Source of the DNA: Cavia porcellus
Taxonomy: Eukaryota; Chordata; Mammalia; Rodentia; Caviidae
Assembly (NCBI RefSeq): GCF_034190915.1
Contig: NW_026947486.1
Coordinates: forward strand, 18,006,001-18,070,000
Length of the DNA: 64,000 nucleotides
Direction: 5' to 3'
Shown: in pieces, positions 1 to 64,000 of the stretch
Layout: every line of letters starts with the position of its first letter
How positions within the stretch are numbered: the first letter of the stretch is position 1
The notes under the pieces: generated by a model
What the model was told of the DNA's origin: nothing
Database searches by the model: none
What the model saw: only the letters and a program-made list of their open reading frames with translations
Position numbers and translations under genes: made by a program

Positions 1-1820
1 AAGTTAAATAATCATTACTTGCAGACAACATGATACTTTACATAGAAGAGCCCCAAAACTCCATTGAAAGACTCTAGATATAATAAATAAATTCAGCAAT
101 GTAGTTGTATACAAATTCAATACTCAAAAATCAATAGCATTCCTATACACTAAGAACAAAATTACTAAGAGAGAAATGAGAGAAGTCAGCAATGTAGTTG
201 AGTACAAATTCAATACTCAAAAATCAATAGCATTCCTATACACTAAGAACAAAATTACTAAGAAAGAAATGAGAGAAGCCACAATCTTCGCACTAGCATC
301 CAAAAAAGTGAAATACATAGAAATTAATCTCACAAAAGAAGTAAAAGTTCTATACAGGGAAAATTATTATACATGAAAAAGAAACTGAAGAGGATCTCAG
401 AAAATGAAAAGACATCCCTTGTTCATGGATAGAAAGAATAAATATTATGAAAATTGCCACTATCCCAAAACTTTCATACAGATTCAATGCAATCCCAATG
501 AAAATGCCATTAACATACCACATAGATCTAGAGAAATCACTCCTAAAATTCATCTGGAACCAGAAGAAACCTACGATAACAAAGACAATACTAAGCAGCA
601 AAGGCAAGGCAGGAAGCATCCCAATCCCTGACTTGAAGTTGTACTACAAAGCTACTGTAATAAAATCAACATGGTACTGGAATAAAAACATATCTAAAGC
701 TCAGTGCAATAGATTATAAGATACAGCCACAACTACAAACACACTCAACCACCTTACCTTTATTAAAGGGGCCAAATATGTTCCCTGGAAGAATGATAGT
801 ATCTTTAACAAATGGTGCTGGAAAAACTGGCTCTCCATGTGCTGAAAACTAAAACTAGACCCTAGCCTATCACCATATACTAAACTAAAGTGTAAATGGA
901 TCAAAGGTCTGAATATTAAAACAGAAACACTAAATCTGTTGGAAGAGAAATCAGGTAAAAATCTTGAATACATGGGGCAGGTAGAGAATTCATGAACAGG
1001 AATCAAACTACACAGGAAATAATTCCAAGAATCAATAACTGGGATCACATCTTATTAAAGAGTTTGTGCATGTCAAAAGAAATCTCCAGCATATTGAAAG
1101 GAAAACCCACAAACTGGGAAAAAAAATCTTAGTGAACTGTCCCTCAAACAAAGGAATTCTGTCTAAAACATATAAAGAATTAAAAACAATCAGACCCCCA
1201 AAATTCAAAGACCCAATCCAAAAATGATCATCTGAGATGAATACACAGTTCTCAGATGGTGAAATACAAATGGCAAATAAATACATGAAAAAATGTTCAT
1301 CATCATTACTCATTAGAGAAATGCAAATTAAAACCTCACTGAGATTCCTTCTGACTCCAGAAAGAATGGCCAGGATCAAGAAAACTACCAACAACAAATG
1401 CTGGAGAGGCCTTGGGGAAAAAGGAACTCTTCTGCCCTGTTGGTGGGAGTATATACTGGGGCAACTACTGTGGAGTTCATTCTGGAGATTCCTCTAAAAA
1501 CTAGGATTGGATGTCCCATTTGATCCAGGTATTCCACTTCTAGGCATATTCCCAGAAGAACTGAAAACATTATACCACAGTGATATATGTGCACCCATGT
1601 TTATAGTAGCACAATTTGTAATAGCCAGATCTTGGAAATAACTTAAGTGTCCATCAACTGTGGAATGGATTAAAAGGTGGTGCTATTTTTATACAATGGA
1701 GTACTACTCAGCTATAAAGAATGATCACATTGAGATATTTATAAATAAGTGTGTGCAGCTTGAGACCATACTCATAAGCAAAATAAATCAAACTCACATG
1801 TATAAATACTGTATAGTCTC
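1..1820 (+). pseudogene. L1 ORF2 C-terminal pseudogene
   Basis: Translated pieces in several frames match the L1 ORF2 end: the region after the reverse transcriptase active site, then a C-terminal cysteine-rich segment near 1390-1450 (CWRG...LLPCWW). At 22-39 the site that should read FADDM reads as LADNM, so one catalytic aspartate is lost. A 93-bp in-frame tandem duplication (about 93-185 and 186-278) adds 31 codons just after this motif. ORF2 normally supplies endonuclease and reverse transcriptase for target-primed retrotransposition; this copy cannot. Confidence 0.88.
93..278 (+). repeat. 93-bp tandem duplication inside L1 ORF2
   Basis: The segment beginning TCAGCAATGTAGTTG at 93 recurs at 186 with very few differences, as two adjacent copies. 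Other L1 copies here (for example 47,080-47,160 and 23,130-23,220) have the segment once. The period is a multiple of three. Confidence 0.9.
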
Positions 1821-2423
1821 CCTAGTGTAATAAAGGGTAAGCATACATAAGATTTTATGGTAACCATGATTCCCTATTACATTGCTTTAAAGCCTTATAA
1901 TGTTCTCATTTATTAGTTGGAATGGCTTTTTTTCTGTTTTGTTTGATATTATTATGTGTGATAGTATGAATAACTATTTTGAAGAAAACTAGACATTGTG
2001 GCAGCCATTGCTGATTTAATATCATCTTGCTTTGAAGTCTTACCATTTTTTTTGTTCTTCTGTTTCCATTGGTTCTAGCATGTTGTGCCTTATTGGATTT
2101 TAATATGTGTCATATTTTAAACACATTTTTATGGAAATTGAGATACTAGAGTAGCCATTGTTCATTTTCGGTTATTTGGTTCTGAATGTCCTGTAATACT
2201 TTCATTTTCTTGAATGGTTTTATACTCAGTTTGTTATGTTTGATACTATTGTATGTGAATGTATGCTCAATTATTTCAAACAAAGAGTTATTATGGTAGC
2301 TATTGTTAATATCTGGTTGTCTTTTGATGAAGTTCTGTGTTGCTTACATTGTCCTGATCTGATCTGCTTTGTTCTGTCCTTTTTTATCTTAATCTCTTTA
2401 AAATAAAATAAATAAAAAAAATT

Positions 2424-2650
2424 TGAAACTCCCTGACCTGAAATTATATTACAAAACTACCATGATAAAAATCAGCATGGTACTGGGAAAAGAAACCTGA
2501 GGACCAATGGAGCAGACAAGAAAGTGCAGTCGCAACCCAAAACTCATGCCACCTCCTTGTCTTTATGAAGGAACCAAACATGTTCCCCAGAAGAAAGATA
2601 GTCTGTTAAATAAATGGTGTTAGAAAAACTGTCTTTCCAACAAAAGAAGG
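2424..2650 (+). mobile_element. Old L1 ORF2 fragment
   Basis: The text resembles the same ORF2 region seen at 600-840 (CCTGAC...TTATATTACAAA...ATCAGCATGGTACTGG, then a GAACCAAA-ATGTTCC block) but is much more diverged, so it belongs to an older L1 than its neighbour. The 3' limit is uncertain. Confidence 0.7.
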
Positions 2651-2791
2651 AACCACAACAAAGAAGACTCCAAGTTGTGGACATAGTTCAATTTCTACAC
2701 TATAAAGAAAGGAAGCCAAGCAGAAGGCAACTTCCTTCTAAGAAGCTAACAATGTAAACATGTATTTTAGAAATCTCATGTTTATGTGTGA

Positions 2792-2792
<1 letters not shown>

Positions 2793-2826
<34 letters not shown>
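2793..2826. repeat. (TG)n microsatellite
   Basis: Uninterrupted TG dinucleotides directly abut an antisense ID SINE, where the A-rich tail would be expected. Confidence 0.97.
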
Positions 2827-2827
<1 letters not shown>

Positions 2828-2828
<1 letters not shown>

Positions 2829-2901
2829 GCTAGAGACTGAACCTGGACTTTATGCATTCTAGGCAAGTGCTCTACCACTGATCTACATCCTCAGCTCCAC
2901 A
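2828..2901 (-). mobile_element. ID-type SINE (tRNA-derived), antisense
   Basis: The reverse complement reads as an ID core: GATGTAGATCAGTGGTAGAG followed by CACTTGCCTAG and a TTCAGTCTCTAG end. This is the tRNA-like A-box/B-box arrangement of rodent ID elements, transcribed by RNA polymerase III and mobilised by L1. Confidence 0.82.
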
Positions 2902-3493
2902 GATAAAATTTCAAGTTCAGGGCCTTCCCAACATTCAGGTGAAAATCCTGTATGGCTTCCTCTCAGGCACAATTGAAAATCACATCGATATAGATATAGA
3001 TCAGCTTTCACAAATGTAAAATACAATTTTGAATAATCTTAATCCTCGATTGGATCTTGGTTATCTGATTCTACTATACCTGACTTTCAAAAGAAAAATA
3101 AATTATGTCTGGAGGATAACAATGTCACAAGAGTCTCTAAATTTTAAGAAATGTTGCATAATTTCAAGACTTCCCAATAATTTCTATTTACTAAAAGTAA
3201 TCAGCTGGTGAAAAATGGTGGACTGGAGGCAGGTTGCATTCATACATCTCTCTGAAATACTCACCTAAAACAAGTATAGTATGTTCATCTGTGAGGAGAT
3301 GAGATACCATTAGAAATCTTGGAACTTTTACTTAAGACATCTAGCAACCAGGTCAAACCCGCAATTACTGGTATTTTGGAAGACAAGTAAGTTAACTGAT
3401 GCAATGCACCTTCAATGCTAAAGAACTGTGGTTCAGTAGAGGAGGGAGAAATTTCCCTCTAATGCAGCAATGAAAGGAAAAAACTCAGTATTC
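2902..3493. other. Intergenic, nothing recognised
   Basis: AT-rich unique-looking sequence. It contains one 60-codon open stretch (3029-3211) with no recognisable motif. I see no RNA gene or repeat family. Confidence 0.5.
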
Positions 3494-3572
3494 TCTCTCT
3501 GTGTCTCTGTGTCTCTCTCTGTTTCTCTCGATCTATCTCTCTATCTATCTATCTATTTATCTCTATCTCTCT
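3494..3572. repeat. (TC)n / (TCTA)n low-complexity tract
   Basis: Pyrimidine-rich CTCTGTGTCTCT and CTATCTATCTAT motifs abut an antisense B1-like SINE and probably expanded from its tail. Confidence 0.85.
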
Positions 3573-3708
3573 CTCTGTATCTTAACAGGATCATACTATG
3601 TACTTAAGGCCAGTCTGGAACTCTTAATTCTTGGATGATGCTCCTATCTCAGCCTCATGACCACTGGGATTACAAGCATATGTCACTACACCAGGATTAG
3701 TCACCATA
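3573..3708 (-). mobile_element. B1 SINE (7SL-derived), antisense, diverged
   Basis: The block CTCAGCCTCATGACCACTGG, GATTACAAGCATATG and CACTACACCAGG is the reverse complement of the B1/Alu left-arm consensus (better preserved at 14582-14708). It is heavily mutated and therefore old. Confidence 0.78.
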
Positions 3709-4001
3709 TCGTGGTGAACACTGACTCTGCCACAGGATAGAGACATATCTTGAGTAGATAAAAGATCTGAGTATCACCAATAAGTGATAAGTCTCAATTT
3801 TTCCCCAGAATTAGGGTCAGATTGGGAAGTCATTTAGAAGCTCATCTACTTCCTCACCTTAGTAGAACAAATAGGAGACACCATTGGGGATAATTAGGGC
3901 AAAAAACAACTTGAGTAACCCTCACTGCCTCAGTGTAGAAAATCCCCATGTTTTCTATAATTCCAAAACATACCTGACACCATGATACATGGAAGAATTA
4001 G

Positions 4002-4040
<39 letters not shown>

Positions 4041-5180
4041 TAGCTTAAGCTCTGAAAAAGGTGAATGTAACATGGTAAACTGAAATCACAAGAGAGGAGA
4101 AAGATCCCAGCACTGGACTCCCAGGAAACCAAACTCTCAATGGAGAGAATTTTGGCAGAGTGAACAGTCAGCATGAAACAGTGGCTACTTGAATATAGAA
4201 GTGGGCAATGAGTTCAGCCTCATGGCTTTTTGCCAAGTGTAGGGTCTGAGACTGGGTTCACGCTTACAGGAGCTAGCAGAAGTCAGTACATATACAATCC
4301 CTACAAACACAGACTTTGCATTTCCCTCCCTCCAATCTGCTTATAGGAATTCAGAGTAAATATTCAGGGCATGTACACTGGCCAGCCTCAACTCCAAAAG
4401 CCAAGACCTGGAAATTTATAGAGCTTTGGACCATGCTTTGAATCTACTCATACACTATGAAAGTTAGAGATTCAATGGGCTCCTTGAATCACCAGGCTCC
4501 CTCATCCCCAGGTACAGAAGAATTTATGTGGTTAAGTGAAAGCTAGTCCCACCACTGACTGGCTTTCCTGACTATTCACCCACAAGCATGAAGAATGGAG
4601 CTCATACTCCTGCCAATTGGTTTTTCTTACTTAGACAGAGGTGAAAGAGAATCTGAACTAAAACATAAAAAAGATTTTCACACACAAACATCAGGCAATA
4701 TTCAAAAATTCACCCCAATATTGATACTGTATTTTGTTTTTATTTTAGGATTATTTTATAGGTCTTAAAATTTGTGTACTTACTAGTTTATTAACTGATT
4801 CAATCTCCCTATATTTTCTCCCATTTCCCATGTGTATTCCTTCCCCTATTCTTCTTTTTTCCTTGTGCTCATACAACTCTCAAAACTCCCTACCATTCCT
4901 TTTTCTTTCCTGGCATATAAATAGGATAATTAAAACTCACTTTTCCTTCCTTCTCTTTTTTTCTTTTTTTTTTGTTTTGTTTTTCATAATGTATTCTTTT
5001 TCTCACTTTTTTCTTCGCTTATCCTATATTGTTAGTATTTTTTATCTTGTTGGGTTAGTGAAATATTAAAAAAAAACTTTTAAAGCAAGTTTTACATTAC
5101 ATATTGATATATGGTTGATTCCTTGAATGTTATGACCACTAGTTGTTCTCTACTCACAATGCAGTACTGGGGAGTGAACC
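3709..5180. other. Intergenic with an (AC)n tract at 4004-4037
   Basis: Mostly unassigned. An (AC)n microsatellite occupies 4004-4037. A T-rich tract lies at 4730-5060, and a short SINE-like remnant (CTGGGGAGTGAACCTAG) near 5165. The open stretches here are low-complexity T-rich sequence and are not convincing genes. Confidence 0.55.
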
Positions 5181-5439
5181 TAGTACTTCAAATGAGTTAA
5201 ATGGATACTTTCACAGAGTCACACCCAACGCCAAGGGCAAATCACATAGAGAAAGACACTTATTAAACAGATCTCCACATGAGTGTGGTAGAGATTCGTA
5301 TCCCAATGAATCCATAGATTTGAATACAAAGACACAAAAATGATGAGAATACAAACAACAAGATGACTCCAAAAATTAATAACTCTCCAAAAGCTGATCA
5401 CACAGACATTGAAGTGGAATAAATTTCAAAGAATTTTTA

Positions 5440-5800
5440 AAACTTATGGCTAAAATATTCAATATGACCAAAGAAGACACAAATAAACAACTTAATGGAT
5501 CAATTTTCAAAATGGTCAGTGAGCTCAAAGAAGATACACTTAAACAGCTGAATGAATTAAAAAGACAATATAAAAGACTACATCAGTGAAAGATAGATGT
5601 TATGAAAAAGAATATAAAGAAATTCTGGAAATGAAAAATCTCAATAAGTCAAATAAAACTCTATTTAATGTCACAGCAGTAGGCAAGATGAATTGGAAAA
5701 AATTAGATACCAGGACTTGAAGAGAGCAGATTTCTCAACAGAATCCTTAATGATCAGGGGGCATAGAAAGAAGTTTTATGAGTGCTGAAAGACAATGATT
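5440..5800 (+). mobile_element. Old half-L1/L1 ORF1-like remnant
   Basis: The sequence has repeated AAAGAAGATACA-type coiled-coil codons and a block GAAATTCTGGAAATGAAAAA followed by TCAATAAGTCAAATAAAA. That is the style of the ORF1 part of old half-L1 (HAL1) repeats. Stops occur in every frame. The assignment rests on recalled resemblance, not alignment. Confidence 0.55.
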
Positions 5801-5814
5801 GCAACCTAGCTTAC

Positions 5815-6720
5815 TGTATGTTACAAAAATACAAAATCAACACAAAAATAAATAGCATTCTTGTATACCACTAATGAACCTACTGAGAAAGAAATCAGGC
5901 AATCCGTTTCATTTATAATAGCTCCAAAAAATTTAAATACCTGGGAAGCAACCTAATGAAGAAGGTGAAAGACCTCCACAATGAAAAATTACAAAACACT
6001 GAACAAAAATATTAGAAAATGGAAAGACCTCCTTTGTTCATGAATTGGCATAACTAATATTATGAAAATTGACATATTGCCAAAGGATATCTACGAATTC
6101 AATGTAACTCCTATTAAAAACACTAGCAACATCTTTTGTAGAGCTAGAAAAAAATCTTAAAATTCATACAAAATTAGAAAAGACCCAGAATGGGTGACGC
6201 AGTTCTTAGAAAAAAGCAGGGCTGGAGATATCTCAATATCATATTTTAAGTTATACTTCAAAGCCATAGCAACAAAGGCAATATGGTAATGACACAGATA
6301 CAGACAAGTAGACCAGTGGAATACAGCAGAGGACACAGAAACAAATCCATGAACCTATAGCTATTTGAATTTTGATGACAGGATGAAAAACATGCATTGG
6401 AGAAAAAGACAGCCTCTTTAACATACGATGCTGGGAAATCAGGATATCCACAAGCAGAGGATTCAAAGTAGAACCCAATCTCTCACCCTGTACTAAAATC
6501 AACTCAAAATGGAACAAAGACCTAGAAAAAAAAACAACTATTTTAAACTGTTGGAAGATTTCATAAAAATAATATTTGACTCCATAAGCACAAGTAAAGA
6601 CTCCCTGAATAGGACCCTAGTTGCAGGAAAAATAATAGTAAGAATCAACATACAAGGTCCATCAAATTAAAAAGCTACTGCATAGCAAGGTAAACAATCA
6701 ACAGTGTGAACTACAGAATG
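5815..6720 (+). mobile_element. Old L1 ORF2 fragment
   Basis: The order of landmarks matches L1 ORF2 after the reverse transcriptase: an ATAGCATTCTTGTATACC block, a CTCCTTTGTTCATGAATTGG block (compare 410-430), a GGTAATGACACAG block, and AAACTGTTGGAAGATTTC. It is diverged from the young L1s here and has many stops. Confidence 0.8.
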
Positions 6721-6726
6721 AGAAAT

Positions 6727-7088
6727 GAAGTTTAGAAGTTTAATTAAGAGACTCAGTAGGGAACCAGGATACTTACTTTGTAAATATCTTCATCCTGTGC
6801 AAGAAGAAGGTACAGAGATTTTGTGAGTCCTACACCCCACCCTGGAGGGGTGGTGGCTTGTGTACAATATAAAGCAAGAAAAGAGGCTTGTTCTTGCCCC
6901 CTTTTGCTCTGGCTGCTTTTGCTATGTGCTGCCTTAAAGTGTTGCCCCGGTGCCATGGCACCTTGCCTTGAAGCCAACTGATTATGGACTGAAACCTCCA
7001 CAAACATTTAGCTAAATAAACTTTTCCTTCCTTAATTTGGAATGTCAGGTATTGTTTTCCCAATCATGTGAAAAAAGTAACCAAAACA
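6727..7088 (+). mobile_element. MaLR-type LTR, 5'-truncated
   Basis: It aligns by eye with the fuller LTR at 40689-41079 from GAGACTCA through CTTTGTAAATATC..CATCCTGTGCAAG, a TATAAAGCAAG box, CTAAATAAACTTTTCC (polyadenylation signal) and a terminal GTAACCAAAACA. The 3' half has the AATAAA-CTTTTCC and AAGTAACCAAGACA ending typical of rodent MaLR (MT/ORR-like) LTRs. The first ~40 bp are missing. Confidence 0.82.
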
Positions 7089-7408
7089 GCCAACAAGCTG
7101 GAAGAGAATTAATAGACAATACTCAGGCTGAAACGTTATGAGAAAAAAAAAAAGAAAAATACTGGAAAATATATAACAGAGCTAGAACTAGTGGAAAAGA
7201 TCTTGAATATTTTTAATTGGGAAGAACACCAATCTAAAGCTATGCCAAAATTGATCAAATAAATCAAGGCTCTAATTCAAGAATTTCTAATTTCAAGCAT
7301 AATCAATACAAAGTAAATCATAATTAGGCACATTATTGTTAAATACCTATAACCAAAAGAAAGGGAAAATGTAATTGTAGCCAGAGGAAAAAAAGCCGTG
7401 TTAATTTT
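7089..7408 (+). mobile_element. Half-L1-like repeat, left part (split by the antisense L1)
   Basis: A-rich ORF1-style sequence (CAAGCTGGAAGAGAATTAAT, GAGGAAAAAAAGCCGTG) stops at the antisense L1 and resumes at 14345 with TTTAAAGAAAAAAAA and a GAATTCTATTACCAATAAAACTATCC-type block. That block is characteristic of the 3' part of old HAL1 repeats. It is interrupted by a target duplication GTGTTAATTTT (7398-7408). Confidence 0.65.
7398..7408. repeat. Target-site duplication of antisense L1 (left copy)
   Basis: GTGTTAATTTT here is repeated exactly at 14345-14355. The pair brackets the antisense L1 and fixes its ends. Confidence 0.88.
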
Positions 7409-8836
7409 CTTTAAATTTTACTTAAAAGGAAAAAGAGGAAAAACAAAACAAAACAAAGCCGTTTAAGGGTGCGAGTAATACAGAACTACAAAAGAAACAG
7501 TAAGGAATCACCAGTTAATAGATTACACATTATAATCTTAGAGATAGTTGCTCAAGTCAGAGTACCAAAGCATACAAAGTGGACATTCAAACAGTGAGAC
7601 TGCAAAGAGTTGTGTTCAATGATCCAAACAAAAACATTAATATGGTCATCTATTTAACACCACTAAACACACTTGCTGTTGTATCCTTTAGAGTACTTTT
7701 TTCCCCTCTCTTTTTTAAAAAACAATTTACACATTTTGGGTTTTCTTACTCCTAGTTCTTATTAGTTTTTTTGGAAGAGAATAAAGTCAAATATGGCAAA
7801 ACAAAGCTGTCAGTCAAAACCAAGGATAGACATAGCACATGACGTAAAAACAGAGTACAAGGTTATCAACAATGGTTACCATAATGCCTCTTGCTTCCTT
7901 AAAAAGAATTGTCTATCTCATTAGGTATTATAAAGTTGAACAAAACAGTAGAGAACAAGACCAATAAAACCTAAACCTTGTAAACATTACAAGACTTCCA
8001 AAGAAGGTAATAGTCAAACCAGAATGGGCATCATAGTGAATCTTATTGCCTTCAAAGTAGTTGCCTATACCCTCAAACTTGATACTATCATACAGAACAT
8101 AACAGAGTTTAATCAGTCAAAACAAGATAGTGGGAGTATTACAGGACTTCAAATCAAGTCAATAGGAAATCAAAAAAGTTACTATAATATATCCTGCTAA
8201 TTTTTTATTTTTCCCCTTAATTAAAAAAATAATAAAAAATAACTAATTTTTTAATGAATAATGAAGAGATTGAGAGAAAAGACATAACAACATAACAATA
8301 CAGGTCAAAGCATAACTGTTTCAGGAACCTAGTGCTTGACCACCAAATAACCCGACTTAATAGTAGTTACCATAGTGTCTTTTTCCTTGAAATATTTGAA
8401 TATAGCTTCATATATACTATAGCTTCAAATATATCAAGTCAGTGTAAAACCATTCAAGTGGATGAAAGCATTGTAGGGTATTTAGAACCAGCTAACAGAA
8501 AATGAACAATGGTTTCTACATTATCTCTTTGCCTATAACAATTTTTGTTTATGCTGTCACATATAATAGAATCCAGCAAGATACATCATGATAAAACCAA
8601 TGGAGACAGAAGAGCCATAGTTTGGTGGGGCTTCAAAACAAGATGATAGTAAATCAGCACTAGCTATTATGATGACATATTTTCTTCAAAATAGCTGTTC
8701 ATTTCATCACAGGCAATAATATCAAGCAGCCCAGAATAAAGCCATCCCAATTAATAAGTGAAAATGTTATAAGGCTTCAAGGCCACATAATGGGAAATCA
8801 TGATTACCACATACTTTTATATATTTGAATCATTAC
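7409..8836 (-). other. L1 3'UTR made of diverged tandem units (antisense)
   Basis: On the minus strand this 1.4-kb region contains repeated blocks of the form ATGGTAACYATTGTTGAT, CTTTGAAGNCCTGTAAT, TTCTGTTTTGANTGATTTTA and GAYAGTATNAA..CTATT at spacings of roughly 150-180 bp. The same blocks build the 3'UTRs at 1.84-2.4, 19.6-20.7, 27.1-27.7 and 48.7-49.3 kb. There is no coding potential. Confidence 0.75.
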
Positions 8837-11800
8837 TTACATTCGGGAAACTATTGAGTATTCACACATGAGAGATTGATTTATTTCACTTATAAGTATG
8901 GTCTCAAGCTGGGCCCATTGACTGATAAATATCTCAGTGTGACCCTTCTTTATAGCTGAGGAATACTCCATTGTATAGAAATACCACAACTTTTTTATCC
9001 ATTCCGCAGTTGATGGGCACTTAGGTTGTTTCCAAGATCTGGCGATTACAAATTGTGCTGCTATAAATATAGGTGCACATATATCACTGTGGTATGATGC
9101 TTTCAGTTCTTCTGGGAATATGCCTAGAAGTGGAATAGCTGGAACAAATGGGACTTCCAATCCCAGATTTTTGAGAAATCTCCAGACCGACCTCCACAAA
9201 GGATGTACCAGTCTACACTCCCACCAACAGTGCAGGAGAGTTCCTTTTTCCCCACAGCCTCTCCAGCATTTGTTGTCGGTGGTTTTCTTGATCCTGGCCA
9301 TTCTTTCAGGAGTGAGATGGAATCTCAGTGTGGTCTTAATTTGCATTTCTCTAATGAGCAATGATGATGAACATTTTTTCATCTATTTATTTGCCATTTG
9401 TATTTCTTCATCTGTGAAGTGCATACTCATCTCAGATACCCATTTATGGATTGGATCTTTGGGGGGGGTCTGAGTTTTTTTAATTCTTTATATGTTTTAG
9501 ACAGAATTCCTTTATTTGAGGGACGGTTCACTAAGATTTTTTTCCCAGTTTGTGGGTTTCCTTTTCACTATGCTGGAGATTTCTTTTGACATGCAGAACC
9601 TTTTTAATAAGAGGTGGTCCCAGTTATTGATTCTGGGAAGTATTTCCCATGCAGTTTGAGTCCTGTTCATGAATTCTCTACCTACCCCTACGTCTCCAAG
9701 GTTTCTACCCAATTTGTCTTCCAATAGATTTAGTGTTTCTGTTTTAATATTCAGATATTTGACCCATTTAGATTTTAATTTAGTACATGGTGATAGACAT
9801 GAGTCTAGCTTTAGTTTTCGGCACATGGAGAGCCAGTTTTTCCAACACCATTTATTAAAGAGACTGTCATTCTTCCAGTGAACCTGCTTGGCTCCTTTAT
9901 CAAAGATAAGGTGGTTGAGTGTGTTTGTAGTTGTGGTTGTATCTTCTAATCTATTCCATTGATCTTCAGCTCTGTTTTGATTCCAGTACCATGTTGATTT
10001 TACTACTGTTGCTTTGTAGTATAATTTCAAGTCAGGGATTGGGATGCCTCCTGCCTTGCCTTTGCTGCTTAGAATTGCCTTTGCTATTCTAGGTCTCTTC
10101 TGGTTCCAGATGAATATTAGGAGTGATTTTTCTAGATTTATATGGTATGTTGATGGTATTTTTATTGGGATTGAATTGAATCTGTATAACAGTTTTGGGA
10201 GAATGGCCATTTTCACAATGTTTGTTCTTCCTATCCATGAGCAAGGGATGTCTTTCCATTTTCTGAGATCATCTTCAATTTCCTTTTTCAGTGTATTATA
10301 ATTTTCCCTGTATAGGCCTTTCACTTCTTTCATAAGAGTAATTCCTAAATATTTCATTTTTTTTGCTTGCTAGTGTGAAGAGTGTAGTTTCTCTTATTTC
10401 CCTCTCTATGACTTTGTTGTTAGTGTATAGGAATGCTATAGATTTCTGAGTATTGATTTTGTATCCAGCTACATTACTGAATTTATTTATTATATCTAAG
10501 AGTCTTTCAATGGAGTTTAGGGGGTCTTCCATGTAGAGTATCATGTCATCTGCAAACAATGACAACTTAACTTCTTCTTTTCCTATCTTTACCCCTTTTA
10601 TTTCTCTCTCTTGTCTAATTGCTCTGGCTAGTACTTCCAGTACTATATTAAATAGGAGTGGTGATAAAGGAAATCCATGTCCTGTGCCTGATTTTAAAGT
10701 AAAGGCTTTCAATTTTTGGCCATTTAGTATGATGCTGGCTGTTGGTTTGTCATAAATGGCCTTTATTATATTGAGGTAAAGACCATCTATTCCAATTTTC
10801 TGTAAAGTTCTTATCATGAATGAATGTTGGACCTTATCAAAGGCTTTTTCTGCATCTATAGAAATGATCATGTGATTCTTACTTTTGGCTTTATTAATAT
10901 GGTGGATTACATTTATTGATTTACGTATGTTGAACGACCCCTGCATTCCTGGGATGAATCCCACTTGGTCATGGTGTATAATCTTCTTGATGATTTGCTG
11001 CATCCTATTTGCCAATATTTTATTGAGGATTTTTGCATTTGTGTTCATTAGGGAGATTGGTCTATAGTTCTCTTTTTCAGTTGGGTCTTTCTCAGGTTTT
11101 GGTACTAGAGTAATATTTGCTTTCAGGAATGACTTAGGAAGGATTGCTTCCCTTTCAATTTCATTGAATAGTTTGAGGAGTATCAGCATTAGGTCTTCTT
11201 TGTATTTCTTGTAGAATTCTGCAGTGAATCCATCTGGGCCTGGCCTCTTCTTTGTAGGTAAGGACTTAATTGCATTTTCAATTTCATTAATAGAGATTAG
11301 GTTATTCAGCAGTTTTACATCCTCTTGACCTAGCTTTGGTACTTCATATGTTTCTAGGAATCTGTCTATTTCTTCTGCGTTATCAAAACTTTGAGAGTAG
11401 AGGTTTTCGAAATATGTGTTGCTGATCTTCGGTATTTCTGTAGAGTCTGTAGTCATTTCACCTTTTTCATTTCTTATTGCATGAATTTGAGCTTTTTCTT
11501 CCCTTTTTTAAATAAGGTTGGCTAGGGGCTTATCGATTTTATTTATTCTTTCAAAGAACCAACTCTTTGATTCATTGATTCTTTGGATTGTTTTCTTAGT
11601 CTCTATTGCATTGATTTCTGCTCTGATTTTCATAATTTCCTCTCTTTTGTTGGCTTTGGGCTTGACTTGCTCTTCTTTTTCTAGCTGTTTGAGGTGTAGC
11701 ATCAGGTTATTTATTTGTATTCATTCTGTTTCCCTGATGTGGGAACTCAGGGAACTGCAGTAAATTTTCTTCTGAGGACGGCTTTCATTGCATCCCACAG

Positions 11801-12657
11801 ATTCCGGTAAGTTGTATCTGCATTTTCATTTTCTTTTAGGTATTGTTTAATTTCTTCTTTAATTTCTTCTGTGACCCACTGATTACTCAAGAGTTTGTTA
11901 TTCAGTTTCCATGTGTTTGTGGGATTTTTGCAGTATCTTTTATGATTAATTTCTAATTTAAAAGCGCTATGATCCGATAACATGCAGGGGATGATTTCAA
12001 CTCTTTTGCATTTGTTTAAATATGTTCTGTGAGCTAATATATGGTCTATTTTAGAGAATGACCCATGTACTGCTGAGAAGAATGTGTATTCTGATGTTGT
12101 TGGGTGGAACGTTCTGTATATGTCTATCAAGTCCATTTTTTCACAGGTGTGATTCACTTGTGCTATTTCTTTGCTGACTTTCTGTCTGGTTGATCTTTCC
12201 CTTGGTGTCAGTGGCATGTTAAGGTCTCCTGTTATAATTGTGTTACTGATAATTTGAGTTTTCATTTCTGTTAATAGTTGTTTTATATAACTGGGTGCTC
12301 TGGAATTTGGTGCATATATATTTAAGATAGTTATCTCTTCCTCTTGGAGTTTTCCCCTAACGAGTATGTAGTGACCTTCTTTGTCCTTTCTGATCATTGT
12401 TGGTTTAAAGTTCACATTGTCTGCAAACAGAATGGCTACTCCTGCTTTTTTTGGATTCCTGTTGCATGAAGTATTGTTTTCCATCCTTTGACTTTCAGTC
12501 TGTGAGTATTCTTCTGGGTTAGATGGGTTTCCTGTAAACAGCATATGGTTGGATTTTGTTTCTTGATCCATTCTGCTAGTCTGTTTCTTTTGATTAGTGC
12601 ATTGAGACCATTTACATTAATGGTTATGACTGTTATATGCTGGTTTATTGTTGACAT
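8837..12657 (-). pseudogene. L1 ORF2 (endonuclease-reverse transcriptase), broken
   Basis: The start codon is at 12657, and the product begins [20 protein letters not shown], the N-terminus of the apurinic-like endonuclease domain. Endonuclease landmarks [11 protein letters not shown] and SDHSAFKLE follow around 12230-11970. The reverse transcriptase lies at about 11456-10296 with [11 protein letters not shown], a GFIPGMQG block and the catalytic [11 protein letters not shown]. The cysteine-rich C-terminus ([18 protein letters not shown]) lies near 9300-9200. The frame is broken into at least six pieces by small indels and stops, so no full-length product is expected. An intact ORF2p would be about 1270 residues and act in cis on its own mRNA. 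Confidence 0.93.
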
Positions 12658-12669
12658 GTTATCTCTCTG

Positions 12670-13743
12670 CTGTTACATCTTTATCTTTCTGTTCTGTTTA
12701 ATTATCTGCTTTGCTTAGTGGTTTTTTCCTTTGTGTAGCTAAACTGTCAATATTTTTTGCAGTGTTGGCTTGGTGTTCATGAAGATTTTCAGCTGTTCTT
12801 TGTCATGGAAGTATCGTATTTCACCATTGATTTTGAATGATAGTTTTGCAGGGTTACATCAGTCTAGGTTGGAAATCATTTTGCTTTAGGATCTGGAATA
12901 CTTCACTCCATGCTCTTTTTTACTTTGTTGTTTATGCTGAGAAGTCTGCTGTGATTCTGATAGGTTTTCCTTTGTCAAGGACCTGTCTTTTCTCTCTGAC
13001 AGCTTTTAATAGTCTATTCTTTTGTTGGATTTCTGGGATGGTGATTATTAAATGTCTGGTTGTAGTTTTATTTTGGTTATGACTATTTGGAGTTCTATAT
13101 GCTTCACTGAACCTGATGTCGGTTTCTGATCTCATGCTTGGGACATTTTCAGCTATTACTTCTCTAAATATCCTCTTGACATCCTTTATGTTGTGCCCTT
13201 CTTTTTCATTAATCTCTATCAATCTTATGTTATTTTTCTTTTCATCATCTTTCAGTTGTTGAATTGTTGTTTCCTGATTCCTTGTTATTTTTAAAAGATC
13301 TTTCCTTTCCTGTTCACTAGCTGCAATCCTGTCTTCAAGGTCTGAAATTCTAATTTCACTTTCATTGAGGTGGTTTTTATAGCTTTTAGTGGAGTTTTTT
13401 ATTTCCTGTATATTTCTGTGCATCTGCTTTATGTATTTTGTTCATTTCTTATATTGCTCATCTAGGGATTCTTTTTGTTTAGTTTCTCCAATTTTTTAAC
13501 TGTTTTTTCTTTAGATATATTCAGAATCTCTTTCATTTCTTTTATCATTTCTTCTTTTAGCTGGGAGATTATTTCGAGTTTGAATTCCTTTAAAGCTTCC
13601 TGGAGTTGCTTGTTTATTTCAGTAGCTATTATGTCCGGTATTTGAGGTGTATGGCATATATTTTCTTCTATATACATTGCTCCTAGGGTTTCTTGAGATG
13701 GGCTGGAGGTTTGAGGTTGTAATTTGGTCTTTCGTTTTGTCAT
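12670..13743 (-). pseudogene. L1 ORF1 (RNA-binding protein), broken
   Basis: ORF1p trimerises through a coiled coil and coats L1 RNA. The start at 13743 (MTKRKTKLQPQTSSPSQETL) is shared with the other L1s here. A coiled-coil-rich part follows (QEALKEFKLEIISQLKEEM), then after a frameshift near 13460-13424 the ASEQERKDLLK coiled-coil end. Next comes the RNA-recognition domain (RLIEINEKEGHN..., ETDIRFSEAYRTPNSHNQNK, RHLIITIPEIQ). Another break near 12932 separates the C-terminal domain. It lies just upstream of ORF2, as expected. Confidence 0.9.
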
Positions 13744-14344
13744 TTTCCTATATTTCTGTGTTTCAAATATTATTCAAAGCTTCCTCAGGGTCTCTTGGAT
13801 ATCCACTTCTATGTTCACAGCTCCTGGGACTCTGGCACCCAGTTTCCCCAGGCTGCTGGGCCTCTAGAACCAGTGGCCCTCTTCTGCCTGTTTAGAACTC
13901 CATAGTTCCAGATAAGCTGGGCTCCAGGGACACTGTGCGCCCGCCTGCTTGCTGGAAACTCCACAGTTCTCTGAGTGCAGCTGGAATGGGGAGGCGGATG
14001 TAGATGCCTCAGACCCACTTAGCCACTTCACTGCACCCAGAAGCCTGGAGGGTCCTGAACAGTCTGGGCTTGAGGCAGAGTGCACTGGGCACTTACTGCA
14101 GGCCGCAGGGCCTCTGGAACTGGTGATGCTCGCCTGCTTGCTGAGAAATCCACAGTCCTCCAGACACACGTGGAGGCGGATGCAGGTGTCCCAGATCTGT
14201 CCAGCCCTTACTCTGCACCCAGATGGTGCAAGAGTCCCAAATAGGCTGGGCTCTGGAAATCGTGTGCGCCCGCCTGCTTGCTGGAATCTCCACAGTTCTT
14301 CAAGCACAGCTGGAATGGGGAGGCAGATGTAGATGCCTCAAGCT
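13744..14344 (-). promoter_or_regulatory. L1 5'UTR with repeated GC-rich monomers (antisense)
   Basis: The block CCTGCTTGCTGGAAACTCCA recurs (on the plus strand near 13943, 14132 and 14272, spacings about 190 and 140), with CTGGGCTC, GGAATGGGGAGGCGGATG and GATGCCTCA blocks between. Tandem 5' monomers carrying the internal RNA polymerase II promoter are known from mouse L1s, but these monomers are different in sequence. CpG content is higher than in the neighbouring L1 body. Confidence 0.75.
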
Positions 14345-14800
14345 GTGTTAATTTTAAAGAAAAAAAAACTAAGAATGGCTGGAAAGTTTCCAAAAATTAC
14401 AATGAAAGCACAATGCCATGATATCTTTTAAATCCTGGAGTAAAATAATGGATAGCCTAGAATTCTATTACCAATAAAACTATCCATTAAATTGAAGATA
14501 AGATAAAATTGATTTCAGAAAATTAAAACTAATATAATAAATTACTATCAGACACACTAAAATAAACACTGAAGATATTTTTTTCTTTTTGGTTTTTTGA
14601 CTTGCCTTGAACCACTGTGTAGCCCAGGATGACTTGAGTTCATAGCAATTCCCTTGCTTCAGCCTCCTGAGTGCTGGGATTACAGGCATCTGCCACCACA
14701 CCTGGCTTAAGAGATTTCTACAAGGAAAGCAGTGATCTCTCAAAAAATAAAAGTGAAATACTAAATAAAGAGTACCCAAAGAGTAGTGTATATCGGTAAA
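14345..14800 (+). mobile_element. Half-L1-like repeat, right part
   Basis: It continues the repeat interrupted at 7408, starting with the second target-duplication copy (14345-14355). It contains AGAATTCTATTACCAATAAA and CTATCCATTAAATTGAAGAT, the 3' ORF1-type block of old HAL1/L1 repeats. A B1 SINE is inserted at 14582-14708. Confidence 0.62.
14582..14708 (-). mobile_element. B1 SINE, antisense
   Basis: CAGCCTCCTGAGTGCTGGGA, TTACAGGCATCTGCCACCAC and ACCTGGC are the reverse complement of the 7SL-derived B1 consensus. A T-rich start (the A-tail in reverse) sits at 14578-14600. It is less diverged than the copies at 3.6 and 57.3 kb. Confidence 0.92.
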
Positions 14801-15274
14801 TCTATGTGAACATTAATTGTAGCAAGCATGATTAAAATGAATTAAAAAGCTTTAAATATATATAGAATTATAATTCAGGTCAACTATAGTACAAATGATA
14901 ATAGAAGGTTAATTGGTTTAAAATATTTTGTATTACATTAGTAAGGAAATATTAAAAGTACTAATATAATATACTAGCAAGTCAAGGGTATAAACTATGA
15001 CCTCTAGAGTAACCATTAAAAATAGTTACAAAAATATAAAACTAGAGAGTTTCTAGAAGAGAAATGCAATAATAAAAGTTAATTGATTGTTCTAAAAGAA
15101 GTCAGAAGTCTAAAAAAGAGCAAATAATAAGAGACAAAATTAGTAGTAAATAGTAAGACATTATATTGAAGCATAAATGCTTCCATAGTTAAATTAAATT
15201 TAAATTGTCACACAGGATTTTAAAAAGAAATTATACATGGTTTATAAGAAATACGTCATTAGTACAAGAATACA
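14801..15274. other. AT-rich intergenic, nothing recognised
   Basis: Strongly A/T-rich with no open frame of interest. It may be the tail of the half-L1-like repeat, but no landmark supports that. Confidence 0.45.
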
Positions 15275-15466
15275 GAGGTAGAAGCTTGGCATAATGACAC
15301 ATGCTAGTAATACTAAAACTCTGAGAGACTGACAAAGGAGGATCACAAATTTGAGGTAATTCTGGGTAATTGAATAACACCCTGCTTCAAAATAATAAAA
15401 AAAAAAAGCTGGGGATATAGCTCAGTTGAAAAGCCCTGGGTTCAATCCCCAGGTCTACAAAAAAAA
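15275..15466 (+). mobile_element. B1-ID composite SINE
   Basis: The left half is a worn B1 (TTGGCATAATGACACATGCT, GAGAGACTGACAAAGGAGGA, TCACAAATTTGAGG). It is joined through a short A-run (15391-15407) to an ID core (GCTGGGGATATAGCTCAGTT, CCCTGGGTTCAATCCCCAGG) and ends in an A-tail. Dimers of B1 and ID are known from several non-murid rodents such as squirrels and dormice, which supports that kind of host. Confidence 0.85.
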
Positions 15467-15554
15467 GGCCATAAAAATTGAAAGTAAACTGGTGTAATAT
15501 GATATACAATTCAAATATTAACCAAAATAAAATTGCTGTAGCTATATTAATATA

Positions 15555-15655
15555 GAGGATTGAGTGATCTCCAAAAAGATATGGGTATGTTCTATACCCA
15601 GAACCTATGAATGTGACCTTACTGGGAAAAAGGTCCTTGCAGAAGTAACTAATCA
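15555..15655 (+). mobile_element. Old MaLR/MLT-like LTR, left fragment
   Basis: CCTATGAATGTGACCTTACT, GGGAAAAAGGTCCTTGCAGA and AGTAACTAA follow the widespread mammalian pattern of CTGTGAATGTGACCTTATTTGG..TCTTTGCAGATG. The expected continuation (AAAGATCTTGAGATGAGATT) appears only at 27,935, after a 12-kb L1 insertion. Family name not certain. Confidence 0.6.
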
Positions 15656-16414
15656 GGACTTCCAACGCACCGGCACAGTCTGGGGAGAGTTGAAGATCAT
15701 CGCTACCAGCGGCTAAGTGCCTGTCCAGCTTCCAGCACAATGGACTAGGCTCCAAAAATTTGCCAGGCCTAACTGGGCCACACCCAGTGACCTTCTCTCA
15801 ATCCGGAGAGCTGAGGCCATGTGAGGTGAGTTCCAAAGCACCTGCGTGGGTCCAGGGAGAGTTTAAGATCATCACTCCCAACAGTGAAGTGCTCACCCAG
15901 CTATCAGGCATATTGCACTAGGCTCTGCAAATCTCACGGGCCTAACTGAACCACCCCCAGTGACGTTCTTTCAATCCAGGGAGCTGAGGGCATACGAAGT
16001 GAGCTCCAGTTCAGCAGTGCAGCCCCAGGGAGAGTTTAAGACCATCACTCCCAGCGGTTAAGTGCCTGCTCAGCTTCCAGACACATTGGACTAGGAGCTG
16101 AGCTTCCATGGGCCTGATTAGACCACACCCAGCGACCTTTGTTCAATCAGGAGAGCTGAGGCCACATGGAGTGAGTTTCAGCACGTTGGCGCTAGTGTGG
16201 AGAGAGGTTTGGACCATCACCCACAGTGGTTAGGAGCCCATCTAGCTTGCTGTAACACCAGAGGTGGCACAGGAGGTCCTGCAGGCCTGAGTGGACCACA
16301 CTCAGCAACCTCCATTCAGTCCAAGGAGCCAAGGGCATAGGAGACAATTTCCAACATACCCAGGGGAAGCTGTGGGACATCACTTGAAACACAGAAATAT
16401 AGGAAAGTGACAAG
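15656..16414 (+). promoter_or_regulatory. L1 5'UTR: about four tandem ~173-bp monomers
   Basis: The block GGGAGAGTTTAAGATCATCA with CAGCGGTTAAGTGCC recurs near 15679, 15855, 16029 and 16197, about 170-176 bp apart, each followed by CCACACCCAGYGACCTT and TCAATCCAGGGAGCTGAGG. It ends with the shared sequence CATCACTTGAAACACAGAAA before the ORF1 start. Tandem monomers are the usual L1 promoter design in rodents. Confidence 0.85.
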
Positions 16415-17164
16415 ATGACAGAACAAAATGCAATCTCAAACCTCCAGCCCATCCCAAGAAAACCTAGGAGCCATGTACATAGAAGAAAATCTAAGCCATA
16501 GACCTGAAATGTCTAAAATAATAGCAAGTGAAATAAAGAAGCAACTCCAGGAAGCTTTAAAGGAATTCATATATCAAATAATCTTCCAAGTAAAAGAAGA
16601 AATGATAAAAGTAATGAAAGAAATGCTGAATACATCTAAAGAAGAAGAAGAATTTAAAAATTAGAGGAATAAAACAAAAAGAGAGAATCCCTGGATGAAC
16701 AATATGGGAAACAAATAGAATGCATGAAGCAGATTCAAAGAGATATATAGGAAATCAAAAATTCCATTGAAACTTGTCAAAACCACCTCAACAAAAGTGA
16801 AGATAGAATTTCAGATCTCAAAGACAAGATTGCAGCTAGTGAACAGGAAAGGAAAGATCTCTTAAAAATAACAAGAATTCAGGAAATAATAATTCAACAG
16901 CTCTAAGATGATGCAAAGAAAAATAACATAAGATTGATAGGGATAAATGAAAAAGGAGACAACACAAATGATTTCAAAAGGCTATTTACAGAAGTAATAG
17001 CTGAAAATATCCCAAATATGAGAATGGAAATTGACATATGGATTAGTGAAGCATATAGAACTCCAAATATCCATAACCAAAATAAAACTACACCCAGTCA
17101 TATAATAATCACCATCCCAGAAATCCAACATAAGAACAGAATATTAAAATCTATTAGAGAGAGG
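16415..17164 (+). pseudogene. L1 ORF1, N-terminal part, interrupted
   Basis: The start ATGACA at 16415 aligns with the ORF1 starts at 13743 and 43811. The frame is readable as QTSSPSQENLGAMYIEENLS and a coiled coil to about 16660, then shifts, resuming at 16934 (MIGINEKGDNTNDFKRLFTE). It stops at 17164 in the middle of the RNA-binding domain, where a half-L1-like element is inserted. The rest of ORF1 continues at 20738. Confidence 0.88.
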
Positions 17165-17937
17165 GATCTGGTCTGAAGATGGCAGCTTGACAGGTAGCAG
17201 GGTAGAGACTTTCTCTGAGAAAAGCAACTCAGATGCTAGAATTTAACACCATGTAGAAGACCAGGTGAAAGGAGAGGGATTCTCATGACCAAGGAAGAAA
17301 CTAAGGAAATAGAAAAAAAGAAAAGAAAAAAGGAAGGAAAAACATGGATGAAAGGCTCGTCCTTGTGCTGTGCTGGGTGTGACTTGGAGTCAGACGATTC
17401 ACAGTCCCGCTGAAGTCGTGGCTGCCCAAATCGGGAGTTGGTGGGCCCAAGGCCCTTGGTGGGAGGACACAGTGCAATGGAGAGCAGAACCAATGTGAAG
17501 AGCTGCCTTAATCCATGGTGAGTGCTAGGAATTTGGTCCTGCGGCAGGGGTGACCGGCTGGATGACATATTGGTGTTGGGCAGGATGGGCCTAAACACAG
17601 AACTGCAGTGGCATCAGGTGGCCACACTTGGCCCAAAGAGGACTAGTGGGATCTGCTTGGGCTGGATCGTGCCCCTGTTTGGGACCCAATAACCAGGGAC
17701 AAAACTGTCCCAAACATGTGACATTCACACAGCACAAACGAAGGTGCTGAAGTCACTCACCAGTTGACTGGCTCAGAGGAGAGGGGACAGCTCACATCGC
17801 CCCTGCATGCACCTCAGATAACAGTACACTGGAGAGGGCAGCAATCTCCTAGCCAGCACACTTCAGAAAAATTGTAGGCAACATCAAAAGGGCTTGAGAC
17901 CTCAGTATCATACACCTGTCTGAAAGAAACCAGAAAC
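17165..17937 (+). promoter_or_regulatory. 5'UTR of the half-L1-like element
   Basis: It opens with GAAGATGGCAGCTTGACAGG, a GATGGC-type start resembling YY1-like sites at the 5' ends of mammalian L1s. It contains a purine tract (17310-17345), is moderately GC-rich and is not monomeric. It differs from all three L1 5'UTRs here, so the element has its own promoter lineage. Confidence 0.6.
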
Positions 17938-19009
17938 ATGACAAGAGAAAGAAACAAGAAAAAGCCTCCAGCCACTGACCCAGGGAAAATAAGTCTAGGA
18001 GAGATAAATACAGAAGAGATCAAGAGCAGCAACCATGTGATATCAGCCACAGCATCAGGGGAAATAAAGAAATGCTTTTGTGACCTCATAGATGAACCTA
18101 AAACTGAAATTCTAATTCTAGTGGGGCAAGTATTGAAAGATTAATAAAAGAAATGTTAAGCACCTCTCAACAAGACACAGATGGAAGAATAGAGGAACCC
18201 AGAAAAAGGAGATAACCCATTGATGAAGAATATAAACAAAATCTAGAATACATGAAACAGATCCAAAGCGATTACCAAAAAATTAAAAACTCCTTTGAAA
18301 GCCAGAAAAATTCCTTGACAGAAAAATTCCTTGACAAAATTTCAGCTCAAGTTAGACTTTCAAAGCTTGAAAATAGATTTCCAATGTGTGATTGTGAAAG
18401 AAAAGATCTCTTAAAAAATAACAAGAAACCAGGAAATAACAATACAAAGGCTAGAAGACGACAAGAGGATTTATAACTCAAGAAGAAAAAAACGTGAGCA
18501 AAGAAACAGAAGTAAACACAAATGAATTACAAAGGCAATTCACAGAAATAATTAAAGAAAACTTCCCAAGCATAGGAAAAGGAAATGACATCCAGATAAA
18601 TGAGGCATACAGAACTCCAACCAACTACAACCAAACCAGATCTACACCCAGACATATAATAATTAAGATCTCAGAAATTCAACACAAGAACACAATATTA
18701 AAAGTGGTCAGAGAAAAGAAACAGATCACCTATAAAGGAAAACCCATCAAAATCACAACATACTTCTTAACACAAACTGTCAAATCAAGAAGAGCTTGGA
18801 GTGAAGTATTCCAATCCCTGAAAGAAAATAAACTCCAACCCAGATTGATGTACCCTGAAAAACTGTCTCTCAAAATTAATGGAGAGACAAGATGTTTCCA
18901 TGACAAAGAGAAACTATGGGAGTTCATGACCACCAATCCAACCCTACAAAAAATACTGAAGGACATTCGAGAGAGAGAAGAAAAAATGCCAGGATACCAG
19001 CAACAGTGA
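17938..19009 (+). pseudogene. Half-L1-like ORF1, few disruptions
   Basis: The start at 17938 (MTRERNKKKPPATDPGKISL) matches the layout of L1 ORF1 N-termini. The coiled-coil part continues in a second frame (18252-18476, with ERKDLLK), and the RNA-recognition plus C-terminal domains are open at 18494-19009. Landmarks there are GNDIQINEAYRTPTNYNQTR, RHIIIKISEIQ, KGKPIKIT, RRAWSEVFQSLKE and MYPEKLSLKINGE. Only about two frameshifts separate it from a continuous frame of roughly 350 codons. The likely role is RNA binding and packaging; ORF2 is absent downstream. Confidence 0.85.
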
Positions 19010-19589
19010 CAGGGAGGCCTCAATGAACGGGACCAACAGTGGAATGAAAGAGAAAAGTAGACAATCAACAGCGAAAAAAATAGCATAGCAGAGATGAGGC
19101 AGAGAAGGTTGGCTAGAAGCTCTAACATAGATGACGTTGATACACTAACAAAAAGAAATGCAGGCAGAGTAGATCAGGAGATAGGGTCCATAGAGATGCT
19201 CTGAATAGGAAATATGCTCAATACTCAACATGAAAGAGAGTTAATAAACTGAAAGTCAAAGATGATAAAACGATGCTCTATGTGACAGGGAACCAGAGAG
19301 AAATAGAGACAGCTCATCCAGCAGCTGCAGATATGTTGGAAAGTCATGACACTTTTGTGCAATGGAGAACTACTCAGCTATAAGAAAGGAAAACCTTGAG
19401 GCTTTAGTAGGAAAAGAAATACAGCTCAAGATCAAGCTTAGGGGTAAAAAGGTTCAGCACCACTTAGGTAGATAGCGGGTCCCCCCCCTCCTGTGTAAAA
19501 ACTAAAGGAGTTAGTGGGACTCAAAATGTACAAAGCACCCTGAGAAAGGGAAAGAGAAGGCATTGTCTAAAAAAAGAAAGAGAAGACAT

Positions 19590-20737
19590 TGTTAACAGTG
19601 TGTCAGGATTTAAATGCCACATTAGACTTATTGCACTGTTTAGTTTGATTTTATTGTGTTCCAGTCTGTCTACTCATACTAGATTTGAGGGCACAGAGAG
19701 CTATCCCCCAAAATAGCAGGATATATTATGGTAACTATCTTTAATTTCCTATTAACTTAAACTGAAGCCCTGTATTACTTACATTGTCTTACTATGATCT
19801 TATTTGAATCTGGTTTGTTAGATCGCTGTTTTGTCTTGACTGATTTTATTCAAATTTAGTACGCTTGATAGTATCAAGTCTAAGAGTAGAGGCAACTATT
19901 CTGAAGATGACAGATGCAAAAGGACACCCATTCTGCTTTTATTATTAACTGCTTTTGAAGCCCTACAATGTCTCCAATGTTGTGTTTTTATTAAAATTGC
20001 TACATAATGTAAATCTGTTCAAATATTATGCCTGATGATACAGACAATTCTATTGAAAATAACAAGAGACATCATAGTAACTACTATAGACCACCTAGTA
20101 TTGTGGTTTTATACGTCTTTTTCTTATCATTTTTTGGAATTTGTTTCATTGTCTTGTTTTGATCTCTTTTTCCCTATAATACAGAAAAGATAGGTATACA
20201 TGTGGACATTTATGCATAGGTAGAACTTCTAAACATTTTACAAGAATAGATTATATAATGCATGATGTAATGAACAGATACTCTGAAGAAGAAGAGACAC
20301 TAAGATACCCAATGCTAATTCTGTAGCATTATGATATAAAATCTAGCAGTAGTATTATTCTCTGTTCAGAGTGATATTATTCTATTTTCATTTGTTTAAT
20401 TTCAACATACGTAAAGATATGGACAGTTATTTCAAAGACATTGAGAGACAGTATGACAGCCATTGTTGACTCCCCTATTTTCTGGTCTTCAAGACCTAAA
20501 ATTCCTTCATCATCCTGTTCTGATCAGTTTAGTACTATATTGTTCAGTATGTATTTGCTATGTGTGAAGATATGGACAACTATTTGGAAGAAGACAAGAG
20601 ACAATATGATAGACAGTGAAGATGTCCATTGGTCTTGCTTTGAAATCTATGTTTCTTAAATTGTTTTATTATGATCGGTTTTGTTATGTTTTGTTATGTT
20701 TAATTTTAGACTCTTTAAAATAAAAAAAAATTTTAAT
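19590..20737 (+). repeat. Repeat-built LINE 3'UTR (about six diverged ~150-220-bp units)
   Basis: Blocks like GAGACATCATAGTAACTACT followed by CTTTGAAG-CCT and TTTTGTT start near 19722, 19903, 20064, 20290, 20450 and 20600, with GATAGTATCAAG or GAAGATATGGACAACTATTT between. The unit is shared with L1 3'UTRs elsewhere in the window. Confidence 0.7.
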
Positions 20738-21060
20738 CAGTTAGAGAGAAAAGACAGATCACCTACAAAGGACAACCTATCAGAATCACAGCAGACTTCT
20801 CAACACAGGCAATGAAGTCACAAATAGCATGGAGCTAAGTATTTCAGATCCTAAAGGAAAACAAATTCCAACCCAGACTGATGTACCCTAAAAAATTGTC
20901 CTTCAAAATGGATGGAGAAATAACATACTTCCATGACAAAGAATAGCTGAAGAGCTTCATGGTCACCAAACCAACTGTGCAAAGAATACTGAAAGACAGT
21001 TTAGATATGTATAGAAAAAAAAACCCACTAAGCAAAGCAGACAATTAACCAGAATGAGAA
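20738..21060 (+). pseudogene. L1 ORF1, C-terminal part (continuation)
   Basis: AGAGAGAAAAGACAGATCAC resumes the frame broken at 17164 and matches 44565-44870 of the third L1. It has several internal stops. Confidence 0.85.
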
Positions 21061-21088
21061 GATAAAAATACAACAGCAGAAAGATAAC

Positions 21089-23758
21089 ATGTCAACAATA
21101 AGCCAATATATAATAATTATAATGATTAATGTAAATGGTCTCAATTCACCAATGAAAAGAAACAGACTGGCAGGATGGATCAAGAAACAACATCCAACCA
21201 TATGCTGTCTACAAGAAACCCATCTATCCCCAAACGAAACTAATAGACTGAAAGTTAAAGGTTGGAAAACAATACTTCATGCAAAAGGAACAAAAAAAAA
21301 TCAGGGGTAGCTATTCTGTTTGCAGACAATGTGAACTTCCAACCAAGAATGATCTGAAGGGATAAAGAAGGTCAGTACATACTAGTTAGAGGGAAACCCC
21401 AAGAGGAAGAGATAACAATCTTAACTACATATGCACCAAATTCCAGGGCACCCAGCTATACAAAGCAAGAATTAACAGAAAAGGAAAATCAACTAAGCAA
21501 TAACACAATTGTAACAGGAGACCTTAACACACCATTGACACCAAGGGACAGATCACTCAGACAGAATATCAGCAAAGAAACTACAGAACTGAATCACACC
21601 TGTGAACAAATGAACTTGATAGACATATACAGAGTGTTTCATCCAACAACATCAAAATATACATTCTTCTCAGCAATACATGGGACATTCTCTAAAACAG
21701 ATCATATATTAACCCACAGAATATATTTAAGTAAGTGAAAAAGAGCTGAAATTATCCCATGCATGTTATTGGATCATAGCACCATGAAACTAGAAATTAA
21801 TGATAAAGAGTGCTACAAAAAAAACCCACAAACAAATGGAAATTAAATAATACACACTTGAGCACTGAGTGGGTCATAGGGGAAAATGAGAAATTAAGCA
21901 ATATCTACAAGCTAATGAAAACACAAATGCAATTTACTGGAATTTGTGGGATGCAATGAAAGCAGTCCACAGAGGAAAATGTATTGCACTGAGTTCCCAT
22001 ATCAGGAAAACAGAACGAACATCAATAAACAACCTGATGCTATACCTCAAACATCTCAAAAAAAGAAGAGCAAGTCAACCCAAAGCCAAACAAAGGGAGG
22101 AAATTATAAAAATCAGAGAAGAAGATAATGCAATAGAGAATAAGAAAACAATCCAAAGAATCAAAGAGTTGGTTATTTGAAAGAATAAATAAAATTGATA
22201 AGCCCCTAGCCAAACTTATTTTAAAAAGGAAAGAAAAAATGGACAGATTCCTAGAAACATATGAACTACCAACGCTGGGTAAAGGAGATGCAAAATTATT
22301 GAACAACCCAATTTCTATTAATGAAATTGAAAATATAATTAAGCCTTTACCTACAAAAGAAGAGCCAAGGCCCAGATGGATTCACTATGGAATTCTTCAA
22401 GAAATTCAAAGAAGACTTAATGCCAACACTCCTCAAACTCTTCAAAGAAATTGAAATGGAAGCAATTCTTCATAAGTCATTCCTGAAAGCAAATATTACT
22501 CTAGTACCAAAAGCTGACAAAGACCCAACTGAAAAATAGAACTACAGGCCAATCTCCTTCATGAACATGGATGCAAAAATTCTCAATAAAATATTGGCAA
22601 ACAGGATGCAGCAAATCATCAAAAAGATTATACACCATGACCAAGTGGGATTTATCCCACGCATGCAGGGATGGTTCAACATTCATAAATCAAAAAATGT
22701 AATCCTCCATATCAATAGAACCAAAAGTAAGAATCACATTATCATTTCTATAGATACAGAAAAGCTTTTGATAAGGTCAAACACTCATTCATGATAAGAA
22801 TCTTACAGAAAATTAGAATAGATGGTCTTTACCTCAATATGATAAAGACCATCTATGACAAACCTACAGGCATCAAGATATTATATGGCCAAAAACTGAA
22901 AGCCTTTACCTTAAAATCTGGCACAAGAATAGGATGTCCCTTTTCATTGCTCCTATTTAACATAGTACTGGAAATACTAGCCAGAGCAATTAGACAAGAG
23001 AGAGATAATAAAATGAGTAAAGATAGGAAAAGAGGAAGTTAGAAGATCATTATTTGCAGACCACATGGTACTTTACATAGGAGAGCCCCAAAACTCCATG
23101 GAAAGACTCTAGATATAGTAAATAAATTCAGCAATATAGCTGGATACAAAGTCAATACTCAAAAATCAATAGCATTGCTACACTAACTACAAAATCACTG
23201 AGAGAGAAATGAGAGAAGCCACAGCATTCACACTGTCATTCAAAAAAATGAAATACTTAGGAATTAATCTCATAAAAGAATTAAAAATTTTATACAAGGA
23301 AAATTATAATACACTGAAAAAATTGAAGAGCATCTCAGAAAATGGAAAGACATCCCTTGTTCAAGGATAGGAAGAATAAATATTGTGAAAATAGCCATTC
23401 TCCCAAAACTGTTAATCAGATTCATTGCAAGCCCAATGAAAATACCAGTAACATGCCTCATAGATCTAGAGAAATCACTCCTAGGATTTATCAAGGACCA
23501 GAAGAGACCTAGAATAGCAAAGGTAATTCTAAGCAGCAAAGGCAAGGCAGGAGGCATCCCAATCCCTGACTTGAAGTTATACTTCAAGCTACTCTAATAA
23601 AAACAAGATGGTACTGGAATAAAAACAGATTTGAAGACCAATGAAATAGATTAGAAGATACAACTCCAACTACAAACATGCTCATCCAACTTATTTTTGA
23701 TAAAGGGGCCAAATATGTTCACTGGAAGAACAACAATCTCTTTAATAAATGGTGCTGG
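21089..23758 (+). pseudogene. L1 ORF2, endonuclease and reverse transcriptase part
   Basis: It starts MSTISQYIIIIMINVNGLNS at 21089. Endonuclease landmarks ([28 protein letters not shown]) lie in frame-shifted pieces to about 21740. The reverse transcriptase runs from about 22239 with [11 protein letters not shown] at 22650. The catalytic box near 23050 reads FADHM instead of FADDM, so catalysis is lost. The frame is interrupted at 23758, inside the KWCW region, by a second insertion. Confidence 0.9.
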
Positions 23759-23764
23759 TCCAGG

Positions 23765-24250
23765 GATCTGGCCATGGAGGGACTCAGGCAGCTTATTCAC
23801 CTGCCCTCTTGGTAAGCGCCTGCAGCATGGGCCAGGAAGAGAATCATCTCCCGAGATCTGGCCATGGAGGGACTCAGGCAGCTTATTCACCCACCCTCTT
23901 GGTAAGCGCCTGCAATGCAGGCCAGAAGGAGAAGAGAGCTCCTGACATCCAGCCATGGTGGGACTCCGGAAGCTTACTCACCTACCCTCTTGGTAAGCAT
24001 CTGCAACGCTGCCAGGAGGAGAACAGAGTACCAGAGATCAGGCCATGGAGGGACTCAGGCAGCTTATTCACCTGCCCTCTTGGTCATCGCCTGCAGCTCG
24101 GGCTAGGAGGAGAATCAACTCCCAAGATCCGGCCATGGAGGGACTCAGCATGTGCACCCACCCTCTTGGTAAGTTCCTGCAGCTTGGCCAGGAGGAGAAC
24201 AGAGCCCCAGAGAATTGGCCATGGAGGGACTCAGGCAGCTTATTCACTAG
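23765..24250 (+). repeat. Tandem array, six units of about 90 bp
   Basis: GGCCATGGAGGGACTC recurs near 23770, 23860, 23951 (variant), 24041, 24131 and 24217, with CAGGCAGCTTATTCACC and CCTCTTGGTAAGCGCCTGCA in most units. A 204-codon frame is open through it (23749-24363) because the period is a multiple of three and units lack stops in that frame. It may be 5'UTR monomers of the half-L1-like element or a captured minisatellite. Confidence 0.9.
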
Positions 24251-24548
24251 CCAGAGCAATTAATCACCTGCAGCTTGGGCCTGGAGGAAAACCATTACCT
24301 GTGAGCCTACTCCCAAGCACCCTTCTCCCGCCTGCCTCCTCCCCCCATAGGTACTGGGGATAGATGTTTGTCAACATCTCTTGGGAGGATGACCATATAC
24401 AGTATAGCAAATATGTGGGATTTCCTTCTATGTTCTGTTCAAAAGCATAGGCTCTTTTTACTGTTTTGTTATGTTTCTTTTGCTCTATTCAGTATTCTCA
24501 ATTGGTTTTATAATGTTCTATTTTTGGTTTGATTTCACAATACCTAAT

Positions 24549-24866
24549 TGACTGGACAAGAAACAGACCACCTATAAAGGGAGGCCCATCAGAAAAATGG
24601 CAGACTTCTCGACACAAACCATCAAGTCAAAAAGAGCCTAGACCAAAATATTCCAAGCCTTGAAAGAAAATAACCTCCATCCCAGATTGATATACCCTGA
24701 TAAACTGTCTCTAGAAATTAATGGAGAAACCAGATGTTTCCAAGACAAAGAGGAACTTCCGAAATTCTCAACCATCAATCCAACTCTACAGAGAATACTG
24801 CAGGGCATTCTAAAGAGAGAGAAAAGTACTAGGATTCCAGGAACAGTGGCAGAGAGGCCTCAATGA
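24549..24866 (+). pseudogene. Half-L1-like ORF1 C-terminal fragment
   Basis: Readable as KENNLHPRLIYPDKLSLEIN, GETRCFQDKEELPKF and NPTLQRILQGIL, the same C-terminal domain as at 18815-18980. The N-terminal and coiled-coil parts are missing. Confidence 0.88.
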
Positions 24867-25411
24867 ATGGAGCAGAAAACAGAATGAAGAAAACAATCAG
24901 ACAACTGATGGCAAAAAAAGAGCATAAGAGAAATTAGGCAGAGAAGATTTTATTCAAAATTGACATGATTGATAGTATCAAGTCTGAGAGTATAGGCAAC
25001 TACACTGAAGATGACAAGACTCTACGATACACATTCTGGTTTGGTAACTGTCAGTTTTTGAAGTTTTATACTATATATAAAGTTGTATTTTTATTAATAC
25101 TGTTATGTACTGATATATTCAATTATACTATGTCTGATGATATAGCCAATTCTATTGGAGATAACAAGTTTTAACACATTAACCATGGTAGAACTCTTTG
25201 TACAATGGTCTTATATGTTTTTTCATTTCATATGTTTATAGGAATATGTTTTGTTTTGTCTTGCTTTGTTCTGTTTCTCCCTCTAATATAGAAAGGATAG
25301 AGATACATGTTAAAACTCATGCATGTGTAGTATGTATAAACAGTTTATGAGAACTGATCTTATGACACATGATGAAATGAACAGATACTTTCAAGAAAAA
25401 GAGGCACTAAA

Positions 25412-26195
25412 ATACCCAGTGCTGATCCTGGAGGGTCATAATGTGACACCCAGCAACAGTATTATTCTTTGTTCAGAGTGATATTAGCCTGCTTGTGTTT
25501 GTTCAGTCTCAACATAATTGAAGATATGCATAACTGCATGTACGTTTAAGTGTATAGGATTTATAACCATGTTTCTACTTTTTGTTAGATAGCTGAGCAG
25601 AACAGGTTGCAATCTCTCACTGTTTGAATCCCCACTTTACATGCTCCACTTTAGTATCTTGAATAACTATTTGTAAAAAGACAATCCGTAATCATCAACT
25701 AGTTATTTCTTACTGTTAATTTTTTCTTTGAAATTATGTATTAGTTCTACCTGTTTTCTCTTTTGTTTCATCTTTCTTTAAATTAAATTTTTAAAAAAGA
25801 CACTACAGTACCCAGTGCTGATCACAGAGTGCCATGATATGAAATCTAGCAATACTATTATTCTTTGTTCAGAATGATTTTAACCTGCTTTAGTTTGTTT
25901 AATCTAAACAAAAATGAAGCTATGGATAACTGCATGTATGTTTAAGTGTATAGGCTTGACAACCATGTTACTAAGTTTTTGTTGGACAGTTGAACAGAAC
26001 TGTTTGCAGTCTTGCTGTTTGATTTCCCACTTTACATGTTCCATTTTTGTATCTTGAACAACTATTTGTAAAATGACAATATGTAAACATCAACTAGTGA
26101 TTTCTTACTGTTTATTTTTTTCTCTGCACGTGTGTATTATTTCTACCTATTTTCTGTTTTGTTTCATCTTTCTTTAAATAAAATTTTTTAAAAAA
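25412..26195 (+). repeat. 393-bp tandem duplication in LINE 3'UTR
   Basis: ACCCAGTGCTGATC at 25416 recurs at 25809, and the two copies run in parallel. Shared blocks are TATTATTCTTTGTTCAGA, ATAACTGCATGTAYGTTTAA, CCCACTTTACATGYTCCA and TTTGTTTCATCTTTCTTTAA. By eye they are mostly alike, with scattered differences, so the duplication is not recent. Confidence 0.88.
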
Positions 26196-26199
26196 CAAA

Positions 26200-27050
26200 A
26201 AAATATTAAAACTGAAACTCTAAATCTGTTTGAAGACAAACCAGGTAAAGATCTTGAAGACATAGGAGTAGGTAGAGAATTCATGAACAGGAATCAAACC
26301 GCACAGGAAATACTTCCCAGAATCAATAACTGAGATCACATCTTATTAAAGAGTTTCTGCATGTAGAAAGAAATCTCCAGCATAGTGAAAAGAAAACTCA
26401 CAAACTGGGAAAAAATCTGTGTGAACTGTCCCTCAGACAAAGGACTTCTGTCTAACACATAAAAAGAATTTTTAAAAATCAGACCCCCGAAATTGAAAGA
26501 CCCAATCCAAAAGTAGGCATCTGAGATGAATACACAGTTCTCAGATGAAGAAATACAAATGGCAAATAAATATATGAAAAAACGTTCATAATCATTAGTC
26601 ATTACAGAAATGCAAATTAAAATAACAGTTGAGATTCCATCTCACTCCTGAAAGAATGGCCAGGATCAAGAAAACCACCAACAACAAATGCTGTAGAGGC
26701 TGTGGAGAAAAAGAGAGTCTTCTGAACTGTTGGTTGGAATGTAGACTGGTGCAATCACTGTAGAGGTCAGTCTGGAGATTCCTCAAAAAGCTAGGATTGG
26801 AAGTCCCATTTGACTCAGCTATTCCACTTCTAGGCATATTCCCCAAAGAACTGAAAACATCATACCACAGTGATACACGTGCACCCATGTTTATAGCAGC
26901 ACAATTTGCAATGGCCAGATCTTGGAAACAACCTACATGTCCATCAACTGAAGAATGAATTTAAAAATTGTGATATTTTTATACAGTGGAGTACTACTCA
27001 GCTATAAAGAATGATCACATTGAGATATTTCTAAATAAAGGGATGCACCT
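26200..27050 (+). pseudogene. L1 ORF2 C-terminal part (continuation)
   Basis: It picks up at ATATTAAAACTGAAACTCTA and runs through the cysteine-rich end (TGCTGTAGAGGCTGTGGAGA near 26688) to the TACTACTCAGCTATAAAGAA block near 26990. It is parallel to 910-1740 and 47775-48580. Confidence 0.88.
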
Positions 27051-27700
27051 TGAGAACATACTCATAAGTGAAATAAATCAAACTCACGTGTATAAATACC
27101 ATATAGTCTCCCTAGTGTAAGAAATGGTAAGAGTACCTAAGATTTCATGATAATCATGATTCTCCATTACATTGCTTTGAAGCCTTATAATCTTTTCATT
27201 CATTAGTTGGAATGTTTTTATTCTATTTTGTTTCATTTTATTATGTGTGATGGTATGAACAGCTATTTTGAAGAAAACAACACATTATAATAGCCAGTGC
27301 TAATTTAATATAATCATGCTTTGAAGTCCTGCCACACTTTTGTTCTTCTGTTTCCATTGGTTCTATCACATTGTGTCTTATTGGATTTTAATATGTGTGA
27401 TAGTAGAAATAATTTTTATGGGAAATGAGACAATATGGAGGCCATTGTTTATTTTCTGTTATTTTGGTTCTGAATGCGCTGTAATTGTTTCATTCTCTTG
27501 AATGGTTTTATATTATTTTGTTATGTTTGATACTATTGTATGTGAAGGTATGTTCAACTATTTCAAAGAAAGAGACATTATGGTATCTACTGTTAGTATA
27601 CGCTTCTCTTGTTGAAAGTGCTGTGTTGCTTACATTGTTCTGTTCTGATCTGCTTTGCTATGTCTACCTTTATCTTAATCTCTTTAAAATAAAGAAAAAA
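27051..27700 (+). other. L1 3'UTR and A-rich tail
   Basis: It has the same roughly 145-bp-unit 3'UTR as at 1.84-2.42 kb and ends CTCTTTAAAATAAAGAAAAA. Confidence 0.85.
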
Positions 27701-27924
27701 GGTGTAACTTTTCACTTAGCAATCCAATTATTTAAATAGGGGATAACCATAGTTTGTGTACTTTTTCATTAATTTTTATAGGACAACAGGAAATATACAT
27801 AAATTTAACAAATATAATTCCCTGCCTAAATTGACTGATTGAAATGACACCTATTTGCAACATTTGGGATAATATGTAAACTAATGTGCTCTCCAAGTGA
27901 CATTCAGGGTAAAACTGTTAAATG

Positions 27925-28015
27925 ATTAAATTAAAGATCTTGAGATGAGATTATCTTTGATTATTTGAATGAGCCCTAAATCCACTGACAAGTGTCCTTA
28001 TAAGAAACATAGGAG
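27925..28015 (+). mobile_element. Old MaLR/MLT-like LTR, right fragment
   Basis: TTAAAGATCTTGAGATGAGA, AGCCCTAAATCCACTGACAA and GTGTCCTTATAAGAAACATA continue the repeat cut at 15655. The 220 bp just upstream (27701-27924) is unassigned. Confidence 0.6.
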
Positions 28016-28020
28016 AAAAA

Positions 28021-28165
28021 CAGTTCATTTTTCCCCCACAATCCCTCGAGCATTTGTTAATGATTGATTTCTTGAAGATAGTAATTCTTTCTGGACTGAG
28101 ATGAAATCTCAATGCTGTTTTAATTTGCAGTTCTCAAATGACCAATGATATGAACATTTTTTCAT
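28021..28165 (-). mobile_element. L1 ORF2 3' fragment, antisense
   Basis: It parallels 9250-9390: a CCACAATCCCTCGAGCATTTG block, TCTTTCTGGACTGAGATGAA, and CAATGATATGAACATTTTTT. On the minus strand it encodes the cysteine-rich ORF2 end, diverged. Confidence 0.78.
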
Positions 28166-28199
28166 GTCACCTCCACTTGAAGGATCATAAGGTTTCTGG

Positions 28200-31100
28200 A
28201 GAACTGACTTGCTTCAGTCTGAACCTCTGCTTTCACTCTTCAATGATGATGAATAGAACAGACTGGGATACATAAAACTAGGACCCTGGGAGCCCACAGT
28301 CATCACCAAAATTGGAGGAAAACCAATGACTTTTATGGTAGATAGCAGAACTAAAGTTTCCATTGTCACCCAACTTGTTGCCCTCTTGACTTCTCAATGA
28401 ATCCAAGTGGTGGGGGCCACTCACACAGAAAAGAGGTTCTGTCAGAGTAGATCTTGTGAGGTTTGAGGTCATCTCATCAAAGATGAATTCCCACATATGC
28501 ATGAATCCCCTTACTAGGCTGAGACTGCCTCTCAACATTGAGCCACCATCTCCTTTATCCCAAATAGGCCAGTCTGTCTGTCACTCAACCCCCATCTGGA
28601 CCTGATCATGACTCTGATGTCTCCTTGTAATGATGAATGACATCTTTACCAAATCAGATAACATTCTGCTCACAATCCAGACGTCCTGAAGATGTCAATT
28701 ACAGAGCTCTGGGCAGGAGACTCATCTCTGAGGCTAATCATTAACCTTACCCTCTTCTACTTGCACTCAATGTGGGGGCCAATCCTGTTGCTGTCAAACA
28801 GTATCCCATGTCTCAGGAGGCCCACCTTGGGATTCAACTTTACATTGGCAAGCTGAAACAAAATAGAATCTTAGTAGAGTGCCATTCACCTTGAACACTC
28901 CCCTGTTTCCAGTGAAAAAACCAAATGGAGACTATCACCTGGTCCAAAATCTCCATGTTATCAATACAGCCATGGTAACTTTACATTCTACTGTTCAAAA
29001 TCCCTATGCATACTTGGGTTTGCTATCTTGTGTTCTTGTTCATACGTCTGGATCTGAAAGATGCTTTCTTCTGCCTATGAGTAGTACTTACAAGCCAACC
29101 CCTTTTTTTCCCAGAACAGGATGAAAGGGACAACTCACCTGGACTCACCTGCCTCAGGGTATCAAGAGCTCCCCCAGCATCTCTGAGGAAGCATTAGCCA
29201 CAGACCTAGCAAATTTTAGACATAAAGACTTCCAATACACCCTCCTGCAGTATGTAGATGTCATACTGTTATGCAGCCAAAAAGAGACAAATTTCTGGAG
29301 AGGTACACAGACCCTCCTTGGCCACCTGTTAACAGCTGGTTGTAAAGTATTTTGAAAGAAGGCCTAAATATGTAAATTACAGCTATGTTACCTGAGATTT
29401 GATATGGAGAGGGATACAGAAGCCTGGGACCAGAAAGAAAAGTAGTTATATGCTCTTTTCCATGACCAGATTATAAAAAGCTGCTCTGGGAGTTCCTGGA
29501 AACTGCAAGATTTTGCAGGATCTGGATATCCAGATTCACTGGGAAAGCAAAACTATTATTATGGCATGTTTATAGGTACAGGAACTAAAACAGAAGTCTC
29601 CATTTGGACTTTTGAACAAATTGAGACATTCCAAGGCTTAAAAAAGACACTCTCACTGCCTTGGCATTAGGTATTCCTGATGTGACTCACCCCATTTAAC
29701 CTGTTTGTAGATGAGAGAAAATATGTAGCCTTGGGAGTCCTTACTCAAAAAGCTGGACCTTGGGAAAGACCCATTGCCTACCTATCAAAGACATTGGACC
29801 CAGTAACAAAAGGATGGGCTTCATATTTGTGTTCTCTAGCAGCCACAGCCCTCCTTATCTGGGAGGTGAACAGACTCTGGGACAAAAACTTGACAGTCCA
29901 GTTTCTACATGTTGTTCTAGAGCTATTAAACAGTCAGGGACACCACTGGCTTTCAAACAGCCATTTCACCCAGTATCAGAGACTGCTTGTTGAAAATCCC
30001 TGATTTATGTTTCAGCTTATTAAAAATCTAAACTCACCCACCTACTTGTTCAACAAGCTCGGACCTCCAGACCATGACTGCCTCATCCTGACTAACAAAC
30101 TTTTCAACAGTAGACCCAAGCTTCAGATAGTACCTGACCAATGTCGAGTATACCTTATTCACAAATGAATCAGGGACAGAAAGCAACCATCTGGCTATGT
30201 TGTTGTTACTACCAAAGAGGCGCCCTTAGCCTGACCATTTCCCCAAAATTGGTCTGCTCAGTAGACCAAACTCTGGGCACTCATTCAGTCCCAAAACTGG
30301 GAAAAAGATTAAAAGATCAACACACACACTGATTCAAGGAAAACCTTTGGCATTATCCATATCCACAGGATGTTATTATACAAGGAATGTGGACTCCCAA
30401 CAGCAGAAGAAAGACAGATTAAGAATAAATGAAATCTCTCAGCTTCTGACTGCAATTCAGAAACCTAAAATGGTTGCCATTATCCATTGCAAGGTACACC
30501 AAATAGTAAAGGATACTATTACCCTTAGCAATCACAAGGCAGATGAGGCCACCAAATTGGCAGCAGAAAGTTCTACGTGGGGATCAAATGATTTTGTACA
30601 AAACATGGAAGCCATACACGAGATGCCCCTAAAACTGTTGTTAGCCTCTGTAGTGAGCCTCTTCAAGTGGGAAGAAATCAAATGGGGACAACAAGAAGGA
30701 GCACAAATGGGCCCAAAAGGTCTTTGGACATTACCAGATTACCAGGAGATAATTCCCCTAATCTTAGTTTATGCTCTTGTGAAATGTCATCATGATATCA
30801 TGAATGGAGGAAAACTGCTATGAATTGGCTTCTGGGCCACTACTATTACATTGCAAATTTAGCCTCAAACTATGCCTCTGTGAGAGATGTCAAGTCTGTG
30901 CAAGAACTGAACAGTCCTCTGGGCCTAGACCTCTGTCTGGCATTCAACATGCTGTACTCTCCCTTTCCAAGAGCTTACAAATAGATTTTAGAGAAATCAT
31001 GCCATGCAGGAGTTACAAATCTCCTGGTACCTGTTTGTACTTATTCTGGGTGGCCAGAGGCATTTCCCACCAAAATAGAGAAGGCAATTGAGGGCCAGGG

Positions 31101-31420
31101 ATTTGGCTCAGTGGTGTACGCACCTGTCTGAAAAGAATGATGTCATGAGTTGGATCCCCAGTACCAAAAAAAAAAAAGAAAGAAAAGAAAAGAAAGAAAA
31201 GGCAATTGAAGTCTGTAGAGTACTGTTAAGAGAAATAATTCTCAGATATAACCCTTCACCATAGGCAGTGATAATGAACTGGCATCTATAGCAGAAATAA
31301 TCCAGAAACTAGCAAAAGAATTAAAAATCAGAGTTCTGGAAAAGCTAAAAGAGTGAATAGAACCCTAAAATCAGTCTTAACCAAATACCATCAAGTAAAG
31401 AGACATCATCCAGATGATTG
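28200..31420 (+). pseudogene. Old gammaretrovirus-like ERV: protease-polymerase remains
   Basis: The domain order is retroviral. A degenerate aspartic protease appears near 28320 (TFMVDSRTKVSIVTQ, with the active-site D-T/S-G changed to DSR). A reverse transcriptase follows at 28870-29340 (NTPLFPVKKPNGDY; LPQGIKSSPS; QYVDVILLC, where the YVDD box has lost an aspartate). RNase H begins at 29731 (GVLTQKAGPWERPIAYLSKT), with integrase remains at 30840-31400, including a DNE-like segment near 31275. The LTQK-GPW-RP-AYLSK wording is characteristic of gamma/class I ERVs. Many stops and frameshifts mark it as old and inactive. No 5' LTR or gag was seen; the 5' end is truncated. An ID SINE is inserted at 31092-31198. 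Confidence 0.85.
31092..31198 (+). mobile_element. ID-type SINE with 11-bp target duplication
   Basis: GGGCCAGGGATTTGGCTCAG, a GTGTACGCACCTGTCTG segment and GTTGGATCCCCAGTACC form an ID core, followed by an A-rich (AAAGAAAAG)n tail. AAGGCAATTGA flanks it at 31081-31091 and 31199-31209, so this is a precise insertion into the old ERV integrase. Confidence 0.92.
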
Positions 31421-31429
31421 CTGGTAAGC

Positions 31430-32415
31430 CTGTCCAGACAAGCCAGCTCCCTTAAAGACAACCTTGAGGAAACAACACACTAAAAGCCCTGCTCTCACTA
31501 CTCCAGAGGCTGGTGAGTCCACACATGGCTAAAGATTGAATGAACATCATACACCAGAGTACCTGTCTTAACAGACACATGTTCTGCTACCTAGTATGTC
31601 TATTAGTTACCCTCCTCTTATTTATCTTGGTGCTTGCTGCAGGACTCTGGGGTGTATCCCCAGAGAACTGGAAAACATCCCACAAAGTCATCTTCACTCT
31701 TTTCTATATTAGCATAACTACTGGACTGAGTACTTTAAATTGTCTTTCTTAGTTTTAATGTACTGCTACTCTGCCTGGTTTCTACTTCCTTATCTCTTAT
31801 TAATTTCAATGTTCACATTCACTCTCTGAATCACATCTCTGACAGATTGGGAACCCTGTCAAAAATCTACTTTAGTTCTTTCTTATTATATAAATATAAT
31901 TCTTGGGTTACTTACTTTTAGCTGCCTAAACCAAAATTAAAATGACTCCCCTATAGATAATATGTTTAAGCTTACTAGGAGCATATAGAAAAGGAGAATA
32001 TTGGGAATTCCAAGTCTGCCTAGGGTAGGAGAGGACTCAATTCCTCCTCAACCATACTAAATGGGGTGCCTATCAGCCCAACGTGACCTTATATCTTGAT
32101 GCCTGTCCCAATGATCAGACTAATGAATACTATACAAGGTGTGGTGACCTAAGTTGGGAAGGCTTACAGAACCAATAATAAAATATCATCGTTGGCAAGC
32201 ATGCCCACTCCAAAATAGCAACATCCCCTTTGATATGTGTAGTAATATACACTCCTGGTACTGTAGCATTTGGAGCTGTGCCAATATATATTGGCCCAGA
32301 AGGGAAAAATGATGGGATGCAAATGTATGGAAAAACTCTCCCTACAAAGGAGGACCTCCCCTTACTCAGACCTAGCCCCTTTAGTTGCATGAAGGGCATC
32401 TATAATCCTGTCTAG
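31430..32415 (+). pseudogene. Old ERV env, 5' half
   Basis: A hydrophobic leader-like stretch is encoded near 31590-31680 (LVCLLVTLLLFILVLAAGLW), followed by degenerate surface-protein sequence to the AT-repeat. Frames are broken. The env continues beyond the young provirus at about 39856, so this reading relies on context as much as motifs. Confidence 0.6.

Positions 32416-32417
<2 letters not shown>

Positions 32418-32459
<42 letters not shown>
32418..32459. repeat. (AT)n microsatellite
   Basis: A pure AT run in the old ERV env, next to a further 105 bp of TA-rich sequence that leads into the young provirus. A matching AT run follows the provirus at 39808-39855. Confidence 0.95.
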
Positions 32460-32463
<4 letters not shown>

Positions 32464-32564
32464 AATGTGTATGTAATATATAATATACATTATATTATAA
32501 TATATATTCTAATATAGTACAGTATAGTATAATATAACATAGTTATATATACATTATATATAGG

Positions 32565-32570
32565 GATATA
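32565..32570. repeat. Target-site duplication of young provirus (left)
   Basis: GATATA precedes the TG of the left LTR, and GATATA follows the CA of the right LTR at 39808-39813. A 6-bp duplication is typical of betaretroviral integration. The AT-rich context lowers the specificity a little. Confidence 0.85.
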
Positions 32571-33016
32571 TGCGCCGCGCGGCCTCTGAACCCCCGACCG
32601 GCAGGGGAACTGACTCACACGACACACCAGAATGCAGAGACAGAGGTCGCGTTTATTGACTCTCCACACAGGTCGTCCCCGGAACGTTCCTCCCTGATCG
32701 GACTCTCCAGTGGGGCTCTCTCTGTTGAGTAACCCCGCGTAGTCCTCCACTCTCTATGGTCTGCGTGTCTTCTCTTTTTCTCTACCTCCTGCTCTGTCCT
32801 TATATCTATAGTCCTGTCCTATAGGGTAACAAGGCGTGGCAAAGTCTGATTGGGGGACATCAGCTGTAGCTAGGCAGAAGCTGAGGGTAAGAATACGGAA
32901 GTAGGAAACGGGCGCCATCTTGGCATCATTCGATGGGAGGGGTAATCTACTGAAGGCTTCGCTCTTTCCTACAGGCCTCATCTGCTTAGGCAGGTCCTCT
33001 GGCTCGGCTCCCGACA
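32571..33016 (-). repeat. 3' LTR of young provirus (446 bp)
   Basis: Read on the minus strand it begins TGTCGGGAGCCG and ends GCGGCGCA. It has an AATAAA polyadenylation signal (complement of 32652-32657), a CCAAT box, a GATATAAGG TATA-like box and a YY1-like motif CCAAGATGGCGCC. It is base-for-base the same as the right LTR by my reading. Confidence 0.97.
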
Positions 33017-33030
33017 TCTCCCCCTTTTTT
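33017..33030 (-). promoter_or_regulatory. Polypurine tract (plus-strand primer)
   Basis: The minus strand reads AAAAAAGGGGGAGA directly before the 3' LTR. RNase H spares this tract so that it primes plus-strand DNA. Its position and purity are exactly as expected. Confidence 0.95.
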
Positions 33031-33428
33031 CTTTATTAAAGGCGGTGGATCTAAGGGTCCCTCCAAGGTATGATGTTGTTAGATACCTGGGAGTGGGCCT
33101 ACTTTGTAGGCCACGGCATGAGAGAATGTAGAGGTCTATACCCCGCTGTGCATCACCTCATTTCGATGCATATCCTCACGCTAGGACCATGCTTGAGGTG
33201 AGTGGTTCATTTTTTCGCAGGGCCAGGCTTTTGTGAACCGAACCTGGATGCATATAGACATTCATTCCTGCCTTCCCCCCAGCTTTGGGGCGGGTGGCAC
33301 TGCAGTACCCTTGGTCTCGCATCTCAATGCCAACAACTTAGCTCCATGAGAGGACCCTAATAGAGTGGGGTCTGTCTTAGGTTGGTCGGGAGAGCCCCTC
33401 CCGCCTTACCCGTCATTGACTCCATCAC
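33031..33428 (-). other. Noncoding remainder of the env/3' region
   Basis: Nearly 400 bp between the last env-like codons and the polypurine tract has no long frame and no recognisable transmembrane-subunit motif. It may be residual 3' env/untranslated sequence or a deletion scar fixed in this lineage. Confidence 0.55.
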
Positions 33429-33948
33429 TCATCTCCTCGGGGAAGAAGGATGCCATCCAGAGGCACCTGTCTTTCTCGGTCCCCAACTGATGCTTTCCTC
33501 AGTAAACATGATCCAGTTGGGCAGCGAGGAAGCATTTGGGGGCTTAAAGGTGGAGAAAACCACCATATCATTAGAGAGGGGCACAGTGATATTGAACTCA
33601 TGGGAAGTAATCGGGGCATCAGGAAGGCATGGCAATCTAGCTGTACAGTTGTGGGCATAGGTTTGCGGGAGGGTTGGAGATGTAACTGAAACAATGGACA
33701 GGGCTGGGGGATGTAGCCCCCCATACTATTTCAGCATAAGCACCGTTAATCAGCAGTAGTACCGCCAGGCATATTTTATGCCAGTTGACAGGGCGCGGTG
33801 CATGAGCAAACAAGAAGGCGCTCCGTCCCAGGCAGACCCCAAAGAGGAATACCAGAGTATACATTACCACACCCAGCAGTAGGTGGTTCGGTGCCTTGGC
33901 TAGGGTGTCATTGTTCTCCTTCTGCGTTGTCAAGTTGGTCCTTAGCAT
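33429..33948 (-). pseudogene. env: env, truncated and frameshifted
   Basis: An env-like frame starts at 33948, overlapping the end of pol by about 40 bases in another frame, as in related viruses. Its first 103 codons include two hydrophobic stretches, the second (about residues 57-70, ending GAYA) resembling a signal peptide. It stops at TAG 33639-33637. Surface-glycoprotein-like sequence with two N-glycosylation sequons (NIT, NAS) goes on in a different frame down to about 33429. No fusion peptide, transmembrane subunit or membrane anchor was found before the LTR, so about half or more of a normal env is missing. It cannot make a functional envelope; a short secreted or membrane peptide is possible but unproven. 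Confidence 0.75.
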
Positions 33949-36529
33949 TATGGTCCCCTTCTCCTTTTTCTTCCTTTGTGGGGCTTGGAGTCTTTCTTAT
34001 CAATCGCTCCGGTACCCACAGTGGTTCCTTTTCCTGTGGGGACACACAAACCGCGCCTCGGTTCCAGCTGACCACTGGATCCGGGCCCATCCACTGTCCC
34101 GTTAGGACATCCTTCCACTTTACCCATCCTTTGTTGGCGGGAGAAGGGCTACAATGCTCCATCGCCGGGGAGCGATCATTGCAGTTTTGATTCAAAAAAT
34201 TATATGTAAACAGTGCCATGGATAGTCTTGCTTTTGGGGTCAGGCTGTGGCCTATTCCCCCTTTTTGTTTTGTTAAGATGTTTTTGAGGGTTTTATGGGC
34301 TCTCTCAATGATGCCCTGTCCTTGTGGGTTATAGGGGATTCCATGTTTTAACTGGACTTGCATGGTTTCACAAAATTTTGCAAAAGATTTCCCAGTGTAT
34401 GCTGGGCCATTGTCTGTTTTGAGATGTCTGGGTTTTCCCCAGGCTGCCCATGCTGCCAGGCAGTGGTTAATCACATTAGACACCTTTTCCCCTGTTTCCG
34501 CTGACGCAAAGATTATATGAGAGCAGGTGTCTATGGAGACATGAACATACTTTAGAGAACCAAACTCTGCCACATGAGTGACATCCATCTGCCAAATGTC
34601 GCCGGGGGTCAACCCCCTAGGGTTAACTCCGACTGACACTACAGGCGAATGGGTGTCACATGAGCCACAGAGTCGCACAATGTCGCGTGCATCTGCTCTG
34701 GGGATATGGAATGTATTGGCAAGAGTCCTGGCATTAACATGAAATTTGTCATGAAATTGACGGGCTTGTTCCAGTGGGGACAGTATATTGAGAATCCATA
34801 GCGGGCGAGTAGCCGCATCCGCGGCCGCATTGCTCTGCACCATGGGCCCCGGTAGGTGCGTATGTGCTCTTATATGAGTGATAAACACTTTATGGTGTCT
34901 ACTCGTGAGCAATGCCTGGATAGATAAGAACAAGTTTGTTACTTTAGAGGTTGGCTTGATTGGGCCCGCAGTTTCCAGGACCTGTAGGGCATTAACAACA
35001 TATTTCGAATCAGAAACAATATTGAGGGCCTCTGAAAATTTTTGGAGAACTGTTTGTACAATCAACAACTCTACCACCTGTGGTTGATCTGGTTCAAACT
35101 GTATGGTAACCGGAGACTTACCTGAGACTACATAGGCCCCTATCCCGGTTTTCGACCCATCAGTATAGATAGTTGTTGCATGAGCAAGAGGTGCGGAGGC
35201 GGTGATCTTTGGGAATATCACCGGATGTTGAGTAACAAACTGTAGTATGGGGTCCTTAGGAAATTGATTATCTATATCCCCGGGGAACACGCATCTCAAG
35301 ATGGTCCAAGTATCCAGGCAGGCGGTCAGGGTCTTTATCTGAGAAGCAGTATAGGGCACCCAAATGGCATAAGGCGGGGAACCAAGATGTTGGATCGCTC
35401 TACTGTGCGCCTCCAATGCCAGAGAAGCAACTGATTCCGGGTAGTGTTCAATGACCTTGGCAGGTGAGACCTTAGGGTGCACCCACAGGAGTGGTCCCTT
35501 TTGCCAAATCACCGCCGTGGGCTGACATCTGGTCTGCAGCAAGCAGATTTCGAAAGGCTGTCCTGGGTCAATCCTCTGTAAAGTAGCTCTACTTATGGCC
35601 TTTTCAACCCTCTCTAAGGCAACCCTGGCCTCTGGGGTGAACTCTCTGGGGGAGGCAATGTCCGGGTCCCCCTTCAAGAGATCAAACAGAGGCTTTAAGT
35701 CAGAATTGGAGACATGTAAGTAAGGTCTGACCCAGTTTATATCTCCTAATAACTTCTGCATGTCATTTAAAGTGGTGAGATTATCCGTTCTGATGGTTAC
35801 CTTCTGCGGAGAAACCAGAGTAGAGGAGAGTTTGGCACCCAAGTAGGTCACCACTTCTCCCCCTTGAATCTTGTCAGGGGCAATGTTCAAGTTAGCCTTT
35901 CTCAGGGCCTTGACCAGTTGGCCTAACATATCTTCTAACATTTTTGTTTCCTTTGCACTGATAAGCAGGTCATCCATATAATGAACGCATCTAATCTTGG
36001 GGAAGGCTTTTCGTATAGGGGTCAGCAAGGAATCCAAATAGATTTGACACATAGAGGGACTGTTGGCCATACCCTGAGGTAGGACCACCCATTCGTATCT
36101 GAGATCAGGGCTCTCCTGGTTAACCGTGGGCAGGGTGAAGGCAAATCGATGGGTGTCTTCCGGATGCAGGGGAATAGAGAAAAAACAATCCTTAAGGTCT
36201 ATGACATAGACTGGCCAATGTCTTGGGATCGCTGAGAGTGCCGGAAGCCCCCTTTGAACTGCCCCTAAGGGTTGCATCTGCGCATTGATCGCTCTCAAAT
36301 CATGGAGCAGCCTCCATCTGCCTGATTTCTTCCTGATGACAAAAATGGGGGTATTCCATGGGGAAGTCGATGGCTTTAAGTGTCCAGTTTGAAGCTGGGT
36401 TTTTATTATTTCCGTTAGTGCTGAGAGCTTCTCCTTGGGCAGGGGCCACTGAGGTACCCAAACTGGACTTGGGGACTTCCAAGTGATTTTAATCGGGGTG
36501 GGTAGGAGAACTTCTTCAGTGGCCCCTAG
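33908..36529 (-). CDS. pol: pol: reverse transcriptase, RNase H, integrase (open)
   Basis: The frame is open from the pro-pol slip site (36535-36529) to the stop at 33908, about 873 codons. It is normally reached by -1 frameshifting, not from its own start. Reverse transcriptase: LPQGMANSPSMCQIYL and the catalytic HYMDDLLIS (YMDD at about residues 184-187 from the slip). RNase H: IYTDGSKTGIGAY and VSDSKYVVNAL. Integrase: an H-X3-H-X23-C-X2-C zinc module ending RLCGSC, then a D,D-35-E catalytic set (DVTHV; KTDNGPAY; GIIERAH). The C-terminal DNA-binding part has WVPERLIRK. All key residues are present and no stop or frameshift was seen. It would copy the RNA genome into DNA and insert it. Confidence 0.95.
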   Translation of the reverse strand, partial: LGATEEVLLPTPIKITWKSPSPVWVPQWPLPKEKLSALTEIIKTQLQTGHLKPSTSPWNTPIFVIRKKSGRWRLLHDLRAINAQMQPLGAVQRGLPALSAIPRHWPVYVIDLKDCFFSIPLHPEDTHRFAFTLPTVNQESPDLRYEWVVLPQGMANSPSMCQIYLDSLLTPIRKAFPKIRCVHYMDDLLISAKETKMLEDMLGQLVKALRKANLNIAPDKIQGGEVVTYLGAKLSSTLVSPQKVTIRTDNLTTLNDMQKLLGDINWVRPYLHVSNSDLKPLFDLLKGDPDIASPREFTPEARVALERVEKAISRATLQRIDPGQPFEICLLQTRCQPTAVIWQKGPLLWVHPKVSPAKVIEHYPESVASLALEAHSRAIQHLGSPPYAIWVPYTASQIKTLTACLDTWTILRCVFPGDIDNQFPKDPILQFVTQHPVIFPKITASAPLAHATTIYTDGSKTGIGAYVVSGKSPVTIQFEPDQPQVVELLIVQTVLQKFSEALNIVSDSKYVVNALQVLETAGPIKPTSKVTNLFLSIQALLTSRHHKVFITHIRAHTHLPGPMVQSNAAADAATRPLWILNILSPLEQARQFHDKFHVNARTLANTFHIPRADARDIVRLCGSCDTHSPVVSVGVNPRGLTPGDIWQMDVTHVAEFGSLKYVHVSIDTCSHIIFASAETGEKVSNVINHCLAAWAAWGKPRHLKTDNGPAYTGKSFAKFCETMQVQLKHGIPYNPQGQGIIERAHKTLKNILTKQKGGIGHSLTPKARLSMALFTYNFLNQNCNDRSPAMEHCSPSPANKGWVKWKDVLTGQWMGPDPVVSWNRGAVCVSPQEKEPLWVPERLIRKTPSPTKEEKGEGDHNAKDQLDNAEGEQ

Positions 36530-37425
36530 AAAAAACCCAGGCCATGTCTGCCTTCCTTCTTCTCCATAGGTACAGGGGAAGTCTGGCCCTGTAGGGCAGA
36601 GCCCAAGCCCTTGCCGGGGATATACCCTTGATTCTTAAGCATGCCCTTGGCCTGAGGAGAACAATTGGATGTAAGGGTGACGTCCATCTGGGTAAGGATG
36701 TCTCTCCCCCACAGAGACACTGGCAGTTGTAGGACAAAAGGCTGGAAATGACCCTGGTGGCCTTCCTCATCACACCAAGGCAGGGTTATGGCGCTAACCT
36801 GAGGAGCTGTCACCATCCCTAACCCTTGAAGTGTGTTGTCTGCTGTATTTGTGGGCCAACTAGAGGGCCAGTCCTTCTTAGAGATGATAGACCGATCGGC
36901 CCCAGTGTCCAAAAGCCCTGTAATTTTTCTCCCATTTATTCTCAATGATAACATGGGTCTTTTGTCAAGTGTCAAATGCAGCCCTTCGAAAATCCCCGAC
37001 CCCGCGCCTGGTCCCCTACCGCCCCTGATCCTCTGCTGAGAGAGGAATTTTCCGTGAAGGCTGGGGAGCAACAAAAGCTGCGCTATCTTATCTCCCTCGT
37101 TAATGACCAGAGTTCCGTTAGGGGATCGGACCAGAATTTTTATGCGGCCTGTGTAGTCAGAATCAATGACTCCGGGGACAACAATGAGACCTTGCAGGGC
37201 AGCTGAAGCTCTACCCAACACCAGTCCAACTGTCCCCTCAGGCAGCGGTCCACAACACGGGGTTTCTACGATTTGGGTACCCAATTCAGGCGTTAGTATG
37301 AGTCTGGTGGTGGCACAGAGGTCCAGTCCTCCCGAGCCGAGCGTGGCTCTTGTGAGGTTTGGCTGTCTCGAGGGGACATCCTCAGGGTCCGGGGGCCCAC
37401 TCCTTGGAGGGGCCCCCTCTGGCCG
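36526..37425 (-). CDS. pro: pro: dUTPase-protease with G-patch (open)
   Basis: About 299 codons are open from the gag-pro slip site to TAG at 36528-36526. The N-terminal half is a dUTPase: GGLDLCATTRLIL, a central GLIVVPGVIDSDYTG motif and NEGDKIAQLLLLP. The C-terminal half is a retroviral aspartic protease with LLDTGADRSII, ending in a glycine-rich G-patch (GYIPGKGLGSALQG). This dUTPase-protease-G-patch order is a hallmark of betaretroviruses. The protein is made as a gag-pro fusion by -1 frameshifting; it has no ATG of its own near the start. dUTPase limits uracil in viral DNA, and protease matures gag. The RSG-type dUTPase motif reads GRAS, a minor variant. Confidence 0.94.
   Translation of the reverse strand, partial: RPEGAPPRSGPPDPEDVPSRQPNLTRATLGSGGLDLCATTRLILTPELGTQIVETPCCGPLPEGTVGLVLGRASAALQGLIVVPGVIDSDYTGRIKILVRSPNGTLVINEGDKIAQLLLLPSLHGKFLSQQRIRGGRGPGAGSGIFEGLHLTLDKRPMLSLRINGRKITGLLDTGADRSIISKKDWPSSWPTNTADNTLQGLGMVTAPQVSAITLPWCDEEGHQGHFQPFVLQLPVSLWGRDILTQMDVTLTSNCSPQAKGMLKNQGYIPGKGLGSALQGQTSPVPMEKKEGRHGLGFF
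36529..36535 (-). promoter_or_regulatory. pro-pol -1 ribosomal frameshift site (T TTT TTC)
   Basis: The minus strand reads TTTTTTC immediately before the pro stop codon TAG. In the pro frame it is split T-TTT-TTC, the X-XXY-YYZ slippery pattern. Slipping back one base joins pro to an open pol frame with no intervening stop. Confidence 0.93.
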
Positions 37426-39140
37426 TTTTTTGTCTCTGATAGCTGTCTGCCACTCAAGCGGTTTCCGTCACTATCAAAGATGGAACGACAGTCCTCAGCA
37501 CGGTGAGCTCCTTTCCGGCAGCGCCTGCAAATCTCCCCTCCCCCTTGGACGGATCCGCCGGAGTGATTCCTTTGGGGGCACTCACGCTTCAGATGCCCTA
37601 GCTTTCCGCAAGTGAAGCAGGCGCCTCCTTGGGGCCTCTCTCTGGCCTTTATTTTGTTATTGGTAGCCGCTGCGAGCAGGGCGGCCACACCTGCGTTGGA
37701 AAGGGGGCCCCCTATCTCCCTGCAAATTCTTATCCAGGTGTTTAAGTCCTTGTTCTTATGTGGTGCGATTGCTGCCCTGCATTCTTTAGTACATTGTTCG
37801 AAAATCAGTTGCTTGACCAGTGGTAGAGCTGTCTCCTTACTAGGGAAAATCTTTTCTGCTGCATCTTGCATTCTAGCCACAAAATCTACAAATGGTTCTG
37901 CGGTGCCTTGAACTACCTTAGAGAGGCATGCGGATGCGGTCCCAGAGCCGCTTACCTGTTTCCAGGCTCGCATTCCAATAGTATTGATCTGCTCGTAGAC
38001 TGCACTGGGGTACTGCGTTTGATCTTCAGCATATTGCCCCTCCCCCGTTAACATGTCTCTGCTCCATCCCCTATGACCCCCGGCAGCATTCCTCTCTGCC
38101 TGTTCTGCTGCGTACTCAGCATACCAAGCCCTCCAATCCAGATAGCTGCCAGCTGGAAGGCAGGCCTTAGCCAATTGGGCCCAATCCCCAGGCGTAAGGG
38201 GAATAGAGCAGAGATTTTCTAGTATTGCCACCGTGTATGGAGCTTCGGGGCCAAAAGTCGTGACCGCGCTTTTCAACTCTTTTATCTGCTTAAGGTCAAA
38301 AGGCTCCCACACATTCCTACCCTGGCCTGGGGCAACTTGTATGGGGTACACTCCATAGGGGCCCACGTCTATCCCTGGTTCCGGCATCCTTGGTCCCGCC
38401 CACCATTTAGAACGCCAGAGCGAGCCATGGAAGTATCTTGAACCCCGAGGCGGCTCAGCATAGGACGGTGGCGATGGGCGGGGACCGATAGTAGCCGCCA
38501 GTCTCCTAACCTCACTCTGCGCCCCCTGGTGGCACAGTTCCTCACGGCGCACCGCCTCCGGAAATAGGTCCCAAGGTGGGGCCGAAGGTAATTTCTCCTG
38601 TCGCCAGCAGGGGTCAGCAGAGGGCTTCTCTTTTTCTCCCTCCGCGTCCCCCATTGAGATGGCGCGGAGCTCGTGTCGGAGACCCCCGTAGATGCTTTTC
38701 CTGGACTGTGCTTCTTCATAATAGGAATCAGACGAGTCCGATTCCTCCCCCCTGGGGTCTTCCTCCCGAAGGGAACCTTCCCTAGAGTTTTCAGCTTTCG
38801 CCCGTTCGAAGGCTTCTCTCACCTCTTCGATACCTGCACCATGGACAGCGGGCGGGAAACCCTCGTTTTCCTTCTCTAAGCAGGTATGTATCATCTCCCA
38901 CAAGGGGCGAACGGAAGGGGATAAGTCCCCGCCGAGCTCGGCAGAGGCCAGATCCCCCCCCAACCTCTCCCATGAAGGCAAAGTCAAACGTCCCGTGGGT
39001 AGGAACCACGGGGCTATCCGGTCAATCTCGGCAATAAACAGCTCGAGAGTGGCACGACTTACCCCAAGATCTTTTGTTTTTAACAGTCTCTTAAGGGCCT
39101 TGGCTAAATCCCCAGCCTCTTTGCTCGGTAATTGGCCCAT
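37293..39140 (-). CDS. gag: gag polyprotein, 615 aa (open)
   Basis: The polyprotein forms the virus particle. The start at 39140 has an A at -3 and G at +4, and MGQ gives an N-terminal glycine fit for myristoylation and membrane targeting. Residues 1-100 are matrix-like. Late-budding motifs PSAP (about 185-188) and PPSY (about 224-227) follow. Capsid begins near 300 (PYTVAILENL), with the major homology region at about 411-430 (QGTAEPFVDFVARMQDAAEK). Nucleocapsid has two CCHC zinc knuckles, CFTCGKLGHLKREC (508-521) and CRRCRKGAHRAEDC (538-551). The last 44 codons overlap pro. The full frame is uninterrupted, which is rare for an endogenous copy. Both budding motifs are retained although env is lost, suggesting loss of env is recent. 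Confidence 0.95.
   Translation of the reverse strand: MGQLPSKEAGDLAKALKRLLKTKDLGVSRATLELFIAEIDRIAPWFLPTGRLTLPSWERLGGDLASAELGGDLSPSVRPLWEMIHTCLEKENEGFPPAVHGAGIEEVREAFERAKAENSREGSLREEDPRGEESDSSDSYYEEAQSRKSIYGGLRHELRAISMGDAEGEKEKPSADPCWRQEKLPSAPPWDLFPEAVRREELCHQGAQSEVRRLAATIGPRPSPPSYAEPPRGSRYFHGSLWRSKWWAGPRMPEPGIDVGPYGVYPIQVAPGQGRNVWEPFDLKQIKELKSAVTTFGPEAPYTVAILENLCSIPLTPGDWAQLAKACLPAGSYLDWRAWYAEYAAEQAERNAAGGHRGWSRDMLTGEGQYAEDQTQYPSAVYEQINTIGMRAWKQVSGSGTASACLSKVVQGTAEPFVDFVARMQDAAEKIFPSKETALPLVKQLIFEQCTKECRAAIAPHKNKDLNTWIRICREIGGPLSNAGVAALLAAATNNKIKARERPQGGACFTCGKLGHLKRECPQRNHSGGSVQGGGEICRRCRKGAHRAEDCRSIFDSDGNRLSGRQLSETKNGQRGPLQGVGPRTLRMSPRDSQTSQEPRSAREDWTSVPPPDSY
37425..37431 (-). promoter_or_regulatory. 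gag-pro -1 ribosomal frameshift site (A AAA AAC)
   Basis: The minus strand reads AAAAAAC in the correct gag phase (ACA-AAA-AAC-GGC). The same heptamer is used by mouse mammary tumour virus at gag-pro. Seven bases downstream GGGGGCCC can pair with GGGCCCCC eleven bases later, a strong GC hairpin suited to stimulating slippage. Slipping gives an open dUTPase frame. Confidence 0.94.
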
Positions 39141-39266
39141 ATTCTATCAAAAGATACCCTCGGGTGGCTAAGATCTGCTCACCTCGATACCTGGCGTATG
39201 TACACCAGGGGAGTTAAGAAACTTGCCCTGTAGGTGCGCGCCACCCAGGGCCCAGGCGTACTCCCA

Positions 39267-39275
39267 ACTTACCTG
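39267..39275 (-). promoter_or_regulatory. Major splice donor in the proviral leader
   Basis: The minus strand reads CAG/GTAAGT, a perfect consensus donor, between the primer site and gag. In simple retroviruses such a donor makes the spliced env mRNA. The acceptor was not located. Confidence 0.7.
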
Positions 39276-39340
39276 GCCGACGACCGCTGCCGTGTGGTAA
39301 GCCAAAAGCGGTCTGTCTCTGCAGTACGGGGGTGATCAGC

Positions 39341-39358
39341 TCCCCGTACGGGCCACCA
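39341..39358 (-). promoter_or_regulatory. Primer-binding site matching tRNA-Ile
   Basis: The minus strand has TGGTGGCCCGTACGGGGA, three bases (TTT) after the LTR end. The plus strand, TCCCCGTACGGGCCACCA, is the 3' end of a vertebrate tRNA-Ile (AAU-type T-arm/acceptor plus CCA) as I recall it, with 18 of 18 matching. The tRNA primes minus-strand DNA synthesis. Betaretroviruses usually use tRNA-Lys, so this choice is unusual. Confidence 0.85.
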
Positions 39359-39361
39359 AAA

Positions 39362-39806
39362 TGCGCCGCGCGGCCTCTGAACCCCCGACCGGCAGGGGAA
39401 CTGACTCACACGACACACCAGAATGCAGAGACAGAGGTCGCGTTTATTGACTCTCCACACAGGTCGTCCCCGGAACGTTCCTCCCTGATCGGACTCTCCA
39501 GTGGGGCTCTCTCTGTTGAGTAACCCCGCGTAGTCCTCCACTCTCTATGGTCTGCGTGTCTTCTCTTTTTCTCTACCTCCTGCTCTGTCCTTATATCTAT
39601 AGTCCTGTCCTATAGGGTAACAAGGCGTGGCAAAGTCTGATTGGGGGACATCAGCTGTAGCTAGGCAGAAGCTGAGGGTAAGAATACGGAAGTAGGAAAC
39701 GGGCGCCATCTTGGCATCATTCGATGGGAGGGGTAATCTACTGAAGGCTTCGCTCTTTCCTACAGGCCTCATCTGCTTAGGCAGGTCCTCTGGCTCGGCT
39801 CCCGAC

Positions 39807-39807
<1 letters not shown>
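39362..39807 (-). promoter_or_regulatory. 5' LTR of young provirus (446 bp; promoter)
   Basis: On the minus strand U3 starts at 39807 (TGTCGGGAGCCG). It contains a YY1-like CCAAGATGGCGCC (complement of 39703-39715), a CCAAT box (39644-39640) and a GATATAAGG TATA-like box (39598-39590), then R/U5 with AATAAA (39448-39443). It drives transcription leftward through gag. It is CpG-rich compared with its surroundings and thus a likely methylation target. It is identical by eye to the 3' LTR. Confidence 0.96.

Positions 39808-39855
<48 letters not shown>
39808..39855. repeat. (AT)n tract and right target duplication
   Basis: It begins with GATATA (39808-39813), the second target-duplication copy, and continues as pure AT into the resumed old ERV env at TTCCTAATGACACC. 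Confidence 0.92.
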
Positions 39856-39856
<1 letters not shown>

Positions 39857-40688
39857 CTAATGACACCATTTGGATACCATGCTGCTTATTTAGCCATTCA
39901 AATGAATGGCACAAGACCTGGTGATGTTAGTTCAAGTACAGAAGGTTTTTATACCCTAAATTCAGGTAGCTGTGCCTAAGGTTTTCACACACCTTAGATC
40001 TCCCATAACCAAAGATAATACTACTAAAGACCTGTCTCCACGTGTCCCAGACTTGTTATAATTGGTTAGTGGGACCCATGTTGTCCTTCAACAGGTCAAT
40101 CCAGCCCTGAGGGAAAACAACTGGCTCTTTGTGCCCCTCACTGCCCTACCCTATTGGTCTGTAGGACTAATTCCAAATGCCTCTTGATTTAATATCACCC
40201 GCTCTCTAGCAGACCTACTTCAAGATTCCCCAACCAAAATAATAGGAAATTCCACCTGATCCATAGGAAATGGAGGCTCTCTTAGTGTGTCAACTCGCTG
40301 TGCCTCTGTAACTCAGCTCAGTTCCTTGCTCCAGGATAGTGCTGGAACATTTTATATATGTTTTAATGGGGTATATCATGTGTTTTCCCCACAAACCATG
40401 GGCCTCTGTGGTGTTGCCTTCCAGGTGCCTAATTTCAACTTCTACTTGGGTGATCAAGGCCTCCTGCCTCTCTCAGAGTCATACATAAAATTAAACCCCA
40501 TGTTCCTGCCTATCTAGCCAGCATAACAATACTGGGAGTCCTAGCTATGTGGGGAACGGCCCTTGGATTGGGGCAAAGTCAATATGCACAGTTAAAACAA
40601 ATAATAGGAGAGTTTGAAAATGTACAAAGCTCTATTGACACCCTTCAGGAACAAATTGATTCTTTAGCCATGATTGTTTTTACAAAAC
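39856..40688 (+). pseudogene. env: Old ERV env, continued (surface C-terminus and transmembrane N-terminus)
   Basis: Readable stretches include CASVTQLSSLLQDSAGTFYI (about 40300) and a hydrophobic fusion-peptide-like run ITILGVLAMWGTALGLG (about 40525-40575). A heptad segment then reads FENVQSSIDTLQEQIDSLA (40610-40670), typical of class I ERV transmembrane subunits. Stops occur between pieces. It is cut by a MaLR LTR at 40689. Confidence 0.8.
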
Positions 40689-41079
40689 TGTTATGGTTGA
40701 AACATTGTGTCAACTTGACAAGTTTGGAAGTTAAACTAAGAGACTCAACAGGGAACTAAAATCCTTACTTTGTAAATATCCTCATCCTGTGCAAGAGGAG
40801 GGCATAGAGATTTTGTGAGTGCTACATCTGCCCTGCGAGGCAGGGAGTGGCCTATGTATAATATAAGGGAGGAGAAGAGGCTTATTCTTCCCCTTTTTGC
40901 TCTTGCTGCATTTGCTGGCTGCTGCCTTGAAGTGGTGCCCCTCAGTCATGCCACCCTGATTTGGAGCCCCCTGATTTTGGACTGAAATACCACAAACAGA
41001 GAGCTAAATAAACTTTTTCTTCCTTCATTTTGAGTGTTAGGTATTTTGTCCCAGCAATGAAAGAAAAGTAACCAAGACA
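40689..41079 (+). mobile_element. MaLR-type solo LTR (391 bp) inside old env
   Basis: It begins TGTTATGG and ends CCAAGACA, with TATAATATAAGG and CTAAATAAACTTTTTC in between; it is the same family as 6727-7088. Env resumes immediately after it (LDLLTAQQEGI). A short A-rich duplication (AAAAC/AAAAT) may flank it, consistent with 5-bp target duplications of ERV-L/MaLR elements. Confidence 0.85.
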
Positions 41080-41471
41080 AAAATTGATGGGCCTTAGACC
41101 TCTTAACAGCTCAACAAGAAGGTATCTTATCTTTTTCTGGAAGAATTTTGCTATTAGGCTAAAAAAGAGTAGTAAGAGAAAACTCCCATCAGTTGTGGAA
41201 GTCACTTGAGTAAAGGGTGAGAAATATGATGGGTGACTCTTCCTGGTTGGGATCCCTGGACTTTCTCCTCTTGTGGATACAAGTTTTGCTCAGATCTCTG
41301 ATGGATCTCATGCCAGTCCTCTTTGTAGGCCCTTGTGTGATCCAGCTGCTGATTCACTTTCTGACTGAAATCTTTGAGGTCATACATCACCAGATCCTCT
41401 TAAAAGTCCCCCCTTATCAGTGCCTTAAAACTGAGGGGGAAAATCTTCTTTATAAATAACACAGGGGGAAA
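41080..41471 (+). pseudogene. env: Old ERV env transmembrane subunit, 3' end, and polypurine tract
   Basis: LDLLTAQQEGILSFSGRILL resumes the env after the MaLR. A membrane-spanning segment and tail are encoded near 41245-41400 (SLDFLLLWIQVLL ... VGPCVIQLLIHFL) in another frame. ACACAGGGGGAAA at 41458-41471 is a polypurine tract abutting the LTR. Confidence 0.8.
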
Positions 41472-41943
41472 TGTGACAGAAATTTTGAAATTTTAAAACT
41501 ACCTAGCAGCCTGATATCATACTGAGACAAGATATGCTTATCCTGCCTGCCACATGGCTAGTCTGTTAAACTCAGTCAGCCTTGACTGTCTGTGTCCATC
41601 TGCTTTTCACAAGTATCCTGATCCAGATCAACCTGACAATATCTATCTGCAATGTCTGTGTTTTCCAACCCAAAAATATATCCTGTTTTTCTAACATATT
41701 TGAAGGATCTTCTCACCAGCAACAGATGATGACTAACTCAACCCAATGAAAACTCACCATGCTTTTAAGCTTCTACATTTCCTGCTTGCAAACCTATATA
41801 AACCAAACCTGAAACTGACTCAGGGCTGGTGATTTGGAACTTATTTCCATCATTGTAATAAACAGTTGCTTTCCAATTTCTTGGTATGGAGTTTATTCCT
41901 TTTATTTTAGTACCAGTTCTGCAGCAATTCCTGGAAGATAACA
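41472..41943 (+). mobile_element. 3' LTR of the old class I ERV (3' end approximate)
   Basis: It starts TGTGACAG after the polypurine tract, with a TATATAAA box at 41796-41803 and AATAAA at 41857-41862. The TATA-to-poly(A) spacing fits a gammaretroviral LTR. There is no 5' partner in the window to confirm the 3' boundary. Confidence 0.75.
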
Positions 41944-42445
41944 CTACCTTGATTGCAAAACCAAAGACTCAACTAAAAAGGAAAACTACAGGTTGATCTC
42001 TTTAATCAACATATATGTGAACATCCTCAATAAGATATTGGCATAAGGATGCAACAAATCATTAACAAGATCATACACCATGACCAAGTAAGATTCATCC
42101 CAGGGATGCAAAGATGGTTCACCATATGCAATTCAACAAAGGTAGTACATCACATAAACAGAAGAAAGGACAAAAACCACATGATCATCTCAATAGATGC
42201 AGAAAACACTTTTGACAAAATCCAACATCTGTTTCTAATAAAAATCCTGAAGAAAAGAGACATAAAAGGACATAATCTCAATCTGATAAAAGTCATTTAT
42301 GACAAACCTACTACCAATATCATACTAAATGGGGAAAACCTGAAAATTTTTCCTATAAAATCAGGAACAAGACAAGGATATTCACTATTACCACTACTAT
42401 TCAATACAGTACTTCAAAGGTTAGCCACCATAATAAGGTAAGATA
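41944..42445 (+). mobile_element. Old L1 ORF2 fragment, left part (split)
   Basis: Its reverse transcriptase text parallels 22510-22990 but is more diverged: [12 protein letters not shown] near 42080 and [15 protein letters not shown] near 42300. It continues after the inserted L1 at 49282 with the FADDM-region equivalent. Confidence 0.85.
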
Positions 42446-43810
42446 AAGAAAAGAGGCCAGAAGGTGAGTCCAGCACACCAGTGCCAGCCCGGGGAGAGTT
42501 CAAGATCATTGCTCCCATACAGCCACACAAGACTGGGCTCTGCAGGTATTGGGCCTACCTAGGCTATGACCAGTGACCTTCTTTCAAACCAGGGAACTGC
42601 ATTACTGGAGGTGAGTTCCTGCACACCAGCTCAGGCCCCAGGAGAGCTTAAGATCATCCTTCTCAGTGGTCAAGGATCCACCCATTTTCCAACCACACTA
42701 GACTAGGCTTGGGAGGTTTTGTGGCCCTACTGGACAATGCCCAGCAACCTTTTTCAATCAGGGGAGTTGAGGGGATGTGAAGTGAATTCCAGCGCATTGG
42801 TGCTTGCCCAGGGAGAGCTTTGGATCATCATCCTCAGTGGTTAGGTGCGCATCTAGCTTCCTGGAATGCTAGAGGTGGGACCCTTGCTCAGCCCCTGAGT
42901 GGACCACACTCAGCAACCTCCATTCAGTCCCAGGAGCCAAGGGCATAGGAGATTATTTCCAATATGCCCAGGGGAAGCTTTGGGACATCACTTGAAACAC
43001 AGAAATATAGGAAAATGACAAAACAGGTCCCTGAGCGGGTCTGTAAAGGCCTCGCCACTCCCTGCGTGCTTGGCAGACTCTGGAGTTCTGAGCTAGCAGG
43101 CACAATCGGTTTCAGAGGCTGGGCGGCCTGGGGTGAGTGTCCTCCACACCATCCCCCAAGCCTGGCTAGATTGGGACCCTCACTCAGCCCGGACAGAGAA
43201 CTTCGCGGCTTCCTGTTGCACTGGACCAGTGCAGCAGGTCCTAAGCAGGCCTGCAACGACCTCCCCGCTCCCCGTCATGCTTGGAGGACTCTGGAGTTTT
43301 AAGCAAGCAGGCACCATCAGTTCCAGAAGCTGGGCAACCCAGGGTGAGTGCCCCCCACACCACCCCTGGAGCCCAGCTAGCTTGGGACCTTCACTCGGCC
43401 CCAGACAGGGAACCTTGGGGCTTACAGTTGCACTGGACCAGTGCCGTGGGTCTTGAACCAGCCTGCACAGGTCTCATCACTCCCTGATGGGCTTGGTGGA
43501 CTCTAAGCTCTGGGCCTGCCAGCGCCATCAGCTCCAGAGGCTGGGGGATCTGGAGTGAGTGTCACCGCACCATCCCCCGAACCCAGCTAGTTTGAGATCC
43601 TTGCTGGGCCACGAACAGGGAACTTGTGGCTTCTTGTTGCACTTGACCAGCTCTGCAGGTATTGTGCCAGCCTGCCCCACCCTCAGTGACCCTCTCTCAA
43701 TCTGGGGAACTAGGTGGCCAGAGTCCCAGGAGCTGAGGGTATAGAAGAGGATTTCCAACAGACCCTGGGGAAGCCTTGGAATAACACTTGAAACACAGAA
43801 ATATAGGAAA
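42446..43810 (+). promoter_or_regulatory. L1 5'UTR: two different monomer sets in series
   Basis: First, two to three monomers of the ~170-bp kind also seen at 15.7-16.3 kb (GGAGAGTTCAAGATCATTGC-like blocks near 42493, 42640 and 42809). They end in the leader CATCACTTGAAACACAGAAA and the first ORF1 codons (about 43017). Then come GC-rich monomers of about 195-230 bp (GACTCTGGAGTTYT near 43074 and 43268, a variant at 43495). A second copy of the leader (43784-43810) precedes the real ORF1 start. Confidence 0.8.
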
Positions 43811-44870
43811 ATGCCAAAACGAAAGACCCAATTACAACCTCAAACCACCAGCCCATCCCAAGAAACCTTAGGAGCTATATACATAGAAGAAAATATATGC
43901 CATACACCTGAAATACCTGAAATAATAGCAACTGAAACAAAGAAGCAACTCTGGGAAGCTTTAAAGGAATTCAAACTAGAAATAATGTCCCAGGTAAAAT
44001 AAGAAATGATAAACAAAATGAAGGAGATGCTGAACATATCTAAAGAAGACACAGTTAAATAATTGGAGGAATTGAATAAAAAGATACAATCGCTGAATGA
44101 ACAATATAAGAAAAAGACAGAATACATAAAGCAGATGCAAAAGAGATATACAGAAAATCAAAAATTGAATGGAAATTCAAAGTTGTAAAAACTACCTCAA
44201 TGAAAGTGAAGATAGAATTTCAGACCTCAAAGACAAGATTGCAGCTAGTGAACAGGAAAGGAAAAATCTTTTAAAAAGAACAAGGAATCAGGAAATAACA
44301 ATTCAAAACCTGCAAGATGATGCAAAGGAAAAAAAACATAAGATTGATAGGGATTAAAGAAAAAGAAGGGGACAGCATAAAGGATGTCAAGAGGATATTC
44401 AGAGAAGTAATAGCTGAAAATTTCCCAAACATGAGAATGGAAACTGACATCAGGATCAGTGAAGCAAATAGGACTCCAAATAATCATAACCAAAATAAAA
44501 CTATATGCAAACATATAATAATCACCATCCCAGAAATCCACCATAAGAATAGAATATTAAAAGCTGTCAGAGAGAAAAAACAGATCACTTATAAAGGAAA
44601 ACCTATCAGAATCACAGCAGACTTCTCAGTACAAACAATAAAGTCAAGAAGAGCATGGAGTGAAGTATTTCAGATTTTAAAGGAAAATGATTTCCAATTT
44701 AGACTGTGTGCCCTGCAAAACTGTCCTTCAAAATCGATGGCTAAATAAGATACTTTCATGACACAGGACAGCTGAAGAGCTTCATGATCACCAAGCCAAC
44801 CCTGCCAAGATTATTGAAAGACAGTTTAGATACACTTAGGAAAAAACCACTAAGCAAAGCAGATAATTAA
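43811..44870 (+). pseudogene. L1 ORF1, few disruptions
   Basis: It starts MPKRKTQLQPQTTSPSQETL. The N-terminal part and coiled coil extend to a stop after YIEE...KLEIMSQVK (44002), with coiled coil again at 44169-44357. The RNA-recognition domain (ETDIRISEANRTPNNHNQNK; KHIIITIPEI; KGKPIRITADFS) is open over 44317-44748. The C-terminal domain is broken after 44748. Its RNA-binding half is one of the best preserved here. Confidence 0.9.
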
Positions 44871-44906
44871 ACAGAACAGACAAAGACACAACTGCAGAAA
44901 GATGAC

Positions 44907-47900
44907 ATGTCAACAATAAACCAACATATAACAGTTATAGCCATTAATGTAAATAGTCTCAATGCATCAATTAAAAGAAACAGACTGGCAGAATGGATCA
45001 AGAAACAAAATCCAACCACATTCTGTCTACAAGAAACCCATCTAACCCAAAAGGATACTCAGAGACTGAAAGTCAAAGGATGGAAAACAATACTTCATGC
45101 AACAGGAACCCCCACCCCCCAAAAAAAGCAAGGATAGCTACTCTGTTTGCAGACAATGTGAACTTCAAAGCAGTAATGATCAAAGACATAAAGAAGGTCA
45201 CTACATACTGGTTAGAGAAAAACTTCAAGAGGAAGAGATAACTATCTGAAATATGTATGCACCAAATTCCAGAGCACCCAGTTATATACAACAAGTTTTA
45301 ACAGAAATGAAAAACCAAATTAGCAGTAACACAATTATAACCGGATACCTTAACACACCATTGACACCAAGGGACAGATCAACCAGACAGAAAATCAGCA
45401 AAGAAATAACACAAGTAAATCACACCTGTGAAAAAATGGACTTAATAGACATATACTGAGTGTTCCATCCAACAACATCAGAATACACATTCTTCTCAGC
45501 AGTACATGGGTCATTCTCTAAAATAGACTATATATTAGCCCACAGAACACATTTAAATAAATGTAAAAGAGTTGAAATTTTCCCTTGAATGTTATTGGAT
45601 CATAGCGCCATGAAATTAAAAATTAATGATAAAAATACCGCAAAAATCCCATAAACACATGTAAACTGAATAACACAATCTTGAGTAATCAGTGGGTAAC
45701 AGGGAAAATTAAAGAAGAAATTAAACAATACCAACAAGCAAATGAAAATAAAAATACAACTTACCGGAATCTGTGGGAAATAATGAAAGCTGTTCTCAGA
45801 GGAAAACTTATTGCACTGAGTTCCCACATCAGGAAAACAGAATGAATGCAAATAATCTGATGTGACACCTCAAACATCTAGAAAAAGAAGAGCAAGTCAA
45901 GTCCAAAGCCAAAAGAAGAGAGGAAAGTAAAAAAATCAGAGCAGAAATTAATGCAATAGAGACTAAAAAAATCCAAAGAATGAATGAATGAATCAAAGAG
46001 TTGGTTCTTTGAAAGAATAAATAAAATTGATAAGCCCCTAGCCAATCTTCTTTAAAAAGGGAATAAAAAGCTCAAATTCATGCAATAAGGAATTAAAAAG
46101 AGAAATCATTACAGACTCTGTAGAAATACAGAAGATCATCAACACCTATTTCAAAAACCTCCACTCTGATAGGTTCAATAACACAGAAGAAATGGACAGA
46201 TTTCTAGAAACAAATGAACTACAACAGCTGGGTCAAGAAGTTGTAAAGCTGCTGAACAACCCAATTTCTATTAATGAAATTGAAAATGTAATTAAGTCTT
46301 TACCTACAAAGAAAAGCCCAGGCCCAGGCAGATTCACTGTGAAATTCTACAAAAAATAGAAAGAAGACTTAATGCCGACATTCCTCAAACTCTTCAATGA
46401 AATTGAAATGGAAGCAATTCTTCCTAAGTCATTCCTGAAAGCAAATATTACTCTAATACAAAGTCTGAAAAAGACCCAACTAAAAAAATAGAACTACAGG
46501 CCAATCTCTCTATTGAACACAGATGTAAAAATCCTCAATAAAATATTGGCAAACAGGTTGCAGCAAATCATCAAGATTATACACTATGAACAAATGGGAT
46601 TCATCCCAGGCATGCAGTGATGGTTCAACATACATAAATCAATAAATGTAATCCACCATATCAATAAAGCCAAAAGTAAGAATCATATGATCATACCTCC
46701 ATATGCAGAAAAAGCTTTTGATAAGTTCCAACATTCACTTATGATAAGAACCTTACAGAAAATAGGAATAGATGGTCTTTACCTCAATATGATGAAGGCC
46801 ATTTATGAAAAACCAACAGCCAGCATCATATTAAATGGCCAAAAATTGAAGGCCTTTACTTTAAAATCAGGCACAAGACAAGGATACCCCTTATCACTGC
46901 TCCTATTAAACATAGTACTGGAAATAATAGCCAGAGCAATTAGACAAGAGAGTGAAATAAAAGGAGTAAAGATAGGAAAAGAGGAAGTTAAATTATCACT
47001 ATTTGCAGATGACATGATTCTCTACATAGAAGACACCCAAAACTCCATTGAAAGACTCCTAGAAAAAATAAATAAATTCAGCAATGGATACAAAATCAAT
47101 ACTAAAAAATCAATAGTATTTCTATATATTAACAACAAAATCACTGAGAGAGAAATGACAAGCCACACCCCTCATACTAGCATCCAAAAAAATGAAATAC
47201 TTAGGAATTAATCTCATGAAAGAAGTAAAAGATCTATACAGGAATAATTATAATATCCTAAAAGAGAAATCAAAGAGGATCTCAGAAAATTGAAAGACAT
47301 TCCTTGTTCATGGATGAAAAGAATAAATATTATGAAAATGGCCATTCTCCCAAAACTGTTATACAGATTCAATGCAATCCCAATAAAAATACCATGAACA
47401 CACCCCATAGATCTAGAGAGATCACTCCTAAAATTCATCTGGAACCAGAAGAGACCTAGAATAGCAAAGGCAATTCTAAGCAGCAAAGGCAAGGCTGGAG
47501 GCATTCCAATCCCTGACTTGAAGTTATACTACAAAGCAACTGTAATAAAATCAACATGGTACTGGAATAAAAACAGATCAGAAGACCAATGGAATAGATT
47601 AGAAAATACAGCCACAATTACAAACACACTCAACCACCTTATCTTTGATAAAGGGGCCAAATATGTTCCCTGGAAGAACAATAGTCTCTTTAATAAATGG
47701 TCCTGGAAACTAAAACTAGAGCCATGTCTTTCACCATGTAGTAAACTATAATCTAAATGGATAAAACATCTGAATATTAAAACAGAAGCACTAAATCTGT
47801 TGGAAGAGAAATCAGGTAAAAATCTTGAAGACAAAGTGGTAGGTAGAGAATTCATGAATAGAAAACAAACCACATGGGAAATCCTTCCCAGAATCAATAA

Positions 47901-48600
47901 CTGGAATCACGTCTTGTTAAAGAGTTTTTGCATGTAGAATAAAATCTCCAGCATAGTGAAAAGAAAACTCACAAACTGGGAAAAAATCTTAGTGTACTGT
48001 CCCTCAGACAAAGGACTTCTGTCTAAAACATATAAAGAATTTTAAAATATCAGACCCCTAATATTCAAAGATCCAATCCAAAAATGGGTATCTGAGATAA
48101 ATACATAATTCTCAGATGAAGAAATACAAATGGCAAATAAATATATGAAAAAATGTTCATCATCATTAGTCATTAGAGAAATGCAAATTAAAACTACACT
48201 GAGATTCCATCTCACTCCTGAAAGAATGGCCAGGATCAAGAAAACTACCAACAAATGCTGGAGAGGCTGTGTGGAAAAAGGAACTCTCCTGCACTGTGGG
48301 TGGGAGTGTAGACTGGTGCAGTCACTGTGGAGGTCAGTCTGGAGATTCTTCAAAAATTGGGATGGGAAGTCCCATTTGACCCAGCTATTCCACTTTTAGG
48401 CATATTCCCAGAAGAACTGAAAGCATCATACCACAGTGATACATGTGCATCCATGTTTATAGAAGCACAATTTGTAATCGCCAGATCTTGGAAACAACCT
48501 ACATGTCCATCAACTGAGGAATGGATTTTTTAAAAGTGGTAGTATTTTTATACAATGGAGTACTACTCAGCTATAAAGAATGATCAAATTGAGATAGTTA
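44907..48600 (+). pseudogene. L1 ORF2, broken
   Basis: Endonuclease from 44907 (MSTINQHITVIAINVNSLNA), with CLQETHLT and TPRDRSTRQ. The reverse transcriptase is open at 46687-47211 with [10 protein letters not shown] and the intact [11 protein letters not shown] box. The cysteine-rich tail is at 48200-48310 ([18 protein letters not shown]). Multiple single-base indels split it. It sits 36 bp or so after the ORF1 end, as in other L1s. Confidence 0.92.
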
Positions 48601-49281
48601 TAAGTAAATAGATGCAACTTGAGACCACACTCAGAAGTGAAATACATCAGACTCACATGTATAAATGCTGTATAGTCTCCCTAGTGTAAAAAATGGTAAG
48701 AGTACATAAGAATTTATGGTAATCATGATTCCCCGTTACATTTCCTTGAAGCCTTATAATGTTTTCATTCATTAGTTGGAATGGTTTTATCCTGGTTTGT
48801 TTGATTTTATTATCTGTGACGGTATAAACAGCTATTTTGAATAAAACAAGACTTGATAATAGCCACTGCTGATTTAATATCATCTTGCTTTGAAGTCCTC
48901 CCATGCTTTTGGTCTTCTGTTTCCACTGGTTCTATTATGTTGTATTTTATTGGATTTTATTATGTGTGATAGTAGAATCAATTTTTATGAACAATGAGAT
49001 AATATACAGTCATTGTTCATTTTCTGTTATTTGATTCTGAATGCCCTGTAATACCTTCACTCTCTTGAATGGTTTTGTACTATTTTGTTATGTTTGATAC
49101 TGTTGTATATGAAGGTATGCTCAACTATTTCAAAGAAAGAGACATTATGATAGCTATTGTTATATTGGATTGTCTTGTGGTGAAATATTGTGTTGCTTAA
49201 ATTGTTCTGTTCTAATCTGCTTTGTTATGTCCTCTTTCATCTTAATCTCTTTAAAATTAAAAAAAATTTAAAAATAAAAGG
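48601..49281 (+). other. L1 3'UTR and A-rich tail
   Basis: Four diverged roughly 145-bp units, as in the 1.84-2.42 kb copy, ending CTCTTTAAAATTAAAAAAAA. Confidence 0.85.
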
Positions 49282-50530
49282 AAACCAAGTAGGAAAGGAA
49301 GAAATGTAACTGTCCTTATTAACAGATGATATAACAGTCTATGTATATGACCCAAGAAAATTCCACCGAAAGACTCCTAGAACTAATAAATAAATTTAGC
49401 AAGGTGATAAGATACAAAATCAATTCACATAAATAAATAGAATTCCTGTATGCCAATAATGAACAAGAAAAGGAAACAAGAGGAGGAATATAAAGAAAGA
49501 GGAAAGGAATATAATATCACTCTCAATAACTTTAAGAAAAATTAAACACTTAGGAAGTAACCTAACAAAGGAAACAAAAAGCCTCTATAATGAAAACTAC
49601 AGTAATCTGAAAAAGATCAAAGAAGACATCAGAAAACGAAAATATATCCCCTGTTCCTCAGTAGGCAGAAACAATATTGTCAAAATGGCCATAATATCAA
49701 AAATGATATATAGATTTAATGCAGTTACAATAAAAATACCAACAGTATTTTTCAAAAAACTAGAAAAAAATCATATGGAATCAGAAAAGACCCAGAGACC
49801 AAGAGCAAAACTGGATGCATCACAACACCTGACTTCAAGTTACATTACAAATATACAGTGATAAAACAGAATGGTATTGACACAAAAACAGACATGTGGA
49901 TCAATGGAACAGAATAGAAGATGCAGAAACAACTCTCAGAACATTCATTCATCTGATCTTTGACAAAGAGGCCAATAACATGCTGAAGGAAAGATAATCT
50001 CTTTATTAAATAGTGCTAGGAAAACTGACTCTACATATGCAGAAGATTGAATCTAGAGCCGTATCTCTCACCATGTACTAAACTAAAATTACGGTGAATG
50101 AAAGACACAAAATACTATATTAAAAGGGAAACAATCTGCTGTAAGATAAATCAGGCAAAACTCCTGAATATATAAGCACAGGCAAGGACTTTAAACAGAA
50201 CTCCAACTGTACATGAAATACCATCAAGAAACAAGAAATGGGATAATACCAAATCAAAGCACTTTTGCACAGCAAAAGAAACAACCGATGGAATCAAGAA
50301 ACAATATAGAAAATAGGAAAACATTTTGCCAGGTATTCCTTGAAGAGGACAAACATTGAGAATATATAAATAACTTAAAAATAGTAGAATCCCCCAAAAT
50401 AAAGGGACCAATAAAATGTGCAAATGAAATGCGTAGATACTTCTCAGATGAAGCACAAATGGCAACAAACATATGAAAAATATTCAACATCTCTGGCCAC
50501 TAGAGAAATATGAACTAACACTGAGAAAAT
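49282..50530 (+). mobile_element. Old L1 ORF2 fragment, right part
   Basis: It continues 42445: TTATTAACAGATGATATAAC is the FADD region, then GAAAGACTCCTAGAACTAAT and a CATCACAACACCTGACTTCA block, ending at a CTGGCCACTAGAGAAATATG block. It has many stops and an older L1 subfamily wording than the L1 inserted in it. Confidence 0.85.
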
Positions 50531-50534
50531 AATC

Positions 50535-50760
50535 GGAATTCACTAAGAAGCAAGCTCTCCCTTCAAACCAGTGCCATGCATGGGCCACCACTGCCAGGGG
50601 ACAGCCAGACCCCAGCCTTTTCCAGTGAGGCAGTGCCATTTGCAGACCGTGGGGGAAGAGGAACAGAATTCACCAAGAAGCAAGGCCTCCTTGTGATCCA
50701 GTGCCATGTGTGGGCCACCACTACTAGAGGGACAGCCAGATCCCAGCCCCTTCCAGTGCA
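50535..50760. repeat. Two-copy direct repeat, period about 130 bp
   Basis: GAATTCACTAAGAAGCAAG at 50535 recurs as GAATTCACCAAGAAGCAAG at 50665. Both are followed by CCAGTGCCATG, GGGCCACCACT and GGGACAGCCAGA-CCCAGCC before TTCCAGTG. Some positions differ. No gene or known repeat family is recognised. Confidence 0.85.
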
Positions 50761-52900
50761 CACGCTGGGAAACAAGAAGAGTCAAACCCTCACCCTCCAT
50801 TGTATAAAAATACTACAAACTTCCCCTTTCTTTTTGCAAATTCACAATTTGAAGACTGAGACATCACGAGAAGACTACCTGATGACCTGTCATCAAAATC
50901 ATTGCAGGAAAAGCCTTCAGGAACAGATGACACTGTGTCACTCAGCAGAACACTGTACCACAGCAAGAAAGGTAACATGATCCAGTTGTGCAGTGATTGT
51001 CTGAACTGCTACCTCTCCAATGGAGTAAAAGTCCAGTAATGCATACCAGAAGTGACTGCCTAGGTCTGGAAGTTTCTGATATATGATCTGACAAGTCATT
51101 TTCTGAAAGTGGGACCAACCTAGATTTCAGGTCTATTCTACTTGAATTTTGAAAACACATGGTAGGACAGATATACAATTGATAATATAGCATGAGGAAT
51201 AAAGTAGATGCATTTCAACTCAATAAAAACCCTAAATTCTGTATTACAAAATATTTCCACTTGAGTGTAAGTGGTGAAACTGGGCAAGAGTTAAGCCACA
51301 CACAGGCAAAATTGTTTAAGGAGACAGTAAAAGGAAAATCGCTGGGATGGTAAGGTCCAGCAACTTCACCAGTGTGTTTCATGTTGTATGTGAGAGGACA
51401 ATGGAGAGCAGCACCATTCACCAGGTGTTCTGGGCTTGGAGCTATGGAGATGGATCTTTGAATAATAATACAGGCTGTCAAGGGCAATTGATCCACAGCT
51501 CTGGACAGAAGAGTGGACCAAAGCTCAAGGAAGGGATCACTAAGTACTGGATCCATGCCATTTTTCCCTGTGGATTAGTGGATCCCAACAGCCCAGGCAG
51601 TCTGAAAAAACCCACTCATGCGTCCATTAATTCATAGTTTGTAAGTCTCTTTCCTTGCTGTGCAAGCAACTGTTCTGCAGAATCAGGATATGGGGAGACT
51701 CTAGCAAGGGCCTCAGACCAGATGCTTCTGCAGCTTGGGGTGTCTCTACTGTTCTGTGGACACTGTCATAATAACACTATTAACCACTTCCTGCTTAGTG
51801 ACTGTTACGTCTGAAAAGGTGGCTATCTGGTCACTGTCCTCTAGAAATAAATAAATAGGCTGGTATCTCTAACCTTGCATGCACAGGAAATGTAGTGATC
51901 AATAATTCACGACTTCCTTGCTCAAGTGAAAAGAAGTTCATTTTCTGAGACTTAAGATCATTTCTTAGGAGATTCGTGTATTGGGTTTGCAGTGACAGGC
52001 CACGTGGAAAATGTGAGTACATTGCTGAGGGAAAGGGAAATGAGACAGAGACATGTTCAAGTGGAAACTGAAAGGTTCTTGCCCTAATATAAATTACTGT
52101 ACAATTATGGTGGTGGTCTAATGTGGCAGAAGGCCAAAGTGAGAACACTTGCCACTTCCTGCTTTTTTTCTTTAGCCCTAATTGCAACTCCCCTTCCTGT
52201 TTGCACACACAGAGAATTCCAATAGGTTCCTCATAGGTCATTGATGCCAGCCCCATGCACCACTTCCAATCAGGGATGATATAACCCTCTGCATCTCTGT
52301 ATCCAGTCGAAGGAGACATCCCAAGGCATGGGTTGTGTGCTTCTTTCCAATTTCTCAACTCAATAGCCCTGTTTGCTTTGTACTTTTTGCTTCTCTATTG
52401 CGCCAGAATACTCTAACAGAAATTAAATGTCTAATAGATTCCACAATCATCTTTCACATATGCACCTGTGAAAAGTGCTTGACACATGCTCCAGGTGGTA
52501 CAGAGAGTACCGCTATGTACCTGTGCTGACTTTCCTATTCCTGACCCAAGGAGACCTTCTTGTCACCAAGGAGGCACAGCAAGCACAGAGGACACACTTA
52601 GCTACTTTCTTCCAGACTGACATACAATAGAAAACTTCCCTCAAGGCCACATTACCACTTGCTGGCAGCCTCAGGACAACAGCTCTCTGCTACTTTCCAA
52701 TGCATTTTTTACAAGGCTAGAAACCCGATTTGTGCCAGGGCCCCTCCACCTACTGGAAGAGAATCAGGCACCAGGGATTCTTCCCTCTTTTGAGGAAGAT
52801 CCTAGTCCTGTAGCTCAGCTCCAAAGCTACTCCCCCACGTGTCTTCCTGCCCAGGCCTGAACCCTTGGTCTCTGGACTCAGAGGCTGAATCAGGCCCCAC
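50761..52900. other. Unassigned intergenic sequence
   Basis: About 2.1 kb with balanced base composition and no recognised repeat or conserved protein. A 96-codon open stretch at 51347-51637 and a 175-codon antisense one at 51831-52358 have no recognised domain or splice context. I do not call them genes. Confidence 0.5.
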
Positions 52901-53450
52901 CCCGTCCCTGCCTAAAAGGTCCCTAAAAGGCTCCTCCCTGACTCCCGGGTTGAAGTAGATGAGGTAAAACTCCCCTTTTCTAATCCTCTGAAGCTTAAGG
53001 GCCGGGGGCGTGGCTTGGGAGACGGACCACAGTTGGGACAGGGGGTTTCAGTTTGGGAGCTTGGGCATGCAGGCCAGATGGGAGCTATAGGGCGCTAGTT
53101 TTTCTCTGGTCACCTTAGTGTCACTCTCCTTGGCCTTTAGTACGACTCTCCTCGGAAAACTGTGTACACTCTTATGGCTCCTTTTTACCTCAGTGCAATA
53201 CTGTAAAAGCCAGAACCCTTGTTAGAACTCGCATTGCCTACTGGTAATGGTACGTCCCTCTCCACCGCTGCTGCGCAGGCGCCACTCGGTCCGTCCAGTA
53301 CCTAGGGGTGATGGGAAGCGGATGTGCTTTAAAGACCGGGGAGGCCGGACCCTGATAGCATAGGTTGCTGTTACCTGCTGTTGATCTTTCGGGAATTGAC
53401 AGAGAAGTAAGAGAAAGGGTGGTGTGGCGGGTTTTGTGGGGAGGGCTGGC
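52901..53450 (+). promoter_or_regulatory. CpG-rich promoter of the KRAB-domain gene
   Basis: CpG and GC content rise sharply from about 52,900. A GGGGCGTGGC Sp/KLF-type box lies at about 53006. An NRF-1-like TGCGCAGGCGC lies at 53272-53282 and GCGCC/CGGTCC runs follow. No TATA box was seen. The transcription start is not fixed; it probably lies within about 100 bp upstream of 53507. Confidence 0.7.
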
Positions 53451-53507
53451 CCGGCCAAGAAGTCGTGGGTGGGTGCTCCTGTCGGTTCGAGTGACAGGGG
53501 CCATGGA
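53410..53507 (+). other. First exon of KRAB gene (5' end approximate)
   Basis: A strong donor, ATGGA/GTGAGT, puts the exon end at 53507, in the layout usual for KRAB zinc-finger first exons. The ATG at 53503 spliced to the exon at 55985 would give only six codons before a stop, so it is a short upstream open frame rather than the protein start. Confidence 0.6.
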
Positions 53508-55449
53508 GTGAGTGCTCAGGTCAAAGCTCGCGGATCTGGCAGTGGTAAACCGGTTGAGGTATAGAGTTTTAAGCGACTGCTTGTCTGGTGTGAGGTAGAG
53601 GCCAGGCGCTGAGGTAGGTGTTTCCCGGTTATCTTCAGGGAAGTCTGTTGCGGTAGTGCTGCGTTTAGCTTCACTGCAGACAGAAAGGAAAGAACAGAGT
53701 GGTTGACAGCTGTCCCAGATTACGTAGGTAACAAATCCGACAGATCATTTTTTTTCCGCGTGGCACTTATTCTTTTATAATGTACTCTGTTATTTACCAT
53801 GTTCTTTTGTTTCTTGCCTGATTCCTCCTCGTTAGGTTGTAATCTCTGAAGGAGCAGAGAAATCGATATTTTGTTCACTGATGTATTTTCCAATTGTAGG
53901 CACGTAGAAGGCACTCAGTTGTGTCTTAAATGGGTATAAGCGGCACAACAGTCTGTTGTTTTGTTCTAGACCAGCACTCCTAATACTGCAGGGTTAAACT
54001 CGTGGTGTTAGCCGAGTAAAAACTCTTGAAACTAAAATGAGGCGCAGTACATTTTGTTGAATAAAACCTTTTAGGGGTTACTCAGCTTTGCCCCTCAAGG
54101 GTTGCTAATGGAGACTTCTGTGGTTTTTGGTGTTACCAGGGTAAAGTGCATACCTGAGATCACTGTTCAACCAGATTCCAGCATACCTCCACCCCAGTTT
54201 GCTCTGTTATCTTCAGAAGCCCCCAGGCTGTGGCCACAGAGGTGAGTTCTCTGGGTGGAATGCAGAGATCTGTTGCTGCAACAATGGCCAGAGGTGAGCC
54301 AAACTTGCCTTTCAGTCCTTTGACTCTGGGAACAAGAGAGCTTCTCTGAGGCATATGGGAGGAGGCTTATCCCACAGCCCAGATCCTCGGGGCAGAAACA
54401 GAAATCTCACAGGATAGCAGTCCCTCCTGTTCGCTGAGAGACAGAACAAGCTGAATTGTAGGCACCTGAAAGGACTATGTGCCAGTGGGCCGTTTGATTC
54501 CTGTGTTAGGACAGAGAGGTGAAAGTGTCAGGTGGATGGAGACACAGATGGCCCAGCTGCATCCCACAGTGGCAGGAAGGGCCACATCCAGCCTCAGAGC
54601 ACTCTCTCCTCTCCCAATCCATGTTAGTGCACCGGATCATACTCCCTTCTCTTGCCAGTGGTCTTTCTGGATTTCAGTTAGTCCTTTGCATCAACATTAC
54701 ATGTGTCTCCAGAGCACATGCTGGATCTCCCTCTATCCTGATCAAATTGCAGAAAGTCATATTTTACAGTCTTAGACTTTGGAATTACAGAGTAATCCCA
54801 AGGTTTGCTGTCATCTAGCTGTTCCCTCCTTTTGATGCTGTCTACAACTGGGCCTGAGAATGTGCTTTGTTAAGCTCCATAGAACCAATTTCTGTTGTCC
54901 TGATGCTCCTGTGGTCATTGCTATGGTTTAAATGGTTCTTCTGCTGAACCTTCTTGCTGAAACTTTGTTTTTATAACCACTGAACAAGTAAGAGTGTGAC
55001 AAGCAAAGCAAACAGTAGAAAAAGAAGCAATGATGACTCAGGGACAAGGTAATAAGAAGCCCAATAAGGAGTGGAAACCAAGTACAGTGGTTTCCAGCTC
55101 CACATAAAACTGACAGTGCTGGGCTGTGACTCACCTGCCCCCAACTCACCTTTCCCTCAGCCCTGCTTAGTCTCCTTACCCTGAACCACATCAAGAGATC
55201 CTTCTCATCAACAATTTGCTGAGGGTCTTTTTTTTTTAACCTCAACTCAGTATGATAATACATGAATTTTTATCAATTTACAGTTTTATTTTGCAGGTAA
55301 TTAATATCCATTACCAAAAATGAGATAATAAAAATAAAAAATAAATTGAAATCAACATTCAAAGCTAATGGATGTCAACATTTTAATGTTCTTTTTGACT
55401 TCAGATGTGTACATTGTGCTTAAGATAAATGGAAACACACTGCCCTCAC
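53508..55449. other. Intron 1 of KRAB gene, left part
   Basis: CpG-rich to about 53,660, then ordinary sequence. Several 60-110-codon open stretches (for example 54479-54818) show no domain and no repeat signature. Nothing else recognised. Confidence 0.55.
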
Positions 55450-55553
55450 TTTTTCTTTTATTTTTTTTCCTTTTTTATCAGTACCAGGGATCGAACTCAC
55501 GACTGCCTGCTTGCCAAGCAGGCACTTATGCCGCTGAGCTAAATCCCCAACCC
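55450..55553 (-). mobile_element. ID-type SINE with exact 12-bp target duplication
   Basis: The reverse complement reads GTTGGGGATTTAGCTCAGCG, GCATAAGTGCCTGCTTGGCA and GAGTTCGATCCCTGGTACTG, an ID core with A-tail (the T-run at 55450-55475). CACTGCCCTCAC flanks it at 55438-55449 and 55554-55565. Confidence 0.94.
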
Positions 55554-55984
55554 CACTGCCCTCACGTTTTAAAACTTGCTTTTAAAGATGTTATACACTA
55601 AAATTTCCACACCATTTTTAAAACTATGGAGCATGCCCAATTTTGTATGTCATTATTTTTTTAGCAGTCCCTTTGCAGGAATTAGTTGCTTTCAAATTTT
55701 TGAATGGTGGGATTGACCACACTGAACTTAAGTTCATGACAAATTTCTAGGAATTGAATTCTAGAAATAGAGATTTGTTTAAATACAAAAGTTGTATATT
55801 TGTTCAGTAGGGGAAACCAAATCCCATGTGTCAAAAGCACTGAAGTGTCAGAGTGCCAAGGGAACTGGCTGGGCTACCAGGGCACGTTTCCTCCCCAAGG
55901 TGCAAGGATGACTATTATAAGACTGGTAATGTTTTTCTCATGGCTATACTCACTGATCTTAACCTTCCTAATTCTTCTTTGTAG

Positions 55985-56019
55985 ACCTCATCCAGCATAA
56001 CAGGATGGCAGTGTCCCCG
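55985..56019 (+). CDS. KRAB gene exon 2 (start codon exon; coding 56005-56019)
   Basis: The acceptor TTCTTCTTTGTAG precedes 55985, and the donor CCCCG/GTGAGT follows 56019. The ATG at 56005 gives MAVSP and leaves the exon in phase 0, matching the phase of the KRAB-A exon. The exon is only 35 bp, common for this type of gene. It depends on the exon chain, as a sequence this short would not be called alone. Confidence 0.72.
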
Positions 56020-56478
56020 GTGAGTTCCTAATTTACCCCAACTTTGTCTTTCAATTTGAGCAACTTTTGGAAATATGTATAGCAAAGTTCTGTAAACCAG
56101 TTATTCCCTTTATTCTTTCTATTTTCTTTTCAACCAGTTGACTTAGGAGAGACAGACAGATGGACAGGGATGGGGAGAGACAAGTATAGACAATTTTTCA
56201 CTCCTTTTTTGGAGTGAAAAGGACCTTTTCTTTTTTTTCCTTAAATGTATTTTTAAATATATGTATTCTTATTCTGCAATTTGCCTTTTATCACTTTCAG
56301 ACTCACTTTGCTTATTCCTACAGTTAAAATAATGATTAAGCTGTGCTTAGTATTTTAATGTGCATACACAAAAATAGTAGCAAAAGTTGTCTATTTCTTT
56401 TTACCCTGGTAACCATAGTCTTCCTCAGAGATACTCATTGTTAATACATTGGTTGTTAATAATCATGTAGCTGCATTT

Positions 56479-56480
<2 letters not shown>
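56020..56480. other. Intron 2 of KRAB gene, left part
   Basis: Ordinary AT-rich intron. A short (GACA)n-like purine stretch lies at 56140-56185. Nothing else recognised. Confidence 0.5.

Positions 56481-56541
<61 letters not shown>
56481..56541. repeat. (TG)n microsatellite
   Basis: About 30 TG units with a single C interruption (GTGCGTGTG at 56511). Confidence 0.97.
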
Positions 56542-56544
<3 letters not shown>

Positions 56545-57311
56545 CCTTCATCTGGCATATCCATTTTTACCACCTGATTGATTATATTCATAATGGTATT
56601 CTTTGTCACTATGTAAAGATTAGTTTAATTCCAGCTTCTTGTGGATATATCAGTTATTTGTCTATTGATGAATATGTACATTTTGAATTTTCTTTTAGTG
56701 GTATAAACAGTATCACATGAACAATTTTCTGCATATCTGTTCTATGGTACAGCTGTTTATGGAGGGTATACCTAGAATTTGGATTTTTGAGTCAAAGGTA
56801 TTCACACTTCAAGTTGGCTCTATGCCTATACTAATTACTACTTTTACAAAATTTTTAAGACCAGATAATTTCTATGTTCAATGTTTTTAGGCTAATGAAA
56901 GATGAAAAGGAATCTAATTCATTCTAAGTGTGATAAAAGTATTACAAAAGAGAAAATTATAGATGACTTTTACTAAAGAATAGAGATATGTCAAAATTCT
57001 AAAACCATGTTCTGAATAGAGAATAATAAACCAAATTGAGTCTGTGCTGCAGCAATTTTTACTCATTATAAAAACTTTTAACAAAAGCTTTGTTCAACAA
57101 TGGAGAAAAATAATTCTCAACCTGCTCCCATGTCTTTTCCTCCTTTAGTTTTTCATACATTCTTTCAGAGATCATGAAGGCTTATATATCTGTCTAGTTA
57201 CATGAGTCTTTTTTTCTTATCTTTCATCTGATATATGATTTTATAAGTGATTTTGTTTTCCTTTTACTAGACTGAAACTTTTTGTGTTAGGAGCTGTATT
57301 TCTTATTAATT
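56542..57311. other. Intron 2, unassigned
   Basis: The AT-rich sequence at 56560-56800 has the wording of a very old antisense L1 (GGTACAGCTGTTTATGGAGG, GGATTTTTGAGTCAAAGGTA), but I cannot place it firmly. The rest is unrecognised. Confidence 0.4.
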
Positions 57312-57412
57312 TTTTCAGCTTTTTTGAGACAGTCTCTTGCTTAATAGTTTAAGATGCCTTGAACTCATGGTGATCCTCCTGCCTCAGCCTGCCAAGTGCC
57401 AAAATACTTGGC
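57312..57412 (-). mobile_element. B1 SINE fragment, antisense
   Basis: TTTTTGAGACAGTCTCTTGC, GCCTTGAACTCATGGTGATC and CTCCTGCCTCAGCCTGCCAA GTGCCAAAATA match the reverse complement of a worn B1. Confidence 0.82.
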
Positions 57413-57759
57413 AATTTCTTATTAATCTTTATATCCACAAAACTTAATACTTTGGTCTCTATTCAGTAAACATGTGTTGAATGAATGGATTTCAGTAGCA
57501 AGATATTGCTCACACTGTCCATTTCTTTTTTTGGAGGGGGTTTGGTTTTCTATTTTTTTAATTAAAAATGAAAGACAGAATGAAACCAAAAAGGAATAGA
57601 AGAAAATAATAAAGATCAGAAAACACAATCCCTTATCAAACTGTCAATGTCATTTTTCATATAAACATTTTGGTTTCAGTAGTAATATATTGCTGACACT
57701 ATCCATTTCTTGTATGAAGTTTCAAATAATTTTAGTTATTTAAATGTTCTGTATTCAGT

Positions 57760-58740
57760 AGTGCCCCTGATCACACTGCAGCATTGTTTTTCGTGGTTTT
57801 ACTTACCCACTTTAAACTGTGGTCTGAAAACATTAAGTGGAAAATACCAGAAATGAACATATTTTAACTTACCATTTTGAGTAATGCAATGAAATCTTGC
57901 AGTCGTGCCTCCTCATGCCTGGATACCAGTTATCCCTGTATGCTGTATATATCCACAAGGTATATATTACCCACATGTCGGTCACTTAGTAGCTTGCTGA
58001 TTTATCAGATCAACTATCAAAATATCATAGTCTTTATGTTCATGTAACCTTTATGTAGTCATCTAATATTACATCACAATACTTGTATTATTCACCTCAT
58101 TTTATTTCATTATGTAGGCACTGTATCATTCCATATCATCACAAGAGCAAGCAGTACAAGATATTCTGAAAGAGAGTACATTTACATGTATTTTCTTGCA
58201 GTATATTATAGTTGTTCTATTTTATTATTGTTGTTATGATTTTATTATTTTTTACTTTTATTTATTAATGATTTTTTTAGTACCAGGTATCAAACTCACA
58301 ACCTTGCGCTTTTCAGGCAGGTGCTTCTACTACTGAGCTAAATCCCTAGCCCTGTTGTTACTATCTTAAGGTGCCTATATTATAAATTAAACTTCACTGT
58401 TGATATGTATTCATAAATTTAGGATATAAAGGGGTTCAGAACTGTCCATGGATTCAGACATCTACTGGGAGGCTTGAATATGTTTCCTGCAGATAATGGG
58501 GAACTACACACTCAGTCACTTAGTAGCTCTCTGATTTGTCAGATTAACTGCCAAAGTGTCAGTCTTTGTATTCATGTAACCTCTATGTAATAGTCTAACA
58601 TTGCATCACAATGCCTGTATCGTTCACCTCATTTTATTGTGTTGTATAATTGCTATATTATTCCACTATCCATGGATTCAGGCATATACTAGAGTTCTTG
58701 AACATATCCCCTGTAGATAACTGGGAAATTACTATAATAA
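57760..58740 (+). mobile_element. Tigger-like (pogo-type) DNA transposon remnants with internal duplication
   Basis: CGTGGTTTTACTTACC, AACTGTGGTCTGAAAACATT, AAGTGGAAAATACCAGAAAT and the closing ATCCATGGATTCAGGCATAT with CCCTGTAGATAACTGGGAA resemble non-autonomous Tigger/MER2-like elements. A block from CACTTAGTAGC to CACCTCATTTTATT occurs twice (57983-58110 and 58512-58640). An ID SINE lies in the middle. The family assignment is from memory of consensus wording. Confidence 0.6.
58237..58352 (-). mobile_element. ID-type SINE, antisense, with 8-bp target duplication
   Basis: The reverse complement reads GGGCTAGGGATTTAGCTCAG, TAGTAGAAGCACCTGCCTGA and TGAGTTTGATACCTGGTACT with an A-tail in reverse. 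TGTTGTTA flanks it (58229-58236 and 58353-58360). Confidence 0.9.
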
Positions 58741-58925
58741 ATTGTGTCTAGTGAAAGACACATTATTGAAGTGTGTACTTTTTTAAAAAGTGGCTAATAA
58801 GGCCAGATCACCTGGATTTTAATGCCTATTTTGAAGCTGTGTGACATGGGATAGTTACAGTACACTCTGTAGATCTCACATTCCTTGTCTATCAAGTTTG
58901 TCCTAGGGTGGTGGTAAGAATCTAA

Positions 58926-59198
<273 letters not shown>

Positions 59199-59455
59199 TA
59201 GAATGCCCCCACTTGTGTCTCCCTTAGTACCTGCTTCAAGTACAGGGGTGTTGACACCTCAGTGAGTTTGTATGGAAGGTTCACTGTCCTGGTCTGTTTG
59301 GAAGCTGGACAGGATATTTGTGCTGTCACCTTCTAGGTGCATGGCTGTGTACATGAGGCAGTCACTGTGGCTGTCCCATCTTTAGCCTGTGGGGGTAGGC
59401 CTGTCTGGAGAGCCTCCAGCCTAATAACAAAGGACTCTGTCATTTCCCCTGGCAG

Positions 59456-59548
59456 GGTATCTAGTTGCCCAATCAGATGCAGTCTTCAGCTTGAGACGAA
59501 AAGAGGCCTGGGGGGCAGAAAGAGGAACCCAGATGAAGAGCTGTCCAG
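59456..59548 (+). CDS. KRAB-B box exon
   Basis: 93 nt between the acceptor CCCCTGGCAG and donor CCAG/GTGAGC. The phase-1 join with KRAB-A gives G-YLVAQSDAVFSLRRKEAWGA then ERGTQMKSCP, the usual KRAB-B pattern (GY-V-PD-F-LE--E-W). It ends in phase 1, as expected before the zinc-finger exon. The intron from KRAB-A is 283 bp. No zinc-finger (CX2-4C...HX3H) repeats occur between here and 64000, so the gene is partial in this window. Confidence 0.9.
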
Positions 59549-60284
59549 GTGAGCACGTGCCAGGTGAGTTGGGCCAAGGAAGCAGAACCTGATTGTTAGT
59601 GAAGACCTGGGCCCTGAGATGATCACAGGAGCTTTTCTTGGCCCCAAGACATGTGGAAATGACTCTGGCTCAGTGAACAAACCGTTGTCATATCTAAATG
59701 AGGCCACCACCTGCCAGCCTTTTCCAATCTATGTTCTTCTCCTGGCATCCAGAGTAGCTTTGTTGTGAGATCCCATCTCTAACTTTGATTTGCTAGTGAC
59801 ACATGCCAAGTCTTCCCTCATTCCTTTCCCCTCCATTCTTGGATCTTTGAGGGATTTCTTCCTTTCTTGGGTGTTGGTGTTCTCTCAGTGTGAATTTGGG
59901 AGTCATTTTCAACCTTGGGGAAATTATCTTGTCTGATTTATTGCAGTCACTTTGGACAAGGAAGCTTTGTTAGGAACCTTTAACTCGGCCAGGCTGGGTG
60001 TACACCATGTTTTCTTCTACTCTCTCTTAGAGGCCAAACACTATAAACTTTTATACAGTTTCTGTTTTCTCTTTTTCTTTCTACTCAGATTCTTGCAAAT
60101 CTGACTTGATACTGCTTGTTATCATATTCCTCTTCTTATTGGTGCTTCCTTCCCACTCAATTTTTGTTTTCTGTATTATCTCCTATTTATTTATTTATTT
60201 AGAAGTAAACTTAAGGGGCTGTTACCCCCAGGTAAAATATTTCAGTGATCTGTTTCAGTCCTGGAGAGTTCTGCTTTCTTCCTT

Positions 60285-60321
<37 letters not shown>

Positions 60322-62730
60322 CTGGGGTGGCTATGGAGAACTATAAACTCCATAATTGATCTCCTCTTTCTCTCCCATTCCTGGTACCCTCTCCATGGGC
60401 CCATCCCAGAGAAGCCTGTTGAAATGGTTTTGCTCTTTAGGGTGTGGCCTAAAGGACCAGCAACCTGGGCATTGGATGTAGACTCTTATGTGGAAGCATA
60501 GAATTACTGAGCTAGAATCTGCGTTTCAACAAGCTCCCAGGTAACCCCTAGCCTGAAGAAAGCTGAGAAGCATTGCTTATTAAATGTACATCTCAGAGCA
60601 TGAGTTGTCTTCAGCTGTGGCCCTACAGACATACAGGTGACTCCTCCAGAGCCCAGTGATACTTGGCAAATGCATCCACTGTCTAGAGCCTCTTGGGTTG
60701 TCCTGTGGGACTCAGTGCTCTGCAGCTTCTCCTGGTTATGTTTTCTTCCACTTTAATGTCCACCTTCTGGCTCAATGAAGTCCCATATTTGATGCTGATA
60801 GAGATGCCTGTGATTTCTGATGTGCTGATGTCACACTTTCTTATATCTGGTGATACCTGGAATTATAATGATTATGCATGTGGTTCTCATTCCACTGGTA
60901 TCCATAAAGATATGAAAAATATACTCAGACAAAGGCTACTCTTCTGAGTCCCAATGCCCTTACTTTCAAAGCTGCATTCTATTAAAATACAGGTATATAC
61001 ATGTTCAGCTCCAGAGTGCAGAACAGTATGGGATGAAAATTTATCCAAGAGGCATTCCCAGCCACACCTTCCAAGGGCAGCCTCTTCTTAAATTTTCTAC
61101 AGTATTTTCAGGTCTGGTGAGTACCTCCATGGGCCTAGAAAATGCCTTTATACCTCCATTTCTTGAATTTTCAGTTTTATCTACACTATATGAAAAATAG
61201 AGGTTTGGCTCACTTTTTGACTGTCTGCTCTTCAACTCTTCATATTTGTTAAATTCTTTTTATTTCCTTTATTGATTATGTTTCAACTTTAATATAGCCT
61301 CTATTTATTCATTCTGTGCGATCATCCTTAGCGATCAGAGTGTGTCTTGTTCTAATTTACCCCACTATGGGGCTAGTAGAAGACATTCGATAAATGCTAC
61401 ATTGATTGTTTTGGGCTTGGACAGCTGAAGGAGGTTTGTTATGCATCTACTTACAAGTGACTAAGAGCGTGGTCCGTGAAACCACACAGCGTGTGTTCAA
61501 ATTTTGGCCACTTCTCTCACTAGCTGTCATGTGAACACATTACTTTGCTTCTCTTCACCTGTTATAGAATGAAGCTAAACATAAAAGTTTGTAATTATTG
61601 GAAGTTAATGATTTTTTGTATGTAAAACACCTAAAAGGGTACCTGGCATAAATAAAGCTGTCAGGAAGGTGTCTGTTTCTGGTATGCATATGGAAGTTTT
61701 TTTAAAAAAAAAAATGTGATTATTAACCAGGAGATGTATTACCTGTGGAACTCTCAGAATACTCATGAGTGGACCCTACTGTCTAGAAATTGCTTCAAAA
61801 AGCCTGGTAGGGGCCAGGTTATGTGTATTTCAAGTAACATTCTACAAAGTATCATGCCCATGCCAAATTAAGATAGTCTGCTTGAAATATCTGCAGAGAG
61901 GAATTCCAAAGAAATGGGAGACACTTCAAGACCATCATCCAGCACCATGAGAAGACAGGAGCATGAGGATGCTTTCCTAGACAACACTCTGAACTTCTGG
62001 AGTAGAACCAGAAAGCAACTTTAATTTCTGCCCTATTGTTCCATAATTAAATCTCTTTCATGGACTGTGATTTTTCTCATCTGTGGTTGCACTCTAGCTT
62101 TCTCTGGTCATTCTGAGACAATAAAAGTCTTCTAGGGTCCATTCATCTCATGAATAGCCTTACTGTAGTAATAAGGACTGCCCAATTTTATGTAGTAGTG
62201 CAAACAAACTTGTTCCAAATGTGTTGACTTTTCTATGGAAAGAACTTTTGCCTTATTAATTTCTGTTTCTCTTTTGTTTGTTTATTTCTCCTTTCATTTT
62301 CTCTTTAGTTTGGATTTATGTTGCAATTATTTACCTAGCTTTTTTCTTGAATGTTTTATTAGGAAAAGTTTTATAGAGAACAAATTTTAAAAGTTACAGA
62401 TTGAAGATTCATATAATACCTCCACCTAGATTCAACAATGAACATTTCACTGTATTTATCTCTTATATATCTTATCTACCAATTCCTGTCATTCTATCAA
62501 TTCACTTTAATTTTTTTACAGGGAACTTTAAAGTAATTTGCAAAGATCAGTACTCACCACCCCTAATACCTCCATAGGTATATCATTAAAGACTTCAGTG
62601 TTTGTTAGTATTTTGTTTATTAGTAGCACGTGAGAGGTATTTTGGCACCATGCATTCTTTGGTTATATGTGTGCTTATATTGTTCATAATTCCCTATGTG
62701 TATTTTCGTTTATCATATATATGCTGATGT
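59549..62730. other. Intron 4 of KRAB gene (unassigned)
   Basis: It contains a poly(T) tract at 60286-60318, perhaps an SINE tail whose body is too worn to name. Several open stretches of 60-130 codons lack any domain, zinc finger or splice support. Otherwise ordinary AT-rich intron. Confidence 0.5.
60286..60318. repeat. Poly(T) tract
   Basis: 33 consecutive T. Confidence 0.97.
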
Positions 62731-64000
62731 TACTGTGTTGTCTTTTTAAAATGAGATTTATTGAGGTCTAATGAACATACCATGAAGTTCACCTTTGCTA
62801 GGTTCATGTAACCACTACCACAATCAAAATAATTGAACATTTTCATCCCTCTCCAAACCTCTTCCTTTTTATATCTCTCTCCATCCCAGGCATCATTTCT
62901 TTTCCTTTTAGTTTAGGTTTTTCTTAAGAGGCAAATAAATGAGTCATAAATGACTTCTTTCACTTACCTTTAATGCTTTTTAGGTTCATCCATGTTGTGG
63001 CATGTAGCAGCACTTTGTTCCTTGTTTATCTGAGTAGTGTTCCAGTTTGTTTATCAATGGACCAGTTAAAGCACATTTGAATTGTTCCTGGTTTTGGTTA
63101 TTTTGAATGAAGCTTGAACAGGTATTGTATTTGTATGGACCTGTGTTTTCATGTATTTTGGGTAAATATCTAGCCTGGGATTGCTTGGTAAAATGGTAAG
63201 CATATGTTTAACTTTCTAAGACATTGCCAAACTGTTTTCCAGTGTGTCCGTACTATTTTGTTTTCTCTATTTCAACAAAATACCTTTATAGTACGGGCAT
63301 AGGAGAATTGCATTGTGATTCAGATTTACAGATCTGTAATAATTAGTGATGTTGAGCATGTTGTCATGTGCTAATTTGCCATCTGTATATCTTCTGTGGT
63401 TAATTATGTCTTGTGATCTTTGTTATTCAATTGTGAGAGTTTTCATGTATTCTCAATATAAGTCCTCAGCAGCTGTATGTTTTCCAACTATTTCTGGGCT
63501 ATGGCTTGTTTTAAAATTCGGAAACCATATTTTTATTTTTGATAAAATTCAATTTATCAAGTTTTACTTTTATGCTTACACGTTTTGTGTCCTATGTAGC
63601 AAATCTCTAACCAGGATAACGAAAACATCACATTTTCTTCCAGGAGATCTATGTTTTTAGTTCTTATAAACTTAAGTCTATGACTAATAATGAGTTATTT
63701 TTGTGTTTGATGTGAGGTAAGGATCGGTATTCCTTTATATTATTTTTGTATATGCATTTCCAATTGTGCCACTAACATTTTGGAAAAGACTGTTGTTAAT
63801 TTACTTTGGAGTCCATTTTGATTATTATTTAAACACATGTCGACCTGTGTGCCAGTACCGCATTGTCTTAATTATGATGGCCCTTTTATTAAGTGCTTAA
63901 ATTTATTAATTCCTCTAACTTTGTTTTTCTTTTGATAATGTTTGGCTATGTTATGTCCTTAGTATTTCTTATAAATTTTAGAAATAGCTTTCCAACCTTT
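62731..64000 (-). mobile_element. Ancient L1 (L1M-like), antisense
   Basis: TTTATTGAGGTCTAATGAAC, TTTAGGTTCATCCATGTTGT, TTTGTTTATCAATGGACCAG, GCCAAACTGTTTTCCAGTGT and GTGCCAGTACCGCATTGTCT are the familiar reverse-complement wording of old mammalian L1 3'UTR/ORF2 ends. It continues past the window edge and may be several fragments. Confidence 0.75.

What the first reader, a model, noticed from the sequence alone, without database searches (positions are those of the whole stretch)
32571..39807. Very young betaretrovirus-like provirus with identical LTRs and open gag, pro and pol
Seen: two 446-bp LTRs with no difference I could find, a GATATA duplication, TG...CA ends, and uninterrupted gag (615 codons), dUTPase-protease and pol (about 873 codons) with all catalytic motifs. 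LTRs are identical at integration and then drift, so zero differences over 446 bp implies a recent event on an evolutionary scale. Every other element in the window is heavily mutated. The copy may be polymorphic in the species and able to move.
Basis: partly seen in the sequence, partly recalled or inferred. Interest (0 to 1): 0.93.

Follow-up and report, generated by a model that had tools for sequence, protein, structure and literature searches.

The report
Young envelope-less betaretrovirus-like provirus, isoleucine-tRNA primed
This stretch of what is likely rodent DNA holds a retrovirus-derived mobile element with two identical ends and three unbroken genes but no recognisable envelope gene; it likely inserted recently and is predicted to spread, if at all, only by copying itself inside its host's own germ cells.

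Summary
The two 446-bp LTRs are identical at 446 of 446 positions, end in TG...CA and sit between GATATA repeats. gag (615 codons), pro (313) and pol (908, stop to stop) are open with their core domains, on the minus strand. Two -1 slippery heptamers lie in phase. CpG observed/expected is about 3.7-7.3 times that of the 10-kb flanks. The element sits inside an older, decayed ERV (class I by my reading).

There is no recognisable env: 891 nt separate pol from the 3' LTR, and the three longest ORFs there match no Env family. The primer binding site matches tRNA-Ile at 18 of 18 positions, not the lysine tRNA that PMC3621094 gives for betaretroviruses.

Best reading: a young, env-less class II (betaretrovirus-like) ERV in a rodent, perhaps of the squirrel family. 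Youth is bounded, not proven: no LTR difference means under about 0.75-3.4 My (95%) at assumed rates. Copy number, polymorphism and mobility could not be tested. It is a variant of a well-known kind, of moderate interest.

The parts
32565..32570 (.). target site duplication GATATA (left copy)
32571..33016 (-). 3' LTR (the provirus reads on the minus strand), 446 bp
   Evidence: 446 of 446 identical to 39362-39807
33017..33034 (-). polypurine tract next to the 3' LTR
   Evidence: read directly from the sequence
33017..33907 (-). 891-nt interval between pol and 3' LTR; no env recognised; possible remnant of the env 5' end (leader-like stretch in one frame, three N-glycosylation sequons in another), unproven
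   Evidence: three longest ORFs: no Env family in Pfam up to E 10; two of them: no Env in PDB up to E 5 and nothing in NCBIfam; frames
33908..36634 (-). pol: RT, thumb, RNase H, integrase (908 codons stop to stop)
36532..36538 (-). pro/pol -1 slippery heptamer GGGTTTT (overlapping TTTTTTC at 36529-36535)
   Evidence: correct phase, letters checked; fold z -2.95 in 36377-36536
36526..37467 (-). pro: dUTPase, aspartyl protease, G-patch (313 codons)
37425..37431 (-). gag/pro -1 slippery heptamer AAAAAAC
   Evidence: correct phase, letters checked; lowest fold z of 78 windows, -4.39, at 37337-37496
37293..39140 (-). gag: p10 matrix, p24 capsid, two CCHC knuckles, MGxxxS start, PSAP and PPSY (615 codons)
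39341..39358 (-). primer binding site TGGTGGCCCGTACGGGGA, tRNA-Ile, 3 nt after the 5' LTR
   Evidence: 18 of 18 to the tRNA-Ile site printed in PMC1084362
39362..39807 (-). 5' LTR; TATAA at 39591-39595, AATAAA at 39443-39448
39808..39813 (.). target site duplication GATATA (right copy)

Best explanation
It is a provirus of a class II (betaretrovirus-like) endogenous retrovirus with identical LTRs and open gag, pro and pol but no recognisable env, which likely inserted recently and would spread by copy-and-paste retrotransposition inside the germ line rather than by infection. Predicted working: the 5' LTR (TATA and polyadenylation signals present) drives a genomic RNA; [quoted passage not shown] Gag, predicted to be myristoylated and to carry PSAP and PPSY late motifs, packages the RNA; reverse transcription would start from tRNA-Ile on an 18 of 18 matching primer site; the integrase would insert the copy with a 6-bp duplication. 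Shown: LTR identity, duplication, frames, domains, catalytic motifs, slippery sites in phase, primer-site match, no recognisable env. Inferred: recent date, expression, frameshifting, primer use and mobility.
For: LTRs 446 of 446 identical, 6-bp GATATA duplication. Gag, pro and pol open with core domains. Solved relatives with the best scores: RT 7sr6 (507-508 bits), integrase 7usf (251 bits), Gag 8c9m and 6hwi, dUTPase 2d4l, protease 6s1v; I recall these as HERV-K, MMTV and M-PMV chains, the tables give only molecule names. Slippery heptamers in phase; the gag/pro one lies in the window with the lowest fold z-score of 78. CpG observed/expected 0.40-0.70 inside against 0.095-0.157 in the flanks. 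Primer site matches tRNA-Ile at 18 of 18. Nested in an older ERV: RVT_1 and RNase H pieces on its left.
Against: No second copy, empty allele or transcript could be examined. LTR identity can also come from gene conversion or a collapsed assembly. High CpG alone is not unique: a 446-bp stretch at 53508 reaches 0.73. The dUTPase match lacks the last 20 profile positions, and its last motif looks atypical (consensus recalled), so that enzyme may be inactive. The fold signal at pro/pol is no proof: the opposite strand of that window scores lower still (-3.70). Pol genus was not tested by a tree.
Confidence: 0.8

Rival explanations
1. An older insertion whose two LTRs were made identical by gene conversion, or whose LTRs were collapsed to one consensus by the assembler.
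For: Identical LTRs cannot by themselves separate the cases; the window is a single assembly, and no reads are held.
Against: Three open frames (5.5 kb coding; 236 nonsense mutations expected per unit divergence, so 2.4 at 1%) and raised CpG across the body also point to youth; conversion between LTRs would not mend genes. Both junctions carry the 6-bp duplication.
Confidence: 0.12
2. A recent germ-line copy of a full exogenous or endogenous betaretrovirus that lost env only in this copy.
For: The 891-nt interval has a leader-like stretch and, in another frame, three sequons, as a cut-down env 5' end might. Gag has MGxxxS and late motifs suited to budding. A betaretrovirus with env (GPDRV) is reported from prairie dogs, of the squirrel family.
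Against: No Env family match. The interval has 9, 12 and 13 stops in its three frames, about the 11 expected from its stop-triplet fraction of 0.038, so it looks non-coding while gag-pro-pol are open; env loss therefore probably predates this insertion.
Confidence: 0.2
3. Gag-pro-pol kept open by selection because the host uses a protein from it (domestication).
For: Open frames.
Against: Identical LTRs and intact primer, polypurine and slippery sites are what a young mobile copy shows; nothing here shows host use, and such youth leaves little time for selection.
Confidence: 0.03

Closest known systems
Mason-Pfizer-like (type D) betaretroviruses
   Same: gag p10/p24 with two CCHC knuckles, dUTPase-protease-G-patch in its own frame, two frameshift sites, LTR of 446 bp within the 300-500 given for type D (passages of PMC3621094); best solved hits for dUTPase and protease are 2d4l and 6s1v (recalled as M-PMV)
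   Different: no recognisable env; tRNA-Ile primer site, whereas PMC3621094 states that all betaretroviruses use lysine tRNA variants (passages); pangolin beta ERVs likewise carry Lys sites (PMC12584738, passages)
ERV-PDRV.1-Cynomys ludovicianus (prairie-dog ERV, PMC7354474)
   Same: betaretroviral gag-pro-pol without a definitively identified env, in a squirrel-family rodent, with many near-identical genomic copies (passages and discussion section read)
   Different: not the same element by its primers: published primer 591R has 8 of 27 mismatches at its best place, 36159, and the three best places of 494F (7, 8 and 8 of 27 mismatches) all lie outside the provirus. Its sequence is not held here, so the true distance is unknown
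[quoted passage not shown]
   Same: betaretroviral gag-pro-pol layout, dUTPase, G-patch, two CCHC knuckles (14 residues apart there, passages; 16 here)
   Different: 403-bp LTR, tRNA-Gln primer site, env present, thought to be exogenous
Intracisternal A particles (recalled, not tested)
   Same: env-less class II elements that multiply inside the germ line
   Different: primer tRNA and Gag targeting differ as recalled; no sequence compared

Membership tests
Class II (betaretrovirus-like) ERV | betaretroviral matrix (Gag_p10) and p24 capsid | tested here: met
   PF02337 1.4e-13, PF00607 2.2e-40, PF19317 1.9e-13
Class II (betaretrovirus-like) ERV | pro in its own frame with dUTPase, protease and G-patch | tested here: met
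   PF00692, PF00077, PF01585; dUTPase profile matched only to 109 of 129
Class II (betaretrovirus-like) ERV | -1 frameshift sites at gag/pro and pro/pol | tested here: met
   heptamers in phase; fold z -4.39 and -2.95; frameshifting itself not shown
Class II (betaretrovirus-like) ERV | 6-bp target site duplication, TG...CA LTR ends (length recalled as usual for the class) | tested here: met
Class II (betaretrovirus-like) ERV | Pol groups with class II in a tree | not tested
   only best solved relatives by score; protein database searches failed
Genus Betaretrovirus as described in PMC3621094 | lysine tRNA primer binding site | tested here: not met
   18 of 18 match to a tRNA-Ile site
Genus Betaretrovirus as described in PMC3621094 | env gene | tested here: not met
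   891 nt only; three longest ORFs have no Env family match
ERV-PDRV.1-Cynomys ludovicianus | binding sites of its published pro-pol primers | tested here: not met
   8 of 27 mismatches for 591R at 36159; the three best 494F places lie outside the provirus

The most novel reading that the evidence does not exclude
An isoleucine-tRNA-primed, env-less class II retroelement lineage that is still spreading in a squirrel-family rodent, as a genome-internal copier that abandoned both the envelope and the lysine primer of its betaretroviral ancestors.
Probability: 0.3. Interest if true: 0.6.

Novelty: new variant of a known kind. Interest (0 to 1): 0.42.

Why it matters
A young, open copy gives a marker of recent ERV activity and a clean view of a class II lineage that lacks a recognisable env and carries a different primer site. 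The ground squirrel is cited, among a few other mammals, as one in which LINEs and/or SINEs have fallen quiet (PMC5857283, passage read), so if the host is one, this would show an LTR element staying young where the others stopped. Presence and absence across individuals would test that directly.

Tried and rejected
Env in the 891-nt interval: its three longest ORFs were scanned against Pfam up to E 10 and two of them against PDB up to E 5 and NCBIfam. No Env was found; the only hits were weak and unrelated (Pfam COX15-CtaA 0.016 and AP5B1_barrel 0.086, PDB E 1.4 and 0.22). Shorter pieces were not scanned. A leader-like stretch and three sequons remain unexplained.

RNA export element (CTE-like) before the 3' LTR: fold z -2.37 in two foldings, with 3 and 5 of 200 shuffles as stable; a first scan gave -3.34 in 1 of 13 windows, finer windows -0.94 to -2.41. 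Inconclusive.

Rfam RSV_RNA at 36135-36423 (75.9 bits, gathering score 105): many of the model's pairs are broken and it lies in RT coding sequence, so I take it as RT homology, not an RNA element.

Relatives: viral contigs scan with pol, 10 pattern matches, 0 relatives. Protein database searches failed or timed out 4 of 4 times. Host assembly: 8 of 8 requests unanswered. AlphaFold model of Pro without an alignment: mean pLDDT 31.5, discarded.

Literature on an Ile primer site in class II ERVs: searches returned 0 papers and 75 returned 9, of which I saw the listing only; I claim no absence from print beyond these searches.

Old ERV's own LTRs: not found; the one match was to a repeat shared with several other places in the window.

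Full report
Observation. The two LTRs are identical at all 446 positions. They begin TG and end CA and lie between two GATATA copies. The joined flanks give one GATATA at the head of a long TA repeat. Because the local sequence is nearly pure TA, only the G makes the six bases informative. blastn finds no further copy of the LTR and no match to the body in the rest of the window.

Anatomy. The provirus reads on the minus strand. In its own order: 5' LTR 39807-39362, with TATAA and AATAAA; three bases; primer site 39358-39341; gag 39140-37293; pro 37467-36526; pol 36634-33908; an 891-nt interval; at its end a polypurine tract 33034-33017; 3' LTR 33016-32571. Pfam finds matrix p10, p24 N- and C-domains and two knuckle families in gag; dUTPase, protease and G-patch in pro; RT, thumb, RNase H, integrase zinc, core and C-terminal domains in pol. 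The matrix start MGQLPS fits N-myristoylation, and PSAP and PPSY fit late domains (motifs recalled). Catalytic residues of RT, RNase H, integrase and protease are present. The end of the dUTPase, its last 20 profile positions, is not matched, so that activity is in doubt.

Expression signals. A AAA AAC at 37431 and G GGT TTT at 36538 lie in the phase needed for -1 shifts. Of 78 windows of 160 nt (39 places, both strands) across the body, the one over the gag/pro site folds with the lowest z-score, -4.39; the one at and after the pro/pol site has -2.95, but its opposite strand, which is not the transcript, has -3.70. So the structure supports the first site and less clearly the second.

Age. 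Zero differences between two 446-bp LTRs gives a 95% upper age of 3.36, 1.53, 1.12 or 0.75 My for assumed rates of 1, 2.2, 3 and 4.5 per billion sites per year (the rates are assumed from memory). CpG observed/expected is 0.70 in the LTR, 0.64 in leader and gag, 0.42 in pro, 0.41 in pol and 0.40 in the interval, against 0.095 and 0.109 in the 10 kb on either side and 0.124 and 0.157 over the whole flanks. The exception is a CpG-rich stretch near 53.5 kb, which reaches 0.73. The provirus sits in an older, decayed ERV: RT and RNase H pieces at 29125-29352 and 29686-30000 match Pfam (2 of 8 pieces of that ERV tested; the other 6, env-like pieces included, had no match). That it is class I, and that its remnants on the right are env (40454-40756), is my reading of the translations and not supported by a family match.

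Env and primer. The interval between pol and the 3' LTR is 891 nt, against an env frame of about 1.8 kb in GPDRV (nt 5275-7092; PMC7354474, passages). Its three longest ORFs match no Env family. It has 9, 12 and 13 stops in its three frames, about what its composition would give by chance. The primer site TGGTGGCCCGTACGGGGA equals the tRNA-Ile site printed in a table of PMC1084362 (passage; match checked). PMC3621094 says that all betaretroviruses use lysine tRNA variants (passages), yet GPDRV in a squirrel-family rodent is reported with tRNA-Gln, so primer changes in this group are not unheard of.

Host. ID-like SINE matches lie at 5 places and a B1-like match at 14598-14706, with two weaker B1-like ones; an Alu-type probe also matches two of these three places, more weakly (probes from memory). 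This points to a rodent. The squirrel family is a guess from recalled ID variants, at about 0.5: ID elements are also numerous in beaver (2149 of 3780 selected SINEs, PMC5335264, passages). L1-like elements are many: endonuclease and RT domains at 9515-12616 (2 of 3 pieces matched) and RT at 46621-47208; the 10 self-matches of 1.4 kb or more are 81.6-87.4% identical.

Mechanism. With gag, pro and pol open and no env to be seen, the simplest reading is a retrotransposon-like ERV that copies through RNA inside the germ line. Gag with predicted membrane and late motifs may still bud; whether it does is not known. All steps beyond sequence features are inferred.

Known or new. It is a class II (betaretrovirus-like) ERV by the four features tested; a fifth, the Pol tree, was not tested. 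It fails the lysine primer site and env, which belong to the genus description; so I do not file it as a member of genus Betaretrovirus. The nearest published parallel that I found is ERV-PDRV.1, a gag-pro-pol ERV without identified env; 652 alignments in the Gunnison's prairie dog assembly cover over 80% of it at over 90% identity (PMC7354474, discussion section read). Its primers do not fit here. A young env-less class II ERV in such a rodent is therefore expected in kind, and the primer site is the main new point.

Noticed in passing
28200-32400 and 39860-41480: Decayed older ERV on the plus strand that holds the provirus: RT and RNase H pieces match Pfam; class I nature and env-like remnants on the right by reading only.
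   Followed up: partly
36135-36423 (-): Rfam RSV_RNA match at 75.9 bits, below the gathering score, inside RT coding sequence, with many broken pairs.
   Followed up: yes
53000-53700: CpG-rich stretch (observed/expected up to 0.73 per 446 bp), possibly a promoter CpG island; ORFs at 51834-52394 and 53241-53744 had no Pfam match.
   Followed up: partly
6728-7088 and 40720-41079: Interspersed repeat pair, 80% identical; looks like a rodent DNA-transposon-type repeat (recalled); the second copy lies in the old ERV.
   Followed up: no
8245-13851 and 43702-49268: Two L1-like copies, 85% identical over 5.6 kb in opposite orientation; the first keeps a 403-codon open stretch with an RT match.
   Followed up: partly
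25397-26195: Tandem duplication of a 396-bp unit, about 83% identical copies.
   Followed up: no
23759-24247: Array of about 90-bp units, 5.5 copies.
   Followed up: no
33028-33187 (-): Moderately stable fold before the 3' LTR, where PMC3621094 places an RNA export element in M-PMV; z about -2.4, inconclusive.
   Followed up: partly
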